Shown in pieces: positions 1 through 51,682 of a DNA stretch of 51,682 nucleotides (positions are counted from its first letter, which is position 1; every line of letters starts with the position of its first letter). Source of the stretch: a virus; IMG/VR virus record IMGVR_UViG_3300042450_000154, positions 1 through 51,682 of that record, one strand, 5' to 3'. The notes beneath the pieces were generated by a model, which did not search any database, was not told where the DNA came from, and saw nothing but the letters and a program-made list of their open reading frames with translations. The position numbers were made by a program, and so were the translations under genes.

Positions 1-1
1 A

Positions 2-157
2 CCTAAGGAAGATACTGAGAACTCAGTTAACTCCGAGGTTGAACACACCTTCTTAGTCTACGCATACTCACCTGCGGATGCTGTTAGGGGGCTGAAGCAA
101 CTGTTTGCAGGTGTTACAATTATTGCTGTTATCTTTGGGTCTGAGTCTCCATCTTAA
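2..157 (+). CDS. Hypothetical protein, 5' end cut by window edge
   Basis: An open frame enters at the window start and runs 51 codons to a TAA. It contains no ATG, so the start lies outside. The visible C-terminus has an acidic stretch followed by a hydrophobic tail (around FAGVTIIAVIFG), which could be a membrane-associated end. The next gene starts 11 nt downstream, and its ribosome binding site overlaps the stop. Not recognised. Confidence 0.45.
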   Translation, partial: PKEDTENSVNSEVEHTFLVYAYSPADAVRGLKQLFAGVTIIAVIFGSESPS

Positions 158-167
158 GGATCTACAT

Positions 168-353
168 ATGAAAGTAAAGAAGAAGAAGCAGAAGAAGGTT
201 ACTACTAGTCCGTGTTATGTGGTGCGGATGAACGGTAACGTACGTCTTATCCTTGACAGTAAGCATGATGCTAAGCGTTATGCTATTACTCTCGGACTGA
301 CATATGCAGGTGCTGACATTGAACTATACTCTTACCCAATGGTGAACCCATGA
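168..353 (+). CDS. Small basic hypothetical protein
   Basis: 61 residues beginning MKVKKKKQKK, with a strongly lysine-rich N-terminus and a neutral remainder. The ATG at 168 was chosen because AAGGA lies at 156-160; an upstream in-frame TTG at 105 would add an unlikely Leu-rich leader. The stop overlaps the next ATG (ATGA). The basic N-terminus could bind nucleic acid, but no family is recognised. It belongs to the early cluster of short co-directional genes. Confidence 0.6.
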   Translation: MKVKKKKQKKVTTSPCYVVRMNGNVRLILDSKHDAKRYAITLGLTYAGADIELYSYPMVNP

Positions 354-496
354 AAATCTATATGGTTGTAGAGATCCCAGAGATTGATGATGTTGACTCA
401 CAAGATGCAGACAATGCATTGATGATGATTACTGATGCAATGCAACACTTTCCTTATTCATATTACATTGATGAGGTAACTGCAGATGAAGTATGA
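350..496 (+). CDS. Small acidic hypothetical protein
   Basis: 48 residues from an ATG that overlaps the previous stop (ATGA). The protein is rich in Asp, Glu and Met, with repeated acidic patches (EIPEIDDVDS) and a C-terminal YYIDEVTADEV. Its last 11 nt overlap the next start. Small acidic early phage proteins often act as host-enzyme inhibitors or DNA mimics, but nothing here proves such a role. Confidence 0.5.
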   Translation: MKIYMVVEIPEIDDVDSQDADNALMMITDAMQHFPYSYYIDEVTADEV

Positions 497-686
497 AGTA
501 ATCAAAGCCCTGTATCAGGGTGAGATGTGGTATAATGTCACCATTGATGGAGTATATGTAAATGGATTCAGAGACAAGACAGATGCCCTATCATACGGAT
601 GGTGGTATACAAATTATGGTAAAGAGGTTGCCGATGGGGAACGAGATCATATGGGTAGGGTTTGTACTAACATACAACAATCCTAG
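486..686 (+). CDS. Hypothetical early protein
   Basis: 66 residues, starting 9 nt after a GAGG and overlapping the previous gene. It is rich in aromatic residues (YGWWYTNYG) and has an N-terminal YEVIKALYQGEMWYNV pattern that suggests a small beta-rich fold. Not recognised. The end of this gene runs into a GC-richer, structured segment (about 690-760) unlike its AT-rich neighbours, so the exact 3' end of the coding region is less certain than the start. Confidence 0.5.
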   Translation: MKYEVIKALYQGEMWYNVTIDGVYVNGFRDKTDALSYGWWYTNYGKEVADGERDHMGRVCTNIQQS

Positions 687-788
687 ATGGTATCCGGTGT
701 GCGCCGGGGAAACACAAAGCCTTGCACTATCGGCAACCTGCCGAATAGTTGGGGCTACTATAAGTACGAAGAAAGGAACCTTGGATGA
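687..788 (+). CDS. Possible 33-residue ORF between two early genes
   Basis: An ATG directly follows the TAG of the preceding gene, and the TGA overlaps the next ATG at 785, which fits the start/stop chaining of this region. The product would be short and basic with SWGYYKYEERN near its end. However, codons here (CCG, CGG, GGA, CGC) are unlike the neighbours, a competing frame (562-795) is also open, and the RNA folds into strong hairpins. The segment may instead be a structured RNA. Confidence 0.25.
   Translation: MVSGVRRGNTKPCTIGNLPNSWGYYKYEERNLG
694..756 (+). ncRNA. GC-rich structured RNA segment (two hairpins)
   Basis: Two consecutive hairpins are visible. CCGGT (694-698) pairs with GCCGG (703-707). 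A longer stem has AGCC/GGCT (718-721/753-756), ACTAT/ATAGT (726-730/745-749) and CGGCA/TGCCG (731-735/739-743), with a bulged A744 and a 3-nt loop. The stretch is visibly GC-richer than the surrounding early genes. Its 3' arm contains a repeat also found at 9003 and 17720. It could be an RNA regulator or processing site; no known RNA family is recognised. Confidence 0.3.
744..760 (+). repeat. 17-nt exact repeat, copy 1
   Basis: AATAGTTGGGGCTACTA occurs here and at 17719-17735. Its inner 13 nt (ATAGTTGGGGCTA) also occur at 9003-9015. Each copy lies just upstream of a gene start. A phage RNA polymerase promoter, RNA processing site or recombination scar are all possible; the sequence does not match the T7 promoter consensus. 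Confidence 0.5.
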
Positions 789-1048
789 GAATTAATAATC
801 ACACTATGAATATCTATACTGAAGACTATGGTAACATTGATGTAGACTTTAGTATTGAGTGGACTATTGAGGATGGCGAGTGGACTATGGGTACTGTAGA
901 TATTAAAGACTTCTACCCTACTATAGTTGACTATGATACAATCAAAGGGTTGTTAGATAATGTTATTGAAGAGTTGAACTTTAATCCATTGACACCTTAC
1001 CGTGGTGAAGAGGATACCTATGACACCTTACCATCAGGAGCAGACTAA
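785..1048 (+). CDS. Acidic hypothetical early protein
   Basis: 87 residues with a strongly acidic composition (NIDVDFSIEWTIEDGEW, then EELN and GEEDTYD). An AAAGGA lies about 8 nt before the ATG at 785; an internal ATG at 806 is the alternative start. The TAA overlaps the next ATG. No recognised family. The position among tightly coupled early genes suggests a host-takeover accessory, by inference only. Confidence 0.55.
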   Translation: MRINNHTMNIYTEDYGNIDVDFSIEWTIEDGEWTMGTVDIKDFYPTIVDYDTIKGLLDNVIEELNFNPLTPYRGEEDTYDTLPSGAD

Positions 1049-1266
1049 TGTCACCCTCTAGTAGTACAATCATCTCTGATAACATTAAGTTTATTGGTGA
1101 GGTTGCTGATGTTTTCTTCCTTTGGATCGAAGATCCTAAGAAGAGAGATGATGCTCAGCGTATGCTGAATGACTTTGATACTATGACACATAACAAATTC
1201 TATCTTACCGAAGATGAAGAACTATTCATTGGTCAATTCGACCACCTATTGGAGACACAAGCATGA
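1048..1266 (+). CDS. Hypothetical early protein
   Basis: 72 residues. The start overlaps the previous stop (TAATG), with CAGGAG at 1035-1040 as ribosome binding site. The likely helical central part contains DVFFLWIEDPKKRDDAQRMLNDFDTM; the C-terminus is acidic. The TGA overlaps the next ATG (ATGA). Not recognised. Confidence 0.55.
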   Translation: MSPSSSTIISDNIKFIGEVADVFFLWIEDPKKRDDAQRMLNDFDTMTHNKFYLTEDEELFIGQFDHLLETQA

Positions 1267-1481
1267 GCGATACTAATATTGATACTGCTGTTAAGAACCT
1301 TGTTGACTTGGTTACTAAGGAACTGACTGATAAGATTAACCTTATCTGTGAGCATGCTGTTACTTCTTACTTGGATAGTAAGGACTGTCAGTACCTTATC
1401 AAGGATGCTGTTAGTGAGAAGGTTACTGAGTGTGTTGAAGATCAGATCTCTGACATGTCATTCTCTGTGAGCATTGACTAA
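1263..1481 (+). CDS. Hypothetical early protein
   Basis: 72 residues, predicted mainly helical, acidic, with three cysteines (ICEHA, DCQYL, ECVED). It is coupled by ATGA to the gene before and by TAATG to the gene after, so it is probably co-translated with them. No family recognised. Confidence 0.55.
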   Translation: MSDTNIDTAVKNLVDLVTKELTDKINLICEHAVTSYLDSKDCQYLIKDAVSEKVTECVEDQISDMSFSVSID

Positions 1482-1693
1482 TGGATATCATCACCGCATA
1501 TATGATTACTCTTCTTACTGAGAAGGGTATTGATGTGGGTGAAGTTCCAGCAGATAAGTTTGATGCATGGACTAAGAATATGCATGCTAATTTTAAATCG
1601 TATGTTAGTGGTATGATCCCTGAAGATTGGTATATACCACCAACTTATGAATGGACTGAAGAACTACCTGATATTAATGGAGAAGAAGACTAA
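1481..1693 (+). CDS. Hypothetical early protein
   Basis: 70 residues. The ATG overlaps the preceding stop and the TAA overlaps the following ATG. The N-terminal half is helical (AYMITLLTEKGIDVGEV); the C-terminal half is rich in Trp, Pro and acidic residues (PEDWYIPPTYEWTEELPD). Not recognised. Confidence 0.55.
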   Translation: MDIITAYMITLLTEKGIDVGEVPADKFDAWTKNMHANFKSYVSGMIPEDWYIPPTYEWTEELPDINGEED

Positions 1694-1911
1694 TGGATAT
1701 TCCGCTACTGATTCTTATGTTTGGATTTATTGCACATGTTGTTATCAATATTGTTAGTGACATCTTAAGTCGTAGACATTATGATACTCGACTGCATGAA
1801 GTGAATGAACGCTGTGATGGTTTGATTAAGTGGTGTCAACTATTGGACAACCAACTGAGTGGTATGCGTATGGATAACAGAACTGTCCCTCTCAAGAAGA
1901 AGAAGAAGTAA
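1693..1911 (+). CDS. Small single-pass membrane protein
   Basis: 72 residues. Residues 3-22 form a clear hydrophobic segment (IPLLILMFGFIAHVVINIVS), followed by a helical, charged stretch and a C-terminal KKKKK. The layout fits a type III or N-in/C-in small inner-membrane protein with a basic cytoplasmic tail. It closes the first early gene string and is followed 4 nt later by a tRNA. Function unknown. Confidence 0.55.
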   Translation: MDIPLLILMFGFIAHVVINIVSDILSRRHYDTRLHEVNERCDGLIKWCQLLDNQLSGMRMDNRTVPLKKKKK

Positions 1912-1915
1912 ACAG

Positions 1916-1991
1916 AGAAGGGTGGCTGAAACGTAGTTATAGCGCACACCTTATAAGTGTGAGTATGTGGGTGCAACTCCCGCCCCTTCTA
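1916..1991 (+). tRNA. tRNA-Ile (anticodon TAT), unusual D and T loops
   Basis: The sequence folds as a cloverleaf. Acceptor AGAAGGG/CCCTTCT has seven perfect pairs. The D stem is GCTG/TAGC. Anticodon stem CACAC/GTGTG has loop CTTATAA, giving anticodon TAT (reads AUA). The T stem is GTGGG/CCCGC. Two features are odd: the T loop is TGCAACT rather than TTCRANN, and the D loop lacks the usual GG pair. No CCA is encoded. Decoding of AUA would suit an AT-rich phage. Confidence 0.7.
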
Positions 1992-2004
1992 TTAAAGGAA
2001 CCTT

Positions 2005-2229
2005 ATGATCTTACCCGACTTAGATGCTAATGAAACTATCTATGAGACTGCTGATCGTATGTATGATTGGCTCCGTCTTCATGGGTTTGCTGTTACTATA
2101 CTTACGCCTGATGATTTAGAAGTTGAACCTAAACAGGATAAGATTAATACAGAAACAATCGAACTTGAGATGCAAGCGGCTGGTCTTAACTACATCGAAT
2201 GGATTAAGGAAGGGTACTACAATGACTGA
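2005..2229 (+). CDS. Hypothetical protein, paralogue of next gene
   Basis: 74 residues, with AAAGGA just upstream. It shares a pattern with the following protein: an N-terminal DAN, then R..DWLR..GFAV...TPDDLE..PK, then ELEM.AAG..YI...K. The two genes overlap by 8 nt and look like a tandem duplication. The domain is acidic and likely alpha/beta; no known family is recognised. Confidence 0.6.
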   Translation: MILPDLDANETIYETADRMYDWLRLHGFAVTILTPDDLEVEPKQDKINTETIELEMQAAGLNYIEWIKEGYYND

Positions 2230-2500
2230 TATCTTTGAGTATGATAAGAGTGTTAGTGTTGATGCCAATGTATTCCGAGCATTCTCTTGGATCCGTAAGC
2301 AAGGCTATGCTGTTGCTATGTGGACACCTGAAGAAATGGAATTAGATCCTAAGCATTATCTTGAGACTGATGGGTATGCTACCTTTGATCCTGAAGATCT
2401 AGAGGGAGCAATGATTACGGCAGGTGATGAATATATTACTGAGATGAAGCGTGTTCTCTCTATTGATCCTAACTATGAGGAAGATGACAATGAAGATTGA
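2222..2500 (+). CDS. Hypothetical protein, paralogue of previous gene
   Basis: 92 residues from ATG 2222; the frame is open further upstream, but that part overlaps the preceding gene. It repeats the pattern of its neighbour (DANVFRAFSWIRKQGYAVAMWTPEEMELDPK, and later EDLEGAMITAGDEYITEMK), with an added acidic C-terminus (EEDDNED). A tandem duplicate with diverged ends is the simplest reading. Function unknown. Confidence 0.6.
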   Translation: MTDIFEYDKSVSVDANVFRAFSWIRKQGYAVAMWTPEEMELDPKHYLETDGYATFDPEDLEGAMITAGDEYITEMKRVLSIDPNYEEDDNED

Positions 2501-2918
2501 TATTGCTAAGCAATGGGTTGATGCTCTTAAGTCTGGTACTTATCAGCAAGGGACAGGTAAACTACATGCCACAGATATTAATGGAGCATGTATGTACTGC
2601 TGCCTTGGTGTACTGTGTGATCTGTATATGCAACAGAACCCTGATGAATTAGATGTTAAGGTTGTTACTCGTAAGTCAGATGTATTCCTTCAACACACTC
2701 AGATGTTGAGTATAGGTGATGACTCTATTACTGTCTATGATAATGATAGTCTTGTGTTACCATTGCGTGTTCGTGAATGGGCAGGTATGAGCGATGCTCT
2801 TGGACGATTCATTGATAGTGAGTCACATGGACAAGACTCTTTAGCAGAACTGAATGATCATGGTATGTCATTCGCTAAACTTGCTGATGTTATTGAAGTA
2901 CATGTTGCTGAACTTTAA
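2490..2918 (+). CDS. Phage CCLGVLCDL-motif protein
   Basis: 142 residues starting at ATG 2490, which overlaps the previous gene. It has an N-terminal KQWVDALKSGTYQQGTGKL, a YCCLGVLCDLY core with adjacent cysteines (about residues 35-43), then LPLRVREWAGM, and a C-terminal LAELNDHGMSFAKLADVIE. This arrangement is familiar from uncharacterised proteins scattered through many tailed phages, but I know no biochemical function. It ends 6 nt before a tRNA gene. Confidence 0.65.
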   Translation: MKIDIAKQWVDALKSGTYQQGTGKLHATDINGACMYCCLGVLCDLYMQQNPDELDVKVVTRKSDVFLQHTQMLSIGDDSITVYDNDSLVLPLRVREWAGMSDALGRFIDSESHGQDSLAELNDHGMSFAKLADVIEVHVAEL

Positions 2919-2924
2919 ACCACT

Positions 2925-2998
2925 GTCCTTGTATCTCAATTGGATAGAGGCATCGGTTTCTACCCGATAGGTTACTGGTTCGAGTCCAGTCAGGGACG
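2925..2998 (+). tRNA. tRNA-Arg (anticodon TCT)
   Basis: Complete cloverleaf. Acceptor GTCCTTG/CAGGGAC has one G-T pair. D arm is TCTC/GAGG with a GG-containing loop. Anticodon stem ATCGG/CCGAT has loop TTTCTAC (anticodon TCT, reads AGA). T arm is ACTGG/CCAGT with canonical TTCGAGT loop. The discriminator is G and no CCA is encoded. AGA is a plausible preferred Arg codon for an AT-rich phage. Confidence 0.93.
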
Positions 2999-3002
2999 CT
3001 TT

Positions 3003-3053
3003 GGTAGGTGCATATACAATAGGCTTTGACCCTATCATGCTATGTATCCTACC
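3003..3053 (+). tRNA. tRNA-like minihelix with TTG anticodon loop (Gln-like, arm-deficient)
   Basis: Between two good tRNAs, GGTAGG (3003-3008) pairs with CCTACC (3048-3053) as a six-pair acceptor-like stem. ATAGG (3019-3023) pairs with CCTAT (3031-3035) around a seven-base loop CTTTGAC, with U at position 33 and TTG at 34-36. Only 10 and 12 nt connect the stems, too short for normal D and T arms. It is either a degenerate or minimal tRNA-Gln, or an unrelated spacer hairpin. Confidence 0.35.
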
Positions 3054-3056
3054 TAT

Positions 3057-3129
3057 GGCACGGTAGACCAATGGCAGAGTCTACAGACTTAAAATCTGTG
3101 TAGTGTGGGTTCGACTCCCACCCGTGCTA
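3057..3129 (+). tRNA. tRNA-Leu (anticodon TAA), short variable loop
   Basis: Cloverleaf: acceptor GGCACGG/CCGTGCT (terminal G-T), D stem GAC/GTC with GG in the loop, anticodon stem ACAGA/TCTGT with loop CTTAAAA (anticodon TAA, reads UUA), T arm GTGGG/CCCAC with TTCGACT loop. The variable region is only 5 nt, whereas bacterial tRNA-Leu normally has a long variable arm. The anticodon assignment is clear; true aminoacylation identity is less so. Confidence 0.85.
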
Positions 3130-3134
3130 CTATA

Positions 3135-3206
3135 GGGATTGTAGCTCAATGGTAGAGCAGTCGGCTTTTAACCGATTGGTTAAGAGTTCAAGTCTCTTCT
3201 GTCCCA
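3135..3206 (+). tRNA. tRNA-Lys (anticodon TTT)
   Basis: Cloverleaf: acceptor GGGATTG/CTGTCCC (one T-T mismatch and one G-T), D arm GCTC/GAGC with AATGGTA loop, anticodon stem GTCGG/CCGAT with loop CTTTTAA (anticodon TTT, reads AAA), T arm AAGAG/CTCTT with TTCAAGT loop. No encoded CCA. It is the last of the tRNA group and begins 5 nt after the tRNA-Leu. Confidence 0.92.
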
Positions 3207-3224
3207 CTAAGAAAGGATACTATC

Positions 3225-3494
3225 ATGGTGTTTGATGCTGAGTTAGAGAAACTAATTAACGCAATTATTATTATTGAATGGGAAGATATCTCTGGGTATG
3301 CTGACTCATGGATGGATAAGAAAGACATCTATGATATGCATCCCCATCAGTGTATAAGTATTGCTAAACTCTATGAGTGTAATCAAGAGTACATTACTGT
3401 TGCTGCTACTTGGGATGAGGTTGGTTCTATTGTATCGGATGTTAATTGCATACCGATTGGCTGTATAAAATCTATTAAGAAGGTAAAGATATGA
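3225..3494 (+). CDS. Hypothetical early protein
   Basis: 89 residues with AAAGGA about 9 nt before the ATG. It contains aromatic and acidic patches (IIIIEWEDISGYADSWMDKKD) and a C-terminal IPIGCIKSIKKVKI. The stop overlaps the next ATG. It has no recognised family and follows the tRNA group. Confidence 0.55.
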   Translation: MVFDAELEKLINAIIIIEWEDISGYADSWMDKKDIYDMHPHQCISIAKLYECNQEYITVAATWDEVGSIVSDVNCIPIGCIKSIKKVKI

Positions 3495-3793
3495 GCGAGA
3501 CATTCACTAAGACATTAACAATTGACCAAGATAATTATACTGTTCTGCAGCTTATGCTTATTGAACCATCCCGTTTCAATGATAGTGAAACGGTGTATGA
3601 TGTTGTGTTATCTGTTCTCAATGTGAGAAACGGCGAAGTTAACTCAATGAACCAGCGTATTAGTATTAAGGATATTGAATCACTATGGATTATGCAATGG
3701 GATTGCAAGCGTACTTATGAAGCAAGACAAAAGCAAATGGCTGAAGAAAGAACTCAAGCCAAAGAAGAAGTTACCTCCGTACAAGCGGACTAA
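3491..3793 (+). CDS. Hypothetical early protein
   Basis: 100 residues, ATGA-coupled to the previous gene. The first two thirds look beta-rich (TKTLTIDQDNYTVLQLMLIE); the end is a charged, likely helical segment (RTYEARQKQMAEERTQAKEE). Not recognised. Confidence 0.55.
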   Translation: MSETFTKTLTIDQDNYTVLQLMLIEPSRFNDSETVYDVVLSVLNVRNGEVNSMNQRISIKDIESLWIMQWDCKRTYEARQKQMAEERTQAKEEVTSVQAD

Positions 3794-3848
3794 GATACGG
3801 CATCTTGATACACAAGACCGTGATGAAGAGAACCCTAAAGGAAACTAA
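3717..3848 (+). CDS. Possible small basic overlapping ORF
   Basis: A 43-codon frame starts inside the end of the previous gene and ends in a TAA that overlaps the DUF932 start (TAATG). Its first part is very lysine-rich (WLKKELKPKKKK) and its last 18 codons use sequence not otherwise coding. It would fill the only gap between the two genes and keep the local stop/start coupling. There is no convincing ribosome binding site, so it may be spurious. Confidence 0.3.
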   Translation: MKQDKSKWLKKELKPKKKLPPYKRTKIRHLDTQDRDEENPKGN

Positions 3849-4828
3849 TGGCACATAACATTACAGATACTGATGGTGCAGTCTATAGTAAGACTGCCGC
3901 ATGGCATGGACTTGGCTTGGTTATTCAGGAAGATATGTCACCGACTGAGGCAATGAAGATTGCTGGTCTTGATTGGACTGTTAGTAAGGTTGGTCCAGTA
4001 ACCGCAGGTGATGCTACCTCTGATGACTACAATGCTATTGTTCGTAGTGACAACAATGCTATCTTGTCTATTCAATCACCTGACTATCAGATTGTACAGA
4101 ATAGTGAAGTCTTTGAGATGGCATACAATCTTGGTGCTGACATTAAGATTGAGTCTGCTCTAAGTATGAATGGTGGCAAGCGTTTGGTTGTCTTGTGTAA
4201 GACAGGTGAGATGGATGGTGTCAATGGACATGATCCTATCGCACAGTATATGGCACTCATCAATAGCCATGATGGTACTCTTGCTGAGCAAGCACTACCT
4301 ACTAGTGTTCGTATCGTATGTCAGAATACATTGAGCATGGCTATGGCAGGGGGTAAGAAGTCCTTCCGTATTGTACACTCAGGTGATATGAAGAAGAAGC
4401 GCGAGGCTATGGCAGCAGCTCTTAAGTTCTATGCTATGTCCGGTAAACTCTTTGAAGATAAGGTACAAACTCTTGTTCGTAAGGAACTTACTAAGTCAGA
4501 GATCCAGAAGTTCTGGTTGGATGTATGGGGTATGGTTGAAGAGCCAGTTGTGGCTAATCCAACATTACCCGATGACTATGAGAACTATCTCCGCGCTACT
4601 GTAACTATCCGCAAGTGGGCTGATACCTTTGACGCTGAACGGGCTGAGTTAAATGGATGTAGTGCTAACCTTTGGCTTGCTGCTAATGCAGTAACTAAGG
4701 AACTTCAGCATCGTATCCCTGCTCGTGGTCGTAAGCCATCGTTTGAATCGTCTGCCTTTAGTAATCTTCTTGGTAAGAACCAAGAGACTACTGTGGATGT
4801 GATGAAGTTTGCACTCACCCTCGTATAA
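3848..4828 (+). CDS. DUF932 / phage-plasmid-like protein
   Basis: 326 residues. The N-terminal WHGLG motif (about residues 19-23), the LSIQSPDYQIVQNSEVFEMA stretch, the VRIVCQNTLSMA segment and the helical C-terminus match the DUF932 family (phage/plasmid-like protein, TIGR03299 type), which is widespread in phages and plasmids but biochemically uncharacterised. Size is normal for the family. It directly precedes the RNA polymerase gene and has its own GAGAACCCTAAAGGAAAC leader with AAAGGA, so it is probably expressed early. Confidence 0.8.
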   Translation: MAHNITDTDGAVYSKTAAWHGLGLVIQEDMSPTEAMKIAGLDWTVSKVGPVTAGDATSDDYNAIVRSDNNAILSIQSPDYQIVQNSEVFEMAYNLGADIKIESALSMNGGKRLVVLCKTGEMDGVNGHDPIAQYMALINSHDGTLAEQALPTSVRIVCQNTLSMAMAGGKKSFRIVHSGDMKKKREAMAAALKFYAMSGKLFEDKVQTLVRKELTKSEIQKFWLDVWGMVEEPVVANPTLPDDYENYLRATVTIRKWADTFDAERAELNGCSANLWLAANAVTKELQHRIPARGRKPSFESSAFSNLLGKNQETTVDVMKFALTLV

Positions 4829-4851
4829 AAATCTAATAACCAAGGAGATAC

Positions 4852-7323
4852 ATGTCTAAACTGTGGGATTCATTATCTAAAGAAGAACAAGATAAAAGAA
4901 CTGCACTACAAGTTATCTCTGAGGAAGATATGCTTTGTCTGTCGGAACATAAATACTGGGATGCATACAATGCTAACCCTGATGAGGGTATCCCTGAGCA
5001 AACATTGATTGACGCATGTGTCATCCATCTTACACCCTTCTACCAGCAATGGATAGATACGGTATCAGAGAATAGGAAGACACCTGATTGGGCATTCCCT
5101 TTGTTTGCTGTTGGTGCTGCTAAGATGGCAGACATTACTATTAGATCACTGATTCTCGAATGGTTTAACTCTGCTTTCTGGGAGCGTAAGTATGAGAACG
5201 ATCTGTTCCCATTGCCTACTGCTCAACACATAGCACATGTTATATCTGAGATGGTAGTGGAGATTGTAGCCTATCAACAGGCTAAGAAACAATTCCGTGA
5301 GGATTGGCTCAAGCAATCCCACTACCAGAAGAAGTGGACTACTAAGCGATGCAAGGCGTTTGCCTATAAGATGGGTACTCTTAATAAGAAAACCTTCTCA
5401 AGGAAACAACGAGAAGACTTTGGTCATCACATGCTACGCATAGCGGAGATGTCTGAGGTCATTAACTTAAAGAACATTCGTAAGCATACAGGCAAGCGAT
5501 GGAGTGAGCGTGTTGTAGTTACCTTTACTGATGACATATTGAGTGAACTTAATAAGCGTCATCAAGATGTGATTGCTACTGCTGCCCTGCTGTATCGACC
5601 AATGATTATCCCACCAATTAAACATACTCTAAGTAGTAGTGGTGGGAATCTACTACCCCATATTCGTAAGCCTGTAGTACAGAAGTTTAAGGATGTGATG
5701 TGGGATGAGAAAGTACACCAGAATGGTAGCCTTCCATCAGAGATAGTAGTCACTGGTCTTAATGCTATGATGCATACCGAGTGGTCAATCAATGAGCGAG
5801 TGCTAGAGATAATGACTGCACTCTTTAAGAACAACACACGAGATGCTAACCTTCCCGTGTATGACTTCTCAGCCTTTGACTTTGCTGATCCCTATCCTAA
5901 GGATGGGACTAAGGAAGAGAAGGCTAAGTGGTGTCAGCTAAAGGAAGAAACATATAGCAATTGGTATAAGGAAGAACGATCACGAGGTCGTATGCTTGTC
6001 CGGATTAAACTGGCGCAATCATTAATCCCCCTGAAGTTCTTCTATCATATCTATACCTGTGACTTCCGTGGTCGTGCTAATGCAGCATGTGATCTACTTA
6101 GTCCACAGTCAAGTGACTTTGATCGTGGTCTTATTCAGTTTGCTCAGCCAAGGAAACAAACATCTATTGGTTTGTATTGGCTCAAGGTTCATGTCGCTAA
6201 TCTATTCGATCAGGACAAGACAACCTTTGATCAACGAGTTAAGTGGGTCGATGATAACATGGACATGCTTAAGAGAATCAATGATGATCCCTATGCTACC
6301 CGCTCTGAGTGGGTATCACATAAGAAGAAAAAGAATCCAAGCTTCCAGCGTATCGCTGCTGTCTTTGATCTGTGTCGTACTGATGGGTTAACTCAAGTAC
6401 CTGTGCAAATGGATGGTTCATGTAATGGTGTTCAGCATTGGGCTGCACTTATGCGTGACCCTTACCTTGCCAAGAAGGTTAACCTCATACACACTAACAA
6501 GCCCGAAGATTTGTATCAGTATGTTGCTGATGTGATGACATCTAACATGGTGTCAGTACAGGATGCAGATACTAACAATGGAAAATGGGCGAAAAAATTT
6601 ATAGAGTATTGGGAGGGTGACATTGACCGCTCTGTTTGTAAGAGAGCAGTAATGACTGATCCCTATGGTGTTACCTTCTATGGTATTCGCAGGTACTGTA
6701 AGACTGAGGGTCACCTTGATTGGGTTGGTAAGGATGAGATTGCTGGTGCTGTTGTCGAGTTAGCTACCTTCATTGATGCTGCCCTCAAGGGTACATTGGT
6801 CGAGGCTAACAAGGGCAAGGCATGGCTCAAGGTGGTGGCTGATATGGCTAGTGAGTTAGGTAAGAATGTTGAGTGGACTACTCCGTGTGGGTTTAAAGTA
6901 GTACACCAATACTATGAGATACTAACTAGACGATCAGTCGCTAAGCTATTCGATATGAAAGAGTTACACTTTGGCTCACCCGATAAGGAAACAATTGATG
7001 GTGGCTCAGTTAATCTAGCCATCTCCCCTAACTATATTCACTCACTTGATGCAAGTCATATGTGGTGTACCATATATAGAATGGTTGGTGCTGGTATTGA
7101 ACAGTTCAGTATGATCCATGATTCATATGGTTGTCCTGCACCTGATGTTAATCTAATGCGTATGTTTACTAATGAAGAGTTCTGTGCAATGCACACTACC
7201 AACCTATTAGATGACATGCGGATCGAAGTATCCCAAGCATTAAAGATTACAGTACCTGATGCACCACCTACTGGTTCATTAAACATTAAGGATGTTTTAG
7301 ATGCGGAGTATTTCTTCCAATGA
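4852..7323 (+). CDS. T7-type single-subunit DNA-directed RNA polymerase
   Basis: 823 residues (T7 gp1 has 883). It transcribes phage middle and late genes from phage promoters. The key motifs are present: DFRGR, MDGSCNG with catalytic D521 (T7 D537), CKRAVMTDPYG with K597 and Y605 (T7 K631 and Y639, same spacing), and IHDSYG with D757 (T7 D812). The N-terminal domain is shorter and diverged. An AAGGAG lies upstream of the ATG. The promoter it recognises cannot be read from the protein; candidate sites are given separately. Confidence 0.96.
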   Translation: MSKLWDSLSKEEQDKRTALQVISEEDMLCLSEHKYWDAYNANPDEGIPEQTLIDACVIHLTPFYQQWIDTVSENRKTPDWAFPLFAVGAAKMADITIRSLILEWFNSAFWERKYENDLFPLPTAQHIAHVISEMVVEIVAYQQAKKQFREDWLKQSHYQKKWTTKRCKAFAYKMGTLNKKTFSRKQREDFGHHMLRIAEMSEVINLKNIRKHTGKRWSERVVVTFTDDILSELNKRHQDVIATAALLYRPMIIPPIKHTLSSSGGNLLPHIRKPVVQKFKDVMWDEKVHQNGSLPSEIVVTGLNAMMHTEWSINERVLEIMTALFKNNTRDANLPVYDFSAFDFADPYPKDGTKEEKAKWCQLKEETYSNWYKEERSRGRMLVRIKLAQSLIPLKFFYHIYTCDFRGRANAACDLLSPQSSDFDRGLIQFAQPRKQTSIGLYWLKVHVANLFDQDKTTFDQRVKWVDDNMDMLKRINDDPYATRSEWVSHKKKKNPSFQRIAAVFDLCRTDGLTQVPVQMDGSCNGVQHWAALMRDPYLAKKVNLIHTNKPEDLYQYVADVMTSNMVSVQDADTNNGKWAKKFIEYWEGDIDRSVCKRAVMTDPYGVTFYGIRRYCKTEGHLDWVGKDEIAGAVVELATFIDAALKGTLVEANKGKAWLKVVADMASELGKNVEWTTPCGFKVVHQYYEILTRRSVAKLFDMKELHFGSPDKETIDGGSVNLAISPNYIHSLDASHMWCTIYRMVGAGIEQFSMIHDSYGCPAPDVNLMRMFTNEEFCAMHTTNLLDDMRIEVSQALKITVPDAPPTGSLNIKDVLDAEYFFQ

Positions 7324-7559
7324 CTAAGGTATTTAAAGTTACTAGTGAGGGTGATCTAGAAGAAGCAGTAAGATTGTTTACTGCCTTAGCTGCATCTGTT
7401 AAAAAGAAAAAGAGAATATCCTTTTGGTTTCCAACGGAAGCCCTTAGTGATATCTTCTTACAAGCTGCGTACCTAGACTTCTCTATGCGAAACATAGAGC
7501 CGCAACCAAACATGAATGTAGAAATTTTTATTGAAGGAGAACCTGATGACAGCGATTAA
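7320..7559 (+). CDS. Hypothetical protein
   Basis: 79 residues. The ATG overlaps the RNA polymerase stop (ATGA). It has an acidic N-terminus, an internal KKKKR patch (about residues 29-33), a likely beta-alpha core and an acidic C-terminus (EGEPDDSD). Not recognised. It could be co-translated with the polymerase. Confidence 0.55.
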   Translation: MTKVFKVTSEGDLEEAVRLFTALAASVKKKKRISFWFPTEALSDIFLQAAYLDFSMRNIEPQPNMNVEIFIEGEPDDSD

Positions 7560-7773
7560 GATGACTGTGTTACAGAACTTGAAGCCACATAGGCGATTGA
7601 CAGGACAGAAGTGGAGAGATGGTGATCTCTACGATAGTTGGAATCAACTGCAGAAGGATCACTTTGATGGACTCATTGATCTCTATGCACCTATTGTTGA
7701 AGCAGGTCGTGAGCCTATGCCATCCGTTGCACAACAATGGAAAGATGCATACAAGTGGAGAAACCATAAGTGA
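7546..7773 (+). CDS. Hypothetical protein
   Basis: 75 residues from ATG 7546, chosen because GAAGGAG sits 6 nt upstream; a frame-open TTG at 7531 is less likely. It is rich in Trp, Asp and Gln (KWRDGDLYDSWNQLQKDHFDGLIDLY). The end overlaps the GTG start of the phosphoesterase gene. Not recognised. Confidence 0.55.
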   Translation: MTAIKMTVLQNLKPHRRLTGQKWRDGDLYDSWNQLQKDHFDGLIDLYAPIVEAGREPMPSVAQQWKDAYKWRNHK

Positions 7774-8426
7774 GTAGAGTATTAGTAATAGGTGATACAC
7801 ATTTCCCTGCTGTGCTTGATGGTTACCTTCAGTTCGTGAAGGATATCAAGGCAGAATATAAGTGTGACACTATTGTACATATCGGTGACATCGTTGACCA
7901 TCATTGCATTAGCTTCCATGCTAAGCATCCGGATCATCCGGGTGCGGTGAGTGAGTATCGTAATGCAATGGAACAGATTAAAGAATGGAAGGCTACCTTT
8001 AAGAACATGGTAGTTACCATTGGTAACCATGATGAGCGTGTGCTTCGCCTTGCAGGTGATGCAGGTATCCCTGACTTTTACTTGAAGACTTATAATGAAG
8101 TCTACAATACTAAGTGGTCATGGGTAAAGAACCACACCGTTGATAGAGTCTTCTATCATCATGGTACTGGTGGCTCTAGTATGTACCCCTCGTTCAACAC
8201 AGCCAAGGCACTTGGTATGTCTGTTGTAGCAGGGCATCATCACTCATGTGCTGGTATCAACTGGCAGGTCAGCCCTCTCAATGCTATCTTTGGTATGAAT
8301 GTAGGCTGTGGTGTAGACCGCAAGCACATCGGTATGAAGTACGGTGAGAACAATATCAAGAAGCCTGTGATTAGTTGTGGTGTTGTCATTAATGGCGCAC
8401 CATATTTAGAACTGATGCCATTATGA
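7770..8426 (+). CDS. Calcineurin-like metallophosphoesterase
   Basis: 218 residues with the dinuclear-metal phosphoesterase signature: GDTH (D9, H11), GDIVDHH (D40), GNHDE (N86, H87), YHHG (H130-131) and AGHHH (H156-158). The family includes protein phosphatases, cyclic-nucleotide and nucleic-acid phosphodiesterases such as SbcD/Mre11; the short length gives no clue to the substrate. Start is GTG, overlapping the previous TGA. Such genes are common near replication genes in phages. Confidence 0.88.
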   Translation: MSRVLVIGDTHFPAVLDGYLQFVKDIKAEYKCDTIVHIGDIVDHHCISFHAKHPDHPGAVSEYRNAMEQIKEWKATFKNMVVTIGNHDERVLRLAGDAGIPDFYLKTYNEVYNTKWSWVKNHTVDRVFYHHGTGGSSMYPSFNTAKALGMSVVAGHHHSCAGINWQVSPLNAIFGMNVGCGVDRKHIGMKYGENNIKKPVISCGVVINGAPYLELMPL

Positions 8427-8992
8427 AAATAACAGTTGACCTACCCTATGTAGTTGAACCACATGGTTCTATTAATCACCAAGTCTTATTAAACATGGTG
8501 ATAGAAGCACATGCTAACTCAGCAAGGAATAATCCTAACGCTAGTTCAATGGCATGTCTTAATGCGAGTGGTACAACAGGACGCTTAGAGAATGCATTAG
8601 CTTCGGCTATCCTAACTCTTGGTGTCTATCATGCGCCCATCTCTGAGGCTCGTCTGATGTTGATCACATCTACTAGAGATATAGTAGACATCCTTAATAG
8701 GAAGATTCCTATTGCTGGCTTTGGTAATTCATTCTATAAGGATGGCATTGACCCGGCTTGGCAAGAGGTAGCAAACTATATCGAAGCGTACCATCCGTGG
8801 TATCACTTTAGAATACAAGAGATCAAGAGTATTATTGGTCAGCAAACTCAGAAAAACATTTATCCTAATGCTGCTATGTATAGTGCAGTCTTATGTGAGA
8901 TCCTGGGATTTAAGGAAGGCACAGAGATTTCTCTGTTCATCCTTGCCCGTATCCCTACATGGACAGACATGGTGGTAAATCAAAAGACTTAA
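8423..8992 (+). CDS. Citrate synthase-like protein, probably non-catalytic
   Basis: 189 residues, under half the length of citrate synthase. The C-terminal landmarks of that fold appear in order: a GPLHGG-like GVYHAP (H70), a GFGHxxYK-like GFGNSFYK followed by D and P (residues 99-111), YPNVDFYSG-like YPNAAMYSA (147-155), LGF, and an LAR...W end (174-180). Of the catalytic triad, the first His is kept, the second is Asn102 and the Asp is Ala151. The family assignment is my inference from these motifs. An inactive, repurposed or CoA-binding role is more likely than synthesis of citrate. Confidence 0.55.
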   Translation: MKITVDLPYVVEPHGSINHQVLLNMVIEAHANSARNNPNASSMACLNASGTTGRLENALASAILTLGVYHAPISEARLMLITSTRDIVDILNRKIPIAGFGNSFYKDGIDPAWQEVANYIEAYHPWYHFRIQEIKSIIGQQTQKNIYPNAAMYSAVLCEILGFKEGTEISLFILARIPTWTDMVVNQKT

Positions 8993-8995
8993 CAT

Positions 8996-9015
8996 TAGCC
9001 CTATAGTTGGGGCTA
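8996..9015 (+). promoter_or_regulatory. Intergenic hairpin carrying 13-nt repeat
   Basis: TAGCCC (8996-9001) pairs with GGGCTA (9010-9015). The 3' arm and loop form ATAGTTGGGGCTA (9003-9015), also found at 745 and 17720. A T-run follows only about 10 nt later, so it is a poor intrinsic terminator. Lying before the SSB/RusA gene string, it may be a promoter, processing or regulatory site. Confidence 0.4.
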
Positions 9016-9047
9016 TAGAAGATATTATTTTTTAGAAAGGAGGAAAT

Positions 9048-9284
9048 ATGAATACTGAAACTAATACCGAGACTGAAACAAAGGAACAAGTTCCTGCTAT
9101 CCGTACCGATAGTGTTGTTGCGTATCTTAGTCAGCTTTCGGCTGGCTTAAGTCAGCTCGCATCTGGCATGAATACTATTGTAATGGATTTGAATATGCAA
9201 GTTGACAATATCAACGCATCATTAAATAAGGAAACTACGAATGGACAAGAGCAAGTTAAAGAAGATGCCACAGTTTGTAACTGA
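9048..9284 (+). CDS. Hypothetical protein with strong ribosome binding site
   Basis: 78 residues after a near-perfect AAAGGAGG, suggesting high expression. The N-terminus is Thr/Glu-rich (TNTETETKEQ); the middle is helical with repeating Leu/Ser (YLSQLSAGLSQLASGM); the C-terminus is acidic. It overlaps the SSB gene start by 44 nt. Not recognised; tight linkage to SSB suggests a replication accessory, by inference only. Confidence 0.6.
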   Translation: MNTETNTETETKEQVPAIRTDSVVAYLSQLSAGLSQLASGMNTIVMDLNMQVDNINASLNKETTNGQEQVKEDATVCN

Positions 9285-9783
9285 AGTAGTCGAAGTTAAG
9301 TGGAGCAATCTACTTAAGCCAGACATTGCTTTCGGTGAGGCATCTGCCAACCATAACATTACTGTTGTCTTAGACAAGACACTTGACAAAGTTCTCAAGG
9401 ATATCCTTAAGAAGTCAGGTGCTACTAAGATCAATGGTATCATGGAGAAGGATGGACTGCGTACCTTCAAGGCAAAGAGCCGAGTACATGTTGAGGAAGG
9501 TAAGTTCCCTTGTGTTGATTCACAGGCTACCCCAACCGATACCGTACCGTTTGGTGGAGATAAGGTAAGACTTAAACTTGCACCATGTATTATCACACGG
9601 GACAATAGTCTTAGTGTGTACTTAAATGGCATTCAGATCATTGAGAAGAATGCCAACAACATTACAGGTGGTTCAGGTTTTGATGCAGTAGATGGTGGCT
9701 TCGTGTCAACCGCTGCTCCAACTAAGTCTGCACCAGCACTTGTTAATGTTGAGGAAACAGAGGATGAAGATCTCCCGTTCTAA
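9241..9783 (+). CDS. Single-stranded DNA-binding protein (gp2.5-like)
   Basis: 180 residues. The position (before the endonuclease and primase/helicase genes), size, beta-rich core and acidic C-terminal tail ending EDEDLPF fit T7 gp2.5-like SSBs, whose acidic tail with a terminal aromatic residue contacts polymerase and helicase. AAGGA lies 8-10 nt before the ATG. It overlaps the previous gene and its end overlaps the RusA gene. The assignment rests on context and tail rather than on a sharp motif. Confidence 0.75.
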   Translation: MDKSKLKKMPQFVTEVVEVKWSNLLKPDIAFGEASANHNITVVLDKTLDKVLKDILKKSGATKINGIMEKDGLRTFKAKSRVHVEEGKFPCVDSQATPTDTVPFGGDKVRLKLAPCIITRDNSLSVYLNGIQIIEKNANNITGGSGFDAVDGGFVSTAAPTKSAPALVNVEETEDEDLPF

Positions 9784-10156
9784 TCAATGGAGATTTAATC
9801 TGAATCCAGTTGCCGCATCAAGACCTAGGGTTGGTAAATGGGGAGCGTATTACACAGGTACTTATAAAGAGTTCAGAGAGAAAGCAGCAGAGGTAGTATG
9901 GGATATTCTAGGTACAGATCTAGAACCCATGACTGGTCCTCTTGTTGTTGACATTGAACTCTATGTTAAGAAGCCTAAGGCTACTGAGTTAGACGCGCCT
10001 CGCCCTGATATTGATAACTTTGCTAAAGCTATACTTGATACAATGAACAAGAAGGTTTGGGAAGATGACTCTCAAATCATTTCCCTACATGTAACTAAGC
10101 AATGGGCAGCTACAGGTGAAGATGGTTACTTCACTCTGTCAGTAAGCAACCTATAA
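9764..10156 (+). CDS. RusA-like Holliday junction resolvase
   Basis: 130 residues from ATG 9764, which has GAGG at 9751-9754; it overlaps the SSB end by 20 nt. The RusA signature RPDIDNFAKAILD supplies D82, D84 and K88, followed by WEDDSQI (D101, D102), matching the family's catalytic Asp set. It resolves four-way junctions and takes the slot of T7 gene 3 endonuclease I. Size is normal for RusA. It is followed by a spacer with an intrinsic terminator. Confidence 0.9.
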   Translation: MKISRSNQWRFNLNPVAASRPRVGKWGAYYTGTYKEFREKAAEVVWDILGTDLEPMTGPLVVDIELYVKKPKATELDAPRPDIDNFAKAILDTMNKKVWEDDSQIISLHVTKQWAATGEDGYFTLSVSNL

Positions 10157-10222
10157 CTGGTGTATTGATTGGTCTTAGTCCAAGCAGTCCGGCACTTGTT
10201 GACTGAGATAGATCCGTTGACT

Positions 10223-10245
10223 TTATTGTCACCACCATAGGAAGG
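10223..10245 (+). promoter_or_regulatory. Weak T7-promoter-like sequence
   Basis: A 23-nt stretch aligns to the T7 class III consensus with about 13 matches, concentrated at the -7 to +3 end (CACCATAGGAAG against CACTATAGGGAG). It lies just before the terminator in the spacer upstream of thyX. The phage polymerase is diverged, so its true promoter may look different. Low confidence. Confidence 0.2.
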
Positions 10246-10274
10246 GAGGGGGAGAAATCCCCCTTCCTTTTTTC
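10241..10274 (+). terminator. Strong intrinsic terminator
   Basis: AAGGGAGGGGG (10242-10252) pairs with CCCCCTTCCTT (10259-10269), with a single G-T, closing a 6-nt AGAAAT loop. The stem runs into TTTTTT (10268-10273). It ends the SSB-RusA transcription unit. The rest of the 149-nt spacer (10157-10305) shows no gene. Confidence 0.9.
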
Positions 10275-10305
10275 TAAGTAAAACACTTATCGGAGAAACA
10301 AAAGT

Positions 10306-10965
10306 ATGATATACGAAGAGATGTCCGTAAAACACTTACTCAAAATGGGTAGTGATAATACCGTAGTAGATGCTGCTCGTGTTTCTTTCGCTAAGGAAGC
10401 AGCCAACTACACTGAGCTACAGAATATAAAGCTTATTACTTATCTCGCTAAGCATAAGCATTGGAGTCCGTTTGCCCATTGTACCCTGCAGTTCCATATC
10501 AAGGCTCCGATCTTTGTTGCAAGGCAGCTAGCCAAGCATCAGGTTGGCTTTGCATGGAACGAAGTTAGTAGACGGTATGTAGACTATGAGCCTACCTTCT
10601 GGTCACCACAGAGTAACTGGAGGGCAGCAGCAGAGAACAAGAAGCAAGGCTCCTCCTCTGAGTATGTGAAGGATAGCGCATTAGTACAACAGTGTTATAA
10701 TGAATCAATCAAATCTTCTCTCAGTACATACAGGCTCATGCTGTATGAGGGTGTCTGTCCTGAGCAAGCAAGGACAGTACTACCACAGTCTATGATGACT
10801 GAGTGGTATTGGACTGGTTCACTCTATGGTTTTAACAGGGTATGTCAGCTCCGTCTTGACCCACACGCACAGGATGAATGCCGACAAGTAGCCCTAGCAA
10901 TATCTGATTGCTGTGCTAGAGCATTCCCCATATCATGGATGGCATTAAATGGATCGCTGGGTTAA
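10306..10965 (+). CDS. thyX: Flavin-dependent thymidylate synthase ThyX
   Basis: 219 residues. It makes dTMP from dUMP using methylene-tetrahydrofolate, FAD and NADPH. ThyX landmarks: HWSPFAH (residues 52-58), a P-x-FVARQ run, NEVSRRY (85-91, Ser88), ARTVLPQSMMTEWYWT and a C-terminal R..PHAQDECRQ. The usual RHR of the signature is KHQ (77-79), with one extra residue before the serine. The stop overlaps the deaminase gene, which may supply dUMP. It starts a new unit after the terminator. Confidence 0.92.
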   Translation: MIYEEMSVKHLLKMGSDNTVVDAARVSFAKEAANYTELQNIKLITYLAKHKHWSPFAHCTLQFHIKAPIFVARQLAKHQVGFAWNEVSRRYVDYEPTFWSPQSNWRAAAENKKQGSSSEYVKDSALVQQCYNESIKSSLSTYRLMLYEGVCPEQARTVLPQSMMTEWYWTGSLYGFNRVCQLRLDPHAQDECRQVALAISDCCARAFPISWMALNGSLG

Positions 10966-11299
10966 TCTAGCCTATCATGTCGCCTCAACGGTTGACAGGG
11001 ATAGAGCACACATTAGTTTGATTGTAAGGAAATCACAATTGTTGGCTATAGGTAGTAATAATTGGAAGACACACCCCAAAACTGTAAAGTATGGTTACAT
11101 GTACCCATACCTACACTCTGAGTTGGATGCCTTCCGTAAGATTAAAACCCCTACTGACCGCATGATATTATATAACTTTCGATTTAGTAAGACAGGCAAA
11201 CTAGGTATGGCAAGACCATGCAAGTTCTGTATGCCGTGGTGTACTCATGTCTTTGATAAGATAATATTTTCAAATGAAGAAGGTATGTTTGATGGCTGA
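10949..11299 (+). CDS. CDA-fold (deoxy)cytidylate deaminase-like protein
   Basis: 116 residues. The zinc signature of the cytidine deaminase superfamily is present: HSE (H56, E58) followed by PCKFC (C91, C94). Length is short but complete for the fold. It overlaps thyX by 17 nt. dCMP to dUMP would feed ThyX, but free-nucleotide versus nucleic-acid substrate cannot be told from sequence. The catalytic set is intact. Confidence 0.7.
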   Translation: MDRWVNLAYHVASTVDRDRAHISLIVRKSQLLAIGSNNWKTHPKTVKYGYMYPYLHSELDAFRKIKTPTDRMILYNFRFSKTGKLGMARPCKFCMPWCTHVFDKIIFSNEEGMFDG

Positions 11300-11498
11300 T
11301 TTAAAACCGCCCAATACTTCCCATATGGAAGGAACTTCTCAACAAGATTTAATCACACTCCTGCAAGAGGAACGCGATGCTGCTCGTACTGAACTGCTTG
11401 CGTATGATTCCTTGCATGGTAGGATAACACTAAAGCAAGCAGCTAAACTAAGACAATGGGGCTACCTAATCAAGGAGAATTCAATTGGCAAAAGATAA
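11292..11498 (+). CDS. Hypothetical protein
   Basis: 68 residues from ATG 11292, which has GAAGG about 8 nt upstream; an in-frame ATG at 11274 is less likely. It is charged and helical (QQDLITLLQEERDAARTELLAY), possibly a short coiled coil. The stop lies within the start of the next, TTG-initiated gene. Not recognised. Confidence 0.5.
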   Translation: MADLKPPNTSHMEGTSQQDLITLLQEERDAARTELLAYDSLHGRITLKQAAKLRQWGYLIKENSIGKR

Positions 11499-11643
11499 AC
11501 CGTGGCTCAAAGCTAAGAAGCGTGACAAGTCACAGTCAGGTAAGGGTGATAAGTATCGCCCAGTTGATCGTGAAATGTATGAAAAAAATTATGAAGCTAT
11601 CTTTGGTAAACCAAAAGAAATAAATAAAGATGAACCTAAATGA
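11485..11643 (+). CDS. Small basic phage protein, TTG start
   Basis: 52 residues. A TTG start is inferred because AAGGAG (11473-11478) sits 6-8 nt upstream and no ATG exists before codon 31. The protein begins AKDKPWLKAKKRDKSQSGKGD and has YRPVDREMYEKNYEAIFGK. A KGD..RPVD...Y..NY..IFG pattern is familiar from very short proteins in many phages; function unknown. It overlaps its neighbours on both sides. Confidence 0.65.
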   Translation: MAKDKPWLKAKKRDKSQSGKGDKYRPVDREMYEKNYEAIFGKPKEINKDEPK

Positions 11644-11839
11644 ACTCGAAGAACTGGTGTATGATTTGGCAGCACTTAGTCACAAGCTTGGTCGTATTGA
11701 AACGGATGGTACGACAAGTCAAAACAAGTATGATAAGTTGGTTGACGAGCGTAACGATATCAAGGCATTAATTAGAACTGGCTTTAATCAAATGTCAGAC
11801 AACACCACCTTAGGGTGGGGCAAGGGTAAAGATGAGTGA
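11630..11839 (+). CDS. Hypothetical helical protein
   Basis: 69 residues, mostly alpha-helical with alternating charge (LNELEELVYDLAALSHKLGRIE, then KYDKLVDERNDIKALI), likely a short coiled coil. It overlaps the preceding and following genes by about 10 nt each. Not recognised. Confidence 0.5.
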   Translation: MNLNELEELVYDLAALSHKLGRIETDGTTSQNKYDKLVDERNDIKALIRTGFNQMSDNTTLGWGKGKDE

Positions 11840-12113
11840 ACTAGATGGATGGTTGCAAATGAATTTTCCTGTTGGCTCTTTCATAGTACACTCTGATGCT
11901 GCAGGTATTGGTGGTGATGATAGATTGTACCTTCGCATACAGATGTCTAATAAGAATGTTAACTTTATTGTTTACGAATCTGAGGATCCTAATGGATATC
12001 GAACAGATGAAGATCAGGCTATAGCAAGCTTTTGTTTTAGCCCAGAGTTTCTTATCAAGCTAGCAAAGATCGGATCAATTGATTTAAATGAGTCTATTCC
12101 AAAGCAAGACTGA
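11832..12113 (+). CDS. Hypothetical protein
   Basis: 93 residues, beta-rich by pattern (GSFIVHSDAAGIGGDDRLYLRIQM, NVNFIVYESED). It overlaps the primase/helicase start by 26 nt, suggesting translational coupling. Not recognised. Confidence 0.55.
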   Translation: MSELDGWLQMNFPVGSFIVHSDAAGIGGDDRLYLRIQMSNKNVNFIVYESEDPNGYRTDEDQAIASFCFSPEFLIKLAKIGSIDLNESIPKQD

Positions 12114-13815
12114 GTGTCCACGCTGTGTACAGAATGGTGCAGATCGTAGTGGTGACAACCTTGCAGTCTATGATGATCATGTGTATTGTTTTAAATGCAA
12201 GTATTACCGCTCTTCTAAAGGAACAGAGATGACAGATGAACTTACTACAACAACCCCTAAAGAATTTAAAGTGCTCACTGGTTCTTACATTGATCTTGAG
12301 GATCGCGGCGTTACGGAAAAGACTTGCCGCATGTATGGCTATCAGGTAGCCAAGATCAATGGTAAGGAAGTACACATTGCTAACTACTATCAAAGTGGTG
12401 AGCTATTAGGACAACACCTTCGTGGTCCTAACAAACAGTTTGCTTGGCGTGGTAGTGCCAAAGGTTTAGAACTCTTTGGTCAGAACCTATGGAAGGCAGG
12501 AGGCAAGCGGCTTATCATTACTGAGGGTGAGATTGATTGTATGACAGTCAACCAAGTACTCGGTGGTACATGGGCTGTCGTGTCTATCCCCAATGGTGCT
12601 ACCTCTGCAGCCAAGTCTATCAAAGAGAATCTTGAGTTCATTAACTCATACGCTGAAGTTGTCCTATGCTTTGATATGGATGAGGCAGGACAGAAAGCTA
12701 CTATGGAAGTTGCTGATCTACTACCTCCGGGTAAGTGCAAGATTGCTAAGCTCCCATACAAGGATGCTAGTGAGTGCTACATGAATGCTCAGACCAAGCA
12801 ATTGGTATCAGCACTATGGGAAGCACAGCAGTATTCTCCTGATGAGATCATGCACATCTCTAAAGTTATCACAGACTCACAGTCTATGAACCATGCTCGT
12901 GTCTATCCCTTCCCTTACGATGGTCTATCAGAGTTCCTGATTGGTCAGCGTAGTGGAGAGATTACACTATGGGCATCCGGTACTGGGTCTGGTAAGTCTA
13001 CTATACTTCGTGAGCTTATGATGCATCACTTAGTAGAGGGTCGTAGTGTTGGGTGTATCATGCTTGAGGAATCTCCACAGGAAACTATGGATGATATGAT
13101 CAGCTTGATACTTAACAAACCAGTCCGTGCTATTAGAGCAGGACGAATGATGAATGAATTGCGTACCATGCTTGGCAAGAAACAAATCAACATGGCTATG
13201 GTTGATGATCTTACTGATGAGGAATACGCAGCAGCTAAGGCACAACTGTGTGGTACAAACTTCTATGTGTATGACCACTTAGGTAACAGTGCAATGGCTA
13301 ATCTGCTGGCTCGTATGGAGTTCATGGCAACCTCCCTCAAGGTAGATGTCATTGTGCTTGACCATATTACCGCTGCTGCTGCAGGACTTATGAGTATGCA
13401 AACTAAAGATGTCGAGGGTGGTAACTCAGAGCGTATCATTATTGATACACTCATGAAGGAACTCCGTGCTATTGCTGTGCGTACAGGTGTGCATGTAGAC
13501 ATCGTGTCACAACTCAAGAAGAGTGACAAGGCATACGAAGAGGGTGATCGCATTACCCTGCAAGATCTGCGTGGCTCAGGTGCATTGGCATCTGTACCCA
13601 ACACAGTCATTGCCTTGGAGAGAGATCGACAGAACACAGACGAGAAGATTGCTAACACCACACTAGTGCGTGTACTCAAGAACCGTCTGACTGGTCGAGC
13701 AGGTATTGCAAGTACATTATATTATGACCATGTGTCAGGCAGACTAGAAGAAATTGGATTCGCTATTGCTGAGGATGGCTCAGTAGTATTTGAACCACAA
13801 CAACAGGAGTTCTAA
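12088..13815 (+). CDS. T7 gp4-like DNA primase/helicase
   Basis: 575 residues (T7 gp4A has 566). The N-terminal zinc ribbon is C10/C13/C34/C37. The TOPRIM primase domain has E146 (ITEGEID) and the D196/D198 pair (CFDMDEAG). The C-terminal RecA-type hexameric helicase has Walker A GTGSGK303ST, Walker B VIVLDHI and a DLRGSGALASVP motif. It unwinds DNA and lays primers at the fork, working with the polymerase and SSB encoded nearby. The stop overlaps the polymerase ATG. Confidence 0.96.
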   Translation: MSLFQSKTECPRCVQNGADRSGDNLAVYDDHVYCFKCKYYRSSKGTEMTDELTTTTPKEFKVLTGSYIDLEDRGVTEKTCRMYGYQVAKINGKEVHIANYYQSGELLGQHLRGPNKQFAWRGSAKGLELFGQNLWKAGGKRLIITEGEIDCMTVNQVLGGTWAVVSIPNGATSAAKSIKENLEFINSYAEVVLCFDMDEAGQKATMEVADLLPPGKCKIAKLPYKDASECYMNAQTKQLVSALWEAQQYSPDEIMHISKVITDSQSMNHARVYPFPYDGLSEFLIGQRSGEITLWASGTGSGKSTILRELMMHHLVEGRSVGCIMLEESPQETMDDMISLILNKPVRAIRAGRMMNELRTMLGKKQINMAMVDDLTDEEYAAAKAQLCGTNFYVYDHLGNSAMANLLARMEFMATSLKVDVIVLDHITAAAAGLMSMQTKDVEGGNSERIIIDTLMKELRAIAVRTGVHVDIVSQLKKSDKAYEEGDRITLQDLRGSGALASVPNTVIALERDRQNTDEKIANTTLVRVLKNRLTGRAGIASTLYYDHVSGRLEEIGFAIAEDGSVVFEPQQQEF

Positions 13816-15506
13816 TGAAAGTATGTGTACTTGATATTGAAGGAAATGGTTTAGCTGAGTTGGTATTAGATTCTAAAGGTAATCCTCACAAGGAAGTTAC
13901 TCGTGTATTATGTGCAGCTACCAAGATTCCTAATCAAGAACCAGTACTTTGGTTAGAACATCAGATGCCTGAGCTTGTAAATTACCTCAAACAATTTGAT
14001 GTTATTATCGGTCACAACATCTTGGGGTATGACTACCCGGTCATGCGTAGGCTGTACAATATGGCTATGCCTAAGCGTATTGTTGATACACTTATCATCA
14101 GTAAGCTAATGCATCCAGACATCAACACCCACCCATTCAAAGACAACTCACTCAAGTCATGGGGTATACATCTTAACTTTCCTAAGTCAGAGTATACCTT
14201 GGGCTGGACTAGTTACAACCTAGAGATGGGCAAGTACTGTCAGCAGGACACTCGACTTGGCGAAGCTATCTTCAATAAACAAAAGAGTTTTATATCAGAC
14301 AACAAAAATATTGTAGCCTTTGAGCATACAGTATCTACAATTTTAATGGAGCAAGTGTGCAATGGATTTAATTATGACCTTGATGCCGGAGAAGAGTTGT
14401 ATAAAAACCTTATGCTGGAAAAACTTGGTATCGAAGATGAAATGCGTCAAGTCTTCCCTGACCGGGTTATCATTAGACATTCGCCCAAGACAGGCAAGAG
14501 ACTCAAAGACAAAGTAGATACCTTTAATCCCGGTTCTCGACAACAAATAGCTAACCGTCTTACCGAAAGGTATGGATGGAAACCACAAGAAACTGAGAAG
14601 GGAAACCCAAAGGTAGATGAATCCGTGTTGGCTGTGTTAGACTATCCAGAAGCAAAGACACTCGTAAAGTATTTCAATGCAATCAAGTTAATGGGTATGG
14701 TTGAGGACTGGAACAGTCGATCAATCAATAGTCGAGACAAGCGTATACATGGCAACATCAATCCACAGGGTGCAGCGACAGGTCGTTGTACCCATAGTCA
14801 GCCCAACATAGCACAGGTAAGTGGTGACCACAGAGCAAGAGAACTCTGGCTATGTGATCCCAAGCAGGTGTTAGTTGGTGCTGACTTGTCGGGGCTAGAG
14901 CTTCGTATGCTTGCCCACTTCATGGCTAAGTATGACAACGGTGAATATGGTAAAGTACTCTTAACAGGAGACATTCATACACACAATCAGAAGGCAGCTG
15001 GACTCAGCTCACGAGCATTAGCAAAGTCTTTTATCTATGCGTACCTCTATGGTGCGGGTGACAAGAAGATTGCTTTAGTTTGTAGTTGTAGTATTGGTGA
15101 GGCTAGAGGATTACGAGAACGCTTTCAGAAAGAAATCCCTGCCCTTACTAAGGTACAGGACATGGTAAAGTATGAGGCACTCAAGCACAAGGGTGTGCTC
15201 CTGCCTGATGGTAGGCGTGTACCCGTGCGTAGCGAACACGCTGCCCTCAACACCCTGCTGCAGGGTTCAGGAGCTATCGTAAGCAAGTACTGGATGGTCG
15301 AGGCGTTCAAGGCTATCAAGCCCGCAGGAGCCAAGCAGCTGGCTTATGTGCATGACGAACTACAGTACTCATGTCCGGCAGATACTGCCGATGTATTTGG
15401 TAAGGCTGTTACTGCCGCTGCTACGGCAGCAGGTGAGATGTTAAAGATGAATATTCGTATTGATGCAGAGTACTGCATTGGTAAGTGCTGGGCTGATACA
15501 CATTAA
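13815..15506 (+). CDS. T7-type family A DNA polymerase
   Basis: 563 residues (T7 gp5 has 704). The 3'-5' exonuclease begins with D7-x-E9 (LDIEG). Polymerase motifs: A, DLSGLELR with D357; B, AKSFIYAYLYGAG with K404; C, VHDE with D514. The palm and fingers resemble T7 closely (AHFMAKYDNGEYG, GDIHTHNQ). The segment before FNPGSR (F237) is about 50 residues shorter than in T7, removing most of the thioredoxin-binding insert. TAATG-coupled to the helicase. Confidence 0.96.
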   Translation: MKVCVLDIEGNGLAELVLDSKGNPHKEVTRVLCAATKIPNQEPVLWLEHQMPELVNYLKQFDVIIGHNILGYDYPVMRRLYNMAMPKRIVDTLIISKLMHPDINTHPFKDNSLKSWGIHLNFPKSEYTLGWTSYNLEMGKYCQQDTRLGEAIFNKQKSFISDNKNIVAFEHTVSTILMEQVCNGFNYDLDAGEELYKNLMLEKLGIEDEMRQVFPDRVIIRHSPKTGKRLKDKVDTFNPGSRQQIANRLTERYGWKPQETEKGNPKVDESVLAVLDYPEAKTLVKYFNAIKLMGMVEDWNSRSINSRDKRIHGNINPQGAATGRCTHSQPNIAQVSGDHRARELWLCDPKQVLVGADLSGLELRMLAHFMAKYDNGEYGKVLLTGDIHTHNQKAAGLSSRALAKSFIYAYLYGAGDKKIALVCSCSIGEARGLRERFQKEIPALTKVQDMVKYEALKHKGVLLPDGRRVPVRSEHAALNTLLQGSGAIVSKYWMVEAFKAIKPAGAKQLAYVHDELQYSCPADTADVFGKAVTAAATAAGEMLKMNIRIDAEYCIGKCWADTH

Positions 15507-15514
15507 GGAGACAC

Positions 15515-15847
15515 ATGTCTAAGTTAGAATTATATATTGCTGGTCCTATGAGAGGGTATCCTAACCATAACTTTGAGGCTTTCTATAAGGCTGAGAAGAA
15601 GTGGACTAAGAATCCTGTGGTTGGTAAGATCCACAATCCCGCTAAGATGGATGAGGATGAGGGGTTTGATCCCTCTACTGTTGAGGATTCATTAGATCAT
15701 CTTCGTGCTTGCATGAAGCGTGACATTGATGCTATCCTTCAATGTACTGGGATGGTAATGCTTTGTGGTTGGGAGCATTCGGAAGGTGCGAGGGTTGAAC
15801 ATTCACTAGCTACATATCTAGGGATGCCGATCTTCTATGAAAGTTAA
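15515..15847 (+). CDS. DUF4406 protein (nucleoside 2-deoxyribosyltransferase-like)
   Basis: 110 residues. The start LYIAGPMRG, an HNPAKMD motif, an R..M.RDI.A...C..MVMLCGWE segment and the SEGARVEHSLATYLG end match the DUF4406 family, which has a Rossmann-like fold related to nucleoside 2-deoxyribosyltransferases. A role in nucleotide salvage is plausible but unproven. AAGGAG precedes the ATG, and the 3' end overlaps the next gene. Confidence 0.85.
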   Translation: MSKLELYIAGPMRGYPNHNFEAFYKAEKKWTKNPVVGKIHNPAKMDEDEGFDPSTVEDSLDHLRACMKRDIDAILQCTGMVMLCGWEHSEGARVEHSLATYLGMPIFYES

Positions 15848-16340
15848 TGGAAGAATTGTATTTTATAACTTCAAGAAGGTACAAGGGTGGCGATACTATG
15901 CCATTCGTTTACTATCTTGGAGCCGTCATACTCATGCTCACATTGAGTTTGATCTAAGTATACCATTTGCTTTTGTAGTGGTAGATCGTAAGCCAGTAAA
16001 GGTAATGAGACTTGCCAATCTTAAACAACTAAAGATAAGCAAGTACTATGAGTTTGATCTAGGATCTATAGACATGAGTGAAGAAGATATTACTTTTGCT
16101 TACAAATATAAACCACTCAATAGTTATAAGATGCTAGTGTATACACTCATAGGTAAACACATTGGTATGAAACAACCAACCAATTGTATTACTTTTATAT
16201 GTGACTATTTAAAATTTAAAGGTTGGGATACACCCAATCTGTTCAACCCTAAACAATTATGGGAAAGCTTACATGATAACGATAATGATCGGTGGACAGG
16301 CAAGAGTCGGGAAGACAACACTAGCAAAGTGGATCAGTGA
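15837..16340 (+). CDS. Possible permuted papain-like (YiiX/NlpC-type) protein
   Basis: 167 residues. HTHAHIEF (H31, H33, H35) comes early and TNCITFICDYL (C117) comes later. This His-then-Cys order resembles circularly permuted NlpC/P60-like thiol hydrolases. If so, it could cleave peptidoglycan or an amide, and it is the nearest thing to an endolysin in the window. The similarity is weak and the middle is unlike any family I know. It overlaps the kinase gene by 68 nt. Confidence 0.4.
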   Translation: MKVNGRIVFYNFKKVQGWRYYAIRLLSWSRHTHAHIEFDLSIPFAFVVVDRKPVKVMRLANLKQLKISKYYEFDLGSIDMSEEDITFAYKYKPLNSYKMLVYTLIGKHIGMKQPTNCITFICDYLKFKGWDTPNLFNPKQLWESLHDNDNDRWTGKSREDNTSKVDQ

Positions 16341-17013
16341 GTACGCTTATAACAATAAGTATACACCAGTGATTGTTCCCTTTGCTGCTGCCCTTAAGGA
16401 AGAAGCGGCTAAGAAGGGATACACTAAGGATACCAATCAAGAAGAGTATCGTGAGTTCTGTCAGACCCTTGGCTCTACTATGAGACAAGAAGATCCAGAC
16501 TACTGGGTTAAACAATTCCGAATTAAGATTAAGAAACTATATGAGGAAGAGCAAGCTGCTCTGAAGGCTGACCCATCTATCTGGCATGAGAAGGTTGTCA
16601 TTGTAGATGACTGTCGCTATACCAATGAGATCGCTGCTGCTCGTGACATCCGTGCTCTTACAGTCTTCATCTCAGCAGGTGAGCGTGAACTCCCTGAGAA
16701 GTTTGCAGAGTGGAGAACACATGAGTCTGAAGCACTAGCAATTGCTATTGAGACAGGCAATAAACAATATGAAGACATGTTTCATTACACACTAAAGAAT
16801 GATGAGAGTGAGGCAGCATTCAAAACTAAGTGCAATACAAAGTTTGATGAATGGTTTCACCTACTCTCCGAATCAATGTTAGATGATTTGTGTAACTGTG
16901 AGCTGTGCCTATCCTCAAGAGAAGACAGACTACCTGATGGAGATACTGTGTTCAAAGAGATCATGGAAATTTTTATAGATAAGGAAGACGATGATAAGCC
17001 AACCAAGACCTGA
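16273..17013 (+). CDS. Deoxynucleoside monophosphate kinase-like protein
   Basis: 246 residues. The P-loop is GGQARVGKTT (about residues 7-16), and VIVDDCRYTNE (about 112-122) matches the D-x-R-(Y/F)-x-N-E motif of phage dNMP kinases (T4 gp1 type). It would phosphorylate dNMPs to dNDPs. A downstream ATG at 16285 would still keep the P-loop. The C-terminal extension contains CNCELC, which could bind metal. It sits with exonuclease and dUTPase genes. Confidence 0.8.
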   Translation: MITIMIGGQARVGKTTLAKWISEYAYNNKYTPVIVPFAAALKEEAAKKGYTKDTNQEEYREFCQTLGSTMRQEDPDYWVKQFRIKIKKLYEEEQAALKADPSIWHEKVVIVDDCRYTNEIAAARDIRALTVFISAGERELPEKFAEWRTHESEALAIAIETGNKQYEDMFHYTLKNDESEAAFKTKCNTKFDEWFHLLSESMLDDLCNCELCLSSREDRLPDGDTVFKEIMEIFIDKEDDDKPTKT

Positions 17014-17770
17014 TACTGCTGTGCTTGACGGAGACATCATTGCCTATCGTGCTGCCTTTTGGGCAGACCAAGAAGGCATTGAGTACCTTGCGGAGCGCAT
17101 TGAACATGATGTCAAGGCATGGACTCCAGTAGGAGTAACGAAAGTATATGTGGCTATCTCCTGTGATCGTAAAGATAACTTTCGTAGACAAGTGTGGGAA
17201 CCATATAAAGCTCATCGGGATGTGAAGAAACAAGCACCAGATTGTTTATCATATGCTGTTGATTTAATTAAACAGAACGACATACTCTTTGTTCCTACCC
17301 TAGAGGCTGATGATATTATGGGACTTATGGCTTCAGGCAATAAGGCTATTGCCGTAACCATTGACAAGGATCTCCGGTCTGTACCGGGGTGGCATTGGAA
17401 CCCAGACAAAGAAGTTAAACCGCTGGAACTTGATACTTATACCGCTGACTTTAACTTCCACAAGCAGTGGATCATGGGTGATACGACTGATAATATCCCC
17501 GGTATCTGGAAGTGGGGACCTGCCAAGGCAGAGAAGTGGCTTAAGTATGTCCATCCAAGGAACTGGACAGCCGCCGTATTGGCAGCTTATGACCAAGCTA
17601 AGCCTCAGGAAATGGATAGATATGGATATGATTACTGTCTCGCTATGGCTAGGTGTGTTCGCATCCTTAGACATGGTGAATATAACAAGAAAACTAAGGC
17701 TCCACTATTGTTTGACCCAATAGTTGGGGCTACTAAGAGTGATACTCAAGGGAACACTAATGAACACTGA
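16991..17770 (+). CDS. T7 gp6-like 5'-3' exonuclease (FEN family)
   Basis: 259 residues. FEN/5' nuclease motifs: LDGDIIAYRAA (D13, D15), EADDIMG, TIDKDLRSVPG and GDTTDNIPGI..WGPAKAEKWL (acidic cluster plus helix-hairpin-helix). It removes RNA primers and degrades host DNA in T7-like phages. AAGGAAG lies just before the ATG. The C-terminus reads IVGAT over the 17-nt repeat and its stop overlaps the dUTPase start. Confidence 0.93.
   Translation: MISQPRPDTAVLDGDIIAYRAAFWADQEGIEYLAERIEHDVKAWTPVGVTKVYVAISCDRKDNFRRQVWEPYKAHRDVKKQAPDCLSYAVDLIKQNDILFVPTLEADDIMGLMASGNKAIAVTIDKDLRSVPGWHWNPDKEVKPLELDTYTADFNFHKQWIMGDTTDNIPGIWKWGPAKAEKWLKYVHPRNWTAAVLAAYDQAKPQEMDRYGYDYCLAMARCVRILRHGEYNKKTKAPLLFDPIVGATKSDTQGNTNEH
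17719..17735 (+). repeat. 17-nt exact repeat, copy 2
   Basis: Identical to 744-760; the inner 13 nt also occur at 9003. It lies in the last codons of the exonuclease, 25 nt before the dUTPase start. CCCAA/TTGGG can pair around TAG, so it can also form a small hairpin. Regulatory meaning is inferred from position only. Confidence 0.5.
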
Positions 17771-18272
17771 TGTAAATCAATACAATACTGAGTCTGTGAC
17801 TATTGTTAATCCAAACAATTACAATACTTCTACTTATACCCATAGCGATTCTAAGATCCCTATGGTACTCCATGACAAGGATTGCCTACCAGCGTACTAC
17901 TCCAATGGTGCAGCCGGGGCTGACCTTAAGATCACTGCTGATGTTACTTTAGTACCCGGAGTTCCCTCTTGGGTATCTACAGGGATTAGCCTAGCTATCC
18001 CTCAGGGATATGTAGGATTATTATTTATGAGATCAAGCCTAGCCACTAAGGGAATCAACCTAGCCAACTCAGTTGGTGTCATTGATTCTGATTATCGTGG
18101 TGAGGTTTGGTTAACACTTATCAACAATACAACAACAACACACACTCTTCATAGAGGTGACCGTGTTGCACAGATTGCCTTCATGCCCGTCACACAGTTC
18201 CCGTTTGTCTCTGTAGATAAACTTCCATATACTGTACGAGGCGAAGGTAAGTTTGGGAGTACAGGAGTCTAA
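17760..18272 (+). CDS. dut: dUTP diphosphatase (trimeric dUTPase)
   Basis: 170 residues from ATG 17760 (ATGA-type overlap; an upstream TTG is discarded). All five trimeric dUTPase motifs are visible: AGADL, RSSLATKG, GVIDSDYRGE, GDRVAQIAF and the C-terminal RGEGKFGSTG. It converts dUTP to dUMP plus pyrophosphate, keeping uracil out of DNA and feeding ThyX. The roughly 40-residue N-terminal extension is Asn/Thr-rich and of unknown use. TAATG-coupled to the RNR gene. Confidence 0.94.
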   Translation: MNTDVNQYNTESVTIVNPNNYNTSTYTHSDSKIPMVLHDKDCLPAYYSNGAAGADLKITADVTLVPGVPSWVSTGISLAIPQGYVGLLFMRSSLATKGINLANSVGVIDSDYRGEVWLTLINNTTTTHTLHRGDRVAQIAFMPVTQFPFVSVDKLPYTVRGEGKFGSTGV

Positions 18273-20161
18273 TGGATACATTTCAAAAGTTTATTGCTAT
18301 CAGTCGCTACAGTCGTTGGCTTGATAAAGAAAATCGTAGAGAGACTTGGGATGAGACTGTCGATAGATGGTGGAATTACTTTACTGGTAAAGCTCCTGTC
18401 CTTCTGACACGGACAGATATCAGAGATGCTATCCTTAATCTAGAAGTACTGCCAAGTATGCGTGGGTTGATGACCGCAGGTCCAGCATTGGATCGTGATC
18501 ATACTGCCCTATATAATTGCTCATACATTGAGATTAATAAAACAACTTCCTTCTCCAACCTCATGTACATTCTTATGTGCGGTACTGGAGTAGGCTATAC
18601 GGTTGAGCGTAGATGCACCGACAAACTTGGGACTATCCCAACAATACATAAGATGTTTGATACAGTTATGTTTGTTGAGGATAGCCGCGAGGGTTGGTGT
18701 GATGCACTTAACAATCTACTTGACAATCTTTACAAGGGTATCCACATTAAGTGGGACACAAGTAAGATTCGTAAGTCAGGTGAAAGACTAAAGACCTTTG
18801 GTGGTAGAGCAAGCGGTCCTGCCCCACTAGAAGAAGTCTTTAGATTTGTAGTACAGACATTCTATTCTGCCCAAGGTCGTAGACTTACGCCCCTTGAGTG
18901 CCATGATATCTGCTGCAAGATTGCTCAGTCAGTCATCGTGGGTGGTGTACGCCGCTCCGCTATGATCTCTCTAAGCGACCTAGCAGACCGTGAGATGGCT
19001 ACATGCAAGAGTGGTGCGTGGTGGCAAGCCTCAAGTCATCGTGCCTTAGCGAACAACTCAGCCATCTACAATGGCAGACCATCAATGGGTCAGTTCCTCG
19101 AAGAGTGGACAGATTTATACAACTCCCATAGTGGAGAGCGTGGTCTTTGTAATCGTGATGCAATGAAGAACATTGCAGTCAAGGCAGAGCGTGGTGAGGA
19201 TCATTACTATGGGACTAACCCATGTAGTGAGATCATTCTACGCCCTAATCAATTCTGTAATCTATCTACTGTTGTTGTCAATGCAACTGATACACAAGAG
19301 TCGTTAGAAAAGAAAATTGAAATGGCTACCATCATTGGTACTATCCAAAGCATGTTCACTTACTTCCCATACCTAGCCAAGGATAAGACATGGCAGGATA
19401 ACTGTGAAGAAGAGAGACTGCTTGGTGTATCCATGACAGGTATCTTTGATAACAAGTTGATGTCTGGTCTATTAGGACATGGCAGACTTAAGTATGTCCT
19501 TGAGGATCTACGAGAGACAGCCATCAAGACTAACCTTGACTGGTCTAAGAAGCTGGGTATCAATCCAAGTAAATCAATTACTTGTATTAAACCAGAAGGT
19601 ACAACTTCATGTCTTGCTTCGTCAGCCAGCGGATTACATCCCCGGTATGCTGAGCATTACTTTAGAAGAGTCCGTATCGACAAGAAGGATCCACTCTACT
19701 TCATGATGCGAGATGCCCAAGTACCAGTAGAAGACTGTGTAATGAATGCGGATTCAACTGCAGTCTTTACCTTTGTTCAGGCTGCTCCATCGGGATCACT
19801 AACTCAGAATGAACTATCAGCTATTGATCATCTTAACTTATGGTTAACCTATCAAGAGCATTACTGTCAGCACAAGCCAAGCATTACTGTTAACTATGCT
19901 GACAATGAATTCCTACCTGTTGGACAATGGGTATGGGAAAACTTTGATAAGATCTCCGGTATATCTTTCTTACCTAAGTCAGATCATATCTATGCACAAG
20001 CTCCCTTTGAATCTATATCACTAGAAACTTACAATTCGTTTCCTGTTATAGATGTAGACTTTAATCATCTCTCTTTATACGAGAAGACAGACACAACAAC
20101 ATCATCTCACACCTTAGCCTGTACTGCAGGAGCTTGTGAGATAATAGATTTAACAGGATAA
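18272..20161 (+). CDS. Class II (adenosylcobalamin-dependent) ribonucleotide reductase
   Basis: 629 residues, monomeric RTPR type (Lactobacillus leichmannii family, normally about 740). Active-site cysteines: C83 (YNCSY), C318 (thiyl-radical Cys in NPCSE, with E320), C329 (FCN) and the C-terminal pair C617/C622 that shuttles reducing equivalents. It makes deoxyribonucleotides and needs B12 from host or environment; there is no radical-generating small subunit gene here. The stop is followed 3 nt later by the first virion-region gene. Confidence 0.93.
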   Translation: MDTFQKFIAISRYSRWLDKENRRETWDETVDRWWNYFTGKAPVLLTRTDIRDAILNLEVLPSMRGLMTAGPALDRDHTALYNCSYIEINKTTSFSNLMYILMCGTGVGYTVERRCTDKLGTIPTIHKMFDTVMFVEDSREGWCDALNNLLDNLYKGIHIKWDTSKIRKSGERLKTFGGRASGPAPLEEVFRFVVQTFYSAQGRRLTPLECHDICCKIAQSVIVGGVRRSAMISLSDLADREMATCKSGAWWQASSHRALANNSAIYNGRPSMGQFLEEWTDLYNSHSGERGLCNRDAMKNIAVKAERGEDHYYGTNPCSEIILRPNQFCNLSTVVVNATDTQESLEKKIEMATIIGTIQSMFTYFPYLAKDKTWQDNCEEERLLGVSMTGIFDNKLMSGLLGHGRLKYVLEDLRETAIKTNLDWSKKLGINPSKSITCIKPEGTTSCLASSASGLHPRYAEHYFRRVRIDKKDPLYFMMRDAQVPVEDCVMNADSTAVFTFVQAAPSGSLTQNELSAIDHLNLWLTYQEHYCQHKPSITVNYADNEFLPVGQWVWENFDKISGISFLPKSDHIYAQAPFESISLETYNSFPVIDVDFNHLSLYEKTDTTTSSHTLACTAGACEIIDLTG

Positions 20162-20164
20162 ATA

Positions 20165-20995
20165 ATGGCAAGAAAAAAGAAACCAACAATGGAAGAAAGA
20201 ACAGCTTCTATTGCTGCTCTCACTGCACAACAGACTGAACTCAAAGAAGATATTGCTGGTGTTCAGGGTGGTCTTTTAAACATGGCAGATGTAGGACAAG
20301 CGTCTTATTTCTCTGCCACTAAAGAGACTGCCCTGACTAAGAAAGACCAGCTTAATTTTGCTGATGTCTACAATCCTCTCTATGAAAAGATGAAGGATGT
20401 TCGTTTTACTGTGGGTGAGGATATAACCACAGCAAATAATGATGCTGCCTTCTATGTGTTTAATCCAGAGACTGAAGCAAAGCGACAAACTGATGAGCAG
20501 ATGGGTGCAATTACCAAACAGAATGAAGAATTTGATCTACAGCAGCAACGCATCACTGAGTTTCTAAAACAAGAAGGTGAAGCACAAAAGGTTGGTGTTC
20601 TAGAACAATATCTTTCATCAGTAACAAAGAATGCACAAACAGGGTATAGTAGAAGCACAGATGCTGGCTTTGATATGGATGCATACAAGGCAGCTAGAAA
20701 TAAAGATAAAAGCTTTAGCTATGATGCTAATAGAAATAAAATTTATAGTTATAAACTACCTGAAGAAGTAGCCGCTGCTAAACTACAGACTCTTAGAGAT
20801 GTAGAAACACTACGCTTTAGATCTGATCCTACTTTACAGAACACCCAAATAGAAAAATACGAAACAGTACTTGAAAAACAATTAGCTGATTTGAATAAAT
20901 CAATTGCTAAACAAACCAAGCAGCAAACTAAAGCTGCAAATAAGCAAGCAAAGCAAGCAGCTAAGGCTGCAAAGAAAGCCAGTAAGAACACATGA
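20165..20995 (+). CDS. Hypothetical protein upstream of portal
   Basis: 276 residues, very charged and mostly helical. It has a basic N-terminus (ARKKK), a Gln/Glu-rich middle and a C-terminal tail made almost only of Ala, Lys and Gln (about residues 240-276), typical of nucleic-acid or scaffold interaction tails. No family recognised. Located between metabolic and head genes, it could be a minor virion or head-assembly protein. Confidence 0.6.
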   Translation: MARKKKPTMEERTASIAALTAQQTELKEDIAGVQGGLLNMADVGQASYFSATKETALTKKDQLNFADVYNPLYEKMKDVRFTVGEDITTANNDAAFYVFNPETEAKRQTDEQMGAITKQNEEFDLQQQRITEFLKQEGEAQKVGVLEQYLSSVTKNAQTGYSRSTDAGFDMDAYKAARNKDKSFSYDANRNKIYSYKLPEEVAAAKLQTLRDVETLRFRSDPTLQNTQIEKYETVLEKQLADLNKSIAKQTKQQTKAANKQAKQAAKAAKKASKNT

Positions 20996-21180
20996 TTACT
21001 AATATTCAACAATCGAAGACTCGCTTAGCTTTGTCTACCCCAATAGATCTACCTGAAGTTAAACAGTTAATTAAAGATCTGTATATTCAAATAGAAGAGT
21101 TAAGAAATGAAATCAGAAAAGTATCCGAGAATAGACCCAGACCTGATAAAAATTCTGGAAGAACTATACAAGCCCCTTGA
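20992..21180 (+). CDS. Small hypothetical protein
   Basis: 62 residues, ATGA-coupled to the previous gene. The central helix LIKDLYIQIEELRNEIRKV has heptad-like spacing. The last 74 nt overlap the next gene in another frame, so the C-terminal part (PRPDKNSGRT) is less certain. Not recognised. Confidence 0.5.
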   Translation: MITNIQQSKTRLALSTPIDLPEVKQLIKDLYIQIEELRNEIRKVSENRPRPDKNSGRTIQAP

Positions 21181-21298
21181 ATACGATGCTGACTGTGAAG
21201 AAAGCAAGTTTGCAAGACGATCTGCATATAGAGCAGGGCAAATAGAAGTCGTAAACAAATTAAAAGCTGTGCTAAAGCAACAGCAAGGAGGTAAGTAA
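21107..21298 (+). CDS. Small hypothetical protein
   Basis: 63 residues. Contains ILEELYKPLEYD, then a helical region RRSAYRAGQIEVVNKLKAVLKQQQ. The compact helical fold and position before the portal resemble small proteins found there in related podoviruses; no function can be assigned. It overlaps the preceding gene by 74 nt. Confidence 0.55.
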   Translation: MKSEKYPRIDPDLIKILEELYKPLEYDADCEESKFARRSAYRAGQIEVVNKLKAVLKQQQGGK

Positions 21299-21299
21299 T

Positions 21300-21632
21300 A
21301 TGGGTGGAAGCCCTAGTATTAGTGGTGGTATGACATATGATGAACAGAAGAAACTGATGGATGACGAACGCGCCTTCCAAAAGGAACAAGAAGAAGAGCG
21401 TAGAAAAGCAGCAGAAGATTCCGAGACTCGCCGTGTTGCTAGAGAAGCTATTGCTATGGCTAGAACCAAGGCAGATGAGCAAGCAGCAGTCCAAACATCC
21501 ACTGCTGCAGAACAAGAAGCAATTATGGAAGCTCAGTCACAGTCTGAAGCACAGAGTACTAGAGGTATTCAAGGTGGTAACGCTAAGGCATTAGATTTTT
21601 ATTCCGCATTATATAATGGTGTATCTACATAA
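21300..21632 (+). CDS. Hypothetical coiled-coil protein before portal
   Basis: 110 residues after a strong AAGGAGG. It starts GGSPSISGGMT, then has a long charged helix (EQKKLMDDERAFQKEQEEERRKAAE, about residues 15-60), an Ala/Gln/Glu-rich stretch and a C-terminal NAKALDFYSALYNG. It is probably a structural or head-assembly protein given its position 10 nt before the portal. Not recognised. Confidence 0.6.
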   Translation: MGGSPSISGGMTYDEQKKLMDDERAFQKEQEEERRKAAEDSETRRVAREAIAMARTKADEQAAVQTSTAAEQEAIMEAQSQSEAQSTRGIQGGNAKALDFYSALYNGVST

Positions 21633-21642
21633 AGGAGTGTAA

Positions 21643-23256
21643 ATGAAAAACAATCTTGTTGAACGCTTCCGAATGTTAGATGCAATGCGAACATCTAAAC
21701 TATACCGTGCTCGGCTATGTGCCGCACTAACTGTTCCAAGTCTTCTCCCACCTTCGGGTTGGACGGAAGAGATGGAACTACCACAGCCAACATCATCTGT
21801 TGGTGCAAGAGGTGTGACTTCATTAGCTAGTCGAATGCTGTCAGCAATGATGCCTTTGAATGACACACCCTTTTTTAAATTTGGTCTTCGGTCTGGTGTA
21901 GAACCAACCGCAGAAATTGGACAGTATCTTGAGACTATGAGTTATCAAGTCTATCGCAAACTTATTGGTACTAACCTAAGAGAAACAATCTTTCAAACAA
22001 TACAAAATTTAATTGTAGTTGGAGATTGTTTAGTACATGAGATGGATGACTTTAAGTTTAGAGTTACTCGTCTAGATAACTATGCTGTACAGCGTACTGT
22101 TGCTGGAGATGTCAATGAAATTATTCATATTGAATATGATCTTGTAGATCCAGAAGCAATTAGTCCTCACTTCTCTTTACCCGAATCCGCTAAGAGAGGT
22201 TACAAAAAAACATATTGTCAATATCTCAAGGAGGACAACCTATGGAAGTACAAAAAGGAAGACGGCGATGGGAACCTACTGACAAGCGGTGTCTACGAAG
22301 TATGTCCTGTGACGGTACTACGGTGGTACGGCATACCCGGAGAAAACTACGGGAGATCGCACTGCGAAGATATCCTAGGCGACCTATCAAGTCTTGATGG
22401 TTATACTAAGGCACTGCTTGATGGCATGGCAGCAGCCTCAGCTTTCTGGATGGGCATTGATCCATCCGGTATTACTGAGGTAGACGATGTTGCTGATGCA
22501 CCCAATGGCTCATGGATCCCCGTGAGACAAGCAGATGTATTCGTACTGTCACCATCACAGACAATGAACCCACAGATCTCAGCCGCTCAGACCGCTGTTG
22601 AAACTATGCGTAGAGAGATTGGTCAGGCATTCTTAATGTCTGCCTCCTCACTACCAAGTGGCGACCGCGTGACTGCTACTGCTGTTCGTATGATTGGTTC
22701 TGAACTTGAGACAGTCTTAGGTGGAGCATTCAGTGCTATCGCTAGAGATCTCATGGAACCAATTGTCAAGCGATCTGTATTTTTAATGATTGAAAACGAA
22801 GAACTTGATACAAGAATGTATGAACAGTTCTTTGATGATGAAGGTGTATTATCTATTGAAGTAATTACTGGTCTTCAAGCCTTGAGTCGTGACACTGATT
22901 TGCAAAAGCTTATGCAGATGGGCGAGATGGTTCGCAATCTACCTGAGCAAGCAGCCGCTGCGTTTAAATGGGAAGAGTATGCTAGAGCATTGATTACTTC
23001 TCTTGGCTTTGATGCCCGTAATTGGGTACGCTCAGCTGAAGATATTCAACAAGAGCAGATGATGATGCAACAGCAACAGGCTCAGCAGCAGATGACTCAG
23101 GCTTCCACACAGGCAACTGCTGGAGCAATGGGTAACATCATGGCACAGGCAGGACAACAAGATCTCGCACAAAATGGTGGACAAGGTATCATGAATGTTC
23201 TACAGAACTCAGGTGCTGACATGTCTGCATTTACAGGAGGACAACCTAATGGCTAA
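21643..23256 (+). CDS. Portal / head-tail connector (T7 gp8-like)
   Basis: 537 residues, equal in size to T7 gp8 (536). Family features: N-terminal ARLCAALTVPSLLPPSG, the GARGVTSLASRMLSAMMP segment, a beta-rich middle and a Gln/Met-rich C-terminus. It forms the dodecameric ring through which DNA is packaged and ejected. Codon use changes abruptly at about 22240-22400 (ACG, CGG, CTA, GGG, TCG), exactly where another frame is open behind a perfect Shine-Dalgarno. Confidence 0.95.
   Translation: MKNNLVERFRMLDAMRTSKLYRARLCAALTVPSLLPPSGWTEEMELPQPTSSVGARGVTSLASRMLSAMMPLNDTPFFKFGLRSGVEPTAEIGQYLETMSYQVYRKLIGTNLRETIFQTIQNLIVVGDCLVHEMDDFKFRVTRLDNYAVQRTVAGDVNEIIHIEYDLVDPEAISPHFSLPESAKRGYKKTYCQYLKEDNLWKYKKEDGDGNLLTSGVYEVCPVTVLRWYGIPGENYGRSHCEDILGDLSSLDGYTKALLDGMAAASAFWMGIDPSGITEVDDVADAPNGSWIPVRQADVFVLSPSQTMNPQISAAQTAVETMRREIGQAFLMSASSLPSGDRVTATAVRMIGSELETVLGGAFSAIARDLMEPIVKRSVFLMIENEELDTRMYEQFFDDEGVLSIEVITGLQALSRDTDLQKLMQMGEMVRNLPEQAAAAFKWEEYARALITSLGFDARNWVRSAEDIQQEQMMMQQQQAQQQMTQASTQATAGAMGNIMAQAGQQDLAQNGGQGIMNVLQNSGADMSAFTGGQPNG
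22242..22397 (+). CDS. Candidate overlapping gene inside portal, Arg-rich 51-residue product
   Basis: AAGGAGG (22228-22234) lies 7 nt before ATG 22242, in a frame shifted from the portal. The frame stays open for 51 codons to a TGA. The product is very basic (MEVQKGRRRWEP at the start, RRYPRRPIKS at the end) with two cysteines. Portal codon use is abnormal over just this interval and returns to normal after it, as expected if two frames are constrained. A recombination patch or chance frame is the alternative. Confidence 0.4.
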   Translation: MEVQKGRRRWEPTDKRCLRSMSCDGTTVVRHTRRKLREIALRRYPRRPIKS

Positions 23257-23545
23257 GAAAGTTAATAAAGCTAGCATGTCTTGTAACAAACCTACTAAGT
23301 CTCCTAACCCGAATAAGAAACGGGTAGTAAAGGCTTGTGCTAATGGGCAAGAGAAGATCATTCATTATGGGGCAGCAGGTTATGGTAACAACTATAGTCC
23401 TGAAGCTCGTAAGTCTTTCAAGGCTAGACATAAGTGTGATTCCGCAAGTAATAAACTCACTGCTAAATACTGGGCATGCAAAGACCTATGGGGTGGACCC
23501 GGTAAGTCTAAGACATCATGCCCCAAAAATAGAAAATGTAAGTAA
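23249..23545 (+). CDS. Small Cys/Lys-rich conserved-type protein
   Basis: 98 residues from ATG 23249, with AGGAGG 8 nt upstream; overlaps the portal stop. Five or more cysteines in a basic background: MSCNKP, VKACANG, RHKCDS, YWACKDLW, TSCPKNRKCK. The GYGNNYSPEARKSFKARHKCD...LTAKYWACK pattern is familiar from aquatic phage and related proteins of unknown function. It might bind metal or nucleic acid. It opens the fibre-type cassette. Confidence 0.6.
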   Translation: MAKKVNKASMSCNKPTKSPNPNKKRVVKACANGQEKIIHYGAAGYGNNYSPEARKSFKARHKCDSASNKLTAKYWACKDLWGGPGKSKTSCPKNRKCK

Positions 23546-23973
23546 TGAGCACAAGCCAAGCATTACAACAACAGCAATTATTTAATACACAAATAGAAAA
23601 CCGCTTACAATTACACACACATCCACTATCAAGTCTGACTCAAAGTGGAGCTATTATAGGTCAAGTACCTACATGGAACGGAAGTACATGGGCAGCGGCA
23701 GCACAATTAGGTACTGGAAATGTTGAAGTAGCAGTACCTGATTACTCTAATATAAATACTGTAGCAAACTTTAGTGCTCCTGTATCTTTTACTAGCCCTC
23801 TTTTTGTATTGCAGATAGGGGCTACTATTCCAACGGATGGTCAAGTATTAACAGCATCAGGAGAAAATGGAACGGCAATTTGGGCTGATCCCATAAGCGT
23901 AGGCATGATTGATGGTGGCTTTCCTAGTGATAACTACAGCAACATCGCAATTATAGATGGAGGTACACCTTAA
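23545..23973 (+). CDS. Putative tail/fibre-associated protein
   Basis: 142 residues with a helical, Gln-rich N-terminus (QALQQQQLFNTQIENRLQ), a WNGSTW segment and a Gly/Ser/Thr/Ala-rich beta-type remainder. The C-terminus contains two DGG motifs (MIDGGFP, IIDGGTP), shared in form with the ends of the next two proteins. It is TAATG-linked to its neighbours. Role in fibre or adhesin assembly is inferred from composition and context. Confidence 0.55.
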   Translation: MSTSQALQQQQLFNTQIENRLQLHTHPLSSLTQSGAIIGQVPTWNGSTWAAAAQLGTGNVEVAVPDYSNINTVANFSAPVSFTSPLFVLQIGATIPTDGQVLTASGENGTAIWADPISVGMIDGGFPSDNYSNIAIIDGGTP

Positions 23974-24389
23974 TGGCAGCTAAAATTCAAATAAGACGGG
24001 GTACTGCTGCACAATGGACTGCTGCTAATCCAGTTTTAATTGTTGGCGAATTAGGATTTGAAACTGATACAAAGTTGATTAAGGCTGGTGACGGTACAAC
24101 AGCATGGACAGCTCTTGCTTACTACACAGGAGCAGCACCAGACGCACTAAATCTTACAGGTACAACACTTGCCCCTACTATTGTTTCATCTAGTTTAACC
24201 ACAGTTGGAACTCTTACTGGTCTGACTGTCTCTAATACTATTACAGGAAACATAAACACTGCTTCACAGTTACAAAACCCAAGAACAATAAGTCTTGGAG
24301 GAGAAGCAACTGGTAATACAAGTTTTGATGGATCAGCTAATGTTACAATTACAACAACTATTCCACTGCTTGACGGCGGGAATTACTAA
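23973..24389 (+). CDS. Fibre-type protein with Mtd_N-like N-terminus
   Basis: 138 residues. The start KIQIRRGTAAQWTAANPVL followed by GELGFETDT and GDGTTAW is characteristic of the major-tropism-determinant N-terminal/fibre attachment domain found in many phage tail proteins. The rest is a Thr/Leu-rich fibre shaft. It ends LLDGGNY, the terminal tag shared with neighbours. Likely trimeric, attached to the virion. Confidence 0.7.
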   Translation: MAAKIQIRRGTAAQWTAANPVLIVGELGFETDTKLIKAGDGTTAWTALAYYTGAAPDALNLTGTTLAPTIVSSSLTTVGTLTGLTVSNTITGNINTASQLQNPRTISLGGEATGNTSFDGSANVTITTTIPLLDGGNY

Positions 24390-24397
24390 GGAAAACT

Positions 24398-25303
24398 ATG
24401 CCAAATACAATTAGAATTAAACGAAGTACAGGAATCGCTGCACCAGCCTCACTTGCAAACGCAGAATTGGCGTTTACAGAAGGAACAAAAACTCTTTACT
24501 ATGGAGTAGGTACTGGTGGAGCAGGTGGAACTGCTACTACTGTTGAAGCAATTGGAGGACTTGGTGCTTTTGTTTCTCTTGGAAGTACTGCACAAAGTAT
24601 TGCAGGTGTTAAGACCTTTACTGGTGCTACTGTACTTGGAACTCCGGGATCTGGAACGCTCACTAATTGTAGTGGTCTTCCATTAACCACAGGTATAACT
24701 GGTACTCTTGCTGTTGGTAACGGAGGTACTGGAGCTACTACGCTTGCACTAGCGGGTATTGCCTTGCGGGGTGCAAACTCTGACATTACCTCCCTATCAG
24801 GACTGACAACCGCTCTATCTGTAGGACAGGGCGGTACGGGCGTTACTACAAGCACAGGCACAGGTGCAGGAGTTCACGCAGTAGGTCCAACATTTACAGG
24901 AACAATTGGCTGTGATGCTATTACATCTACAGGAAATATTATTGTTGGTGGTAATCTAACTGTCAACGGAACTACTACTACAATTAATGCAACTACAACG
25001 ACTCTTGATGATCCCATCATTACTCTTGGTGGTGACACCGCTCCTGCAGCGGATGACAATAAAGATCGCGGAGTAGAATTTAGGTGGCACAATGGAACTT
25101 CGGCAAAGCTTGGCTTCTTTGGATTTGACGATTCAACTGGATACATGACTTTTATTCCTGATGCAACAAATACAGCAGAGGTTTTCTCTGGAACTATGGG
25201 TGACATCCAAGCGACTAATTTCCGTGGTGCTTTGATTGGTAATGCAAGTACAGTTACAAATGGTTTATACACAGACAGCACCGTTGACGGTGGATCTTAT
25301 TAA
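24398..25303 (+). CDS. Fibre-type protein, Gly/Thr-rich
   Basis: 301 residues. The N-terminus (TIRIKRSTG, then NAELAFTEGTKTLYYG) is a variant of the attachment domain of the previous protein. The shaft has LAVGNGGTGATT and VGQGGTGVTT motifs, typical of trimeric phage fibres, then GNLTVNGTTTTI and a LDDPIITLGGD end domain. It terminates VDGGSY. Probably a receptor-binding or decoration fibre. Confidence 0.7.
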   Translation: MPNTIRIKRSTGIAAPASLANAELAFTEGTKTLYYGVGTGGAGGTATTVEAIGGLGAFVSLGSTAQSIAGVKTFTGATVLGTPGSGTLTNCSGLPLTTGITGTLAVGNGGTGATTLALAGIALRGANSDITSLSGLTTALSVGQGGTGVTTSTGTGAGVHAVGPTFTGTIGCDAITSTGNIIVGGNLTVNGTTTTINATTTTLDDPIITLGGDTAPAADDNKDRGVEFRWHNGTSAKLGFFGFDDSTGYMTFIPDATNTAEVFSGTMGDIQATNFRGALIGNASTVTNGLYTDSTVDGGSY

Positions 25304-25311
25304 GGTAACTA

Positions 25312-25953
25312 ATGGCAAATATAATTCAGCTTAAAAGAAGCGCAACGGCATCAGCGATACCATCAAGTGGATCTCTAGTTGCGGGAGAACTAGCTGTAAA
25401 CACAGCAGATGGAAAATTATATCTAAAAAAAGATGATGCATCGGTTGTGCAAATAGGTGCTGGATCAGGTGCTGGATTAGGGGATGCTAATACATTCACA
25501 GCACTAAATAGTTTTAATGCAGGTATATCTGCTGCTGGTGCAACATTTTCTAGCGCAGTAAACATTACATTGAATACCGCTCCCGCACTCAAAATCGGAA
25601 CTCATGGAACAAAAGACCTACTATTATCATCTACTGATGGTGTAGGACTTATAGAACAAGGTGGGGCAGGTTCAGCACAACTAACGATTAGACAAGCAAG
25701 CGGTGGTATTGTTAAGATTGGTGGTGTTACTAATTTTGCTTATGTATCAGATGCTACTGACGCAATAGCATTGCAAACAATAGGAGTATTATATCTTGGA
25801 GATGCTGATGGTGCTAACAATAGTACCAGCATCACGATTGATGATACTGTTTCAAACATAACATATTCAGCAGGTCAACATACATTTTATGGTCCTATTA
25901 CCGCACCAAATATTGCTGGGTTAGAACAAACATTCTTGTTTATGGGAGCATAA
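25312..25953 (+). CDS. Fibre-type protein with Mtd_N-like N-terminus
   Basis: 213 residues. It begins NIIQLKRSATAS, then LVAGELAVNTADGKLYLKKDD, again the fibre attachment pattern; the rest is beta-rich and Gly/Thr-rich. It lacks the terminal DGG tag of the three preceding proteins and ends LEQTFLFMGA. Third of a tandem set of paralogous N-termini. Confidence 0.65.
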   Translation: MANIIQLKRSATASAIPSSGSLVAGELAVNTADGKLYLKKDDASVVQIGAGSGAGLGDANTFTALNSFNAGISAAGATFSSAVNITLNTAPALKIGTHGTKDLLLSSTDGVGLIEQGGAGSAQLTIRQASGGIVKIGGVTNFAYVSDATDAIALQTIGVLYLGDADGANNSTSITIDDTVSNITYSAGQHTFYGPITAPNIAGLEQTFLFMGA

Positions 25954-25957
25954 AAAT

Positions 25958-26284
25958 ATGGCAAATGTATACAAAGTTTTAGGTCAATCAAATCCTGCAG
26001 CAACAACACTCACAACGCTTTATACAGTACCAGCATCAACTTCTGCTGTTGCTTCTACTTTAACAGTATGTAATATTGGAGTATCAACAACGGTTCGTGT
26101 TGCAGTTCGCCCTGCGGGTGCAGGTATTGCAAATCAACATTATATTATATATGAAACAGTAGTAAATGCTAACGATACCTTATTCTTCACTCTTGGTTTG
26201 TCGTTGGCTACCACAGATGTTGTGTCTGTTTATGCAGGAAGTGCAAATGTTTCTTTTAATCTTTATGGGACACAAATAACATGA
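25958..26284 (+). CDS. Phage virion-associated beta-sandwich-type protein
   Basis: 108 residues: TLYTVPASTSAV near residue 24, then TVCNIGVSTTVRVAVRPAGAGIANQHYI, ANDTLFFTLGLSLATTDVVSVYA and SFNLYGTQIT. This arrangement is common in small phage tail-associated proteins whose exact role is unknown. The stop overlaps the next ATG, tying it to the BspA-like gene. Confidence 0.6.
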   Translation: MANVYKVLGQSNPAATTLTTLYTVPASTSAVASTLTVCNIGVSTTVRVAVRPAGAGIANQHYIIYETVVNANDTLFFTLGLSLATTDVVSVYAGSANVSFNLYGTQIT

Positions 26285-28752
26285 GTTTTGGATATGCCAC
26301 AAAAAGAAATATAACACCGAAACAAGTATCAATTAGTAATATTGATACTAGGATTGATAATATTACTCCTTGGGTAAGAAATCCTTCATGGACTGCGCTT
26401 CCTGCTATGACAGGTGCAGATAATAAATTTGTTGGTTTGCACAGAGTAGATGTAGGCAACGCAAACTTTTTAGCACTCAGTGCCGCAGGAAACTATACTG
26501 TAGACTGGGGTGACGGAAGTGCCACAGAAAATATTAATAGTGGTGTGGTTGCTCAGCACCAATATGTTTTTACTGATGCAGGATTGGCTAACACCAATGC
26601 TCCTGTAACTCTTACTGATGCGGGTGATGTTGTTACTCGCACAGCACACGGATATTCAAACGGAAACACAGTACGTTTTTATAATATTGTAAGTACCACA
26701 GGATTGAGTGAAGGACAGGTATATTATGTGGTTAATACATCTGCTGATACATTTCAGGTATCTACTACGCTTGGTGGATCTGTCCTACCACTCACGACAA
26801 ACGGAAGTGCTACTTTACTACCGTACAAACTAGCAGTTGTTACTGTGACACCACAAGCAGGACAATCATTTACAACTATAAATGTACATAAAAAACACAA
26901 TCAAAATAGTTTAAATTCTTATAGCAGTGGATTTCTTGATATAAAAATTGCAGGTTCAAGTCTTACAAGTATTTTGATTGGTGTTGCAACTGCGGGGGCT
27001 AGCACACGACTTATTGATTTTAGATCATTAGAACAAGTGTGTATATTGAGTAATGCTATGACAGGCACAAGTGCAAGTTACTTGTTTTCTACTATGACTG
27101 CTTTACAAAATGTTGTTTTGGTTTTTGATTCTGCTTTGACGGATATAAGTTTTATGTTTACTGGTTGTACCTCACTCACCACAGTGCCTTTGTTTAATAC
27201 TGCAAGTGTGACAAATATGACTAGTATGTTTAATACTTGTACCTCACTCACCACAGCGCCTTTGTTTAATACTGCAAGTGTGACTAGTATGAATAGTATG
27301 TTTACTTTTTGTGGCTCACTCACAATAGTGCCTTTGTTCAATACTGTAAATGTAACTGATATGGCTTCTATGTTTAATGCTTGCCGAAAACTTATAAGAG
27401 TGCCTTTGTTTAATACTGCAAGTGTGACTACTATGCAGAGTATGTTTAGTAGTTGTCAATCACTCATCACAGTGCCTTTGTTTAATACTACAGGTACAAA
27501 CTTAAATATGAATAATATGTTTAATACTTGTACCTCACTAACAACCGTGCCTTTGTTTAATACTGCAAGTGTTACTAATATGAATGCTATGTTTGGTAGT
27601 TGTAGCGCACTCCAATCATTGCCTTTGTTTAATACTGCAAATGTAACAAATATGGGTAGTATGTTTAGTGGTTGTAGCTCACTCACCACAGTGCCTTTGT
27701 TTAATACTGCAAATGTAACAAATATGTCTAATATGTTTCAATTTTGTACTCATCTTAAAACAGTTCCTTTGTTTGTTACTACAGGCGCAAGTTTAAGTAT
27801 GGCTTCAATGTTTCTTAGTTGTACCTCACTCACCACAGTGCCTTTGTTTAATACTGCAAGTGTGGTTTCTATGGGTAGTATGTTTTCTAATTGTACCTCA
27901 CTCACCACAGTGCCTTTGTTTAATACTGCAAATGTAACAAATATGGGTAGTATGTTTAGTAGTTGTGCCTCGCTCGTAACAGTACCTTTGTTTAACACTG
28001 CAAGTGTGACTACTGTAGGTAGTATGTTTGGTTTCTGTGCCTCACTCACCACAGTACCTGTATTTAATCTCACGAATGCGACTACAGTCTCTATGTTTGG
28101 TAGTTGTCCCTCACTGGTTAAAGCAACTGTATCTGGTGTTAGATTTGCTCAGACTGTCAATGGTTCCAAACTTTCTGAAACAGAACTTACAAGTATTATT
28201 GATAATATAGGAAGAGCAAACTCACAAGGCTTAGTATTAAATATTAGCAGCAATTGGGGAGCAGTAACTCCTGTTTCACTTACTTGCACTCCAACCGCAG
28301 GATTAACCACAATTACAGCAGCAAACACAGCAGGTGTTGTTGTGGGTATGCAGTGGACTGGTACAGGAAGTCCTGCCACTACAGCAATTGCTTGCACCTT
28401 TACAGATGCTGGTGATTTAGTCACAAAAAACGCACATGGTTTATCGAATGGTGATCGTGTTAGTTTTGCCACAATTGTTACCACAACAGGAATTCTTACC
28501 AATACAATATATTTTGTAATTAATGCAGCCGCAGACACTTTCCAAGTAGCAGCCACTTCAGGTGGTGCTGCTATTGCTCTTACTACAAACGGAACAGGAA
28601 CAGTTCGTTGGGAATCTGTAGTTACTGCTATCACACCAAACACTAACATTACAGTTAGTAGACCCGCAACAGCAACTGGTTCTACCTCATTGGCATTTAG
28701 AACCCTAAAAACACAAACGGCTCTTCTCAAAGGATGGGCTGTAACAGGATAA
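26281..28752 (+). CDS. BspA/DUF285 leucine-rich-repeat surface-type adhesin
   Basis: 823 residues. An N-terminal VDWGDGS motif (about 74-80) is typical of BspA-type proteins. Thirteen tandem repeats (residues about 298-610) follow the form SLTTVPLFNTASVTNM.SMF..C, the BspA/DUF285 LRR. Two copies of a HG.SNG..V.F..I..TTG / ADTFQV..T.GG domain flank the repeats (about 110-183 and 706-780). In bacteria these LRRs mediate surface binding; here a receptor-binding or glycan-binding fibre tip is inferred. There is no signal peptide, as expected for a virion protein. Confidence 0.8.
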   Translation: MSFGYATKRNITPKQVSISNIDTRIDNITPWVRNPSWTALPAMTGADNKFVGLHRVDVGNANFLALSAAGNYTVDWGDGSATENINSGVVAQHQYVFTDAGLANTNAPVTLTDAGDVVTRTAHGYSNGNTVRFYNIVSTTGLSEGQVYYVVNTSADTFQVSTTLGGSVLPLTTNGSATLLPYKLAVVTVTPQAGQSFTTINVHKKHNQNSLNSYSSGFLDIKIAGSSLTSILIGVATAGASTRLIDFRSLEQVCILSNAMTGTSASYLFSTMTALQNVVLVFDSALTDISFMFTGCTSLTTVPLFNTASVTNMTSMFNTCTSLTTAPLFNTASVTSMNSMFTFCGSLTIVPLFNTVNVTDMASMFNACRKLIRVPLFNTASVTTMQSMFSSCQSLITVPLFNTTGTNLNMNNMFNTCTSLTTVPLFNTASVTNMNAMFGSCSALQSLPLFNTANVTNMGSMFSGCSSLTTVPLFNTANVTNMSNMFQFCTHLKTVPLFVTTGASLSMASMFLSCTSLTTVPLFNTASVVSMGSMFSNCTSLTTVPLFNTANVTNMGSMFSSCASLVTVPLFNTASVTTVGSMFGFCASLTTVPVFNLTNATTVSMFGSCPSLVKATVSGVRFAQTVNGSKLSETELTSIIDNIGRANSQGLVLNISSNWGAVTPVSLTCTPTAGLTTITAANTAGVVVGMQWTGTGSPATTAIACTFTDAGDLVTKNAHGLSNGDRVSFATIVTTTGILTNTIYFVINAAADTFQVAATSGGAAIALTTNGTGTVRWESVVTAITPNTNITVSRPATATGSTSLAFRTLKTQTALLKGWAVTG
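27172..28110 (+). repeat. Thirteen 72-nt coding tandem repeats
   Basis: Direct repeats of 72 nt (24 codons), with two units of 75 nt and a last unit of 69 nt, all in frame. The core TGCCTTTGTTTAATACTGCA is almost unchanged between units, so DNA identity is high, pointing to recent expansion or gene conversion. Such repeats can change number by recombination and vary binding reach. Confidence 0.9.
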
Positions 28753-28756
28753 CAAT

Positions 28757-28939
28757 ATGGCATTTTATAAAATAGAAAACGAAGAAGTACAAATTGTAGA
28801 AACCTGTATCGCTGGAATGGATCTTGATCTTCATTACTTACAAAAAGATACTTATACCTATCCCGTACAGGGATGGTATTGGTTTGACACCATAGAAGAA
28901 GCATATGCGTTTTTTGATTTGGTGTATAAAGAACCCTAA
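28757..28939 (+). CDS. Small hypothetical protein after adhesin
   Basis: 60 residues: KIENEEVQIVETCIAG at the start, then WYWFDTIEEAYAFFDL at the end. It begins 4 nt after the BspA-like gene. Small proteins after fibre genes are sometimes assembly chaperones, but nothing in this sequence proves that role. Confidence 0.55.
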   Translation: MAFYKIENEEVQIVETCIAGMDLDLHYLQKDTYTYPVQGWYWFDTIEEAYAFFDLVYKEP

Positions 28940-28948
28940 AGAATAATA

Positions 28949-29047
28949 ATGGCAAAGAAAACATACAAATGCAACTGTGGTAAAACTACCACATGCACAG
29001 GTAAAGACGCTACAAAGATAGTGTATCCAAAGAAAGATAAAAAATAA
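28949..29047 (+). CDS. Tiny Cys/Lys-rich protein
   Basis: 32 residues, too short for most gene finders. It has CNCGKTTTC (three cysteines) in a basic background and a KKDKK end. The TAA overlaps the next ATG (TAATG), supporting translation. It may be a small metal-binding peptide; function unknown. Confidence 0.45.
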   Translation: MAKKTYKCNCGKTTTCTGKDATKIVYPKKDKK

Positions 29048-29571
29048 TGATTCATACACATACAATGTCTCAAACAAAGCAAGCAAGAGAGGATATGTTT
29101 ATTGGAGCAACGGGTTCCAATGCTAACTCTCTTACTGCATACAACGAACATGTTAGTTTAACTTCTATGGCAAATGATGCCACAAGTTTAATTATCCCTT
29201 CAGGTCTTTATACCCATGTACGGATCCATCCTTTACTACTTAGCTACACGACTAGTGCTGGCTTTCGAGTAACAGGTTGGTCTAAACTAGGTAATACTTA
29301 CTATCCAACACTGTTGTTTGTAGGTTCAATTACAGGAGTTCAGGCTTCTACAATGATTACCAATAACGGTGTTGCCCTTAAAGGTGTATACGGTATTGCA
29401 GCAACCGCTGGATTGGGTGCAAACACATTAATTAATAACTCTGCTGTGCTGTCGGTAGCATCAGTAGTTGTCCCAGTGTTTGGATGTTCGCATATTGAGG
29501 TTGATTTTATCTCAAATACAGCTACATCAGCATACGCTAACTTCTTGTATAGCTATTGCTCTATTAATTAA
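29047..29571 (+). CDS. Putative virion decoration/fibre protein
   Basis: 174 residues, beta-rich with many Ser, Thr, Ala and Gly (LIIPSGLYTHVRIHPLLLSYTTSAGFRVTGW, SVASVVVPVFGCSHIEVDF). There is no recognised family, but the pattern and position within the fibre cassette point to a structural protein. An internal ATG at 29065 is an alternative start. Confidence 0.5.
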   Translation: MIHTHTMSQTKQAREDMFIGATGSNANSLTAYNEHVSLTSMANDATSLIIPSGLYTHVRIHPLLLSYTTSAGFRVTGWSKLGNTYYPTLLFVGSITGVQASTMITNNGVALKGVYGIAATAGLGANTLINNSAVLSVASVVVPVFGCSHIEVDFISNTATSAYANFLYSYCSIN

Positions 29572-29619
29572 CCGTATAACTCCATACTCTAACATAATTA
29601 TTTATAAGAAAGGAATACT

Positions 29620-29703
29620 ATGAAGAAGAAACCAGCTAAGAAGATGATGATGGATAAGAAGATGGCGGTTAAGAAAGCCGCTTCCAAGAAGAAGCCTTAT
29701 TAA
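29620..29703 (+). CDS. Tiny Lys/Met-rich peptide
   Basis: 27 residues after AAAGGA, of which about half are Lys, with a Met run (KKMMMDKKMAVKKAASKKK). It could be a DNA-condensing or ribosome-binding peptide; composition is the only clue. It stands in the 150-nt gap before the scaffold gene. Confidence 0.45.
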   Translation: MKKKPAKKMMMDKKMAVKKAASKKKPY

Positions 29704-29724
29704 ATTTAACGAAAGATACACAAT

Positions 29725-30654
29725 ATGAATGAAGAGACTCCCGATATGATGGAACAATCCTCCGAGACTCCAGTCATGTCTTCGGAACAATCTCTTACAT
29801 CGACTCCAGAGGATGCTCAGCTTGCTCGTGAGAAAGTAGCCTTTGATGCTTATGTAAGAAACCAAGGTATGGCTGTCCCTGAAAACTTCAAGGATGCCGG
29901 AGCTTGGTTTGAGAGTTTAAAGACTGCTCAAAAAGGATACACTCAGTCACGACAAGAAGTCGCAGACCTGAAGAAGAAGTACGAAACAACCCCGTCAACT
30001 ACTAATCCAGTTACGGGACAACCTGTGGTAGAACCTGTGAAGGAAGTAATTCCTTTGCTACCAGAGATCTTAAAGATTCCAGAGAACAAGGTTGAAGAGG
30101 TAGCCAAGGTAGAGAACATCCCGGCATCTTCAGATGATTGGAAGCAGTGGACCATTGAGTTCACGGCTAACAATGATCTTTCGGCTGAGACATTGGAAGT
30201 CATTAAGAAGAAGACTGGTCTTCCTGATTATGTTGTTAATGAATATATGCAGGGACAGAAGGCTAAGATTGAGATGGCTTATACTAAGGCATCTGAGTTA
30301 GTTGGTGGTCGGGAAGAGTTGAGTAAACTCTTTGTCTGGGCTAGCAAGAACCTCAGTGCTGCAGAACAAGCTTCAGTTAATCAGAACCTAGCATCGGCAT
30401 CTTGGGATGTAGCCCTCTATGGGCTTCAGGCTAAGTATGCTAAGACCACACAGACAAGCAAGGGTGCAGAACCCAAGCCAACTGCAAGAGGGCAAATCCC
30501 TATTGCATCGACTCAGCAAGGAATTACTGCTTATCAAACTAAGCGGGAGTTCTCTGCAGAGCGCAATCATCCGGGCTTCAACAACGATCCTAAGTATCGT
30601 GCATATGTTGAGCAGCGAATGATGCGTACTAACTTTGAAAAATTACCCAAATAA
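29725..30654 (+). CDS. Capsid assembly scaffold protein (T7 gp9-like)
   Basis: 309 residues (T7 gp9 has 307). Acidic, Pro/Glu-rich N-terminal half; helical C-terminal half ending GITAYQTKREFSAERNHPGFNNDPKY..YVEQRMM, the segment typical of podovirus scaffolds that binds the capsid protein. It sits directly before the capsid gene, as in T7. It is expected to leave the procapsid at maturation. Confidence 0.88.
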   Translation: MNEETPDMMEQSSETPVMSSEQSLTSTPEDAQLAREKVAFDAYVRNQGMAVPENFKDAGAWFESLKTAQKGYTQSRQEVADLKKKYETTPSTTNPVTGQPVVEPVKEVIPLLPEILKIPENKVEEVAKVENIPASSDDWKQWTIEFTANNDLSAETLEVIKKKTGLPDYVVNEYMQGQKAKIEMAYTKASELVGGREELSKLFVWASKNLSAAEQASVNQNLASASWDVALYGLQAKYAKTTQTSKGAEPKPTARGQIPIASTQQGITAYQTKREFSAERNHPGFNNDPKYRAYVEQRMMRTNFEKLPK

Positions 30655-30737
30655 TCCGTAACAAGACAACGGATCGACTGAGGTTAGCCAAAGGGTAAAT
30701 CCCCCTTTATGGTAATGGATGACCCTTGGCTAAACTC
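30654..30737 (+). promoter_or_regulatory. Structured leader of capsid gene
   Basis: ATCCGT/ACGGAT (30654-30659/30669-30674) forms one hairpin. A larger one pairs TTAGCCAAAGGGT (30684-30696) with ACCCTTGGCTAA (30722-30733), one base bulged. Its left arm can instead form AAAGGG/CCCTTT locally, so two folds compete. The rest of the 186-nt spacer is AT-rich, with a weak TTGAGA/TTTGAT sigma70-like pair near 30775 and AAGAAAG before the ATG. RNA processing or attenuation is possible. Confidence 0.5.
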
Positions 30738-30840
30738 ACTCAACAAAAAGACTCCCTTAGGAATAATCGAATGGTTGAGAACTTTTTTGTCTTACAATTT
30801 GATATGAATGATATGATCTCTTTTAAGAAAGAATACTACA

Positions 30841-32058
30841 ATGGCTGCATTTACAGGATCACCAATCGGCGAAGATAACTTAGCACCAACACGCTCAGCA
30901 GTTGATGTTGCAACCTCAGGTGGCGCACTCTCCCAGAATAAACTCTGGCTACCACTCTGGTCGGGCGAAGTCATCAATGCATATGACCAATATAACATGT
31001 TTGAAAACATGATTACCACCAAGACTCTTACTGGTGGCTTCTCTTACGAGTTCCCAATCACTGGTACTGTTGGTCTGAACCCATCGTGGGGTGCTGGTGT
31101 TGAACTCGGTGGCGATGTTGGCGATAATAAGACTACCACTATCAAGATCAATCTTGATAACCGCCCTATGGCGGCTCACTTTGAAACCGACAATGTTGAC
31201 ATGCTTATTACTCAGTGGGATTACCGCTCTGAGTTGGCTCGTCAGGCTGGACTGACCCTTGCTAGCACCCGCGACCGTCAGATTCTGATGGCACTTGTTG
31301 CTGCAGGTGCTGTTCCAGCACAAGCACAAGATCCCCGTGGTCTTGCCGCTGCTGCATTCCATGTACCAAGCCAGATTAAGAATGATTCTTCTCCTGCAGC
31401 ACTTCCAGCTGCTGCTACTGATGTTGAAGGACTGAAGATTCTGCAAGCTATCGAGGACTACCTCGTTACTTGTCAGGAGAATGATGTTGCTATTGGTAGC
31501 GTCTATTGCGCTGTACCTCCAAAGGTATTCCAAGTCATTCGTGCGCTTGGTATTCCTCGTAGTAACACCACCTTTACTAACTACCCACTCTTTGGCGCAA
31601 GCGCAGAGGTTGGTGGTCTTGGTGCTCCACTTGGACAGGGCATGAACGCAATGACTGATACCCTTGATTATATGGGTGTCAAGATTGTTAAGACCAACCA
31701 CATTCCGAAGATTAAGCATATCACTACTGCCAATAACATTGGTGGTTCTAAGTATAACTTGGACTGCTCGGCATTTGGTATCTATGGTATCATCTTCCAG
31801 TCAGAAGCTGTTGCTGGTCTATCCCTCATGGGCATGAAGGTTGACACCGTACAGGATGTTCGCCGCAATACTCAGTTCACCGTAGGCAGCATGCTTAAGG
31901 GTACTGGTATTCTCAAGCCTGAAATGGTTAAGCTTATTACTGCTGGTGCAACGGCAGCTGCAACTGATGAGCGTTCCGAGATTGTTACTCTTTTAAAGGG
32001 TGACACTGTTGGTAACTGGACTGGTGGTTTCGGTGCAGAATACGCAGCTACAACCTAA
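30841..32058 (+). CDS. Major capsid protein (T7 gp10-like)
   Basis: 405 residues (T7 gp10A has 345, gp10B 398). HK97-fold podovirus capsid: N-terminal arm, LWSGEVINAYDQYNMFENMITTKTLTGGFSYEFPITG, LDNRPMAAHFETDNVD and a C-terminal GIIFQSEAVAGL. Codons are noticeably more uniform (GGT, GCT, CGT, AAC), as in a highly expressed gene. I see no slippery site for a second frame-shifted form. A strong terminator follows. Confidence 0.95.
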   Translation: MAAFTGSPIGEDNLAPTRSAVDVATSGGALSQNKLWLPLWSGEVINAYDQYNMFENMITTKTLTGGFSYEFPITGTVGLNPSWGAGVELGGDVGDNKTTTIKINLDNRPMAAHFETDNVDMLITQWDYRSELARQAGLTLASTRDRQILMALVAAGAVPAQAQDPRGLAAAAFHVPSQIKNDSSPAALPAAATDVEGLKILQAIEDYLVTCQENDVAIGSVYCAVPPKVFQVIRALGIPRSNTTFTNYPLFGASAEVGGLGAPLGQGMNAMTDTLDYMGVKIVKTNHIPKIKHITTANNIGGSKYNLDCSAFGIYGIIFQSEAVAGLSLMGMKVDTVQDVRRNTQFTVGSMLKGTGILKPEMVKLITAGATAAATDERSEIVTLLKGDTVGNWTGGFGAEYAATT

Positions 32059-32129
32059 TGATTACCACTCTCCTTCATAACGAGGTTCTTTTATTAGTAC
32101 TAGTTTGAATCGGAGGTGATCGTTTATCT

Positions 32130-32167
32130 ACCCCCGGCTCCCTTAAATGGGAGTCGGTGGGTTTTTT
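32130..32167 (+). terminator. Strong intrinsic terminator after capsid gene
   Basis: ACCCCCGGCTCCC (32130-32142) pairs with GGGAGTCGGTGGGT (32149-32162), with one G-T and one bulged T; the loop is TTAAAT and T6 follows. It stands exactly where T7 has its late terminator T-phi, and should raise capsid over tail gene expression. The rest of the 131-nt spacer has no gene. Confidence 0.9.
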
Positions 32168-32189
32168 CTAACAACTAAAGGAGGCTACT

Positions 32190-32867
32190 ATGGGCTTAAT
32201 AACTAAGCTACAGGCAATTAATCATATGCTACTGGCTTCAGGTGAGAACCTTGTAGCTGACCTTGAGGGTGAGTCGGGTATTGATACTGGTATTGCTGAT
32301 ACTCTACTTGAACAAGCAAGCATGGACCATCAGCTAAGAGGTCTTGCTAATAATAAATATATTCGTAAGTTTACTTTAACAACGGATGGTTACATTCCTC
32401 TGCCTACCCCAGATTCTGATGAGTCAGGTATCCTAGCGGCTGAGTTAATCTCACAACACATTAGTCCAGAACTTGGACTAATCAAAGCAAGAGTATTAAA
32501 CAATGCATCTCCTGCTCGTATGTGGAACATAACTGATGATACTGATGTATGGAAGTCTGCTGATGGTCCATATTATATTGAATTTACAATGAAGCTACCT
32601 TGGGAGAACCTAGAGACTTCAGTACAGAGAGCCATTATGGCTACTGCTATGCGTCACTACCAGAGTATTACTCAAGGTGATGAAGCTACTGATGCTTTCT
32701 TAGGATACCAAGAGCAATTCTTTAACCTTAAAAGCAGAGCAGCAGATATGAATGACAAGAAGAAGAACATCTTCGGTAATAACAATCTAGCTAGAAGTTC
32801 AGCAATGCGTTCTCGTAATTTAAGTGATCCAAATCGGTTTAGGTACTTTCGTACCGGAGGTTTTTAA
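32190..32867 (+). CDS. Tail tubular protein A (T7 gp11-like)
   Basis: 225 residues (T7 gp11 has 196). AAAGGAGG precedes the ATG. Features of the adaptor family: KLQAINHMLLASGE at the start, FTLTTDGYIPLP, PWENLETSVQRAIMATAMRHYQ and a basic C-terminus. It forms the ring below the portal. TAATG-coupled to the gp12-like gene. Confidence 0.9.
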   Translation: MGLITKLQAINHMLLASGENLVADLEGESGIDTGIADTLLEQASMDHQLRGLANNKYIRKFTLTTDGYIPLPTPDSDESGILAAELISQHISPELGLIKARVLNNASPARMWNITDDTDVWKSADGPYYIEFTMKLPWENLETSVQRAIMATAMRHYQSITQGDEATDAFLGYQEQFFNLKSRAADMNDKKKNIFGNNNLARSSAMRSRNLSDPNRFRYFRTGGF

Positions 32868-35800
32868 TGGCTATTCGCAGACGCAGCCCACAAGCTGGCT
32901 ATGCTTCAACCAAACTTCCTGTCTTCACAACCAACTCTGTTGGTAGACAGTCGCCTAATAGACGGCAACCAAACGAAGCAGAAAATATTGACAATGCTTT
33001 AGTTTCCCTAGAGCGTAACTTTGAGAAGCGACCCGGCTTTGAGATTGTACCGCAGAAGTCTGCAGCCGAGGCTACATCATGGGATACCTCATCAACTGCT
33101 ATTCGATTAGATTTATATTCTTTAGCAGCTGTGCCAGCAAACCATGATCTATGGTATTATTGGTACAGCATTAATGAAGAGAATACATTCCTTGTTGTTA
33201 TTGACTTCAGTGCAACTACAACTGTTGATAATTTATTTTACATTTTTAGAGTCTACCCTACAGGTAAGTGGGAAGATCTAACTCCAGCTAATCAGAATAC
33301 TGAGGCTGTAGTCAGTGCAACTAGCCGTGCTTATATTACACACAATCCAAACAACAGCAAGACAGCCAAGGAATCCCTTAAGGCTGTATCATTGGGATCA
33401 AGCGTAGTTGTTCTTAATAAGAATGTACGAGCGGGATTCAGTTCTGATGTTACTGGGGATGTAAATACTGATGGTATGTTATTTGATTTAAATGGAGATG
33501 TGACTGCAACTCCAGATGTCAATGGTCGTAAGGTTAAATACTATACGGCAGCTAAGGTTGCCAAAGTATTCGACACGGGTACAGATGGCTTAGCAGCTAC
33601 TGAAGATGATGTCTTACTTGGCTTTCGACCTGCATTATTAATTGGTAAAGCATCAAGTGCCGCAGCTATTACTATTGTATTAGACAGTACTTCTAGTAAT
33701 AAAAATGATGTTTATAATTGGATGACAATTACAATAACATCTGGAACTGGAGCCGGACAAACTAGAAGAATTCTAGATTATGCCGGAGCAACAAGAATGG
33801 CAACAGTATCAGCTTGGACTACAACACCAGATGCTACATCTCGTTATAGTATTGATATTAGCAGTCTTCTCGTTGAAGGCAAAGCTCGCGCTGGTACAAC
33901 CTCTACAATTGAATTAGCAACAAACGCTTCTATAGTAACTGATGATTATGTTGGACAAACAATAACTATTACTGAGGGAACAAATAGTGGACTATCAAGA
34001 ACTATTATTAGTTATGATGGTGGTACACAGATCGCTACAGTAGATGTTGCCTATCCAACAGCAATAACCACTTCATCTACTTATAGTATTGCCATAACTA
34101 ATGCAGACTATATTTCTGCTGATGATTACTATTACTATAACACAGCTCAAGCTTATTTAGGTAGTCGTGTTAATGATTTATCTGCTATTAGATTACCCCC
34201 TGAAAAAGATGATTGGTTTTCTAATAACTCAAAGTTAACTGGTACTCAAGATGTTACTGCAAGAAACATGCTTCGCTCTCTTTATGATAGTGATACACTT
34301 CTTAATGGTATTATTGATGGTCGAGGTAAAATATTCTTTACTCTCAATCCATATCTTAATACAACAAGTGGATACTATAGAGTCATTGGTTGGAACCCAA
34401 CCGAGCAAACTTATTACTATAACAACAGTACTAAAGGTATCTATCCTTACTCAGGAACAACTGCAAATGTAGCACACACAACCGCAGTACCAACTACAGG
34501 TAGACCTTATCTTCAAAAGATTAGAACACCTGATGAACACTCTTACATTGATCCCAAAAGAATGCCACAAAAGCTTGTGGTGTCCATTGATTCATCCAAT
34601 GTAACCGCATGGAACATGGAGCCAATCAAGTGGTCTGCTAGAACCACAGGTGACAAGACAACCAATCCGGGACCGAGTATCTTTAAGACCGTAGACCGCA
34701 AAAAGCTTAAGCATGTAAAGATTAATTCAATTGCAGTCTTTAAAGATAGACTATGGTTCTCCGCTGATGATGTTATCTTCTCATCTGAAATGGGAGAATA
34801 TGAATCACTCTTCTTGACGGACCCAAACAATATCATTACTACAGATCCTATTGACATTCGTGTCTCCTCAAACAGCTACTGTGAAATCACAAGTATGACT
34901 CCCTTTGAAGAGTATATGTTTATCAATACCAAGGCTAACATTCAATTCCAATTGATGTCTGCCGCAGGTATGGAACTGTCGCCAAGCAATGTAGCGGTAG
35001 CCCCGGTTACCTACTATGGTACTGCGCCTATCCTAGACCCACAGTTTATTGGGTCACGACTCTACTTCTTTGATTCCCAGAAGCTCTTCCTTTTTACGGG
35101 TAAGGGTACAATGGGCTACGCCTCTGCTGTAGAGGTTTCAAGCACAGCAGCTGGCTATCTACCAAAGAACTACAGGACTGCAGCCACAGCCCCCGCACAG
35201 GACACTCTACTCTTTGTGGATGATGACCAGCGGAATCATATCTATGGGTATGTCAATCGGTTTAGTGGGGATAGGGTTGTACAGAATTCATTCTATCGCT
35301 ATATCCTAGATGATACAGATTCTATTGAGACACTACAGTGCTTTGCTAATAACATGTATGTTGTCAGTAAAAGACAAACTAGTTCTGGTAGTAATAATTA
35401 TGTTTATTATCTTTATCGTAACTACATGTTAAATGAAGATGTATATGTTCCCCGCCTTGATCGCATGTTTAAGATGAAAATCATTAACTCAGAAGATCAA
35501 CCTGTTAACTTTAATGCTAACTATGATCCATACACCGCAATGACTACTTATCGTATACCCGGACATACCAACATAACTGAGACTAATAAGTACTTTGTTG
35601 TCCTCTTTAAGGGATATTTAAATAATGGCGACCCTGATGGTGAAGATCTTAGTAATGTAGCAATACAACCCTATAGTGTAACTAATAAAACAGATGCTAC
35701 TGGGGGACAGTATACAGAGATTGTAGTCATTGGGGCAAACTATGCAATTAGGAATTACTATGTATACATCGGTCTTAAGTTTAAGATGAATGTAGAACTT

Positions 35801-36151
35801 AGCACTCTCTTTGTACGCGATGAGAATAATAATATTATTGATGGTGTATTGAATATCCGTAGTGCTATCTTTAGACACTACTTCACTGGACCATATGATA
35901 TCGAAGTAACCCATAGAGGTAGACCAGCATTCACAACAAGCTATATTCCAACAAGACCGGAGTATACAATCTATGAAGATACTCTACCTCTAGAGATATT
36001 CCAAAAGCAAGGTGAGTTTGTATCCAAGATTCTTGGGTACTCAGATTCAACTACTATTAGAATTACCAGTGAATACCCAACTCCAGTAAACATTACGAAC
36101 ATGGAGTTCAAGGGTAAGTTTAAACAGAAATACACAACCATTGACACTTAA
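32867..36151 (+). CDS. Tail tubular protein B / nozzle (T7 gp12-like)
   Basis: 1,094 residues (T7 gp12 has 794), so about 300 longer. The N-terminus (GRQSPNRRQPNEAENIDNALVSLERNFEKRPGFE) and middle (KRMPQKLVV, DRLWFSADDVIFSSE, QFIGSRLYFFDSQKLFLF) are typical of nozzle beta-propellers. Extra length includes two related segments near 270-400 containing ITSGTGAGQTR and ITEGTNSGLSR, which look like an internal duplication. It forms the tail nozzle through which DNA leaves. Confidence 0.92.
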   Translation: MAIRRRSPQAGYASTKLPVFTTNSVGRQSPNRRQPNEAENIDNALVSLERNFEKRPGFEIVPQKSAAEATSWDTSSTAIRLDLYSLAAVPANHDLWYYWYSINEENTFLVVIDFSATTTVDNLFYIFRVYPTGKWEDLTPANQNTEAVVSATSRAYITHNPNNSKTAKESLKAVSLGSSVVVLNKNVRAGFSSDVTGDVNTDGMLFDLNGDVTATPDVNGRKVKYYTAAKVAKVFDTGTDGLAATEDDVLLGFRPALLIGKASSAAAITIVLDSTSSNKNDVYNWMTITITSGTGAGQTRRILDYAGATRMATVSAWTTTPDATSRYSIDISSLLVEGKARAGTTSTIELATNASIVTDDYVGQTITITEGTNSGLSRTIISYDGGTQIATVDVAYPTAITTSSTYSIAITNADYISADDYYYYNTAQAYLGSRVNDLSAIRLPPEKDDWFSNNSKLTGTQDVTARNMLRSLYDSDTLLNGIIDGRGKIFFTLNPYLNTTSGYYRVIGWNPTEQTYYYNNSTKGIYPYSGTTANVAHTTAVPTTGRPYLQKIRTPDEHSYIDPKRMPQKLVVSIDSSNVTAWNMEPIKWSARTTGDKTTNPGPSIFKTVDRKKLKHVKINSIAVFKDRLWFSADDVIFSSEMGEYESLFLTDPNNIITTDPIDIRVSSNSYCEITSMTPFEEYMFINTKANIQFQLMSAAGMELSPSNVAVAPVTYYGTAPILDPQFIGSRLYFFDSQKLFLFTGKGTMGYASAVEVSSTAAGYLPKNYRTAATAPAQDTLLFVDDDQRNHIYGYVNRFSGDRVVQNSFYRYILDDTDSIETLQCFANNMYVVSKRQTSSGSNNYVYYLYRNYMLNEDVYVPRLDRMFKMKIINSEDQPVNFNANYDPYTAMTTYRIPGHTNITETNKYFVVLFKGYLNNGDPDGEDLSNVAIQPYSVTNKTDATGGQYTEIVVIGANYAIRNYYVYIGLKFKMNVELSTLFVRDENNNIIDGVLNIRSAIFRHYFTGPYDIEVTHRGRPAFTTSYIPTRPEYTIYEDTLPLEIFQKQGEFVSKILGYSDSTTIRITSEYPTPVNITNMEFKGKFKQKYTTIDT

Positions 36152-36162
36152 CGGAGACATAT

Positions 36163-39100
36163 ATGTCAACATATGATAACTTAAATATAGCACAAGCAAC
36201 ACTTATCTTTGATTCCAATGGTAATACATCAGTAGGAGCCGGAGAGTTTGACTTAAGTACTATGGCATTCTTGCCGAATGTTCCTTTGATTGATCAGATT
36301 GAAGTTGAACGAGTGTTTGATACGGGAGCGGATACTAAATTTGGAACCAATCAATTTACAATTGCAGATCGAAGACAATGTTTTATTTTTCCAAAAAACT
36401 GGTATTCAATCAATGAACAAACTAAGATACTAAAGTTTGTAGACTTAGCTACAATACCAACAAAATTTGAAATGGCAGTAAATCCTGCATATTATCCTCT
36501 TAGTCGAACTTTTTTATTGGCTTTACCAGATGCAAATGATAATGAGCAATGGATTAATATTCCTGTGGTTGCAAATACAACTGCTGAAGGACCGCCAGTT
36601 CGGCAGTATGATAAAGTTTTTATTCGTAGAAAAACAATTTCCTTAAATAGTATTGTAACTTTTGCTCCCGGTACTCGTTTAACTACCACACAATTAAACT
36701 TACAGTTTGATCAGTTAAAATATTTAATACAAGAACTTGTAGCTAAGATTCGCAATGAGATTATTCTTAAGTATGATGAAAACGCAGTTGATGGTCCCTT
36801 CTTAGGGAACACCGACTTGAAAATGAACAATAACTTTATTAAAGATGTAGCAACTAAAGAAATTACAGATGCTAATACACCTTTCACTGGTCAGGATAAT
36901 ATTGTATACACTGGTGGTGCATTTATTCCCAATGTTTTTGCAGTTAAAAATGCTGTAACAAAGGGTGCAATCTATCGTACAGGTGTAGTTGCTGGTACTT
37001 CAACATTTACTGGTGACTTTACTACTAGACTTCCAGATTCTGCAACAAACTATAAGATTACAAACTTAGCTCCGGGTACTGTTTCAACAGATGCAGTTAA
37101 TTTGAGTCAGCTAAACAATGCGGATAATTTAACTTCAGGTACAGTAGGTGTTGCTAGACTTCCCCTTAACATTCCTCTAGCTAATCTTTCAAGTGCTGCT
37201 GGACAAACAACTTATACCCTACCCCTAGAAAATTTACCAAACACATTAGGTACAAATATTGGTACATTTGGTAAGTCAGCACCCGGCAATGCTGATAATA
37301 TGGTATATGCAACAGTTAATAATAAGGGTATACTGAGTGGTTTGGGTCATCGAAGCATGGCAGTTGAGGATCTACCTACTGTATCTGGTCTAGTTGCTCA
37401 AGCGTATGGTGGCACAGGTAAACTACTTTCACTTACTGCAGATGCAAAAGGTCGCATTACTATTATTGCTGCTAACGACATAGTTAATGCGGATCTTCCC
37501 CTTGTTTCTACTTTAACAGCACAAGTATATGGTTCTACTGATGCAAGTAGTCCATTAACTAAGTTTGAAGTAAATAGCAAGGGTATCATAACCTCTGCTT
37601 CTCATAGAGCTATTGCAGTAGTTGATCTACCCACTACTGGCGTTACTCAAGCCAGTACTTATGGTAAAGCTACAGCTACTAATACTAACAATATGTTACA
37701 GATTGCTTATGATACTACAGGCAGAGTAACGCTTGCTAGCCATAGAAACATGGGTCATGCTGATCTTCCTGATAACATTCCACTAAGCAAACTAAGCAAT
37801 GCTTTATCGCAAAGTTATATCTTACCTAAGGATGCTATTGCTGATGGGTCAATTTTATTTGCTAAACTAGATACAGTTACAGCAAATCAATCAGCTTTAC
37901 CATTAAGTTTTATTCCTGATGGTATTAATCTCAGTAAGATTAATCCCGCAAATGCTGGTCAGTTTGTTCTTCCAGATGCTTGTTTAAATAATACTGCGGT
38001 TGTACCTAATGCTTATAGTGGTAGTCCGATTAAAGATATTACAGTAGATGCTAAAGGAAGAATAACATCTATTAGCGAACGAGCTATTGGTAGTGGTGAT
38101 ATTCCTGCGTTGGGTGCTTCAGCTATTAGTATTACTACTTCCCCATTTGCTGATGCATTAATTCCACCTTTAGTTGTCTCTTCACAAGGTAGTTATGGTA
38201 GTACCACTACTATCCCTACGTTTACTGTTGATACTAAAGGACGAGTTACTGTGGCTGCAAACTCTGTAGCCCTATCAACCGCGCATATCGGTGATTTTAA
38301 TACTAACACCAATAATCTTATTGATGGGAGAGCAATCTCGCATGCTGGTGGAACATTCTACAATGCGGGTACTAAGTTAATTAGTAATGTAGTTAATCCC
38401 GTAAGTGATCAAGATGCAGCTACTAAGAAATATGTAGTGGATAATTTCCAAAGTCTTAGTGGTTTTAATACGGCTGCAGCAACGCAGATTCAAGCAAATG
38501 CTGTATTCTGGGATTCAGCCAATAGCCGCTTTACTGCCCTAAGATCTTCAAATGATCAAAATATCTTTGGTGTTGCTACGCCTACTGTAAATAACCATGC
38601 AGCGAATAAATTGTATGTAGATACAACTGTTGCTAACTATCAAACAACATCTGGTTTAGCTGCTGCAGTCTTAACTCCAATTCAAAGCAATGCTGTATAT
38701 TGGGATGGTACTAATTTCACTGCGTTTAAATCAGGCGAAAATAGAAAAATTCGTGGTGTTGCTACGCCGTCAGATAATAGTGATGCTGTACCATTAGGTT
38801 ACTTTAATACCAATGCTCTGGTAGCCGTTGGTGGTGTTATTAGTGCTGGCAATAAAATACTTACAGGTCTTGGTACTCCAGCACTCAATGCTGCTCAAGC
38901 TACTGATGCTGTTAACTTTGGTTTACTTCAAAGTGTTGTAAATACTGGTACTTTAATTGGTAGTACAGTTCCACAAGTTTATCGTCTTGCTGTAGGAGCA
39001 GTTGCTGCTACTCCAACAATTGGCAGTACTACCTATAATCAATATTCTTATCAATTTCTAGATAGTTCTAATCCTTTGATGGGAACAACTAGCAGTATGC

Positions 39101-42100
39101 TTTTAGTAGAAGTTGAAGGAAGTACTATTAAATTTACTCCTCAACCTGCTGCTCCAACCACAAGTGCTTTTAATGGATACTTCTATTTACAGGATGCTGG
39201 TACAACAAAAACAGTTCATGTTTATACTACCGCTACTTTAACTGGTTTTATTACTATTAGAAACTTTGGTCTATCTAGACTTGTTTCTGGTGCTGCAGGA
39301 ACCACATCAGCACAAGGTATTGTTTCTATTGTAAATAATGGTGGTATTACTGTAAATGCGGGTGCAATTTCACTAACTACAGCTACCGATACACAACTTG
39401 GTGGCGTTACAATTGCCACTAATGGTGGTTTAACCAATACATCTGGTTCAATTTCAGTAACCCGAAGTGATTCTACTACTAGTACCTCTACGACAATTTT
39501 AGCTAACTCTAAAGCAGTAAATGATCTTAAGGGTCTTTCAATGCTGCTTGATGGCACACAGCAAATGACAGGAAAGCTAAGGACTGCTACTGCAACCACT
39601 GCAATAGCTTCTCTATCTATTCCTTCTAGTGCAGCAACACTTGGTACATTAGTTAGTGGTGACCTGTGGAATCTTAATGATGTCTTACAGTTTAGAACAA
39701 CAGCAGCCACTAAACAAATTGCTTATAGAGATGCAGCTACAACAGGTGCTCTTGGTTTAGTGCAAATTAGTTCAGGCAATGAGAGTGGTCTGAGTATCAC
39801 TGGTCCCGGTGTGCTTTCTATTGCTGCTGCAAGTAGCACAGCATTAGGTGGTATTAAAATTGGCACTGGTCTTGAGCTTTCATCTGGTTCTACTATAGTA
39901 AGATTATCTTCTCTATTAAACTCTACCCTTACTGATACAGCAGCCACTTCTAATGCAGCAAAAAATATTTATGATTATGCTGTAGGTGTTCAGGCAAATC
40001 TAACTGCAACTAATAGTAGTCTAGCTACTACAAATAGTAATGTAACTACAGCTCAAAATACTGCTAGTGCTGCCTTGCCAAAGGCTGGCGGTATAATGAC
40101 GGGTATGATTCAGTTAGCTGGTAGTACTACTACACTATCTCCTTTACGGTTTGTTGGTGGTACTGCTCCGACATCGCCTACAGCAGGTGATGTTTGGTTT
40201 GAAAGTAACACACTTAAAATGCGTATTGGTGTTACAACTAAAGATATAGCATTTACTGATTCTGCTCTTAGCGGAACTGCAGCAACGGCTACTAAGCTAG
40301 CTAATGAAAGAGCTATTACATTGACTGGTCCTGTTACTGGAACGGTTAATTTTGATGGCTCTCAGGCAGTCAGTATTGCTACTACAGTAGCCACTAATGC
40401 AATTGCTCTGGGTACTAATACTACTGGAGATTATATTGCATCTGCTACAGGTACTGATGGTGTTTCAGTTACTGGTAGTGGTGGTGAAGGTGCTGGTATC
40501 ACTATTGCTAATACTGATAAGGGTAGTTCACAAGCTATCTTTAAAACTATTACTCCATCTTCTGGAACATCTGTTACAGCTTCTGCAAATGCAAGTGTAT
40601 TAAATCTAAGTGGTAGTGGTAATATTACAGTTACTGGTGCTGGTTCAACAATTACCATTGCTAATACTGCTACAGCTCCAATTTCCTTTGGAACAATTGC
40701 AGTAACAGGAACAACAGGACAAACCGCAGTAGCAGCAAATAGTTCAGCTGCGACTCTAACACTTAATGCTGGTACTGGTATGAGCATTACTACTGATGCT
40801 GGTACTGATATTATAACTCTTGCTAATACAGGTATTACTAGTATTAGTGGTACAGGTAGTCAAGTAAATGTAAGTGCTGGTGCTACTCCAACAATTAGTT
40901 TACCACAGAATATCCATAGTGGTGCTTCTCCAACATTTGCTGGAGCCACACTTGGATCTGTTATTATTGCTGCTGGTACGGCTAATACACTTACAACAGG
41001 CACTAATCTAGATTTAATTTTAGATCCTAATGGTACTGGTAAAATTAGTTTGCTAGCTAATGTGGACTGTTCTTCTAATACATTGAATGCTCTGGGTGCT
41101 TGTACTTTAGGCACTGTTTTATCTGATGCTATTACAATGAGAACTACTGGTGCCAAGCTTAAATTTGGTTCAGCAGTAGATACTACTATTGAAGCTAGTG
41201 CTGGTGCTAGTGCTGGTGTTTATGCTGTTGGTGATATGGTACTTAGAGTCCCAGCATCTGGTAAAGCATTCTTAATTAAAGATCCTACTGCTGTTCCTAC
41301 TGCAGGAACTGAGTTGATTACAAAGACAGCTTTAGATTCTGCAGTTACTTCAGGTATCAGTGGTGGTAATCTAATGCCAACAGCTGGTACTGTACATACA
41401 GCCGCTCAAACATTAGGTTGCAGTATTGGAAACTTTGTTGTAAAAACTGGTACTGATACACCAACAGCAACTAGATTAACTATTGTTCCTTCCGGAGCTG
41501 CTACTTTCAGTGGTGCTTTAACAGTTAATGGTGGTACAACTTTAGATACTACCCTTGTAGTTACTGGTACAACAACATTAAATCAAGAAGTTACGGTTAA
41601 TAGTTCATATAATATAACTGCAGGTAAGGCTCCGTCTGCTGCAAATCACTTGGCTAATAAGACTTATGTTGATGGTTCTATAGATAGTATAAGTGATACT
41701 GATGCTAGACTTCCAATTAAAAAACTGCTTATGCAGGTTCCTATAAGACAATTTGTAATAGGAGCAATAACTGCGGCTGCGGGTGCCGTTATTACTACTA
41801 GTGGTATGACTGTTAATGTACCAAAATATTTTCCAATATTCCATTCATCGGGTGGTTCTAGAAATACATCTCTTACTGTACTTGAGGGTCATCAAATTAT
41901 AATTCTTGAGCAACAACTAACAGCGGGTGGTACAACTTTTGCCTATACCAAATCTGCGTTATTTGCACCTGAATCTCCAGTTGCAGCAATGCTAGCTTAT
42001 CGTATAGATAATAATTCTATGACTACTACTGGAACATTTACTAGAGTATCTGTAGGAAGTGTTTTAACTGGTGGTGTAGGTGGTACTTCATTCCAACTTA

Positions 42101-42150
42101 ATCTTGGTGGTGGAGCAACTATTGAATATGTTTTAATGCGTATAGCTTAA
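36163..42150 (+). CDS. Giant tail fibre protein with T7 gp17-type N-terminus
   Basis: 1,995 residues (T7 gp17 has 553). The N-terminal ~150 residues (FIRRKTISLNSIVTFAPGTRLTTTQLNLQFDQLKYLIQEL) match the podovirus fibre attachment domain. The shaft is long and repetitive: DAKGRIT...DLP modules (about 400-720), ATKKYVD-type and Gly/Thr/Ala-rich fibre repeats to about 1,850. A compact C-terminal domain without a chaperone/peptidase signature ends the protein. It binds the cell surface. No stop or frameshift is seen through 5.99 kb. Confidence 0.92.
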   Translation: MSTYDNLNIAQATLIFDSNGNTSVGAGEFDLSTMAFLPNVPLIDQIEVERVFDTGADTKFGTNQFTIADRRQCFIFPKNWYSINEQTKILKFVDLATIPTKFEMAVNPAYYPLSRTFLLALPDANDNEQWINIPVVANTTAEGPPVRQYDKVFIRRKTISLNSIVTFAPGTRLTTTQLNLQFDQLKYLIQELVAKIRNEIILKYDENAVDGPFLGNTDLKMNNNFIKDVATKEITDANTPFTGQDNIVYTGGAFIPNVFAVKNAVTKGAIYRTGVVAGTSTFTGDFTTRLPDSATNYKITNLAPGTVSTDAVNLSQLNNADNLTSGTVGVARLPLNIPLANLSSAAGQTTYTLPLENLPNTLGTNIGTFGKSAPGNADNMVYATVNNKGILSGLGHRSMAVEDLPTVSGLVAQAYGGTGKLLSLTADAKGRITIIAANDIVNADLPLVSTLTAQVYGSTDASSPLTKFEVNSKGIITSASHRAIAVVDLPTTGVTQASTYGKATATNTNNMLQIAYDTTGRVTLASHRNMGHADLPDNIPLSKLSNALSQSYILPKDAIADGSILFAKLDTVTANQSALPLSFIPDGINLSKINPANAGQFVLPDACLNNTAVVPNAYSGSPIKDITVDAKGRITSISERAIGSGDIPALGASAISITTSPFADALIPPLVVSSQGSYGSTTTIPTFTVDTKGRVTVAANSVALSTAHIGDFNTNTNNLIDGRAISHAGGTFYNAGTKLISNVVNPVSDQDAATKKYVVDNFQSLSGFNTAAATQIQANAVFWDSANSRFTALRSSNDQNIFGVATPTVNNHAANKLYVDTTVANYQTTSGLAAAVLTPIQSNAVYWDGTNFTAFKSGENRKIRGVATPSDNSDAVPLGYFNTNALVAVGGVISAGNKILTGLGTPALNAAQATDAVNFGLLQSVVNTGTLIGSTVPQVYRLAVGAVAATPTIGSTTYNQYSYQFLDSSNPLMGTTSSMLLVEVEGSTIKFTPQPAAPTTSAFNGYFYLQDAGTTKTVHVYTTATLTGFITIRNFGLSRLVSGAAGTTSAQGIVSIVNNGGITVNAGAISLTTATDTQLGGVTIATNGGLTNTSGSISVTRSDSTTSTSTTILANSKAVNDLKGLSMLLDGTQQMTGKLRTATATTAIASLSIPSSAATLGTLVSGDLWNLNDVLQFRTTAATKQIAYRDAATTGALGLVQISSGNESGLSITGPGVLSIAAASSTALGGIKIGTGLELSSGSTIVRLSSLLNSTLTDTAATSNAAKNIYDYAVGVQANLTATNSSLATTNSNVTTAQNTASAALPKAGGIMTGMIQLAGSTTTLSPLRFVGGTAPTSPTAGDVWFESNTLKMRIGVTTKDIAFTDSALSGTAATATKLANERAITLTGPVTGTVNFDGSQAVSIATTVATNAIALGTNTTGDYIASATGTDGVSVTGSGGEGAGITIANTDKGSSQAIFKTITPSSGTSVTASANASVLNLSGSGNITVTGAGSTITIANTATAPISFGTIAVTGTTGQTAVAANSSAATLTLNAGTGMSITTDAGTDIITLANTGITSISGTGSQVNVSAGATPTISLPQNIHSGASPTFAGATLGSVIIAAGTANTLTTGTNLDLILDPNGTGKISLLANVDCSSNTLNALGACTLGTVLSDAITMRTTGAKLKFGSAVDTTIEASAGASAGVYAVGDMVLRVPASGKAFLIKDPTAVPTAGTELITKTALDSAVTSGISGGNLMPTAGTVHTAAQTLGCSIGNFVVKTGTDTPTATRLTIVPSGAATFSGALTVNGGTTLDTTLVVTGTTTLNQEVTVNSSYNITAGKAPSAANHLANKTYVDGSIDSISDTDARLPIKKLLMQVPIRQFVIGAITAAAGAVITTSGMTVNVPKYFPIFHSSGGSRNTSLTVLEGHQIIILEQQLTAGGTTFAYTKSALFAPESPVAAMLAYRIDNNSMTTTGTFTRVSVGSVLTGGVGGTSFQLNLGGGATIEYVLMRIA

Positions 42151-42160
42151 GGAATAACCT

Positions 42161-42415
42161 ATGAATGAGAATAACATTGGTATCTATGTTTCGGTATTGC
42201 AATTAGCTATTCTCACTATTGGGGTAGTTACTGTTATTATACGCCTAGGCAAAAGGGAGGCTCAAATCGACAACAGCATGGCAGAACTTCTTCTATTAAA
42301 AGACATAACTAGAGATCTAGTTAAGACTGATATTGAATTAGGAAAGAACATGGTGGCTGTAATGGTTGAGTTGAAGGAACTACGGTATCGTATTGAGATG
42401 CTGGAAAGGAATTAA
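42161..42415 (+). CDS. Small membrane protein with coiled coil (lysis-cassette candidate)
   Basis: 84 residues. Residues 8-27 are hydrophobic (VSVLQLAILTIGVVTVIIRL); the remaining 55 form a long amphipathic helix with heptad spacing. One N-terminal membrane span plus coiled coil is seen in spanin-like or holin-accessory phage proteins. TAATG-coupled to a lipoprotein gene, which strengthens an envelope role. Not a recognised family. Confidence 0.55.
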   Translation: MNENNIGIYVSVLQLAILTIGVVTVIIRLGKREAQIDNSMAELLLLKDITRDLVKTDIELGKNMVAVMVELKELRYRIEMLERN

Positions 42416-42885
42416 TGCGTAAGCTATTCTTACTAGTTTTTCTTACAGGATGTTCCTCTGTTAATGAGATATCATCAAGCACTTATAAGATACAAGCAAG
42501 TGCTCTACAGATACTTAATACGGAGGACATCGTAGTCGCCCACAAATACGCTCGTAACATCCTCGGTGAATCTGAGGACATTGCGGGTATCTTAGGTAAC
42601 ATTAAAGACAGTACCCCTTGGTGGGCAGACCTACTTAGCTACGGCTTTATTGCCTTAGCTATATTAGGTGTATGTGTACTCCTGTGGTACACAGGAATTG
42701 GTACATTAATTAAGAAGGTAGTATATTCTCTTGGGTTGTTTATCCCAGAGAAGAAGATTCAACAAGCTAAGTTGCTTGCTGAAGCCAAGGACGAATCAGA
42801 TCCTACTACCATTAGAGAAGCAATCGCAGCATTCAGAGCAGGAGATCCTGCCTTCGATGCTGCATATAAGAAAGTACAAGGATAA
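42415..42885 (+). CDS. Lipoprotein with internal membrane span
   Basis: 156 residues. The signal sequence ends in a lipobox LTGC (Cys13). A second hydrophobic segment lies at about 73-95 (YGFIALAILGVCVLLWYTGIG), and the C-terminus is charged and helical. It could be an outer-membrane-anchored lysis or superinfection-exclusion protein; the second span is unusual for an o-spanin. It is sandwiched between two other small membrane protein genes. Confidence 0.6.
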   Translation: MRKLFLLVFLTGCSSVNEISSSTYKIQASALQILNTEDIVVAHKYARNILGESEDIAGILGNIKDSTPWWADLLSYGFIALAILGVCVLLWYTGIGTLIKKVVYSLGLFIPEKKIQQAKLLAEAKDESDPTTIREAIAAFRAGDPAFDAAYKKVQG

Positions 42886-42889
42886 TATT

Positions 42890-43003
42890 ATGGCATCATT
42901 TATCGGTTCAGTTTGGTTTGCATGTCTTCTTTGCGTGGTTGGCTATATCGCTGGATCAGTCGTTCCAGTGAGCAAGCTGCCTGAGCTGTTCAAGAAGAAG
43001 TGA
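42890..43003 (+). CDS. Tiny membrane protein, holin candidate
   Basis: 37 residues: one strongly hydrophobic span (FIGSVWFACLLCVVGYIAGSVV, about 4-25) and a basic tail (FKKK). Size and topology allow a pinholin/holin or phage lipoprotein partner. The stop overlaps the next GTG start. Assignment as holin is inference from size, position and hydrophobicity. Confidence 0.5.
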   Translation: MASFIGSVWFACLLCVVGYIAGSVVPVSKLPELFKKK

Positions 43004-43224
43004 ATAAAGAACTTATCACTCAATTAAATGCTCGTCTTATTGAGCGTCTTCTAGACGATCTTCAGGACGATACAAAGAGTACCCCCGGTCTGTACCAAGT
43101 CATTCGTGGCGTGGTCAACGACAACCGGGAAGCTCTAGATGGCATCCCTTCTACCTCCCTAGATACCCTAGAGAGTGCTATGAAGGCTAAGATGCCATTC
43201 AAATTTAAGTCTACCCAGATTTAA
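43000..43224 (+). CDS. Putative small terminase subunit (T7 gp18-like position)
   Basis: 74 residues from GTG 43000. Helical N-terminus (ELITQLNARLIERLLDDLQDD), a GLYQVIRGVVNDN segment resembling the conserved 'ARQYLKDN' helix of podovirus small terminases, and an MPF near the end like the LPF end of that family. It sits immediately upstream of the large terminase, as in T7. No DNA-binding motif is sharp enough to be certain. Confidence 0.6.
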   Translation: MNKELITQLNARLIERLLDDLQDDTKSTPGLYQVIRGVVNDNREALDGIPSTSLDTLESAMKAKMPFKFKSTQI

Positions 43225-43230
43225 CACAAC

Positions 43231-43347
43231 GGTTCCTAGGGGCAGGAATGCCCTTAGGAACCATTTGATTGTACTTGGGCTAGCAAGATAGCCCATTGAC
43301 TGAGAAACCGTTTATAGCCCCTGCTAGGGGGCTTAGAAAGGAAGCCC
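43231..43347 (+). promoter_or_regulatory. Nested hairpins in terminase leader
   Basis: A 13-bp stem (43231-43243/43250-43262, one G-T) is followed by a perfect 7-bp TGGGCTA/TAGCCCA stem (43276-43282/43289-43295). Then AGCCCC/GGGGCT (43316-43321/43328-43333) competes with GGGCTT/AAGCCC (43329-43334/43342-43347). The second fold places the AGAAAGG ribosome binding site in its loop right before ATG 43348. No good T-run follows the first stem. Translation control or RNA processing is likely. Confidence 0.6.
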
Positions 43348-45033
43348 ATGAAAGCTCCCCCCGAAGTCCTAGAGGATTTTAGAAACCATCTTTACTTCTG
43401 TTTCAAGTACCTAGGCTTGGGTCAACCTACCCCTAAGCAATATGCTATGGCACATCGGCTCCAAGTAGGAACCAAGGATATGCTCCTACAAGCAGGGCGT
43501 GGTGACGGCAAGTCTGTAATCATGGCATGCTATGTCTCATGGTTACTCTTGTTGAATCACAATACTACAATACTTGTATTATCAGCAGGGGCTGACCGGG
43601 CTATTAAGTTTGTGTTCCAGACCAGAGCTATCCTAACTCAGGTTCCTTACATGAAGGATCTTGAGCCATTAGAGAATGACAAGGACAGTGCCTTTGGTTT
43701 TAATGTACATACCCGTACCCAGTTCGGACAGGATCTGTCAGTAACTGCTAAGGGTATTACCTCACAGATCACAGGTCTACATGCTGATCAGATCATTGGT
43801 GATGATGTTGAGATTGTAGAAAACTCTGACTCCCCTCAGGCTAGAGAGAAACTCTGGGAGAGATGCTTGGAGTTAGAGAATGTAGTAAATAAAGTTGATG
43901 TGGCTAGTATCCGATTCTTGGGTACACCACAATCTAAAGACTCTGTATATAATAAACTAGGTGGGATTTACCCCACCGTTAAGTTTCCGGCTGTCATGCC
44001 AGACTTAACTAACCCCGAAGAGATAGAAAATGTTGATGAATATATTCTTGGTCTGGGCTTTGAGCCGGGAGAATCGACTCAGCCTGAAAGATTTCCCACA
44101 GAAAAGCTTGCTGAAATTGAAGCGAAGATTGGTCCGACCAACTTTGACTTACACTACAAACTCAAGACCTCAAGTGCCGATGTCAAAAGATATCCCCTTA
44201 GACTTGAAGATTTAATTGTATTGGATGTAGATCCACAGGTCTTCCCAGTCAAGGTAGTTCATGCTAAGAGTGTTGTGAATAAGAGAGTCTCTTCATTTGG
44301 TATGAAGGGTGATCTTGTTTATGAGCCTATGCATATTGAGCCATCCTTTGTTCCCTACAATCAGACGGTCTTATTCATAGATCCCTCAGGTCGTGGTGCG
44401 GATGAGACAGCTCTATGTGTGGCTTCCTTTGCTCATGGTTATATTGTTATACATGAACTTACGGGTATCCAAGGTGGCTATGATAGTCCTACCCTAATGA
44501 AGATCTGTAAGCTTATTAATCAATACAAGATTAACCTTGTTAAGTATGAGTCTAACTATGGTGATGGTATGTTCGGTAAGATCATCCAGCCTGTCATTGC
44601 ACAGAACTGTGGACAGATTGGTATTGAAGAGTACAAGGTTACAGGATCTAAAGAGAATAGAATCTTAAGTACACTTGAGCCAATCATGGCACAACACCGT
44701 CTTGTATTTGATGTTGGGGTTATCCAAGACAAGGAGAATCAGATACAGATTACTCGACTACAGAACAAGCGGGGTGCTCTTAAGCATGATGACCGTGTGG
44801 ATGTACTGAGTGCTGCTGTGTCCCATTGGATAAATGCTTTGGCTATTGATCCAGATAGAGAATTGATTCATAAACAGCAAGAAGACTACAAGAACCAGAT
44901 TAAGGAATGGATGGGAAACAAAAGAGTACTTGGTCTTCTAGGTGATAGAATCTCCGGTGCTGTCTTGTTGAATGGAAAGGATATTCCAAAGGGTAGGTTC
45001 GGTAAATCTATATTAAAAAGAAATCGCCCATGA
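43348..45033 (+). CDS. Terminase large subunit (T7 gp19-like)
   Basis: 561 residues (T7 gp19 has 586). N-terminal ATPase: Walker A GRGDGKS (50-56), Walker B IIGDD. C-terminal RNase H-like nuclease: IDPSGRGADE (D345) and HDDRVDVLSAA (D481, D482, D485). It packages DNA through the portal. Starts at a ribosome binding site enclosed in a hairpin loop. It overlaps the sulfotransferase-like gene by 4 nt. Confidence 0.95.
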   Translation: MKAPPEVLEDFRNHLYFCFKYLGLGQPTPKQYAMAHRLQVGTKDMLLQAGRGDGKSVIMACYVSWLLLLNHNTTILVLSAGADRAIKFVFQTRAILTQVPYMKDLEPLENDKDSAFGFNVHTRTQFGQDLSVTAKGITSQITGLHADQIIGDDVEIVENSDSPQAREKLWERCLELENVVNKVDVASIRFLGTPQSKDSVYNKLGGIYPTVKFPAVMPDLTNPEEIENVDEYILGLGFEPGESTQPERFPTEKLAEIEAKIGPTNFDLHYKLKTSSADVKRYPLRLEDLIVLDVDPQVFPVKVVHAKSVVNKRVSSFGMKGDLVYEPMHIEPSFVPYNQTVLFIDPSGRGADETALCVASFAHGYIVIHELTGIQGGYDSPTLMKICKLINQYKINLVKYESNYGDGMFGKIIQPVIAQNCGQIGIEEYKVTGSKENRILSTLEPIMAQHRLVFDVGVIQDKENQIQITRLQNKRGALKHDDRVDVLSAAVSHWINALAIDPDRELIHKQQEDYKNQIKEWMGNKRVLGLLGDRISGAVLLNGKDIPKGRFGKSILKRNRP

Positions 45034-45527
45034 GTATAGCTGTTGTAACAGGTATTGGTCCCCGTACTGGTACTTCATTTGTAATGCAGAGTGCTAAGAA
45101 GGCAGGACTCCCCATCATAGGGGAGGCATTCAATAACATAGTTGTTCCCAAACACAACCCTGAGGGCTACTGGGAAACAAACACACTCAATCCCAAAGAA
45201 CTTAATAACCATATTGTTAAACTTTGGTATCCTAATTTAATCACCATTAACACAAACAGAATATCTCGTATTGTTGTCTTAGAAAGAAAAGATAAGCTAG
45301 CTCAGATGTATAGTATATATAAAGTCTTTAAAGACGAGTGTGAACTACATCCTGTCTTTGCTACTTTAATCAATCCAGTGGATATATTCTACGAGCATGC
45401 TACTTATTTAAATGAGTGGCTCAATAAACAAAATCAAAATAAAATAATGCGGGTAAATACTGAGGATCTCACAGATTCAATACCAGATATCTTATCCTTC
45501 TTAGAAAGAGGACTCAAATGGGAGTAG
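45030..45527 (+). CDS. Sulfotransferase-like P-loop protein
   Basis: 165 residues. The start VVTGIGPRTGTSFVMQSAKKAGLPIIGE, followed by a NPEGYWE segment, matches the 5'-phosphosulfate loop (GxPRxGTS) and the NPxGYxE motif of bacterial sulfotransferase-family P-loop proteins. The rest is short, with IVVLERKDKLAQ possibly replacing the 3'-phosphate loop (RNP..). Sulfation of a host or virion molecule is possible, but function is inference. It is ATGA-coupled to the terminase gene. Confidence 0.6.
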   Translation: MSIAVVTGIGPRTGTSFVMQSAKKAGLPIIGEAFNNIVVPKHNPEGYWETNTLNPKELNNHIVKLWYPNLITINTNRISRIVVLERKDKLAQMYSIYKVFKDECELHPVFATLINPVDIFYEHATYLNEWLNKQNQNKIMRVNTEDLTDSIPDILSFLERGLKWE

Positions 45528-46234
45528 TAGCAGCAGGAGCAATGGGAGCAATGGCTTTGGCTTCAGGTGTTATGGGTGCATTAGGTTCAGCTAGCCAAGC
45601 TGACGCAGCAGCACAGGCAGCAGAAATCCAGCAAAGGAATGCAAACTTTCAGAACCAATGGGCAAAGGCAACGCAAGACAGAAATGTTATGCGTGAGTTT
45701 CAAGCCAATCTTCAGCGTAGTACTCAGATTGAAAAGGGTGCTGCAACTGAACGAGCATTAGCAGAGTACTATTTAGACAAGTCATTCTCAAATCAAAAGA
45801 GTACACTAAGCAAGCAAACCTCACAGGTCAATGCACAGTTCATTTCTTCAATGACAAGCCGTGGTATAACTGCAAGTAGTGGAACGGCTAGGGCAATGCT
45901 TCGTCAAAACATTGAAGCCTTAGGTAGCAACATGGTAGCCCTTAAGCTAAACCATCGTAGTGCCTATCAGGATATTATTACACAACAGCAAACAAGATTA
46001 GGACAGCGAGGCAATGCCTTTGCTCCAGACCTTGGAGTATTTATTCCATCTAAGGGTGGTATTGCTAACAACTCCTCAACTGCATTAACCACTGGTTTAA
46101 TTCAGGCTGGTCTGTCGGGAGCATCTGTTGGTATTCAAGCAGGTATTCAATATACTACTAAACCCGGAACTACACCAAGTAGTGGTGGTAGCTTTATGCC
46201 TTTTGCAGGAAGACTAGGATTACCTAATGGCTAA
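45518..46234 (+). CDS. Internal virion protein (T7 gp14 position)
   Basis: 238 residues. It has an Ala/Gly/Met-rich N-terminus (AAGAMGAMALASGVMGALGSASQADAAAQAAE) that may span a membrane, a Gln-rich helical middle and an SRGITASSGTARAMLRQN motif seen in podovirus gp14-like proteins. It should be ejected into the outer membrane to help build the DNA channel. Overlaps neighbours at both ends. Confidence 0.8.
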   Translation: MGVVAAGAMGAMALASGVMGALGSASQADAAAQAAEIQQRNANFQNQWAKATQDRNVMREFQANLQRSTQIEKGAATERALAEYYLDKSFSNQKSTLSKQTSQVNAQFISSMTSRGITASSGTARAMLRQNIEALGSNMVALKLNHRSAYQDIITQQQTRLGQRGNAFAPDLGVFIPSKGGIANNSSTALTTGLIQAGLSGASVGIQAGIQYTTKPGTTPSSGGSFMPFAGRLGLPNG

Positions 46235-47270
46235 AAAAGATTTATACTCTTCATTGCAAAAGATTGCAACTGAAACAAACACCAATGCCGTTGATGCAGT
46301 TAACACTGAGGAGATGATTGACAAGCAAGACATTGCCAAGATTAATCAGATCACAGAGTTAGCCACTAAGATGTATCCTACTAACGCACAGAATAGATTT
46401 AATTACTGGAAGAATAATAATTCCCTCGACAGTCTTTCCAACAACAGTAGAAATTACTTCTGGAAGGAATACGAGAAGATGCATCCATCTGGTAAAGATG
46501 GGGCAGTCAGTGACTTTATCAACACCAGTCTTATTGAGTTAAATAATATTAGTGGGGTTTCTAGCAAAGAGTTCTTTCTGAGAGATCGTATGGCTAACTC
46601 CCCTGAGTGGGCAAGAACAGCCCTTGCTCCAGAGCTAGCTAAGCTTTCAACTGTAGTGGCTACGGCTAACTTCAGTAAGGCTAGTCAAGTCTACTCTAAC
46701 ACATTGAGTGGTAAGGTTAATAAGTTCCTTATGGACAATGAGTTAGACCCTGATGTGTCTACTGACCAACACTCCTCTGATTTTATGAAGCTAGAACAAA
46801 TGAACTTGTTTGATGTAGCCTCTGTAGTCAATGGTCGTATTGGTATCTACAATCAGAATGGAACCTTTGTCCCAAGCTTTGGTCTACAAGACCGTAAGCA
46901 AGCTTTACCAAATGATCCATATGGTGCTCCTTCGTTTGCTGAGCAAGTCTTAGTTAAAGACACAGCAACACAGCCAATCAAGGAAGCTATTGAAAATAAG
47001 ATCTATTCACAACGCAGTGTTATCTCTAGACAAGAGAAACAATCTGCAATGGAAGTCTCTAAGCTTTTAGAGACAGGTCATTATAACATTGATAGATGGA
47101 ATGAAGCCTTTGCAGTTAACCCAGAGTCTTCCGCTAAGGACCAAGTATATCGTGGTCTTCGTGGGGAGATTGCAGCTGGTCGAATTAAAACAACAAAAGA
47201 ACTAACAGAAAGTATTTATACAGCTATGTCTAAATACCCTAATATGTTTGGAGATACAACCAATGGCTGA
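46227..47270 (+). CDS. Internal virion protein (T7 gp15 position)
   Basis: 347 residues (T7 gp15 has 747), so much shorter. Charged, helical and Asn/Ser/Lys-rich, without recognised motifs. It lies between the gp14-like and gp16-like genes, which supports an ejection-core role. The last codons overlap the next gene start. Confidence 0.6.
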   Translation: MAKKDLYSSLQKIATETNTNAVDAVNTEEMIDKQDIAKINQITELATKMYPTNAQNRFNYWKNNNSLDSLSNNSRNYFWKEYEKMHPSGKDGAVSDFINTSLIELNNISGVSSKEFFLRDRMANSPEWARTALAPELAKLSTVVATANFSKASQVYSNTLSGKVNKFLMDNELDPDVSTDQHSSDFMKLEQMNLFDVASVVNGRIGIYNQNGTFVPSFGLQDRKQALPNDPYGAPSFAEQVLVKDTATQPIKEAIENKIYSQRSVISRQEKQSAMEVSKLLETGHYNIDRWNEAFAVNPESSAKDQVYRGLRGEIAAGRIKTTKELTESIYTAMSKYPNMFGDTTNG

Positions 47271-50200
47271 TATGCAAAAAGAACTAAGTAATTTACTTGG
47301 TAAGAAAACCTTAGATCCACTAGAACAGACTGTCTTTGAGACTGGACCAAAAGGTGGCTTTGTGCCGCCTGATTCCATCAACATGTACAAAGAAACCCAA
47401 ACCCAATTTGGACAGCAACCTATTGGAGTTGAGGGTGCTGATATTGATTGGTATGCATTAGGCGAGAGTGGCTTTAAGATTGCCAATGAAACCTTTGGTG
47501 CTGTAGTTAATAATTTAATCTCATCTAAGGGTAATGCTATTGCAGAACTTAAGGATGTATATTCAACTAAACTAAATAATGCATATATTGAACTCAATAC
47601 AAAGCAAGCTGAAGCTAGAGCTAAAGGTATAGCAATAGACCAGCCAATCATGGATAGCTTAATTTCAAGAATTAATGAATATAAAACCGAGTGGAATGAC
47701 AAGGCAAGAGATGTCGTAGAGAATAATCAGGGTGGTTTATTTGAACCCGCCATTGATTACTGGGATCCTGAGCTAGACATTAAGAGCCTAGGTTCTAGGT
47801 ATCAAGAACTCGCCTTAAGAGTTCGTTCATCCGATAGAGACATCTCTGCTGCAGCAACAAAGCTTTTGTTTGATGCCCAATTCAATAACATTGGTAAGCA
47901 AAAAAAAGACTTTGATGCTAAGCAAGCAAAGTTTGGCGCAGTCCCTTATAAGGCTGGTGATACTGCAAATCTGGTATTAGCTGGAGCTTCTCCATTGAAT
48001 GCTGTAGGATCTCAATATCCCCCAGTTTCTCCAACCGATCCAACTAATACACCTTACTTTTTTACACAACTAAAGGATGGTAAACTTACACCAAAGGTAG
48101 ATGCTGCTGGTAATCAAGTAGTAATCCTAGATCCAGCTACAGGTCAGTGGCTCTGGAATTCTGCAGCAAGTCAAGATGACTTAAATGAAAATGAGACTAA
48201 GCAACTTGTTGACTATGCTCAGTTTAGTCCTTATGCAGAATATAGAGATCGCTCAGCTATTGCATCTCATCAGGGTATGCTGGCTCCAGATTCAGCGGAT
48301 GCTGTTAAGTTTGTATTTAGTAAACCAATTGCTACAAGATCACCACAAGAAATGCTTCGTGTTGGTCTGATGCTAAATCAACTTCCTGTTTCAACACTAT
48401 CTGACAACCTAAAGGAAATCGGATTGAATGAAGAAGATATGGGCATGGCTATAGTCCTTAGAGATGCTGTTCAAAAGGGCGGCACAATGCAAACTCTATC
48501 AGAATTAAAAAACATAACCGCAGCAGATATTGGTGTAGTCAATGAGATTCTAACTTTTGCACAACAAGACAGCCCTTATATAAAAGGTGCTGCAACTAAA
48601 GCCACTACATTAGTATATCTAAATAACATTGTTCGCCCTCTTGTTGGACAAGCATTGGGTCTGAATGACAAGCAACTAACCGATTTACTGGTAGAACTTA
48701 ATGGAGATACTGTAAAGGATGCGGGTGGACCTGAGAGTCTTGTTCGTGTTTTAAAAAACAACCCACAATTACTTGGAACTGCCCTACGAGCTATGGCTTA
48801 TGTTGAAGCTAATAGACGACAGTTTCTAGTTGAAGGTCGCGCTGGTGATTTAGATGCAAGTAAGGTAGCTGCGTTTGCTGCTACGTTTAATAAGACACTT
48901 GCAAACCACCGGGGTATTACCGCTGTAAAGGGTGCTGATGGTAGTATGGTTTCTGCTGAAAGTCCTGATTTATCTTACACAAATACTCTTAAGCCTGAAA
49001 ACACAAAGCTTAATATATTTGATACACACTTTGCAAGTTCCTATAGTACAGATGATCTGACTAACCCTACTGCTGTTAGAGACTCCGCAATTAAAACTGC
49101 AAAGGGTTTAGTCCCTGATTTGAATGAACGACTCTACACCTCTTTCTTAGACAACATGGTTGTTAATCAACCAAATGGTCTAGAAGATAAAACACAAGTT
49201 TCTAGAGTTATTCCAGTGGGTGAGCAAGGTAGACTTGCCGTTGCTTGTAGTGCTGCTGTAATGAAACTCAATGGATATGTTCCAGTAATAGGAGCAACCG
49301 CAGAGGCAGACTTTGCCGCACAACTTGCTGCAGTCAAAAAGGGTTATGCACAGATTCCACCCATGTCAGAATGGGGAATCGAATATAGTGTTAGTCCAAG
49401 AGAGCAAGGGTTTATGACCTCATCAACTGGCGGTCTTCCTCTGGGATACCGAAGGATTATGATGGGTAATGTAGATGTACTTCCCTATCTTACTCCCGCT
49501 TCTCAGATTGATTCTAATGGTGTGTTTACCCCGCGTAGAAATGATGGCACTCCTATATTAAGAGTACCCGCATCAAGAGACAATGGGGGTGCATATCGTA
49601 TGACACTAGAGAATCTAGAAAGTTATAAAATAACTAAGACTCCTTCTTATACGATTGTACCTAGCAGTGAAGCGGCAGGAATACTCCCACAAGAGATGGG
49701 TATTATTATGAGACAAGCAGAGCCACAAGCTGTCAAGGCTGTTGCTAGAGCGTTTGCTAATCAAGACAAGCTATTACTAGCAAACATGACTGCAGATGAG
49801 GCAAGCACCATCTTCATTGTTAATGCTGATAAGATTATGGATATTGTTGAAGCGGATCCTCGCCTTAAACAAATCAAGTATCTACTACAGAACGATATAA
49901 CCGGAGAGAAAAAAACTGCTGTCTTTAGTCAAGAGAACTTTGGCATAATGTTTGAAGACGCAAAGAAAAAAGGTATTACTACTGTTGCTGATTTTATCTC
50001 TTACACTCTCGGCGTTGCCGTAGCTAAGTTAGAGAACAGACAAGACCAATCAGACTTTATGGAGGCTGCTGCAGAGAATGCTTATAAAAGATCTGTAGCA
50101 TCAGGTGCTCCTGCTATGCCGATTCACGAAGGTGATTCAGTAGTTCAGGTTGGTCCAGCTGCAGGTATGTCCCTATACCGACCAAACTCAGATAGGTTTG

Positions 50201-51600
50201 TTCGCAATATGGATAGCTCAGCTCGTGGTGGTAGCAATATTTGGAAGCAAAAGGATAGCAATGTATTCTATGTCTATCGTGCTGGGGAAGATGTTGATAC
50301 CACAGAGATGGAGCCTTACTTTGAAGGGCGTAAGCCCAATGAAGATGAAGCTGCTTATACTGCACGATTCAACAGCGTCTTTGGTTCTATCTTAACAGAT
50401 AATAAAAACAAAGAAGCGGCTAAACGAACCAGCCTAGAAATGATTGGTCGTAGTTCTGCAATGCCAATTGAAGCATCTATCCAAAAGAAAACAGTTTTAC
50501 CGTCTTCACAAATTGCTGCTTTTACGAAATCTTTTATAGAGTTTATGGATAACAATCGTTTGGTTGGTTTAAATTCCCCTGCCAGTCTTCTTGAAATGAA
50601 GACCTATGATTTCACTGGTCTGTATTTTGATACAGGTGAACTACCAAAGGAATGGTCTGATCTTCCACAACAGTATGCACTTCCGGGTAACTCTAGATAT
50701 ATTAAGCCATACCAGACTAAAACATTTGGACAGGCTATGGACACAGCGGCTAGCGAATTAATACCTGCTCTATCAGATGCAGTGGGCGCACTTCCAGATG
50801 CAGCTATGGCTATTCCTAATGCAATGAAAGAAACTGGAACAGGTCCGGATGCTTTCCAACAAGCAGGACAAAATATGATGCAGCAAGGTTATGATAACCT
50901 CAAAGCTTCATTACTTAAAGAAGCAATGGTAGGTGGTGATATAGATTCTGTATTAGCACAAACTGTTGGTGACCCAGTAGCTATTCTTAGAACACGCGAT
51001 GAAGATGTTAAACTTTCACAAGACTCAGCAAACTTTCTTCTGACTGCATTTGATAAAGATCTGTCAACCAAAGTTATAGCTGAAGTTCTTAAGGGTACTA
51101 AACAACCTATGTATGGTGTTTCAAAAGATACTTACATGAAAGTTATTGCTGATGTTGTAGCCAAGAAGTGGGAACCCGCTGCTCTTGAATATCAAATCAG
51201 ACTTAATATTAAAAGAGACAGACTTCTTAAGGAGCGTCAAGGTTCCAAAGTTCGTATGACTTTTGATGAAGCTGTTGCTGGTGTTGATTCTACTTCCTTC
51301 CCGCTTGCTCCTTCCGAGGAAAAGCAATGGGTAGACTCAGCCCTCAAGGCTTGGAATGTTTATCAAGAAAGCCAAGTTAAGTCAGTCCTTGATGAAAAAG
51401 ACTCTGGTCCTCAAGAACGCAACAGGAAGCGACAAGAAGCTACAAAAGAATTTGAAATGAAGTTAAGAGATCCTAGACAATTCATTGATCTCCGACAAGA
51501 CTTCTTAATGCATTGGTTACTCCCACAGAGTAGAACAACTAAATATACTCCAGACCAACTCTGGATTAAAACAATTACAAAACGATTGCTAGAAAAGTAA
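47263..51600 (+). CDS. Large internal virion/ejection protein (T7 gp16 position)
   Basis: 1,445 residues from ATG 47263, which has GGAG 9 nt upstream (a TTG at 47248 would add five residues). Size and place match T7 gp16 (1,318), the ejected protein that forms the periplasmic/inner-membrane channel. Mostly helical, with Ala/Gln-rich parts and a charged C-terminus. I see no soluble lytic transglycosylase signature (the E-S-x-G of T7 gp16), so wall digestion may come from elsewhere. Confidence 0.8.
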   Translation: MADMQKELSNLLGKKTLDPLEQTVFETGPKGGFVPPDSINMYKETQTQFGQQPIGVEGADIDWYALGESGFKIANETFGAVVNNLISSKGNAIAELKDVYSTKLNNAYIELNTKQAEARAKGIAIDQPIMDSLISRINEYKTEWNDKARDVVENNQGGLFEPAIDYWDPELDIKSLGSRYQELALRVRSSDRDISAAATKLLFDAQFNNIGKQKKDFDAKQAKFGAVPYKAGDTANLVLAGASPLNAVGSQYPPVSPTDPTNTPYFFTQLKDGKLTPKVDAAGNQVVILDPATGQWLWNSAASQDDLNENETKQLVDYAQFSPYAEYRDRSAIASHQGMLAPDSADAVKFVFSKPIATRSPQEMLRVGLMLNQLPVSTLSDNLKEIGLNEEDMGMAIVLRDAVQKGGTMQTLSELKNITAADIGVVNEILTFAQQDSPYIKGAATKATTLVYLNNIVRPLVGQALGLNDKQLTDLLVELNGDTVKDAGGPESLVRVLKNNPQLLGTALRAMAYVEANRRQFLVEGRAGDLDASKVAAFAATFNKTLANHRGITAVKGADGSMVSAESPDLSYTNTLKPENTKLNIFDTHFASSYSTDDLTNPTAVRDSAIKTAKGLVPDLNERLYTSFLDNMVVNQPNGLEDKTQVSRVIPVGEQGRLAVACSAAVMKLNGYVPVIGATAEADFAAQLAAVKKGYAQIPPMSEWGIEYSVSPREQGFMTSSTGGLPLGYRRIMMGNVDVLPYLTPASQIDSNGVFTPRRNDGTPILRVPASRDNGGAYRMTLENLESYKITKTPSYTIVPSSEAAGILPQEMGIIMRQAEPQAVKAVARAFANQDKLLLANMTADEASTIFIVNADKIMDIVEADPRLKQIKYLLQNDITGEKKTAVFSQENFGIMFEDAKKKGITTVADFISYTLGVAVAKLENRQDQSDFMEAAAENAYKRSVASGAPAMPIHEGDSVVQVGPAAGMSLYRPNSDRFVRNMDSSARGGSNIWKQKDSNVFYVYRAGEDVDTTEMEPYFEGRKPNEDEAAYTARFNSVFGSILTDNKNKEAAKRTSLEMIGRSSAMPIEASIQKKTVLPSSQIAAFTKSFIEFMDNNRLVGLNSPASLLEMKTYDFTGLYFDTGELPKEWSDLPQQYALPGNSRYIKPYQTKTFGQAMDTAASELIPALSDAVGALPDAAMAIPNAMKETGTGPDAFQQAGQNMMQQGYDNLKASLLKEAMVGGDIDSVLAQTVGDPVAILRTRDEDVKLSQDSANFLLTAFDKDLSTKVIAEVLKGTKQPMYGVSKDTYMKVIADVVAKKWEPAALEYQIRLNIKRDRLLKERQGSKVRMTFDEAVAGVDSTSFPLAPSEEKQWVDSALKAWNVYQESQVKSVLDEKDSGPQERNRKRQEATKEFEMKLRDPRQFIDLRQDFLMHWLLPQSRTTKYTPDQLWIKTITKRLLEK

Positions 51601-51637
51601 TCCTCTTTATGGCGCATTGCCCCCAGAAAGGATATGA

Positions 51638-51682
51638 ATGATTAATTACACTAACAACTTTCCTATAGTACCGGAGACACCA
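51638..51682 (+). CDS. Start of a further gene, cut by window end
   Basis: ATG 51638 follows AGAAAGGA and opens 15 codons (INYTNNFPIVPETP) up to the window edge. The preceding ATG at 51634 is closed by a TAA after three codons. A short spacer (51601-51637) with no clear terminator separates it from the large ejection protein. Too little is visible to name it. Confidence 0.5.
   Translation, partial: MINYTNNFPIVPETP

Follow-up and report, generated by a model that had tools for sequence, protein, structure and literature searches.

The gene at positions 26281-28752 of the window, as we call the whole 51.7-kb virus record (51,682 nucleotides) that was analysed, encodes a DUF285 protein that we read as an exchangeable, virion-displayed accessory adhesin built of leucine-rich repeats (LRRs) and diversified by recombination of its repeat units and by substitution; we put the probability of this reading at roughly 0.65. 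The gene itself, its predicted fold, the swapping of its locus, changes in unit copy number and position-specific divergence are shown by the analysis. The features concerned are as follows.

23545..23973, plus strand: first gene of the swap cassette (cassette comparison)
23599..29604, no strand: span of the swap locus; nucleotide homology with close relatives is lost at 23545-23599 on the left and regained at 29604-29686 on the right
23973..24389, plus strand: cassette fibre-like protein (matches phrog_697 and tail-fibre families)
24398..25303, plus strand: cassette structural/fibre protein (phrog_697)
25312..25953, plus strand: cassette protein with an Mtd_N-like N-terminus (sub-threshold Mtd_N match)
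25958..26284, plus strand: 108-aa partner gene; overlaps the start of the adhesin gene (accompanies the adhesin across the family)
26281..28752, plus strand: putative DUF285/BspA-type LRR adhesin, 823 aa (ORF with ATG start; Pfam; AlphaFold pLDDT 88.8)
26281..26361, plus strand: residues 1-27, disordered N-terminal peptide (pLDDT < 50), possibly a docking segment
26371..27153, plus strand: N-terminal arm, residues 31-291, with the PKD-like YTVDWGDGS motif at residues 72-80 (motif conservation)
26611..26814, plus strand: inserted E1_FCCH-like domain, residues 111-178 (PHROG 4711 match and sub-threshold Pfam E1_FCCH)
27154..28092, plus strand: tandem array of 13 LRR units of 69-75 bp each (unit alignment and Tandem Repeats Finder)
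28093..28164, plus strand: degenerate 14th unit forming the array cap, residues 605-628 (unit alignment)
28165..28749, plus strand: C-terminal arm ending in LKGWAVTG (similar ending in most family members)
28396-28605, plus strand: second FCCH-like domain, within the C-terminal arm, residues 706-775 (PHROG/Pfam searches)
29047..29571, plus strand: 'MIHTHTM' protein, 174 aa (alignment; cluster of 35)
36163..42150, plus strand: T7 gp17-type tail fibre, 1995 aa (PF03906, 2.1e-7; YadA_stalk, 2.3e-9)

The window encodes a T7-type RNA polymerase, primase-helicase, DNA polymerase, portal, scaffold, capsid, tail-tube protein and terminase, and the DUF285 gene has the portal gene (phrog_449) on one side and those for scaffold, capsid and tail tube on the other. 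Together with the gp17-type fibre, this bears out an earlier note on this DNA, which had placed the repeat protein in the virion gene cluster of a T7-like phage. The same note had missed the gp17-type fibre, which is found in eight of ten related contigs; since this separate fibre is present in the same phage, the DUF285 protein would be a second, additional adhesin. The fibre is very large and has a YadA-like stalk; between relatives, conservation is highest in the N-terminal part, and the parts that follow diverge. Elsewhere in the window, identity in the major capsid protein (30841-32058) is only ∼ 59-78% between phages that agree to 94-100% in portal and scaffold, which suggests a variable surface part in that protein. 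Four tRNA genes (Ile, Arg, Leu, Lys) cluster near the contig start (1916-3207), and a 1450-aa ORF near the contig end (47248-51600) has no Pfam match.

The repeat type assigned in the earlier note is confirmed by a Pfam DUF285 match (PF03382, E 1.2e-44, 151.3 bits against a cut-off of 25) that is far beyond chance. The note had counted thirteen 24-residue repeats. Thirteen full units are indeed present (residues 292-604), of which only ten have 24 residues, two having 25 and one 23, and the degenerate cap follows them; Tandem Repeats Finder independently called a period of 72 with 12.6 copies. The VDWGDGS sequence described as a lead-in to the repeats does exist, at residues 74-80, but belongs to a separate PKD-like N-terminal region ∼ 210 residues before the array. 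The Pfam scan of the protein gave no match to a BACON domain or to the Phage_T7_tail N-terminal domain (PF03906), and by eye the N-terminus (MSFGYATKRNI) has no obvious hydrophobic leader.

Structure prediction, one of the checks that had been proposed, gave an AlphaFold model with pLDDT 88.8 and pTM 0.74 in which disorder is confined to residues 1-27. The model was built from 36 family sequences, an earlier one from six sequences having been poor in the arms. Its top Foldseek matches are LRR proteins and phage 'BspA/26-residue repeat' proteins. Matches among solved structures are also mostly LRR proteins; their whole-chain TM scores are low, which is expected when long solenoids differ in curvature. 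The best viral match, an uncultured Caudovirales '26-residue repeat' protein (A0A6J5ND93), extends over most of the length (E 1.8e-44, TM 0.62/0.54), and members of the same family as the window protein are therefore already in databases. The model thus confidently predicts an LRR solenoid of tandem 23-26-residue repeats.

Related phages were gathered by scans with the scaffold and portal proteins, and comparison with them shows that the whole cassette is what varies around the window phage. The cassette (∼ 23.55-29.6 kb) contains several small fibre-like genes and is flanked by the portal and a small conserved gene on one side and by the scaffold on the other. Among contigs with portals 97-100% identical to that of the window, DUF285 occupies the locus in L004, L005, L007 and the window itself, as well as in L008; L003 and L006 were assigned to the DUF285 type by their other genes. 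About a dozen further contigs of this set hold non-DUF285 proteins at the same place, in at least four other cassettes. The replacement proteins are fibres of 1219-1352 aa, a 733-aa protein or a glycine-rich 240-aa protein, with matches to tail-protein PHROGs, CBM_4_9 and laminin-G families. In one contig (L119) only the inner part, 25415-28949, is replaced. No DUF285 match was found anywhere on the whole contigs of nine DUF285-less relatives with near-identical portals, and a single sample, 3300046028, yielded both types (L006 with DUF285, L105 without). The N-terminus of the 'MIHTHTM' protein is near-invariant, and its gene is kept in nearly all alternative cassettes though its neighbours are swapped.

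In the closest relatives the array itself is static. It is DNA-identical to that of the window in L003, L004 and L005, and in L006 a single base differs, within residues 601-640 at the array end; all four contigs have 13 units and the cap, without any change in copy number. Variation in the window lineage is thus not rapid. Divergence is seen in L007, which, like the partial L008, retains both arms with mostly ∼ 10-30% fourfold differences to the window. Its array has 12 units and a cap instead of 13 and a cap, all its units differ from those of the window and about half of the fourfold sites are changed; judged by this alignment, the whole array is changed between conserved arms. Units within the window array share 73% of fourfold sites, compared with a fourfold identity of ∼ 0.49 between window units and L007 units at the same positions, which points to lineage-specific homogenisation or expansion that is not recent. 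The high unit-to-unit DNA identity from which the earlier note had argued for a recent expansion was not found: identity between units is moderate (mean 0.76, range 0.56-0.92), and an array with a mean of only 76% is not freshly expanded.

Copy-number variation, which had also been predicted, is absent among the four closest relatives but does occur in the wider family, where a difference of exactly one unit separates the members of three pairs whose arms are near-identical. Between L184 and L190 there is one substitution, plus a 72-bp indel whose additional unit is an exact tandem duplicate at the protein level (L185 and L186 also have 15 units); L174 and L222 differ by 33 substitutions and one 72-bp indel; and L187 and L188 have 17 of 18 paired units identical and one extra unit. 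These one-unit differences come from metagenomic assemblies, in which exact tandem units are open to assembly error; taken together, the compared sequences indicate that the change in copy number within the family is real. In a further pair, L222 and L239, the arms are 98-99% identical and the arrays 81%. A chimeric unit in L174/L222, produced by crossover inside a unit, was considered and found no clean support in the DNA-level comparison.

Substitutions follow the LRR register. Across 539 distinct 24-aa units there is hardly any variation at M1, F2, C5, L8 and P12, and entropy peaks at positions 3, 6 and 9. In paired units of close relatives, nonsynonymous change reaches 20-53% at positions 3, 4, 6, 7, 9, 10, 17, 18, 21, 23 and 24. 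Most core positions show 0-4% (position 22 up to 6%; position 20, with 12%, is intermediate) and carry synonymous change instead. With 'exposed' positions set by conservation pattern rather than by computed solvent area, dN/dS in five pairs is ≤ 0.07 for the core and 1.2-2.3 for the exposed positions when local dS is used, or 0.83-1.47 with whole-array dS, the pairs being non-independent. Ratios are lower in other pairs (0.14 for L216/L217, 0.50 for L196/L197). As far as these ratios go, exposed change is neutral to diversifying in some lineages, which falls short of proving selection.

A profile scan found relatives encoded on 199 viral contig stretches, 80 of which were kept. The kept members share the WVRP..W/YTVDWGDG arm, the array and usually an LKGW.VTG-like end. 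YTVDWGDG is invariant in 36 family members, and the E1_FCCH-like insert is absent from L010 and L011. Counting repeats in related genomes, as the earlier note had advised, showed that unit number varies: distinct full-length members have ∼ 4-20 motif-detected units (median 13), counts that come from a regular expression which misses degenerate units and may add one (14 for L007, compared with 12 and a cap by hand). In 39 of 86 family loci the gene directly upstream of the adhesin is the 108-aa partner, and many of the others have a gene for 116-122 aa there; phiPsal1 has a homologue of the partner, annotated as putative virion structural protein. Of 34 family contigs tested, 6 encode a T4-type Gp23 capsid protein, so the adhesin module occurs in unrelated phages, while a search of the other family phages for the T7-type RNA polymerase domain PF00940 matched no sequence scanned and is uninformative. 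One T4-like relative (L187) encodes an HNH homing endonuclease at 15860-17410, a few genes downstream of the adhesin.

The best 79 matches in bacterial genomes mostly cover the array only (residues ∼ 220-690), not the arms, and with the pattern used the arm motif was found in none of them. Two proteins on cyanobacterial MAG contigs (L261 and L266, ∼ 9850-11870) visibly carry a GNYTVDWGDG arm on one side of a more degenerate LRR region and a KGWTVLY-like end on the other; they are possibly a pointer to a prophage or to the host, a weak hint at most. A host search of bacterial genomes with the portal found no relatives.

The sharp swap boundaries and the match of replacement proteins to tail-protein, CBM_4_9 and laminin-G families argue for an adhesin, as do the LRR fold, the structural locus, the conserved partner, the spread of relatives over many viral contigs, the one-unit indels, the frozen core with variable exposed positions, arrays that differ between conserved arms, and bacterial matches that are mostly limited to the array. 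We infer from these features that the protein is located on the virion, that it binds a ligand and that its variation alters receptor range. In this reading the N-terminal peptide and the PKD-like arm, probably with the 108-aa partner, would dock the adhesin to a fibre or other virion structure, and a ligand on the host surface would be met by the variable residues that each unit exposes on the curved LRR array. The separate gp17-type fibre would be retained alongside and complemented by the LRR adhesin. The adhesin then changes by three routes: the cassette between portal and scaffold is replaced as a whole, recombination of similar repeats adds or removes single units, and exposed positions are rapidly substituted around a frozen core. 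Against this, the gp17-type fibre alone could serve receptor binding.

With its gene among head genes, between portal and scaffold and away from the gp17 fibre, the protein could also be a fibre that decorates the capsid and attaches to polysaccharide or particles in the environment or to a mucus-like matrix, the repeats providing avidity rather than specificity. Neighbours of the phrog_697 and phrog_2647 type are classed as head structural or decoration proteins, alternative cassettes contain CBM_4_9 and laminin-G-like domains, and BACON proteins near head genes have been proposed as capsid-decorating binding proteins (PMC6949934). However, the adhesin gene comes after tail-fibre genes in other family members, and variation concentrated at particular positions is easier to reconcile with a specific ligand than with generic avidity; we consider capsid decoration rather unlikely. 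The array could instead be a structural spacer, or stalk, lacking a selected binding face and drifting by recombination under relaxed constraint. Unit number varies widely, and the exposed dN is about neutral relative to whole-array dS (0.83-1.47), so relaxed constraint remains compatible with the data; scaled to local dS, exposed positions reach 1.97-2.28 in four related, non-independent pairs (p 0.0003-0.004), and hydrophilic variability over a frozen LRR core resembles recognition LRRs. On balance a drifting spacer appears unlikely.

A non-virion role, as a surface or moron protein on the infected cell or released from it, for example in superinfection exclusion or host clumping, would accord with the bacterial surface location of BspA-like proteins and with similar arrays in many bacterial genomes. 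It is improbable for a protein that, judged by eye, shows no hydrophobic leader, whose gene is replaced by tail-like proteins inside a structural cluster, and whose partner has a homologue annotated as putative virion structural protein. Highly improbable is a selfish spread of palindromic coding elements through the gene with no adhesive role. DUF285 regions have been equated with such elements (PMC2996958) and antisense open frames run over the array, but the core residues are under strong purifying selection, only one chance-like 10-nt inverted repeat is present and dyad symmetry (0.388) is no higher than in a shuffled control (0.394, sd 0.022), which largely refutes palindromes at the unit level. 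A bolder extension of the adhesin reading would be a repertoire system that operates without reverse transcriptase: the partner and the LRR adhesin would form a mobile two-gene module that has spread through both T7-like and T4-like phages, and new binding specificities would arise in it from unequal recombination among the 72-bp units together with diversifying selection on the exposed face, much as in the VLR-type LRR recognition proteins of vertebrates. We regard this as conceivable yet doubtful.

Phages need means to track changing host surfaces, and the known answers are diversity-generating retroelements (DGRs), allele swapping of tail fibres and phase-variable fibres. If our reading is correct, an LRR adhesin with gain and loss of single units, a frozen core and turnover of exposed residues would be another route, one that can be counted in metagenomes, and a DUF285 group now annotated merely by resemblance to bacterial surface proteins would acquire a function. 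Mtd receptor-binding proteins are diversified by DGRs. They resemble the window adhesin in the targeted variability of exposed residues, and a cassette neighbour has the weak Mtd_N match. However, variation in the adhesin is spread through the repeats, and no reverse transcriptase (PF00078) was found in the window or in ten relatives, whose contigs may be fragments, while positive controls matched; DGR diversification was therefore rejected.

With T7 gp17 the protein would share an adsorption function in a T7-like phage; the gp17 N-terminal domain resides on the other window gene (36163-42150). The DUF285/BspA-like (TpLRR) surface proteins of bacteria have the same repeat family and LRR fold; the phage protein differs in its phage-specific arms, its partner gene and its structural locus. 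The same repeats occur in phage proteins annotated as BspA or 26-residue-repeat, in Vibrio phage pir03, Aeromonas LAh10/D3 and the uncultured Caudovirales protein A0A6J5ND93. The openly licensed literature on phage BspA/DUF285/26-residue-repeat proteins yielded annotations only, without a study of role, swap locus or copy number, which is weak evidence of absence. PARCELs (Palindromic Amphipathic Repeat Coding ELements), described as mobile and with a protein motif equated with DUF285 (PMC2996958), are likewise tandem and variable in number with hydrophilic variable positions; the DNA dyad symmetry that defines them was not found in the window array. The BACON tail proteins of crAssphage have tandem domains that grew by single-domain duplication and are a proposed aid to host binding (PMC6949934), on an Ig-like fold in contrast to the LRR fold of the window adhesin. 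A precedent for packaging is given by two DUF285 proteins found in virions of the giant virus AaV (PMC7507832). Of the traits expected in a phage receptor-binding protein, the putative adhesin shows a location in the structural module beside fibre genes, and the combination of conserved arms and a hypervariable module seen between the window and L007 and between L222 and L239.
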